From a virus, in IMG/VR virus record IMGVR_UViG_3300009428_000069, positions 1 through 24,694 of that record: DNA of 24,694 nucleotides; one strand, written 5' to 3'. The notes beneath the pieces are model-generated. The model was not told the DNA's origin, made no database searches, and saw only the letters and a list, made by a program, of their open reading frames with translations. Position 1 is the stretch's first letter; each line of letters opens with the position of its first letter. The translations under genes and the position numbers were made by a program. This document shows, one piece after another, positions 1 to 24,694 of the stretch.

Positions 1-3000
1 CTAGGTGTAATAGCATTTACGTTTGCTCCAGGATTGTTTGCGTCTACATAATTAGGATCGTCTATTCTTACTCCGTTTTTATAAAGGTTATATACAATGC
101 CTGTTGCAAGAGGAGCACTTAATGTTACTGCAATTGTAGAACCATCTGCTGTAAATACTTCATCTTCAAACGTGTTATCATACGCATCCCATGTATCAGT
201 ATACCAGCCTGTTGTATCAAATCCGCTTGGACCGTCGAAATCAAAGCTTCGTACTTCAACACCACCATAGTCAATGCCTGACATTAGCTGTGCTAAATCA
301 TTACCATACATACCTGCTATTGGTTTATACGCAAGCTGAGTTCTGTCTTCTGCATTTAACATACTTAATGGTATGTTGTAGTCTATTTTTACAACTGCAT
401 TTAGTTTTGGCGGTGTTACAAATGTAATTTTACCTTGCTCTCTAGTATAAGACTTTGTAATATCTTCAATATTTGCAAAAGTATATTTGCTACGTAGTTG
501 TAATATACTATCAACATAAACACTTACTTTAGTAATGTTAAGATCCATTGGCCATTCTAGGAAGAATCTTGTTTCAAATCCTGTACCAGCAGATGTTTGT
601 GACTTAACTAAAGAACTAAACGTAAATTGTCCACTAGTTCTGTCAAACTTAATTTTAACACTTGGACTTCTTACTAATCCTTTACCTAATACTGCTGTTG
701 CCTTTGTTGCTGTACTTCCAGATACTTGTGATCCTGAAATAGTAACAGTAGGCGCACTAGTATATCCACTGCCTGGATTAGTTACTTTAATTTTAGTAAC
801 TTTTCCGTAGCCTAAATATGCTTTAGCAATTGCGCCGCTTCCGCCACCGCCTGATAATAATACTGTTGGTTCGTATGTATATCCTGTACCAGCATCGCCA
901 ATTTTAATTTCAGTTATTTGGTATCCGTGATTGTCTTTCCAATTTTTACGTGGATATGCTGTTGTGTTAAGATTTTGATCAGTAATTATGTTATCAACAA
1001 TCTTTGCTCCGCTTGCATTAATTTTCTTAGTCGGCTTATCATACTGTGGTTGTAAATCAAAGTCACTAATAGAACTATTAGTAGGTTCTAGACCAGCATA
1101 GTCACTAACAAATTCTCTTATCTTTGTTGAGTAAGGTTTAAACTCTTCAACAAAGTCTTGATAGCTTGCTAAGTTATCATTATTAAATGTTAAGTCCTGT
1201 GTACTTAACGTGCCTCTGTTATGCTTAGATTTTACAAAACTAGTTTTAAACATCCAATCCACTGATTGCTGTTCTGACATTACATATCGCAACGATGCCA
1301 TAAACAATTGGTTATATTCTACAGATAAATTACCTATAAAAATATTATCTCTAACTGCTTCTAGTATAGTTCTTAATTCAATGCTTGGATTATTGTCATA
1401 AAAATTACTATCAAAGCTGCGGTTATCAAATCCTACAGTATTCTTTGAATAGTCGTACAATGTATCTTTAAATTGTATTGTTCCGTTTTGACGTCCAATT
1501 GTGTTATAGTTAACTGTATAATCTTCAGTATCTACTGCGTCTATTTTTTGCAATAATAGCCAGCCGCCAGTTCCAACTGTTTCAATTTTTACAATATGCC
1601 CAATACTATTATCTAAACTTGGTAGTTGATATGATCCAGCAATAGTGTCGTTAATATTTGTGAACTGATTGAATCCAGCAGCATACCAATCAATATAGTT
1701 CCAATATAATCCTGTGTTATAGCTTTGTAGTTTTCTTCTATACCAAGTAGTACCGTTCCAGGAATATAATGCCCATTTGTTTTGGATAGTTTCGTCTGCT
1801 GTTACTAGAACCGTTACTGGTCTAACTGTAATACTAGTACTACTATTATATAATTTTCCACTGTTGACAATAGTAACTGATGTTATTTGACCTAACGTAT
1901 TAATAGCAATATCAAATTCAGCATCAGTGCCAGTACCGTTAATCTTAAAAGTAGGCGCAACTTTATAGCCGCGGCCTGTGTTAGTAATATCAACTCTAGC
2001 AATTCTGCCGTTTGTAATTACCGGTGTTAATACAGCAGAAGTAAGTTTATTTGTACTTACATATGTAAGTTCTGCTACTGTGTTTGTCGTTAAATCATAT
2101 TGCTTTGACAATAATGTAGGCGTTGTATCTTTCTTTGTTAACGCTGTAAGATTATATTCATCAACTATAAGATGTTCAGATAATCTTAAATTTATTCTTT
2201 CAATAGTTTGCTTTAGTGCTTCAAACCTATTAACAAACATACTTTGTCTTGGACGATTTTGTACACCGTATCGGTTTCTTATTGTTATAGCAGGATCTGG
2301 AACAGTTCTATTATTGCTGTCAAATCCAACTAAGCTGTCAAACCACTTACGCTCAATATCAGCATCTGGCTTACTTGTGCTTAATCCATCTGATATTAAT
2401 TTGTACTGGCTATGCAAGTTTTGTGTTTTCTTAGGACCTGTTGAGTATTTAATATTCAACACTAAGTCATCGTTATCAACAAATGTGTCAAAGTTATTAA
2501 GAACAAATTTATTTTTAGAAAGTAAACTTAGGAATGGATATCCTTGCGTTCTTGGATTTTCAATTAATGCTGCAATATCACTAATACTTAATCTTCTATT
2601 TTCTATTATAGGAACAGTAACTTTGTTAACAACCCAGAAGTAATATAAATTACTAAACGTTTGACTAACTTCGTCATAAATTATTTTAGTCGAAAACTTA
2701 TTATCACCAAATAAACTTGTTCCACTAATACTTGCCGAAAGTCCATTAGGTGTATCAGCTACACTATCCCAAATACTCGGAATAAAAGTACTTTCAACCC
2801 ATTCAAATATATCTATTCTTGCTCCTGGAATTAGTTTATTCCATGTATTTTTTTGGAACGTTGTTGAACCTTGGTATGCATGTGCAAACTTAGCAGCACT
2901 AATATTCCACCAAACTTGACCAACATGAGCTTCGCTCCATGCTCTATTAGGATCAACTGTGTTATCAGCAGTTGCTCCTGTGTTATATACAGCAGGATCA

Positions 3001-6000
3001 TACGGCGTTTTAAATGTAATTTCTTGGTCAGCTGGTCCTGCAATTTTACCTTGTATTGGATCAATGTAATCAATATAACTTACAATGCTATTTTTTCGTT
3101 TATCATATAAAAATGCTCCGCGAATATTATCTACGTCAACTGGTGTTATTCCTTCATTAACAACACTCCATGCAAATGTAGTTGCATTTTTTCTAAAGTC
3201 AACTAATGCACCCTTATATCCAGCAAAGTCTGTATTGCCTGCGCCACTAACTGCACCTACAAGCTGATCTGGCATGCCGATATAAACATGATTGCCATTA
3301 GTGTAAATATTTTCTCCGAATGTAGTCTGTGTTAGCGGATATGTAAATTGCTCTGAGAATATTAAAGTACTCTTAATGGCCTCATAAACGTACACAGCGC
3401 CTTTATCAAGTCTAACATTTCTAAAGTTTGTAAACAAGTTATCAAACGTAGTTGCTGTATCGTCTGTTGCAGTAAATGCACTAATGTCAAACGTAGTTGG
3501 TATTGTTTGATCGCCATTTAAACTAGATACAACTAAGTTATCAGTTCCGTATGATAGTCCAAAGCCAAAGCCTTCGCTTTCTTCGTTGTTTGGCGGTGTA
3601 AGTGTTTGAGTTAATGTAAATGTGCCTGCTGTTTGTGTGTATACATAAACAATACCTTGATTAGCTTTAGAAGTGTCGTTTAGCATTGAGCTTACTGCAA
3701 TTTGTGTTCCTTCTGGATTTAAACTAACTTTGTCAGCCCAGCCTGTTACATCATTAGGAGCAGATATTGTTTGTGATAACGTATACTTATTGCCCGACAG
3801 GCGGTATATTACAAGTTGCATAGTTGCTGTACTTGTAGTATCAACTTGTTGACTTGTTACTACAAGTACTTGTGCATCTGAGCTAACATCAAAGCTTTTA
3901 CTAAACTCTACTATGTTTTCCATAGGATCAAATACTGATTCATTATAAAATGCATTTGCTGTTAAGTTTGGCAAGTACCCTAAGTAATCAATATTAGTAC
4001 TTACAGCAGCCCATGATGCGTTTGCAGCACTAGGTACTGCTGCGTTAACTGCTATGTTAGTTTTTGCTTCCCATAATGTATTGTTTTGTATAACTACACT
4101 GCCTAATATATAAGAGTATGTATTATCAAATGCGCCTCTGTAGTTAGAATCTTTTGCTTGTTTCCAACTAATATTACTCCAATAAATTGGATCAACAATA
4201 ACATTTTGTGTTGCAGTAGTTGCTTTAAGGCAAATATAATAGCCGTCTTTGTATATTACAATATCGCCTACTGCAAAGGCTGTTAATTTATACTCGCCTT
4301 TGAAGCTGTCAGTTGCTTTAGTACCATGCTGGAATATTTCAATTGAACCAGGATCTACTCTACGTCCAAAGGAAACATCATCTCCTAAAGATGCAACACT
4401 ATCACTTCCAACTAGCAGTGTATAGTAATTACCTGATTGTACTATTGCAACCTGAGATCCAAAGTTTCGGTTTGCTGCTCTATGTTCTGATATTATTGTA
4501 TTATCATATCTATAGCTGCCGTTTGCTAATCTTCTATAAATTGCATACGCGCCTTCGTCATCAAACGTCCCTGCTGTTCCTAATGCATCTGCTGGAATAT
4601 TATAAATTTGTGTATAATCTTTGTTTAAGCTAAATGGTGGGTTTGCTAATCGTTGTATTCCAGATTCTACTGTTTCATCAAAGAACCAATATTCTTCGTC
4701 AACAATTGTTGGTGTTGCAGAAATATCAAAGTTACTTGAATGTTGTAACACAATCAACTTACCAATTAGTGCAGTACCTAATGCAATACTATTGTTTGAA
4801 TCTGTTACTGTTCCAATAGTACGCGAAACATCACTAGCTCCACGTAGTGTAGTGTTTGCTCTACGTCGAATTCCAAAACGTCCAATATTTGATAGTTCAG
4901 ACCATGTTCCTGTGGAGCCGTCTGTGTTTGCAACAATTTTTAGATATACTTTAACTTGAGTAAAGTTACGTTGTATAAACATAACTTCTGCACTACTGGT
5001 TGTAATATTAGTTACTGCTAGGCCACCTTGGCCATCGCGTGGTGTTTGGATGTCTTCAATTATATCACCAACCCGAGGTTCAAATGCAAATCCTTGGAAG
5101 TCAAATTCAGTTAGTTTAAAGTCAATATAGCCGTCCCACAAGTCAACAACTGTTTGTGCTTTGTTTAGTATTTCGTATGTAAGTCCTGCTCCTGCAAGAT
5201 CAATTACTCTGTCGCTAAGATTGTATAATCTAAATTGCTGTACATCAGCTATAGATAAGTTATCTGTAAATGACTTAGCTCCACGTACTACAAATGTATT
5301 ACTAGGAAGATCTCTCTCAACTCCGTCAGCTCCGTCAGCTAATGCTGTGTCGCCTCTATAAGATAATTGAGCAATATAACTAGCCTGGTTTTTCTTAGTT
5401 ACATATACACCAATTGTTCCAACTGTGTTTTGGATATTAGAGTATACATTTAATGCGCGGGCTGAGCCTGCTACTTTAATATCAGCATAAACTAAACCAC
5501 GACCTTGGTCGTAATACGTAGCGTCATTTGAATAATTAAATCCTGTGTTAACATACCAATAGCCGCCAACTGCTGTACTTGTAGCAACTGTTGCTGCTTC
5601 TGTATATGCTCCTACTAAGTCTTGGGAGTTTATATATAATGTTCCTGTTAGTGGAAATATACCATTTGTTCCTGTGACGTATAACACTGCGCTATCAAGC
5701 CTAGTGCCTACATAAAATATTGTTCCTGAACCTGTGTCAGTTGTTATTATGTCTCCAACTTGTGGTAATGTAACAAACGTTTGTAAGAAGAATATGTGAT
5801 CAATTTTTTGGACAATTGTATGCTCTGCATCAAGAAATTCTGGTGTTATTTCTGAAACTGCTCCATTAAATGGAAGATAGTTATCTAATGTAGGGAACGC
5901 ATAACTGCGTCGGTTCCAAGCTAACCGTAATAAGTCTCCTGCTTTTGAACCAATGTACATATCTTTTGGAGCACGTACTAACAAGTGATTAGTTGTGTTA

Positions 6001-9000
6001 TTTGCTAATCCTGGATCTCCAGCAACTAATAAGTTTAGTGTTGCGCCGTTATCCGCTGTTTGGCTAGCAATGTTTACATACGTATCAAACGTACTAAATG
6101 TTTGGTTACCAATCTGTGGAAGGATTTCTCTGTTAGCTTTCCACAAACTTTCTCTAAAACGCACAATGTCACTCTTAACATATGATGCATCACTTTGGAA
6201 GTCAAATGTGCTTGCTCCAGTAGCTGCTGATGTCTTGTATGCTAACCTAGTCTTAACTCTGCTTGCTTGCGGAACACCTACAATAAGATATTCGCCGTCT
6301 GGTGATACTGCAATACTTTTGCCAAAGTCTGCATTAGTCTTACTATATAATTCGTCATTTTCAAGTAAAATTTCTTGATCTAATAGTAATTCTGACTGTT
6401 CTCTAGTTCTTCTATATAATGATACTTTGCCGTTTATATCATTAGGGGATGATACAAAAACGCTATTATTATTTTGTGTTACTGCAACACTATCACTAAA
6501 TCCTTGATCAGTACTATCGTATAATGCTGGATTTGTAATTGTATGCTGATTTAAGTAAACAGGCTTATTTTCTAATACTGCCCACTCAGTTCCGTATGTA
6601 TCAATCCATAACTTTTGTTTTGCATAAAGTTCTTGATTAATACTTGCATTAAGCGAGCTAACATTTGGTATTCTAACTGATCTTAATTTAGATAGTGTAA
6701 ACTCTTTATTTTCAAAGTCTAGTATTTCGTTAGTTATCGGAACTTGAATTTGTAGTTTATCAAGGTTGATATTTTCTACTTCATATATACCGTTAAGTGC
6801 AAACGCATTTGCTCCGCGAACACTAATATAGCCGCCTACTTCTACAACCTGGCTTGCCCATTTATCTACTGTTAATTCTACTAGTTGTAGGCCAGTAGTA
6901 GTAGATACATTAACTATGGATGTTAATGCTGATGTTACATTTGCTTTAGTTGATATTAGCTGTAGTACTGTCCAGTCGATAGGATTAACTATTCCGCCTT
7001 GAGTAGTTCCAGTATCAGTTACCCATATTGTAGCGCCTAATGAAATTTGGTTACTATCAATAGATGCTAAATCTACTATATTGTTAACAACAAAATCAAC
7101 ACTATCTTCATTTACGTATCCAGCAGTTCTAATATATTCACTAGACGATGCCTTTGTAGGGAAAGGTGCATGTGTGTAATCTGCTGGCTTGTCGTACACT
7201 TCATTTGGAAGTATTCTATAAATTTTATCAAAGTTTGTTGGCGGTGTTGATGTGATCAACTCAACAGCTTGTGGAGACTCTTGCATTTTATCTTGCTTTA
7301 AGTTATACTCTACTTGCTGTATATCGTCAACTGCACCATAACGCCCAACTTGTATTGCCCATTCTTCGTAGAACTCTAAGTTATCAGCTGTATTACCTAG
7401 AGCATTAAACAGTTTAGTAAACACATTCATTGTGCCTTTATCTGCAATTGCACCTCTATAAAATTTAAACTGACTTACATCGTCTTGAATAATATTAGCA
7501 AGATATTGACGCTTTTGGTATCCAATCAAGTGCTGGGCCATTTTTTGCTGTTCAGTATCAAAGCTATCTGAATCTAAATCATAAAAGTCAGTAAACTGTG
7601 TAATTTTGTAATCAAAGTTAGTCATTAACTGTGACTCGGGTTTTTCGCTTAACTTATACCAGTTAGCTGAATTAAAGTTTTGCGAGCCGACTGCATTAAC
7701 TGTAGCTACATAATAATACTGCTTGTATTTTACAATGTCGCCAATCTTGTAATCTTTCCATTGCGCCCAATCTGTATACGAAGCATCGTCATACACAAAT
7801 CCAGGAATATTTAAGCCGCCATTCCAGCCATCGGATCTGTAACCATTAACACGGATTCGTTCTTGTCTATAACCTGTACTAGGATTATAAATTGCATCAT
7901 TAAAGTCTGTTTTATTATCTAACAGTACAACATGCTCCTTTTGTACCAAAGGAAGTGATACATGGTATAACCCTTCGTCGGTGCCATCTACTTGGATACC
8001 AAAACTATTTTGATCTCTTAATAAACTATTAAACTCTGAGCTTAGGAATTGGCCGTCTGCTTTGAATATATTATAACCGTAAAACTCGTCTTTAATATTA
8101 TCAACTACATAAAAATCTCTCTTAAACTCTAATAAGTTTGCGCCCGGGCTTAATGCTATTAGCGCACTCTTTGCCCATCCTTGTGTTGTCCAGAATAAAA
8201 ACTCTTTTGCAGAATTTGACCAGTTTTCAACTTTATTAGATCCTTTAACAACATTTTCAAAGCTAAATCCTATTTTTGACTGTCGTTGACTATAACCTAA
8301 AATAAAGTCAACTACATCTTGAGCTGTTGTAAGTCTTGCTCCGTATTGTAATATTTTAAGCTCGCCTAAGTCAAAATCTCTTTTAAACTCTGCTGTTACT
8401 CCCCCAGCAAGTGGTAATGCTGGTAACCTAATAATATCAGTAAGGTCAAATGTTACGCCTGAAGTAAAAGAATTAATAACTCTATGGTAAGCACTATTAT
8501 GCAGAATTACTTCGCCGGTGGTATAAGCAGTATTACTTGACCATTCATTTACTGCTTCTGCTATGCCGCCAACTGTTACTACTGCTTTAGTAGCACCTAT
8601 ATGCGGTTCATAATATTCAAAGTACGGTTTTTCTAGATTATATCCTCGTATAACATACCCTAGTTCAGCACGTTCTATAATCATACCACTATAAATTGCA
8701 AGTTCAATAGGGCTACTAGTGTTTAGAAATACTTGGTAGTTTTCCTGAGGAATAAATATTCCGTTTTGTGTAAGTTCTTGAGTCGGTGATCTACTATCAA
8801 GTATTAAATTAAACTTTTGCTTGCTTGTAAAGCCTGCAACTTTTATGCCCAGTTGATTAGTAATAGTTGCCAACTCGTTTTGATAGCCAGTGTATACTGT
8901 TAATATATCACTTGCTACTAAGTTGTAAATGTAGTTTACTAATCCAGCTGTAATAGTTCGTGTTACTGATTTAATAGTATTTGGTAATTTTAAATCTTTA

Positions 9001-12000
9001 ATAACAATAGGCTTATTTGTTTCTTTATCAACCCATTGGTTTGCTAAGTTTTTAGTGATTCTAGAAATGTCAAAACCTAAACTCATTGTTTTAGCAGGCT
9101 TGTTTAATAGCATAGCTGTTAATACTGCAAAAGGATATTCCGAGTTGCGGCGCCATGCATTTTCAATTGGAGCATAATCTCCAAACTTGAAATTCTGCGT
9201 AGCACTTTGGATTTGGAAGTTTTTAGCATATCGACTGTCTAGCGGTGATAATAATTTGCCTGTACTGCCAACTGGAATAAAGTTAGTTAACCCAGTACGT
9301 GCATATTTAAGATCAATCCTAGTGTTTTTAGGATCAGCAATGCGTCCCTTTTCTAAGTCTCTCCAAAGTACTAAGTTATCACCTGTATAAGGAGCAGGAC
9401 CATAAACTGTATTCCACCAACTCGGCTTAGTTGTTAGACCAAGCATTTCCCAAGGATGTGTATGTGGGCGATCTGTATCAAATGCTCTTATATATACACC
9501 TCTCCAAAATCCTGGATTTATATTACCGTCTGGTGAAGTAGTATCTTGATAGTTAAATGTCCAATTGTTGGTTCTATCGTAAAAGTTATTTTCAGTAAAA
9601 GTAGTATTATTTAAATTTTGCTGTATCCATTGTTGGAAGTCACCAAGCATTGTGTTATCAATTTCAGCTTTTGTAAATTCATTAATTCTAAATTCGCCAC
9701 CGATAAACGCATTAACATCTAATCTATCAGTTGAATATTCTGCTTTAATATTATTAAAGATTCTTTTTTCTAATTCTAGTATTAATTCGTCTCTAAAATC
9801 TTTGTATGCTTTAATGTAGCTGCCGTCATGTCCTCTAATAAATGCAACGCCTACTGGGTAATCAACTATTTCAATATTATCATTGCCGCCAAGAGTTGCT
9901 CCTGTAGCTGGCATATAAAATATTTTATTCATTCCGCTAAAAGTATAAGACTTAGACAATGCGCCTGCGCCTGCTGCAATTTTAGTAGTGTATACTGGAT
10001 GGAACCAACCTCTAGTATCAGTTGCACTATCTTCGCCGTAAATTTTAAACGGACCTGTTGTTTCTGGTTCAGTTGCAAGTGGTGTATCGTCTATTGTTAG
10101 TTCTGGATAGTACTTAGGATACAATCCTAATTTGGAAGGTGTTGGAGCAATAAAGCTTCCGTCAGTTAATGCATACTCATGTATTTCAAGTAAATCATTT
10201 TCTTTTTGGTTTGCACTTACTGATACATATCCAGCTGTATTAAAGTTGTAATCTTTAATGTGTGTTAATTGTACGCTGTTTAAATAAACAGTTACACTTG
10301 CTGTACTAAGTTCAGTTAAGTTAAAAGCGGCAGTAATCGGATATTCTGTTGTTCTAGCATCTAATACAGTATATGATAGTTTGTTAGAAGTTCCAGATGG
10401 AAGCATATCAGAGAAGTAAAACGGCTGTGATGTTAACTTGTCGTTGTTAATTTCTTTTAATATTTTATCTACGTGTCCTTTAACTGGACCATCATACCCT
10501 AAGTTTAAAGCAGTATCTAAAAATGTCTTTTTAAACCTTGAATATTCTCTCTTAGAATACTTTAATGCTTTAACAATATTATAACTTTTATTAGTTATAT
10601 GGTATAGCGGTAAGTTGATTGAACCACTGTGCTTAACAAAGCGTTTTCCAAAACGATCTACATCACCTAAATCTCGCAAGTTACTCGAGCCAAGATATGC
10701 TCCGCTATAGTTTGGAATATCTTCTAGCATACTATCAACATGGTCAACTACTTCGCCCAAAGTAAACTGGTTAACATCATCGTTTAACGGGTTGCGTTCT
10801 AAATTATACGGAAACTCGTAGTACCCTTTAGAATTTTTTATAGCTTTAGAATCTGTTTTAATTTTAACAATGTCGCCTACTTTTAAATCTTTAGTAAATA
10901 TAATAGATGCATTAGCAGCAGTTTTGTTAATTGTATATGATGCTATTTGTAATTTATTATTAACAAATACTATTACTTTTAAATCAGTTAAACTACTAGA
11001 CTGTTTATACACATCAATTTCAAATTTATTAGTTTGCAAATCAGTTGCAGCATATTCAGATATAACATACTGCTTACTTTCATGAGGTATGTTACTAAAT
11101 CCGTTTACATAAGAAAATGCAGTAAGTGATTTATATTTCTTTAAGTATCCACTATTAATTTTATGTGTTATTAAGTCTGTATCTGTTTGATACTGAAAAG
11201 TATCATTTAACAAGTTAAAGTCAAAAACAATATCGCCCGAGTTGTTTAACGTCTTATAGTCAAGAGCAAAACCTAACTCTTTGTCAACTGTGCCTGTGCC
11301 TGTAGCATAAGAAAATATCTCAGTTCCAGTAAAACTAGTTGAACCATAGTAAGTAATATCACTAAAACTATTACCGTTTGTATCAAACACTTCAAACCTT
11401 GGAGTTTGGTTACGATTTGCTTTTTCTTGTGCAGCAGTCCATTTTAACTTATGGTAGTGGTAACTTTTACCTGCATTTTTTACGCCTTGTGTAACTAGTA
11501 CAGTTTCAAGGTCTATAGGTAATGTGTCAGTAGCTTCAATTAAACTAATTTGTCTAACATTTGAAATTGTAACAAACTTAACGTTATATATTTTGCCGCT
11601 AACTTTTCTATCAGTATCTGCTGTAAACAAAATACGCATATTATCTGAAAGTGCTTTACCGTCAATGTTATAACCTATTTGTCCTTCAATAGTACTAAAC
11701 ACATCCTTAGTAAATGTATCAATTAAGTCAACGTCTTGTTTAGCATACGCTCCGAAGTTGTTTAACTTTAGTCCTGCTTCAAACTCTATAATTGGTCTTA
11801 ACGCGCGGGCTGACTCATCAACGTCTCTTGGTAATCCGTTAAGTTCAAAACTTTTTAAAATTACATCTTTGTGGTGCCATTTATTGTAACGACTCCACGC
11901 ATTTCTATCTGGTGTACTTCTATTAATAACAATATAATCTTTATTAGTTGCGTATGCAGTTGCATCGGAAAACGGTAGTATATCAAAGTTATCAACATCA

Positions 12001-13112
12001 AATGCTACACTCTTACTATCACTATATGCAGCTGGAATAATTAAGTTTTGGTCTTTAATCAATATAATCTTTTCGCCAACACCTTCAACATACCAATCGT
12101 TAGTTTCATATGTAGCAGGTTGTACATCGCCTTGGAACTTAATTTTCATTCCGTTTGACAATGCAACACCGTTTGCACTAGTATAAGTTTTCTTGCCTAC
12201 AATATCTGCTGTAACATCAAGGAATGCATTTTCTTCAATATCGTAAACTCTAATAGAGCTACTTGTATCAATAGCATTTTTACTAATATAATATAATACA
12301 TCAGGAGCGTTTGACGGAATAGTAAATTCAATAGCACCGTTTTCAATATAACTAAGGGTTGACAAATTACCGTCTTTATCAAACGTTGTTATTCCATCAG
12401 TATAAAGTGTACTAACGTTAGTATCGACATTTGCGCCTGGAGTAAACGTTCTACTAAGGGCAATTGACATTGGATGTCCAGGTGTGTTTATTTCAAACCG
12501 GTATGATTGTCCGCGATAAAGTTTTAACGTTGGATTAACAGTTAATCCATCATTGAATACATAAGCAATGTTGTCGCCTTGATCCTGTGTAGTAACTGTG
12601 TACGTGCTAACAACATCTCTACTCTGTCCTCTAACTTGGATACTAAGCGGACCGTTAGGTAGCCAGTAATATTCACGGAAGTTTACAAACTTATCCCAGT
12701 CAATATTAGGATTCCAAGCATATGTTTCTTGATTGTTTAATCGACTATGGTTATCTGTGTTTGCTCCAAATACATTTAACTGTCCTATATAATCATTATA
12801 GTCTTTATAAAAGGTTACATTATCATATTGGTCTTTAATAACTGTCGCTGGCTCTAGCTGATAGTTAGATCTATCATTAGTTACATCGTTAACATAGTTG
12901 TCTGTAGTTTTGTATGCTTTGGCTGTTTTTCTGCCGTAATAACCATTTACTTTTTCAGCGACGCCAGGTTGTATAAGTTGGTCAAGTGTTCCTTGTAAGA
13001 ACTTTTTATTTGCTTGTGTTCTAAAGAACTTGGGCAAAAAATCACTTGAAGTAATTTTATTATTCTGTCCTGGAACAGGTAGTGCGCTTTCGTTTTGATC
13101 GTTCTTAGCCAT
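1..13112 (-). CDS. Giant baseplate/host-binding structural protein, at least 4370 residues (gp7 position, 3' end outside window)
   Basis: One frame is open from the ATG at 13112 to the left edge, 4370 codons, with no stop seen when I translated nearly all of it. The N-terminus (FLPKFFRTQANKKFLQGTLD, QLIQPGVAEKVNGYYGRKTA) is typical of large structural proteins of marine T4-like phages. Further parts are a cupredoxin-like domain (about 189-281), a HPWEMLGLTTKPSWW motif (about 1220), FG-GAP/beta-propeller-like motifs between about 2198 and 3281, five carbohydrate-binding-like modules, and GxGYxxxPT repeats (3700-3730 and 4065-4129). T4 carries gp7 (1032 residues), the wedge initiator, right after gp6. 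I infer a gp7-like start fused to extra host-contact domains. The start is fixed by a GGAGG 12 bases upstream and the TAATG overlap with gp6. There is no frameshift or codon-use break that I can see. Confidence 0.9.
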   Translation of the reverse strand, partial: MAKNDQNESALPVPGQNNKITSSDFLPKFFRTQANKKFLQGTLDQLIQPGVAEKVNGYYGRKTAKAYKTTDNYVNDVTNDRSNYQLEPATVIKDQYDNVTFYKDYNDYIGQLNVFGANTDNHSRLNNQETYAWNPNIDWDKFVNFREYYWLPNGPLSIQVRGQSRDVVSTYTVTTQDQGDNIAYVFNDGLTVNPTLKLYRGQSYRFEINTPGHPMSIALSRTFTPGANVDTNVSTLYTDGITTFDKDGNLSTLSYIENGAIEFTIPSNAPDVLYYISKNAIDTSSSIRVYDIEENAFLDVTADIVGKKTYTSANGVALSNGMKIKFQGDVQPATYETNDWYVEGVGEKIILIKDQNLIIPAAYSDSKSVAFDVDNFDILPFSDATAYATNKDYIVINRSTPDRNAWSRYNKWHHKDVILKSFELNGLPRDVDESARALRPIIEFEAGLKLNNFGAYAKQDVDLIDTFTKDVFSTIEGQIGYNIDGKALSDNMRILFTADTDRKVSGKIYNVKFVTISNVRQISLIEATDTLPIDLETVLVTQGVKNAGKSYHYHKLKWTAAQEKANRNQTPRFEVFDTNGNSFSDITYYGSTSFTGTEIFSYATGTGTVDKELGFALDYKTLNNSGDIVFDFNLLNDTFQYQTDTDLITHKINSGYLKKYKSLTAFSYVNGFSNIPHESKQYVISEYAATDLQTNKFEIDVYKQSSSLTDLKVIVFVNNKLQIASYTINKTAANASIIFTKDLKVGDIVKIKTDSKAIKNSKGYYEFPYNLERNPLNDDVNQFTLGEVVDHVDSMLEDIPNYSGAYLGSSNLRDLGDVDRFGKRFVKHSGSINLPLYHITNKSYNIVKALKYSKREYSRFKKTFLDTALNLGYDGPVKGHVDKILKEINNDKLTSQPFYFSDMLPSGTSNKLSYTVLDARTTEYPITAAFNLTELSTASVTVYLNSVQLTHIKDYNFNTAGYVSVSANQKENDLLEIHEYALTDGSFIAPTPSKLGLYPKYYPELTIDDTPLATEPETTGPFKIYGEDSATDTRGWFHPVYTTKIAAGAGALSKSYTFSGMNKIFYMPATGATLGGNDNIEIVDYPVGVAFIRGHDGSYIKAYKDFRDELILELEKRIFNNIKAEYSTDRLDVNAFIGGEFRINEFTKAEIDNTMLGDFQQWIQQNLNNTTFTENNFYDRTNNWTFNYQDTTSPDGNINPGFWRGVYIRAFDTDRPHTHPWEMLGLTTKPSWWNTVYGPAPYTGDNLVLWRDLEKGRIADPKNTRIDLKYARTGLTNFIPVGSTGKLLSPLDSRYAKNFQIQSATQNFKFGDYAPIENAWRRNSEYPFAVLTAMLLNKPAKTMSLGFDISRITKNLANQWVDKETNKPIVIKDLKLPNTIKSVTRTITAGLVNYIYNLVASDILTVYTGYQNELATITNQLGIKVAGFTSKQKFNLILDSRSPTQELTQNGIFIPQENYQVFLNTSSPIELAIYSGMIIERAELGYVIRGYNLEKPYFEYYEPHIGATKAVVTVGGIAEAVNEWSSNTAYTTGEVILHNSAYHRVINSFTSGVTFDLTDIIRLPALPLAGGVTAEFKRDFDLGELKILQYGARLTTAQDVVDFILGYSQRQSKIGFSFENVVKGSNKVENWSNSAKEFLFWTTQGWAKSALIALSPGANLLEFKRDFYVVDNIKDEFYGYNIFKADGQFLSSEFNSLLRDQNSFGIQVDGTDEGLYHVSLPLVQKEHVVLLDNKTDFNDAIYNPSTGYRQERIRVNGYRSDGWNGGLNIPGFVYDDASYTDWAQWKDYKIGDIVKYKQYYYVATVNAVGSQNFNSANWYKLSEKPESQLMTNFDYKITQFTDFYDLDSDSFDTEQQKMAQHLIGYQKRQYLANIIQDDVSQFKFYRGAIADKGTMNVFTKLFNALGNTADNLEFYEEWAIQVGRYGAVDDIQQVEYNLKQDKMQESPQAVELITSTPPTNFDKIYRILPNEVYDKPADYTHAPFPTKASSSEYIRTAGYVNEDSVDFVVNNIVDLASIDSNQISLGATIWVTDTGTTQGGIVNPIDWTVLQLISTKANVTSALTSIVNVSTTTGLQLVELTVDKWASQVVEVGGYISVRGANAFALNGIYEVENINLDKLQIQVPITNEILDFENKEFTLSKLRSVRIPNVSSLNASINQELYAKQKLWIDTYGTEWAVLENKPVYLNQHTITNPALYDSTDQGFSDSVAVTQNNNSVFVSSPNDINGKVSLYRRTREQSELLLDQEILLENDELYSKTNADFGKSIAVSPDGEYLIVGVPQASRVKTRLAYKTSAATGASTFDFQSDASYVKSDIVRFRESLWKANREILPQIGNQTFSTFDTYVNIASQTADNGATLNLLVAGDPGLANNTTNHLLVRAPKDMYIGSKAGDLLRLAWNRRSYAFPTLDNYLPFNGAVSEITPEFLDAEHTIVQKIDHIFFLQTFVTLPQVGDIITTDTGSGTIFYVGTRLDSAVLYVTGTNGIFPLTGTLYINSQDLVGAYTEAATVATSTAVGGYWYVNTGFNYSNDATYYDQGRGLVYADIKVAGSARALNVYSNIQNTVGTIGVYVTKKNQASYIAQLSYRGDTALADGADGVERDLPSNTFVVRGAKSFTDNLSIADVQQFRLYNLSDRVIDLAGAGLTYEILNKAQTVVDLWDGYIDFKLTEFDFQGFAFEPRVGDIIEDIQTPRDGQGGLAVTNITTSSAEVMFIQRNFTQVKVYLKIVANTDGSTGTWSELSNIGRFGIRRRANTTLRGASDVSRTIGTVTDSNNSIALGTALIGKLIVLQHSSNFDISATPTIVDEEYWFFDETVESGIQRLANPPFSLNKDYTQIYNIPADALGTAGTFDDEGAYAIYRRLANGSYRYDNTIISEHRAANRNFGSQVAIVQSGNYYTLLVGSDSVASLGDDVSFGRRVDPGSIEIFQHGTKATDSFKGEYKLTAFAVGDIVIYKDGYYICLKATTATQNVIVDPIYWSNISWKQAKDSNYRGAFDNTYSYILGSVVIQNNTLWEAKTNIAVNAAVPSAANASWAAVSTNIDYLGYLPNLTANAFYNESVFDPMENIVEFSKSFDVSSDAQVLVVTSQQVDTTSTATMQLVIYRLSGNKYTLSQTISAPNDVTGWADKVSLNPEGTQIAVSSMLNDTSKANQGIVYVYTQTAGTFTLTQTLTPPNNEESEGFGFGLSYGTDNLVVSSLNGDQTIPTTFDISAFTATDDTATTFDNLFTNFRNVRLDKGAVYVYEAIKSTLIFSEQFTYPLTQTTFGENIYTNGNHVYIGMPDQLVGAVSGAGNTDFAGYKGALVDFRKNATTFAWSVVNEGITPVDVDNIRGAFLYDKRKNSIVSYIDYIDPIQGKIAGPADQEITFKTPYDPAVYNTGATADNTVDPNRAWSEAHVGQVWWNISAAKFAHAYQGSTTFQKNTWNKLIPGARIDIFEWVESTFIPSIWDSVADTPNGLSASISGTSLFGDNKFSTKIIYDEVSQTFSNLYYFWVVNKVTVPIIENRRLSISDIAALIENPRTQGYPFLSLLSKNKFVLNNFDTFVDNDDLVLNIKYSTGPKKTQNLHSQYKLISDGLSTSKPDADIERKWFDSLVGFDSNNRTVPDPAITIRNRYGVQNRPRQSMFVNRFEALKQTIERINLRLSEHLIVDEYNLTALTKKDTTPTLLSKQYDLTTNTVAELTYVSTNKLTSAVLTPVITNGRIARVDITNTGRGYKVAPTFKINGTGTDAEFDIAINTLGQITSVTIVNSGKLYNSSTSITVRPVTVLVTADETIQNKWALYSWNGTTWYRRKLQSYNTGLYWNYIDWYAAGFNQFTNINDTIAGSYQLPSLDNSIGHIVKIETVGTGGWLLLQKIDAVDTEDYTVNYNTIGRQNGTIQFKDTLYDYSKNTVGFDNRSFDSNFYDNNPSIELRTILEAVRDNIFIGNLSVEYNQLFMASLRYVMSEQQSVDWMFKTSFVKSKHNRGTLSTQDLTFNNDNLASYQDFVEEFKPYSTKIREFVSDYAGLEPTNSSISDFDLQPQYDKPTKKINASGAKIVDNIITDQNLNTTAYPRKNWKDNHGYQITEIKIGDAGTGYTYEPTVLLSGGGGSGAIAKAYLGYGKVTKIKVTNPGSGYTSAPTVTISGSQVSGSTATKATAVLGKGLVRSPSVKIKFDRTSGQFTFSSLVKSQTSAGTGFETRFFLEWPMDLNITKVSVYVDSILQLRSKYTFANIEDITKSYTREQGKITFVTPPKLNAVVKIDYNIPLSMLNAEDRTQLAYKPIAGMYGNDLAQLMSGIDYGGVEVRSFDFDGPSGFDTTGWYTDTWDAYDNTFEDEVFTADGSTIAVTLSAPLATGIVYNLYKNGVRIDDPNYVDANNPGANVNAITP
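729..920 (-). repeat. GxGYxxxPT repeat units 2 and 3 (tandem) in the giant protein
   Basis: Residues about 4065-4129 hold two consecutive units, ITEIKIGDAGTGYTYEPTVL and VTKIKVTNPGSGYTSAPTVT, each followed by a Gly/Ser-rich loop and an alanine-rich strand. The units are alike in protein sequence but differ at the DNA level, so they are old duplications. Similar GSGYTSAPTVTI units occur in other marine phage structural proteins in my knowledge. Confidence 0.65.
1924..2015 (-). repeat. GxGYxxxPT repeat unit 1 in the giant protein
   Basis: Residues about 3700-3730 read RIARVDITNTGRGYKVAPTF and then KINGTG. It is the same type of unit as the tandem pair at 729-920: a strand, a (T/N/D)xGxGY turn, xxxPT, a second strand and a Gly-rich loop. 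It probably forms a small beta-structured connector. Confidence 0.6.
3996..4130 (-). other. Carbohydrate-binding-like module E in the giant protein
   Basis: Residues about 2995-3039 read YSYILGSVVIQNNTLWEAKT and end with ASWAAVS. The Y..GSVV....LWEA core and closing Trp parallel module D, with which it forms a tandem pair separated by about 15 residues. Confidence 0.45.
4173..4291 (-). other. Carbohydrate-binding-like module D in the giant protein
   Basis: Residues about 2941-2980 read FAVGDIVIYKDGYYICLKAT and then DPIYWSN. GDIVIY.DGYY followed by a closing aromatic is a strong CBM5/12-like pattern. It lies between propeller-like motifs 3 and 4 and directly precedes module E. Confidence 0.5.
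6115..6195 (-). other. Carbohydrate-binding-like module C in the giant protein
   Basis: Residues about 2307-2333 read SYVKSDIVRFRESLWKANRE. The Y..SDIVR.....W.A core matches modules A and B, but the leading Trp and the Gly before Asp are missing, so this is the weakest of the five. It follows propeller-like motif 2 directly. Confidence 0.35.
6262..6520 (-). other. FG-GAP/beta-propeller-like motifs 1 and 2 in the giant protein
   Basis: Two adjacent units (residues about 2198-2230 and 2259-2284) read FSDSVAVTQNNNSVFVSSP and FGKSIAVSPDGEYLIVGVP. Each has an FG/FS start, a first strand, an N/DG turn and a second strand ending in a small-residue-Pro loop. This is the FG-GAP/integrin-alpha-like propeller blade pattern. 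Such propellers mediate protein or glycan contacts. The following blades are about 600 residues further on. Confidence 0.55.
7644..7779 (-). other. Carbohydrate-binding-like module B in the giant protein
   Basis: Residues about 1779-1823 read WAQWKDYKIGDIVKYKQYYY, then a loop and FNSANWYKL. This has the full W.....Y..GD.V.Y...YY ... W.. layout of CBM5/12-type modules and is one of the two best matches of the five. Confidence 0.5.
8469..8559 (-). other. Carbohydrate-binding-like module A in the giant protein
   Basis: Residues about 1519-1548 read WSSNTAYTTGEVILHNSAYH. The W....Y..G..V....... Y spacing is that of CBM5/12 (chitin-binding type 3) modules, in which exposed aromatic residues stack on sugars. 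The module is short, so the call rests on this motif alone. Confidence 0.5.
12270..12548 (-). other. Cupredoxin-like domain in the giant protein, copper ligands apparently lost
   Basis: Residues about 189-281 of the giant protein read LYRGQSYRFEINTPGHPMSI, then TDGITTFDKDGNLS, then EFTIPSNAPDVLYYISKN. The order RG.tY.F ... HPmsI ... tdGit ... ftvP.naP..lyY is a beta-sandwich pattern common in marine phage and bacterial surface proteins. In copper-binding members the last strand reads like YYxCxxHxxM. Here it reads YYISKN, so the Cys, His and Met ligands are missing and only the fold is likely kept. Its role would then be structural. Fold assignment is pattern-based. Confidence 0.5.
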
Positions 13113-16100
13113 TAGTAACTATAGCCTCCGCCTGAGTTGCCTGCGTTTCCGCTTGATGATCCAGCGTTGGACAAACCGCCGCCTGTTGTAGTTGTAGTTG
13201 CTGTTGTAGTTGATGCACTGCTTGTAATTCCTGCTGTTGAGGCTGTTGCCACTGTGTTAAGTACTGTACCACTGGCTTGTAAATTTGTTGCAGTGATCTG
13301 ATCTATTGTTTCAATATCAGTCACTTTAGCTGCACTTGCAAATATTTCATCTGGCTCACTCTTTATTTCAAATAGGCTACCAAACGATTGTGTTGTTTGG
13401 CGCGGTACTATTAGTATACTTACCAGTTTTGGAGACAGCTGGTTTATGATATAGGCACTTAGTTCTTGGAAGTAAAAAGTTTCTCCAAAGTCCCAGTTTT
13501 CAATATCAAAGAATTTATTAATTGCTTCAATAATGTCTGATTTAAGTTCATTATCATTAGTAACTATGTTTGCATTTTTTACAATTTTAAATTTAACTTG
13601 TAAATCAGGTGTTGCTTTGTCACCAAATAGTATTTTATACTTTACAGGATGATAAATTATTTCATCACTAATACTTTTTATTTTATTAATTTCAGTACCG
13701 TAGCTTCTAAACAATTCATCATTACTTGGTGGCTTAGGCTGTGTTAAAAGTGCTCCGCTAATAAATTGTTTTACTTGGGAATCGTACGACTTTGATAAAA
13801 CATATGTATCAATAATATTACTTGCACTTGGATCTATTCTATAGCCACTGTCTGCAACGTGTACATAATGGAATTTTAAATCTGCTCTACCAAAGTATGC
13901 TTTATAATCTGCATTAATTGTTGTATTGTTTAATACCTTATTCAGCTTTCTAAATATACCCTCGTCAATTAAGTAAAATATTTGTCCTTCAAGACGTGTA
14001 CTATATGGAGCAATAACTACTTCATTTTGTACTACAATTATTTCAGCAGTTGTATTTGCAAAATATTTGTAGTCTTCTACGCCGTCAGTTGTTGTGTATT
14101 TCTTTTGGAATATAAGTTTGTCTTTTGTAAGAATAGTTGTATCTTCTTCACCTACTATTTGCTCAAAAATATCAGGATCGTCAACAACACCGTCATCGTC
14201 TAAATCAATAAACTGAATTTGTATTTTACGGCTATCTAAATATCCTTCTGTATCTCTATATGCATCTGTAATAGTCCAATTAAAGTCTCTTGTAAATGGA
14301 GTTAATGCGCCAGGCTTACGATTAATATTTAATACATCAATTTTGTCTCTAACAATTTGTCCAGTTGATGGATCGTATATTTTGTCAGCACTATCAAAGA
14401 AGAATCTAATTTCTTCTGAACTTTCCATTACATATCTTAAATTTCGGTATGTAATTGTGTATTTTTCGCCATCTGTTTTGAAGTATAACATCCAGCTTGC
14501 ATCAAGATTTTCTGCTGTTATATCTCCAGCCTTACCTGTAGCAAACGCGCCGATTGTATTAATGTCTTCTGCTAGTACAAGTTTCCATTGCCTATCATAT
14601 TGGTCATAACGTAATGCAAAATCTTTGTACTCAAATGCTTGATCAATTAATTGTGTTTTTATGTCATTAATTAATACCCTAGAATAGTTAGGGATAACTT
14701 GTTCTAATAATGCTCCAGTTGGAATATAATCGCTTAGTGCAATAGGTGCTAGTCCGTCTACGGAAATATCAGTGCCGTCGCCAGTAATAGATATTACTTT
14801 GGACCATTTATAAGTTGTTTTACCTAAATGATCACTTGCACCATCGGTCATTAAAGTGCCGTCTGGCATAAAGTGCTTACCTGCTGGTGAAACAAACTTT
14901 AGCATTGTTCCTGCTTCTAGTAAACGTAAACTGTTTGCAGTAAATGTACCTACTGTATAAGGATTTGAATCAATGTCCTCTATCAGTCCTAATGTTTGGT
15001 TTGTGCTAGTACTAGATTGTTTCCAAGAAGCATTAAGATCACTAACAATAATTTTTGGATATTTTGAAAGGTAAAAGTTCTGAGTGTTGATGTTTTTTAA
15101 AACTTTTTCAATAGTATTATATATAACACCTTCAATGTCTGTTTGTGTAGCAAACGTAAATGATTGCTTTTCAACAAATTCTTCTTTATAAAGTATGCCG
15201 TCATCTGCAAACAAACTTGTATTTGAATACTTGCCGCTGGCATCTTTTAAGTCAAAGAATCGACTTATACCACTTGAAATTCTATTTGAACTTTTAGTTT
15301 TAATAATATCTTGACTAATTGCTAACGGTCCAATATTATAATCTTCACCTGTAATTAATCTATTTTGCGTGTAATAAGTTGCAGGTGCATTTTGCTTAAT
15401 TTCTGCATTAGTTTCTGATGCTGTGCCGTTAGACACAGTATAGTTTAATTTAAGTCCAATAGTAAGTGTTTGTGCTGTGCCGTTTCTTGACTGATACGGT
15501 ATATCAATACTTACTGTATTAATTGCACTAGGTGTTATTACACTTCTTACGTTACTACTAGATCTATAATATGCCCTAAAGTCGCCTGCTGGTAAATTAC
15601 CAAATACTCCGTCACTAAACACTAAGTTAATTCTATCACCGATACGTGTAGTTACTGCAAATACATCTCTAGTTTTATTAAACAAACTATTGTAGATAAC
15701 ATTGTTACCTTCAGTGGAATCAATCTTTGTCCACTGGTTACTTTCAAAGCCGCTGCTGTTTACTGAGAACACCCAAATATCACTATCGTTAATATTTTCA
15801 GAATCAATTTGTATTGCTTGATTTGGTGTTGGATTAGTTACACTAAAGTTTCCTGTTTCAAGTTTACCTTGACGGAAGTGCATAAAGAATCCTGTGTTAG
15901 AACTGCCTGCACCTTGACCGTCATCACGGAATAAAAATGCAGGACTATTACCCGGAAGTGGTGCTTCTTCAAATATTTCGTCTGTTGACATATCAGTACT
16001 TACAATTTCAAATCCTGTGCTTACACCTTCAATACGCTTATTAAAAGGATATATTGCTGTGCCAGTATTTGTAGCATTTATACGATACTTTTGTGTTTGT

Positions 16101-16645
16101 ACATCTGCAATTAGTGCAGACTTTAATGGGCTGCCGATTGAATTAGCTATTGGTAATGCTGAATTCATAATTTTAACAAACTGTTCAAAATAGTTTGTGT
16201 TAGTTTGGTCATTCCATTTAACAGTAATTCCTGACATATTTAAGCCATTACTGTCTAATAAATTTTCTGTTGTTTTAATTGTGTCAAATTTAAGCAAGCC
16301 GTTAGCTGCTTGATTTCTGCGAGGATTGTAAGATAGCATACGTGCTAGACGTAATACACTTTCTCTGCGCTCTGCTGTTTCAAGGAAGTTTTCACGAGCG
16401 TTTAAATCAATACGGAATGATAGATTTTGCCCAAGGAAAGCAATCATATCAATTAGCGCAAGATATTCACTTGACTCAATGTAATCGTTAAAATCTTCTG
16501 GATAGTTTTGACGCAAGTAGTTAATCATTGTGCGTCTTAGATTATCAAAATCGTAGCTTTGGAAATCAGCGTTTCTAAAACTTTGGTATATTCTTTTCCA
16601 GTCCTCAGCTACTAAAAGCCTCGACTGTCGATCATTTGCAGACAT
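13112..16645 (-). CDS. 6: Baseplate wedge subunit gp6 (baseplate J-like), enlarged
   Basis: This 1177-residue protein starts with a signature N-terminus: a QSYDFDNLRRTMINYLRQNY helix, YLALIDMIAFLGQNLSFRID, then NARENFLETAERRESVLRLA and MLSYNPRRNQAANG. This is the conserved helical start of gp6 in T4-like phages, where two gp6 chains form the ring that ties the wedges together around the hub. The C-terminal part (about 1020-1110: SDIIEAINKFFDIENWDFGE, FYFQELSAYIINQLSPKLVS) is the typical baseplate-J end. T4 gp6 has 660 residues, so this protein has several hundred extra residues between and after these parts, and ends with a Ser/Thr/Gly-rich tail (about 1137-1177). AAGGA lies 7 bases before the ATG in a 58-base gap after gp25. 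The stop shares one base with the start of the giant gene. Confidence 0.93.
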   Translation of the reverse strand: MSANDRQSRLLVAEDWKRIYQSFRNADFQSYDFDNLRRTMINYLRQNYPEDFNDYIESSEYLALIDMIAFLGQNLSFRIDLNARENFLETAERRESVLRLARMLSYNPRRNQAANGLLKFDTIKTTENLLDSNGLNMSGITVKWNDQTNTNYFEQFVKIMNSALPIANSIGSPLKSALIADVQTQKYRINATNTGTAIYPFNKRIEGVSTGFEIVSTDMSTDEIFEEAPLPGNSPAFLFRDDGQGAGSSNTGFFMHFRQGKLETGNFSVTNPTPNQAIQIDSENINDSDIWVFSVNSSGFESNQWTKIDSTEGNNVIYNSLFNKTRDVFAVTTRIGDRINLVFSDGVFGNLPAGDFRAYYRSSSNVRSVITPSAINTVSIDIPYQSRNGTAQTLTIGLKLNYTVSNGTASETNAEIKQNAPATYYTQNRLITGEDYNIGPLAISQDIIKTKSSNRISSGISRFFDLKDASGKYSNTSLFADDGILYKEEFVEKQSFTFATQTDIEGVIYNTIEKVLKNINTQNFYLSKYPKIIVSDLNASWKQSSTSTNQTLGLIEDIDSNPYTVGTFTANSLRLLEAGTMLKFVSPAGKHFMPDGTLMTDGASDHLGKTTYKWSKVISITGDGTDISVDGLAPIALSDYIPTGALLEQVIPNYSRVLINDIKTQLIDQAFEYKDFALRYDQYDRQWKLVLAEDINTIGAFATGKAGDITAENLDASWMLYFKTDGEKYTITYRNLRYVMESSEEIRFFFDSADKIYDPSTGQIVRDKIDVLNINRKPGALTPFTRDFNWTITDAYRDTEGYLDSRKIQIQFIDLDDDGVVDDPDIFEQIVGEEDTTILTKDKLIFQKKYTTTDGVEDYKYFANTTAEIIVVQNEVVIAPYSTRLEGQIFYLIDEGIFRKLNKVLNNTTINADYKAYFGRADLKFHYVHVADSGYRIDPSASNIIDTYVLSKSYDSQVKQFISGALLTQPKPPSNDELFRSYGTEINKIKSISDEIIYHPVKYKILFGDKATPDLQVKFKIVKNANIVTNDNELKSDIIEAINKFFDIENWDFGETFYFQELSAYIINQLSPKLVSILIVPRQTTQSFGSLFEIKSEPDEIFASAAKVTDIETIDQITATNLQASGTVLNTVATASTAGITSSASTTTATTTTTGGGLSNAGSSSGNAGNSGGGYSY
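13125..13129 (-). promoter_or_regulatory. Ribosome binding site of the giant gene
   Basis: GGAGG on the minus strand, 12 bases before the ATG at 13112, lies within the codons for the GGYSY end of gp6. The spacing is a little long, but the TAATG overlap would let terminating ribosomes reinitiate, so gp6 and the giant protein are probably made in linked amounts. Confidence 0.55.
13185..13212 (-). repeat. Simple triplet repeat encoding the poly-Thr tail of gp6
   Basis: A run of GTT/GTA/GCT triplets on the plus strand encodes the Thr-rich TTTATTTTT part of the gp6 tail (residues about 1145-1154). It is followed by a Gly/Ser/Asn-rich end. Triplet slippage would alter length without shifting the frame. 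Confidence 0.6.
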
Positions 16646-16652
16646 ATCATTT

Positions 16653-16657
16653 TCCTT
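16653..16657 (-). promoter_or_regulatory. Ribosome binding site of gp6
   Basis: AAGGA on the minus strand with a 7-base spacer to the ATG at 16645. An ATG four bases upstream is out of frame with gp6. The site sits inside the loop of the inverted repeat 16645-16686. Confidence 0.6.
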
Positions 16658-16668
16658 GTTTACTAATG

Positions 16669-16676
16669 TATTTACC
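16669..16676 (-). promoter_or_regulatory. Candidate late-promoter box before gp6
   Basis: GGTAAATA on the minus strand shares six of eight bases with the T4 late promoter box TATAAATA. If used as in T4, transcription would start about 16662, leaving a short leader that still contains AAGGA. It lies in the only sizeable intergenic gap (16646-16703). AT-rich DNA makes chance matches likely. Confidence 0.3.
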
Positions 16677-16693
16677 TGAAATGATAATGTGTG

Positions 16694-16701
16694 TATTTAA
16701 T
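16694..16701 (-). promoter_or_regulatory. Second candidate late-promoter box before gp6
   Basis: ATTAAATA on the minus strand, just after the gp25 stop, differs from TATAAATA in the first two bases only. It shares the longer core TAAATACA with the box at 16669-16676. Confidence 0.25.
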
Positions 16702-16703
16702 TT

Positions 16704-17144
16704 TTAAGCTTGTAGTAGACCGTTGTCTTTGTCAAATTTAAAGCGTAGTTGGTCAGTTACACCAAAGGGCAAAAACGTTATAGCGCAATCAATCTGTATT
16801 CCTTGCTCATAAGTATCAATTTCAATAGAACTTGCTTGTATTCTAGGATCATAATTAACAATACGGGTAACATCATCTATAATTGCTTCTTGAACTTCAA
16901 CTGTAAACGGTTCGTATAATATATCCCATATAATAGTACCGAATGTAGGATCGCTTAACTTTTCAGTTTGGCGTATATGAAAGTGATTTATCAAATCTTG
17001 CTTAATAAGTTCAAAGTCATATATGCTAAAACTTTTAGTATTTGCAACTGTAGAGAATCCTCTGTATGTTCTACCGGACGTTGCAGTCTGTTTGGAGTTA
17101 GATATTGTAACTCTTTTGTATAGATTTTTTTCTAATTGGCTCAT
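16704..17144 (-). CDS. 25: Baseplate wedge subunit gp25 (TssE family)
   Basis: This 146-residue protein is close in size to T4 gp25 (132 residues). Residues 30-125 carry the family core: a GFST opening, SIYDFELIKQDLINHFHIRQ helix, then EKLSDPTFGTIIWDILYEP and a long helix EVQEAIIDDVTRIVNYDPRI. The EKL..P.FG....L.EP block corresponds to the conserved gp25/TssE loop that contacts the inner baseplate and the first sheath ring. gp25 links the wedge core (gp6 and gp7) to the sheath and helps start sheath assembly. The gene sits between gp5 and gp6. An AGGG (17155-17158) lies 10 bases before the ATG; the 16-base spacer to the gp5-like gene leaves no room for a leader from its own promoter. Confidence 0.95.
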   Translation of the reverse strand: MSQLEKNLYKRVTISNSKQTATSGRTYRGFSTVANTKSFSIYDFELIKQDLINHFHIRQTEKLSDPTFGTIIWDILYEPFTVEVQEAIIDDVTRIVNYDPRIQASSIEIDTYEQGIQIDCAITFLPFGVTDQLRFKFDKDNGLLQA

Positions 17145-17160
17145 ACTGTATTTACCCTAA

Positions 17161-19626
17161 TTATACTCTCAAAGAGCCTGCTGGAGTTTGCGCTGCACTG
17201 TTGTCAGTTGGCTCTTGCTGCTTTATATTCGCGGTTGCTTTTAGAATTTCTCCTTCTAAACTCTTTAATGCATCAGCTTCTTCGTTATGGAAGCGTTTAA
17301 CAACACTTGCTTTAACTCCGGCAGTACTTCTCTTAAAATGCTTGTTAACATTTCGACGCTCGTTATAAACTGCTCTAATTAAAGCAGCTTCACTTGGCTC
17401 AGTAACAGAAGTTTCATTGCCTGGATATCCAAGCGTTTTAAGAGCATTTCGGAATACTGTTGCTGCTCCGCCTACGCCGTGTTGTATAGCGCAAGACCAT
17501 ACAACATTTTGTAAAGTTGTAGAACGTAAATTACAATCAAGATTAGTTTTTCTTTTAATATTTTTAGAACCTGGAGCAAAATACGCTAGTACAGCATACT
17601 CGTGCTGCACTTCTGCTGCTTGTTCTGTTGCCATAACTTGTGCCCATGCTGCTTTGTATGCTTTAGTGCCTGCTCTAGCTGCTGCTGCACCTCCTGCTGC
17701 GGCTAATTGTGCTTCTAAATCAGGATGTGTTTTTCGTAGCCAAGAATGGAATTCATTCATAACACCTACGTTTGCTGCAAGCTGATATGTTCCGTAACTA
17801 AATCCGCCTGTACTATCCCAGCCAATAGTTGCTGGATTTCCTCTTGATTCATATCTTGCACTTAATGATCCTAATTCGGGATCAAAGTCAAAATCACTAG
17901 TGTATTGGTCTTGCGGTACTGGTGTTTGTCCATGTCCTGGTCCGCCAGAACTATGTCCTGTAGTAATGTTTCCGCCACTGCCGCTAACATATGCACTTGA
18001 TGTGCGCCCTTGTAAGTTTTTATCAAATGTATCTGGAGTAACTACTCTATCAGCCGACGGAAGTGCTCCTGGAGTTTCTCTGTCTGTTTGTACTTTCTTA
18101 AAAGATAGAGGATCTAAGTTTTCATGATGCGGCCATGGTTCGTGCTGCGGTGCTCTTGCTAATATAGACTGGTATCCCGATATTACACTACCTGGCTCAA
18201 CTCTTGGTAGAGTAATTGTGTCGAGTGACTGTACTTCTAGTGAAGGATTTGCTAGTGGTGCTATTGGTCCATTCATATGCACATATGTTGCTGTTTCTCT
18301 ATGCTCTTTAACACTATTAATATATGTTGATCCGCTTGCTGTTAATCTATTATCTTGACCTGTTTTAATATGCAAAAATTTATTAGTATCTATATGATGC
18401 GATCCTTTTACTTTTGTATGCTGATCTTTTCCTACAGTAATTTTACTATTTGCGCCAACATGTAAATTAAAATCGTTAACAGATTCAATTTGTACTCTGC
18501 CAGTATTTTGCCCTTCTGCTCTACCAGCAGCTTTAATATTAACATTTCTGCCAGCTTCCATATTAATGTCACGTTCAGCAGTAATATTTAAATCATTTTC
18601 AGTCATGATACTAACACTATCTTGTGCATGAATATCAATTTTACCATCGCTAGACATTTCTATCCAAGTTGTACCGCGGGCGTTGCCTATATAAATTAAG
18701 TCTTCGCTGTTATTCATCAATATTTGATGACCAGTTCTAGTACGTATGCGGAATAACTCATTTTGTGGGATGGTTCTGTCGCCACCTTCTTCTTTATTTC
18801 CTTTGTTTTTATATATCGGCGGGCCATCTTCTGCGTGTGTTGCACGAACAAATCTCTCATCGCCATCATCCATTACAAATGACGTACCGCCGAGTCTACT
18901 TGATGGTACTGCTACTTTTTGTCCAGCAGTACCTATTTCTGATTTAGGTGCTCCGTCTCTTCGATCTTTAGGACCTGGGGTACTAATACCAAATACCATA
19001 CTAGGTATTTCTCGCCTAGCACTAGTAGTAGTTGTTCCGCGATTTTCGTCATTTAGTAACCCTTGAACTTCTAAAGATTCTGTAAAGTCTTTGTTATACG
19101 GTTTTTCAAAAAGCGTTGGATCAACTTTTGCACCAGTTTCAATTGCTTTATTATATTCACCTACTGGAAGTTTTCTACCCTTTAACCCAGGAGGTGTAAT
19201 ACCTGTTGTATTTTGTGTAGCTGCTTTGCCGTCAGGTACCATAAAGTTCATATAGTCTGCAGGAATGCATCCAATCCAATAACCAAAGTTTGCATTTCCT
19301 TCTGCAAACATTACAAGTACCTTAGTACCTATGTCTGGAGGAACCATCCACATACCATACGACTTTTGTGTATGCTCATAACCATCGTTTGCTGTTAACG
19401 CTGCGTTTGGTGTTACACCGTAAAATGGACTTAAATATCTAACATTTAATAACTGTCCAGACTTCTCTGGTGTTCCGCCTGCGCTAGTGTATTTTAATAA
19501 TTCAACAGTAAGACCGCCCATATAACGAGAGTCGAGGTTATTAACTACAATTGCTTCGTATGGTCCTGAATCTTTAAATCCAGTAGTCATACCTGCTGCT
19601 GTTCTTGTATAATTTCCTGATGCCAT
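17161..19626 (-). CDS. 5: Baseplate central spike with C-terminal peptidoglycan hydrolase domain (gp5-like)
   Basis: This 821-residue protein is built like a gp5/VgrG spike. The N-terminal ~150 residues (GPYEAIVVNNLDSRYMGGL, then MWMVPPDIGTKVLVMFAEGN and GYWIGCIP) are the OB fold typical of gp5. Residues about 290-450 contain the repeating pattern IDIHAQDSVSIMTENDLNIT, DINMEAGRNVNIKAAGRAEG, characteristic of the triple-stranded beta-helix that forms the puncturing needle. A Gly/Pro-rich linker follows. From about residue 588 a domain with YESRGNPATIGWDSTGGFSY and GTYQLA matches the C-terminal muramidase domain of T6SS VgrG3-type spikes. Glu593, in the YESRG motif, is the likely catalytic acid, and Asp604 is conserved by position. 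In T4 gp5 (575 residues) the lysozyme is a different, phage-lysozyme fold placed between OB fold and beta-helix. A weak AGGA lies 11 bases before the ATG. It should pierce the outer membrane and cut peptidoglycan. Confidence 0.92.
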   Translation of the reverse strand: MASGNYTRTAAGMTTGFKDSGPYEAIVVNNLDSRYMGGLTVELLKYTSAGGTPEKSGQLLNVRYLSPFYGVTPNAALTANDGYEHTQKSYGMWMVPPDIGTKVLVMFAEGNANFGYWIGCIPADYMNFMVPDGKAATQNTTGITPPGLKGRKLPVGEYNKAIETGAKVDPTLFEKPYNKDFTESLEVQGLLNDENRGTTTTSARREIPSMVFGISTPGPKDRRDGAPKSEIGTAGQKVAVPSSRLGGTSFVMDDGDERFVRATHAEDGPPIYKNKGNKEEGGDRTIPQNELFRIRTRTGHQILMNNSEDLIYIGNARGTTWIEMSSDGKIDIHAQDSVSIMTENDLNITAERDINMEAGRNVNIKAAGRAEGQNTGRVQIESVNDFNLHVGANSKITVGKDQHTKVKGSHHIDTNKFLHIKTGQDNRLTASGSTYINSVKEHRETATYVHMNGPIAPLANPSLEVQSLDTITLPRVEPGSVISGYQSILARAPQHEPWPHHENLDPLSFKKVQTDRETPGALPSADRVVTPDTFDKNLQGRTSSAYVSGSGGNITTGHSSGGPGHGQTPVPQDQYTSDFDFDPELGSLSARYESRGNPATIGWDSTGGFSYGTYQLAANVGVMNEFHSWLRKTHPDLEAQLAAAGGAAAARAGTKAYKAAWAQVMATEQAAEVQHEYAVLAYFAPGSKNIKRKTNLDCNLRSTTLQNVVWSCAIQHGVGGAATVFRNALKTLGYPGNETSVTEPSEAALIRAVYNERRNVNKHFKRSTAGVKASVVKRFHNEEADALKSLEGEILKATANIKQQEPTDNSAAQTPAGSLRV

Positions 19627-19644
19627 GTTTATCGTAGTCCTATA

Positions 19645-20634
19645 TTATGGTGATGTGAATAACTTCTTACCACTGTTAAAATCATACCTATCAAATCCAG
19701 TACGCATTGGTTTATATACATACACGCCTTCGGTTATTGGGGCTTCTAGAGAAGGGTTACCGTTTACTGGGTCAACTGTTGTATCTTGAGTTATAAGTTC
19801 AGGCTTAGTTGTTACTACTGCTGCCGGGTTTGCTGTTCCGTCAGATACGTTTGGATTTACATTTCCGCGCTCTGCTGCTCGTTTTCTTGCTTCTGCTATT
19901 ACGTCATCTGGGCCTTTAATATTAGGCAATGAGCCTGCTCCTTTAGCAACTTCGTTTGCAGGCGGAATATTTGGTATACACGGTTCAAGCTTGAGTTCAG
20001 CCTTAGTATCAGGTTCAGCCCCTTGTGCCATAAATCTTACCTGTTCTGGAGTAGCTGTGTCGCCAACTTTAAGATTGTTAACTTGGTCAGCTATACCTAC
20101 TTTTACTTCGCTACTAGTTACAGGACCTACTGCTTTAGGATCAGTTACTACTGTAGTTTCTACACTATTTCCTGTAACAGCACTAGTAGTGCTTGTTACT
20201 TCTGTAACCGGCCTTGCATGGTTTACTGCTGGATCAGGTACGTACAAAGGAACGCCATACCAGGTGTCATCAAGTAATACCGAGTTTGGTAGTGGCCATC
20301 CTGGGCCGCTCTTTAATACTTCAAGATATTTTTCATAACTTCCATCACCTGTTCGCTTTAGTTCAAAAAGCTCAATTGATAATGGCGCTAGTCGGTAAAA
20401 TTCCCAGTCTGGTACAACAACGTAATAATGTTTATTATTTGGATATGGTACGGCAGAGTCTTGATTGTCTATTATTATAATGACTCGCGGTTTGCCATCT
20501 TCATAATCATACGCATGTCGATAGTTATCATAGGCTATAAACCCGTCTGCGGTTCTCCAGCCTGCGTCAGGATTTGAAGGAACTGCATTTGATTCTTCTT
20601 CAGTTTCGCCAGTTAGTTCGTCTTCGTCTATCAT
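19645..20634 (-). CDS. Unrecognised baseplate-operon protein, acidic, Pro/Thr-rich
   Basis: I do not recognise this 329-residue protein. It begins with a very acidic stretch (MIDEDELTGETEEES). A compact-looking part follows, with YDNYRHAYDYEDGKPRVIII, then HYYVVVPDWEFYRLAP and SGPGWPLPNSVLLDDTWYGV (about residues 30-130). From about residue 140 to 300 it is rich in Thr, Val, Pro and Asn and looks extended or disordered, including a short AEARKRAAERG helix. It ends TGFDRYDFNSGKKLFTSP. There is no signal peptide or membrane segment. Its ATG shares one base with the stop of the 1015-residue gene, with AAAGGA (20643-20648) 8 bases upstream, and the spike gene follows 18 bases after its stop. Being translated between hub and spike genes suggests a virion part or assembly factor for the hub-spike complex; this is positional inference only. 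Confidence 0.75.
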   Translation of the reverse strand: MIDEDELTGETEEESNAVPSNPDAGWRTADGFIAYDNYRHAYDYEDGKPRVIIIIDNQDSAVPYPNNKHYYVVVPDWEFYRLAPLSIELFELKRTGDGSYEKYLEVLKSGPGWPLPNSVLLDDTWYGVPLYVPDPAVNHARPVTEVTSTTSAVTGNSVETTVVTDPKAVGPVTSSEVKVGIADQVNNLKVGDTATPEQVRFMAQGAEPDTKAELKLEPCIPNIPPANEVAKGAGSLPNIKGPDDVIAEARKRAAERGNVNPNVSDGTANPAAVVTTKPELITQDTTVDPVNGNPSLEAPITEGVYVYKPMRTGFDRYDFNSGKKLFTSP

Positions 20635-23600
20635 TACCCAAATCCTTTAAGTAAGCTTTTAGCTTTGTCAGTTGCTGCTCCTGAAACCGAAGCTATGCTT
20701 GATGATGCTATACTATTTACAGCACTATTAGCTTTATCAGTGGCAGCTTTGGCTTGCTTGGATAAGTCAAATCCGGAGATTGCACTACCTATTGCATCAC
20801 CAACTACAAGGCCTCCTACGCCTCCCATTTTATTAGATATTGCGCTAAAGGCTGCGTCACCTAACGCTGTTGGAATAATTTTACTTAAATCTAAAGCTTT
20901 TACTAAACCAAAATCAACGCCTTCAATTTCGCTTTTTATAACAGGCACCGGAGGAGCCATTATTGCTGCTTCTAGTTCTTTATATCCTGATGTATTAGCT
21001 GTTACAACATCATCTGGTATTGCTGGTAATAACTTTGTAATATCGTCATTTGCTGCCGCCGGTATACAATCTATGCCTTGATTTTGTCCTCCAACAGTTC
21101 CGTCACTCACTACTGTTCCCTCTCTAATTGCAGCATCATTATTAACTTCTACTACAGATTTAGATCCTTCTGATGCAGCATCATCTTGGCCAACACGTCT
21201 AATAAGTTTAAGAGTTTGTGTAAATTGTCCTTTAGAGAAGCTATTAACTACCGCCCAAATATTGTACAATCCACTAAAGTTTTGCACTGTTTGCGGCATC
21301 TCCATAGTTGCTCCTTTGACTTGATAGTCAAACGGTGTTTTAAAATTAATTACACAAAAAACTTGACCTCTAGTGTATATCATTGTGCCGTCGGATCCTA
21401 CACTAGGTTTATCTTTAGACATAGATGTATAATTGCTAGTCTGTTGCGGAATAAAGAATGGATCGCCCATAATAGTCATTTCAGCAGTAATCATATCAGA
21501 TGTTAAATTTGTAATTCTTTCATGAAAGTTTTCTGCAATTTTAGTACGAATATCTAAACTATGTGATCCTGAAGATACGTTAGTGTTGTTATCAAGTTGT
21601 GTGCCTCCTCCTACATCATCATTAGTTCCAGTATTTTTTGGATCTGCAATAGTGGCGCCGCCATCAACATCAGTTTGAGCTGTTGCTGTTGTACCAGCGT
21701 TAACATCTGCGCGTGTACCTGAGTTCATACCCAAATCTGAAAATGCAGTTTGCATAAATGCATTATTAAAGTTTATATCAAAATTTAAAACGTCTTCGTT
21801 TTTTCCTGTATAGATATAGTTGTATTCTTTAGCAGCAGCCTTTCTTAATCCAGCTGCATTAGACGCTTTAGCAGAGCTTGCTGCTGTTACAGCTTCGTCA
21901 ACTTCGTACGGAACAACACTAAACACATAAACTTTAGGCTTACGTCCCATAGTAGCTTCTGTTAACTTACTTTCTTCAAGATAAACTTGTGTGTCAATTC
22001 TAAACCATTTTGACATTCCGTTTTTTGCTTCTTCTGTTGATTTGCGCATTGCATAGTCAGTTTGTAAAACTAGCTTTTCAATAATAGTAGTAATTTGTTC
22101 GTTAGCCTTAAATTGATGTTCTCGTACTGATCCTGAAGGTTGAGCTGCTTGAGCAGCAGTGTCAACTAGTCCAGTCTCGTCATCTGTGACTGCTTGAGCA
22201 TCTATTGCCGGGGTGTTGCCTGGTGCATTTGTATTAACTGTTACTGGGCTTAACCCAATCTCGTTCATTAAGTTTGTATTTTCGGAAAAAGATTTAACTA
22301 TATTGAAAATATCTGTTGATTGTTTAATTACTATATTATCTAAACTTTCTTGTGTAGCATTAGATTCGTTTAGCTCAGGATTTGCATGTTGTCCTCTTTC
22401 AGCAGCTTGTTTTTCTGCTGAAGTAGTAAACGCTTCTTCAACAACTGCTTTTTTATTAATTGCATTTCGTATTGATTGTTCATCTTTTGGAAATGCTATA
22501 ACATACCTATCATAAGGAGCAAGTGCTCCAGCTTCTTCTAAATTTTGTATTTGGCCGTTTATTCCTGCTGTAACTGAACTATCATTTGTTTCAAGAATTT
22601 CGTGTAACAGCGATCCATGTGCAGTAATTGCTGTTTTAATTTTATTAATATTATCGGATAATCCTGTTTCAGACATTGGCACTGCTGTAACTGCATAGGT
22701 ACTACCTGAGCCAGATACATTAAATTCCATATTAACAAGTTGAATAGGCACAAAGATAGGCTCTGTAACAAAATTAGCATCTGTGTTGCCATCTAAATTC
22801 CAACCAACAAAATCTATTCGTAAACAAAACGGTGCTTGTACGTAATTACTTTCGCCTGCTTCAGCGGCGGCACCAATAACAGCTTGAATAAAATTACCCA
22901 TACTATACGGCTCGGTTACATCAAATGTTAAATTAGTTCCTAGTGTTACTCTAGTGTTTGGATTAGGAGCAATTACTCCTTCTATGTTTAAATTGTCTAT
23001 GTAATATTCTGCATGTCCTCCATCGCCTGCAACTTCATCAGCAACTTGGTATCGTTTCTCCAAGTTGCCGCCACCGCTTTGTATTATATAATTTTTGAAG
23101 CCGCCTGCTGATCTAATTACTTCAGGATCATTATATTCGTTTGCGCTTAGTACGCCTAATGAAAGTTTGTAGTTGACGCCGTTGTGATTTCTTAAAGGAT
23201 TTGGAATTCTACTTGCAGCACTATCATTACCGTTATATACTGGTGTCCAAGTATTGTCAACATAATTATCATATTGGGAATTATCTAGTTGATCTCGGTA
23301 TTGAGATAAAGTTAGTTCACTCAACTCCCCAGTTAATCCTACAAGATCTGCTGCTCCTCTTTCGACTATTTTTAAAGGATTGTCAATTAACCCAGTTAAC
23401 TCTTCTGCATCACCTATTAAGCCTTGAAGTTTATTCTGGAGTTCTCCAAGAAGTCCAGAGCCGCCTAGCAACGCACCTATAGCTGCTCCTTTAGAACCGT
23501 CAAGAACGGCACCTACTGCGCCACCTAATAATGCTGCACTAAGTTTATTAGTACTTAATGATCCGCCTGGGCTAGGTATCTTAATTGTTGCGCCAACTTT

Positions 23601-23681
23601 TGCACTAACTGTACTAACTGCTGTGTTAACTGCTGTGTTGACTGTACTTTTAACTGCTGCATTTAAGTTATATGCTGCCAT
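20634..23681 (-). CDS. Large structural protein in the baseplate-hub position (gp27-like role possible)
   Basis: I start this protein at the ATG at 23681 (MAAYNLNAAVKS), giving 1015 residues. This start follows the gp53-like stop by one base and has a GGGA 7 bases upstream. An in-frame extension to 23753 would overlap the upstream gene by 71 bases. Residues 15-25 repeat NTAV/STV, and residues 47-80 form a Gly/Ala-rich hydrophobic stretch of glycine-zipper type. The middle holds a segment with GGHAEYYIDNLNIEGVIAPN and VTEPYSMGNFIQAVIGAAAE, which I associate with a structural protein of marine T4-like phages. Near residues 780-850 a beta-rich stretch includes GQVFCVINFKTPFDY and FSKGQFTQTLKLIRR, like hub or tube-domain ends. 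A second Gly-rich hydrophobic stretch (about 953-970) and an ATDKA repeat close the protein. Its place between gp53-like and gp5-like genes suggests a hub role such as T4 gp27 (391 residues). That assignment is inference. Confidence 0.7.
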   Translation of the reverse strand: MAAYNLNAAVKSTVNTAVNTAVSTVSAKVGATIKIPSPGGSLSTNKLSAALLGGAVGAVLDGSKGAAIGALLGGSGLLGELQNKLQGLIGDAEELTGLIDNPLKIVERGAADLVGLTGELSELTLSQYRDQLDNSQYDNYVDNTWTPVYNGNDSAASRIPNPLRNHNGVNYKLSLGVLSANEYNDPEVIRSAGGFKNYIIQSGGGNLEKRYQVADEVAGDGGHAEYYIDNLNIEGVIAPNPNTRVTLGTNLTFDVTEPYSMGNFIQAVIGAAAEAGESNYVQAPFCLRIDFVGWNLDGNTDANFVTEPIFVPIQLVNMEFNVSGSGSTYAVTAVPMSETGLSDNINKIKTAITAHGSLLHEILETNDSSVTAGINGQIQNLEEAGALAPYDRYVIAFPKDEQSIRNAINKKAVVEEAFTTSAEKQAAERGQHANPELNESNATQESLDNIVIKQSTDIFNIVKSFSENTNLMNEIGLSPVTVNTNAPGNTPAIDAQAVTDDETGLVDTAAQAAQPSGSVREHQFKANEQITTIIEKLVLQTDYAMRKSTEEAKNGMSKWFRIDTQVYLEESKLTEATMGRKPKVYVFSVVPYEVDEAVTAASSAKASNAAGLRKAAAKEYNYIYTGKNEDVLNFDINFNNAFMQTAFSDLGMNSGTRADVNAGTTATAQTDVDGGATIADPKNTGTNDDVGGGTQLDNNTNVSSGSHSLDIRTKIAENFHERITNLTSDMITAEMTIMGDPFFIPQQTSNYTSMSKDKPSVGSDGTMIYTRGQVFCVINFKTPFDYQVKGATMEMPQTVQNFSGLYNIWAVVNSFSKGQFTQTLKLIRRVGQDDAASEGSKSVVEVNNDAAIREGTVVSDGTVGGQNQGIDCIPAAANDDITKLLPAIPDDVVTANTSGYKELEAAIMAPPVPVIKSEIEGVDFGLVKALDLSKIIPTALGDAAFSAISNKMGGVGGLVVGDAIGSAISGFDLSKQAKAATDKANSAVNSIASSSIASVSGAATDKAKSLLKGFG
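20643..20648 (-). promoter_or_regulatory. Ribosome binding site of the 329-residue gene
   Basis: AAAGGA on the minus strand, 8 bases before the ATG at 20634, lies within the last codons of the upstream gene, whose stop shares one base with this start. This supports both the start choice and coupled translation. Confidence 0.6.
23615..23638 (-). repeat. Two perfect 12-base tandem copies in the 1015-residue gene
   Basis: The plus-strand unit TAACTGCTGTGT occurs twice in a row, with diverged copies on both sides (about 23604-23657). It encodes the NTAV NTAV STV run near residues 15-25 and keeps the frame because the unit is four codons. It may be a recent slippage product lengthening an N-terminal helix. 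Confidence 0.7.
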
Positions 23682-23682
23682 A

Positions 23683-23979
23683 TTATATTCCCAAAGTATT
23701 TCGAAGTGCTGTATGGTCTGGCAAATATATTTTTGTACCTGCAATAAAGTCAAAAACAGGATCTTTTAATACGTCTAAGTTACGCTGTGCAAATACCCAC
23801 CATAGTTCTTTTCTTCCATATGTAATATGTGCTAATAAATCAGGACGGTATGTATATTCGGGAGTTATTGTAAACAAGATATCCTCGCCGCTTATAGGTA
23901 CCGGCCGTGGTTTTAATATATCTAAATATCCTTGCTTAGTTACCGGAGTGTTTGAATACGGGCTTAAATTATTTTTCAT
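23683..23979 (-). CDS. 53: Baseplate wedge protein, gp53-like (short form)
   Basis: This 98-residue protein has the signature YTYRPDLLAHITYGRKELWW, followed by a KDPVFDFIAGTKIYLP segment. That layout (aromatic and RPDLLA helix, YG, WW, then DP..F.I..G..I.LP) is typical of gp53-type baseplate wedge proteins and their short LysM-like relatives. In T4, gp53 locks adjacent wedges together around the hub. T4 gp53 is about twice this length, so this is a core-only version. The ATG shares its A with the stop of the preceding gene, and a GAGGGA Shine-Dalgarno sequence (23988-23993) lies 8 bases upstream inside that gene, so translation is probably coupled. The next gene starts one base after its stop. 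It could instead be a LysM-like tail protein of another class. The fold call is good; exact equivalence to gp53 is inferred. Confidence 0.75.
   Translation of the reverse strand: MKNNLSPYSNTPVTKQGYLDILKPRPVPISGEDILFTITPEYTYRPDLLAHITYGRKELWWVFAQRNLDVLKDPVFDFIAGTKIYLPDHTALRNTLGI
23689..23692 (-). promoter_or_regulatory. Ribosome binding site deciding the start at 23681
   Basis: GGGA on the minus strand with a 7-base spacer to the ATG at 23681. It favours this start over the in-frame extension to 23753, which would lie inside the gp53-like gene. Confidence 0.5.
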
Positions 23980-24694
23980 TATACAAATCCCTCATCGCCA
24001 TTTATATGGCCTCCGTTAGCAAATGCAGATAAACTAAATCCTGCTTGTGATCTTCTTGCGTACTGCGGTTGTAATGTAACTGTAATTGAGCTTTGTGTAG
24101 GTACATAGTTTTGATGACCATCTACACTGCACTCAATATAATCAACATCAACCGGTAAGTCTGTTGTAAAGTTTGTTATTACAACAGGAATGTTGTTTAA
24201 TACATGTTTACCATAACCATTAAGCCTACAAACAATTGGAGGATTTCCTAACGGAGCACTATTTCCGTAAAACATCTTAGTTGCAGATCTTAAAAAGTGC
24301 AAACATGCTATCCAATACCTTGCATCGTTTTCATTTTCTTGATAAAAGTCACCTGTAAGTGTAATTGCATCTACTTGGCTATTTTCATACGCATTATAAG
24401 CATAATTTGTATGTGTTGGATGTACTTGTGAATAGTTTGCACTGTGACTTAATAATACTGTAGGGTTAAACGGAAATATCATCCTGTTTCCGGTGTTCCA
24501 TACATTTGATCCAGAGTTTTCGCGCAATGGAGCTAATATGTTGCCACCTGATAAAAATACTTCAGGAACACTTATACTAACTCGCCAATCACCTGCTTCT
24601 GAAGACGTATTGTTAGACGAGATAATAGCTCTTGATATTGTTCTGTTATTAGCTGAGCCAAAGCCTGCTGTTTGACTTACAAAGTCAGCAGCCA
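23979..24694 (-). CDS. Tail-tube cap / baseplate junction protein, gp48/gp54-like (5' end outside window)
   Basis: The reading frame is open from the right edge of the window to a TAA at 23981-23979, giving about 238 visible residues; the N-terminus lies beyond the window. A TTG at 24527 could be read as a start, but the frame continues upstream with ordinary coding sequence, so that start is not used here. The C-terminal half contains an ITLTGDFYQENENDARYW segment, a helix with LHFLRSATKMFYG, then PPIVCRLNGYGKHVLNNIPV and a terminal beta-rich stretch ending SSITVTLQPQYARRSQ. I judge this pattern (strand, DARYW helix, FYG, strand, late SITVTLQP strand) to match the tube-like fold of T4 gp48 and gp54, which cap the baseplate and start the tail tube. 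Its place directly before gp53 and the hub genes supports this. Which of gp48 or gp54 it corresponds to is uncertain. Its stop overlaps the next start (TAATG). Confidence 0.6.
   Translation of the reverse strand, partial: AADFVSQTAGFGSANNRTISRAIISSNNTSSEAGDWRVSISVPEVFLSGGNILAPLRENSGSNVWNTGNRMIFPFNPTVLLSHSANYSQVHPTHTNYAYNAYENSQVDAITLTGDFYQENENDARYWIACLHFLRSATKMFYGNSAPLGNPPIVCRLNGYGKHVLNNIPVVITNFTTDLPVDVDYIECSVDGHQNYVPTQSSITVTLQPQYARRSQAGFSLSAFANGGHINGDEGFV
23988..23993 (-). promoter_or_regulatory. Ribosome binding site of the gp53-like gene
   Basis: GAGGGA on the minus strand, 8 bases before the ATG at 23979, embedded in the last codons (GDEGFV) of the upstream gene. It is the strongest well-spaced Shine-Dalgarno match in the window. 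Confidence 0.6.

Follow-up and report, generated by a model that had tools for sequence, protein, structure and literature searches.

The stretch of viral DNA analysed here (IMG/VR virus record IMGVR_UViG_3300009428_000069, hereafter the window) covers its entire public record, which is 24,694 bases long, and carries genes for several baseplate proteins on the minus strand. One encodes a gp5-like baseplate hub protein (17161..19626, identified with PHROG and Pfam), which ends in a VgrG3-like domain (PF21277, E 4e-27) in place of the T4-type lysozyme domain. The next two encode baseplate wedge subunits: gp25 (16704..17144; Pfam GPW_gp25 over cut-off) and the 1177-aa gp6 (13112..16645; PHROG 10646 with E 1.6e-295, PHROG 219 and tblastn). 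On the other side of the hub gene are a 329-aa gene (19645-20634, minus strand) with no PHROG or Pfam match and a 1039-aa gene (20634-23753, minus strand) that matches PHROG 11190. The listed TTG start of the latter is probably too early, and translation more likely begins at an ATG 24 codons further on (MAAYNLNAAVKST...).

The rest of the window is taken up by a single giant reading frame (3..13112, minus strand). It starts with an ATG that overlaps the gp6 stop codon by one base (TAATG), continues for 4370 stop-free codons and is still open at the window edge; since the window is the whole record, it is the contig end that truncates the frame. An earlier sequence-only reading had described this frame as open from 13112 to the edge and as lying directly after gp6, in the place that gp7 (1032 aa) occupies in T4. 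The open frame, its position directly after gp6 and the length of T4 gp7 all agree with that description.

To find the end of the gene, we scanned IMG/VR twice, fetched relatives from both gene ends and joined the two overlapping loci of each contig. This gave 22 relatives on longer contigs that carry the whole gene, with products of 5091-5343 aa that are all closed by a stop codon. All 22 are colinear with the entire frame in the window and 51-87% identical to it. The closest relative is 87% identical, and the closest three are each 5106 aa long, so about 737 codons are missing beyond the window edge and the 4370 residues seen here are the first part of a protein of about 5106 residues.

Several observations confirm this frame as a genuine, uninterrupted gene with a product of about 5,100 aa. 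Given the base composition of the window, a run of 4370 codons without a stop would arise by chance with a probability of about 1e-152, and the two other forward frames have 310 and 661 stops across the gene. The pattern of GC content by codon position, with low GC in third positions, is uniform from end to end and the same as in gp6. Comparison with three relatives yields a dN/dS of 0.13-0.15 (for the closest relative, dS is 0.59 and dN 0.075), and the ratio is well below 1 in each segment, although dN in residues 2051-3300 is roughly twice that of other regions. The gene is thus under purifying selection, with dN/dS about 0.13, and the earlier view that the frame reads as ordinary protein throughout is borne out. 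Internal starts, stops or frameshifts would have contradicted a single long product. However, no in-frame internal ATG, GTG or TTG in the giant frame is preceded by a Shine-Dalgarno-like site of GAGG/GGAG type, and the same unbroken frame recurs in more than 20 independent contigs as well as in isolate genomes. We therefore reject chance, on the statistics of stop-free runs and on the relatives, and with it an error of sequencing or assembly that joined several genes, for which we found nothing in favour and whose probability we regard as negligible. The one irregularity is a lone in-frame TGA (8765-8767) in the giant gene of contig L132, where the near-identical contig L130 reads AGA; it is an isolated case of polymorphism or sequencing error.

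The giant protein matches PHROG 10938, a family annotated as ‘virion structural protein’, with E 3.7e-302 in six stretches along the chain. In the reverse search, an HMM of the marine lineage to which the window belongs matched all six isolate proteins of this family, with E 1e-176 to 1e-305. We are thus nearly certain of the family assignment itself: the giant represents, in this marine lineage, the PHROG 10938 virion structural protein known from jumbo phages of the RaK2/Atu_ph07 type. In five annotated isolates the same gene lies directly after gp6, namely in Phosso (4555 aa), Atu_ph07 (gp180, 4449 aa), Paride (3857 aa), Vibrio 2.275.O (3771 aa) and 121Q (gp582, 3323 aa). The sixth copy, of 3807 aa in Salicola SCTP-2, is not beside its gp6, which is about 100 kb away from the giant genes of that phage; SCTP-2 has a second giant protein, of 3096 aa (L007, 6609-15899), just upstream of its PHROG 10938 copy. 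The isolate proteins share with the giant of the window a position after gp6 in most genomes, frames of thousands of residues and six conserved blocks in equal order, but they are shorter (3323-4555 aa, as against about 5106 aa) and are without the insert described below.

Giant genes are known to follow gp6 in other phages, 4370 codons are not an upper limit, and size alone is not new. In Sinorhizobium phage AP-J-162, a 4455-aa ‘structural protein’ (gp58) adjoins a 1198-aa wedge protein (gp57) (PMC11242549). Metagenomic UniProt entries match the N-terminal part of the giant with up to 47% identity, and the PHROGs contain families of 4179 positions (‘baseplate wedge subunit’) and of 6136 positions. 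NCBIfam holds no family for the giant, and a literature search for named giant phage genes returned nothing useful. The marine cyanophage P-RSM6 (Kyanoviridae) has an 8573-aa structural protein, CPXG_00128, in the slot after gp25 and gp6. It resembles the giant of the window in this gene order and in having a GSGYT-type repeat domain, but it is nearly twice as long and has a gp9-type connector after it, which is missing from the six isolates of RaK2/Atu type. The lineage HMM did not match P-RSM6 at E 1e-3, and tblastn found the repeat domain only. The P-RSM6 protein (L255/L258, 103907-129628) has a weak match to Baseplate_wedge (PF23786) at residues ~695-739.

We delimited the conserved parts of the chain by searching the marine-lineage profile against the six isolate proteins, which yielded six blocks in constant order. 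These are block 1 (residues 18-173, 12594..13061), which is matched in all six isolate proteins, block 2 (residues 387-909, 10386..11954), block 3 (residues 1083-1778, 7779..9866), which is the best conserved with up to 398 bits, block 4 (residues 1827-2052, 6957..7634), block 5 (residues 3315-3649, 2166..3170) and block 6 (residues 3796-4033, 1014..1727), all on the minus strand. Together they form a conserved scaffold of about 2,600 residues that is broken by an insert of about 1,260 residues. Block 4 holds an invariant motif, YL..(16-17 residues)..F..G.I..KGT, which reads YLANIIQDDVSQFKFYRGAIADKGT in the window (residues ~1850-1895; 7428-7565, minus strand) and is kept in all six isolates.

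Further modules were recognized along the scaffold, likewise on the minus strand. For the first 1000 residues, AF2 gave a low-confidence model (mean pLDDT 62) that is most similar in the PDB to sandwiches of cupredoxin type, and Foldseek relates approximately residues 165-290 (12243..12620, inferred boundaries) to rusticyanin-type folds. This part would therefore be a cupredoxin-like beta-sandwich, without recognizable copper ligands. Searches of the sequences of solved structures with the N-terminal protein, or with its alignment, returned nothing significant. Two modules resembling CBM5/12 carbohydrate-binding modules lie at residues 1524-1565 (8418..8543; Pfam CBM_5_12 at 24.2 bits, with a cut-off of 26.2) and at residues 1782-1823 (7644..7769), the latter absent from the aligned isolate proteins. 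Near the C-terminal end of the known part is a small repeat domain of GSGYT..PTV..S type (residues ~4066-4163, 624..917), which is common to many tail and neck proteins and also occurs in many wedge and fibre families. A C-terminal match to the PHROG ‘head closure Hc2’ might have indicated a role in the neck, but it rests on this widespread domain and we rejected it.

Because of its gene context, the giant could be a true orthologue of T4 gp7 that grew through fusion to gp8, gp10 and fibre modules, and the sequence-only reading had proposed that it may merge the functions of gp7, gp8, gp10 and others. The gp25-gp6-giant order would fit this explanation, as would the lack of the gp7, gp8 and gp9/10 families in giant-bearing phages: a six-frame search of six complete giant-bearing isolate genomes found no gp8, gp9/10 or gp7-helical match over cut-off, while gp53 was weakly matched in 6/6 genomes and the T4 control was positive in all four family searches. 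The KGT motif also bears a likeness, by eye, to segments of T4 gp7 and P-RSM6 that end in DFY..KG, the giant segment near residue 1892 resembling the gp7 segment ending in ..DFYSTKGIEASYKFLF. The giant itself, however, has no match to the Pfam domains of gp7 (Gp7_helical, Gp7_5th), gp8 (PF09215) or gp9/10 (PF07880), although T4 gp7 as a control matched both gp7 domains. We also compared it by hhalign with profiles of T4 gp6, gp7, gp8, gp9, gp10, gp11, gp12 and gp53, each built from the T4 protein and up to six diverse relatives. The probability was below 1% throughout with these shallow profiles (Neff about 2.5), it was 0.8% or less for gp7, and the KGT core with the isolates included also gave nothing. 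The motif was accordingly rejected as proof of gp7 ancestry, since the profile comparison is not significant. Nor did the comparison of the first ~1000 residues with gp7 that the earlier reading had suggested uncover a relation, as T4 gp7 is absent among the best 50 fold matches of the low-confidence model. We thus consider descent from gp7 unlikely. The giant shares with T4 gp7, gp8, gp9 and gp10 its place in the wedge operon and, as we infer, a role in the baseplate, but it is about five times as long as gp7, to which no sequence, profile or fold relation was detected. Since T4-type gp7, gp8 and gp9/10 went undetected in the six giant-bearing genomes, the giant may replace them without descending from them, and it holds the place of gp7 and its neighbours and probably fulfils their roles. 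Of the proposed merger, what stands is one intact gene in the gp7 slot, from a family with apparent members in virions; similarity to gp7, gp8 or gp10 does not.

The most distinctive part of the giant is the insert (residues ~2053-3314; 3171..6956, minus strand), which makes the stretch between blocks 4 and 5 about 1,260 residues long in the lineage of the window, as against about 100 in 121Q. It is predicted to contain FG-GAP propeller repeats and three CBM5/12-like modules. Seven FG-GAP-like blades were assigned, the count being partly by eye, to residues 2201-3283 (3264..6512, minus strand). Pfam FG-GAP_2 matches the insert of the window with 29.1 bits (cut-off 23) and is found in 18/19 relatives (best E 1.3e-12). 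CBM_5_12 is matched in 19/19 relatives scanned (best E 1.8e-9), and the matches of the window itself fall just below the Pfam cut-off. As the module HMMs were built from the segments that they score, E-values obtained with them are not independent. The insert model from AF2 has a mean pLDDT of 54; its best PDB matches in Foldseek are mostly beta-propellers, with low TM-scores, and include an integrin headpiece (4wk2, E 7.7e-6). When the insert alignment was compared with the sequences of solved structures nothing significant was found; such a search gave a weak match (E 0.033) to Anabaena All3316, within a CBM-like module. The likeness to FG-GAP propellers of the integrin alpha type is thus seen both in the Pfam match over cut-off and in the fold matches to integrin headpieces and other propellers. 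The predicted propeller differs from these in that it is interrupted by a segment of about 600 residues and by CBM-like modules. A tblastn search with residues 2171-3270 against 50,697 phage records, whiskered phages included, yielded no match. From its sequence, the combination of propeller and CBM-like modules appears to be a lineage-specific elaboration, unseen in the isolates compared, and most likely it is an outward-facing part of the baseplate that contacts sugars.

Such modules could also belong to a fibre, a whisker or an adsorption protein that is hung on the tail and is not a component of the wedge. Apart from the propeller repeats and carbohydrate-binding modules, this explanation could draw on matches to PHROG tail-fibre families, which arise through the small repeat domain, and on the whiskered tails of phages CBB and phAPEC6 (PMC5259590, PMC7247149). 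However, the insert, with the propeller and most CBM-like modules, is unmatched in the phage records searched, and the position after gp25 and gp6 is kept in five isolates. Furthermore, receptor-binding fibres appear to be encoded separately. Just downstream of the giant gene, the closest complete relative has two tail-fibre-like genes, of 685 and 636 aa (L090, 14635-18603); the two have a common N-terminal domain (PHROG 14394) and are perhaps paralogous fibres on one anchor. Receptor binding therefore seems not to be wholly inside the giant, which speaks against the earlier suggestion that this function may have been merged into it, and we judge a fibre or whisker protein to be improbable.

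Apparent homologues of the giant are present in virions. In phAPEC6, mass spectrometry detected gp245 (381.88 kDa), numbered beside the ‘baseplate wedge’ gp244, with 17 unique peptides and 7.6% coverage (PMC7247149), and in CBB it detected CBB_236, numbered beside the gp6-type wedge protein CBB_237, with 21 unique peptides (PMC5259590). The match of both with the giant is based on size, numbering and neighbour and not on accession. If they are homologues, the product sits in the particle, and a peptide coverage of about 7% is compatible with an intact chain or with a cut one. The giant could accordingly be a polyprotein that a phage protease cuts into several mature virion proteins, for which its extreme length might also speak. 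However, one frame of 3323-5343 aa is found in all 28 complete copies measured, and there is no direct evidence of cleavage, so that we give this possibility very little weight.

We found no structure of the giant among solved structures. RaK2/Atu-type jumbo phages have no detectable T4 gp7, gp8 or gp9/10, yet have a baseplate with gp25, gp6 and gp53-like parts, and the missing roles would most obviously fall to one giant chain. The best explanation, which we think is somewhat more probable than all others combined, is that the PHROG 10938 giant is a peripheral wedge scaffold that replaces T4 gp7-gp10 and bears outward propeller and CBM modules. Ribosomes that finish gp6 would go on to translate the giant by termination-reinitiation, and the chain would then join the wedge on gp25, gp6 and gp53. 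Its conserved blocks would form a large peripheral scaffold in place of gp7-gp10, without being their descendant, while the propeller and CBM5/12-like modules would face outward and either contact polysaccharide of the host surface or stiffen the rim of the baseplate. Weak contact with polysaccharide may then precede commitment to infection by the separately encoded fibres. On the other hand, in SCTP-2 the giant and gp6 are not neighbours, the PHROGs category of the family is ‘head and packaging’, and confidence is low in both AF2 models. With the full-length set and the block map, the universal scaffold can be told apart from surface modules specific to the lineage, so that the question becomes testable. 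A more specific idea, which we offer as a speculation and consider rather unlikely, is that the giant wedge protein of the marine lineage acquired an integrin-like seven-bladed propeller that carries carbohydrate-binding modules; at least six copies of it would make up a ring of surface-reading heads within the baseplate chain itself, and if so, polysaccharide recognition and wedge movement would reside on one polypeptide. With regard to the order of the wedge genes, we also observed that in 121Q an HNH endonuclease whose annotation links it to group I introns (L006, 11619-12383) lies between gp25 and gp6.
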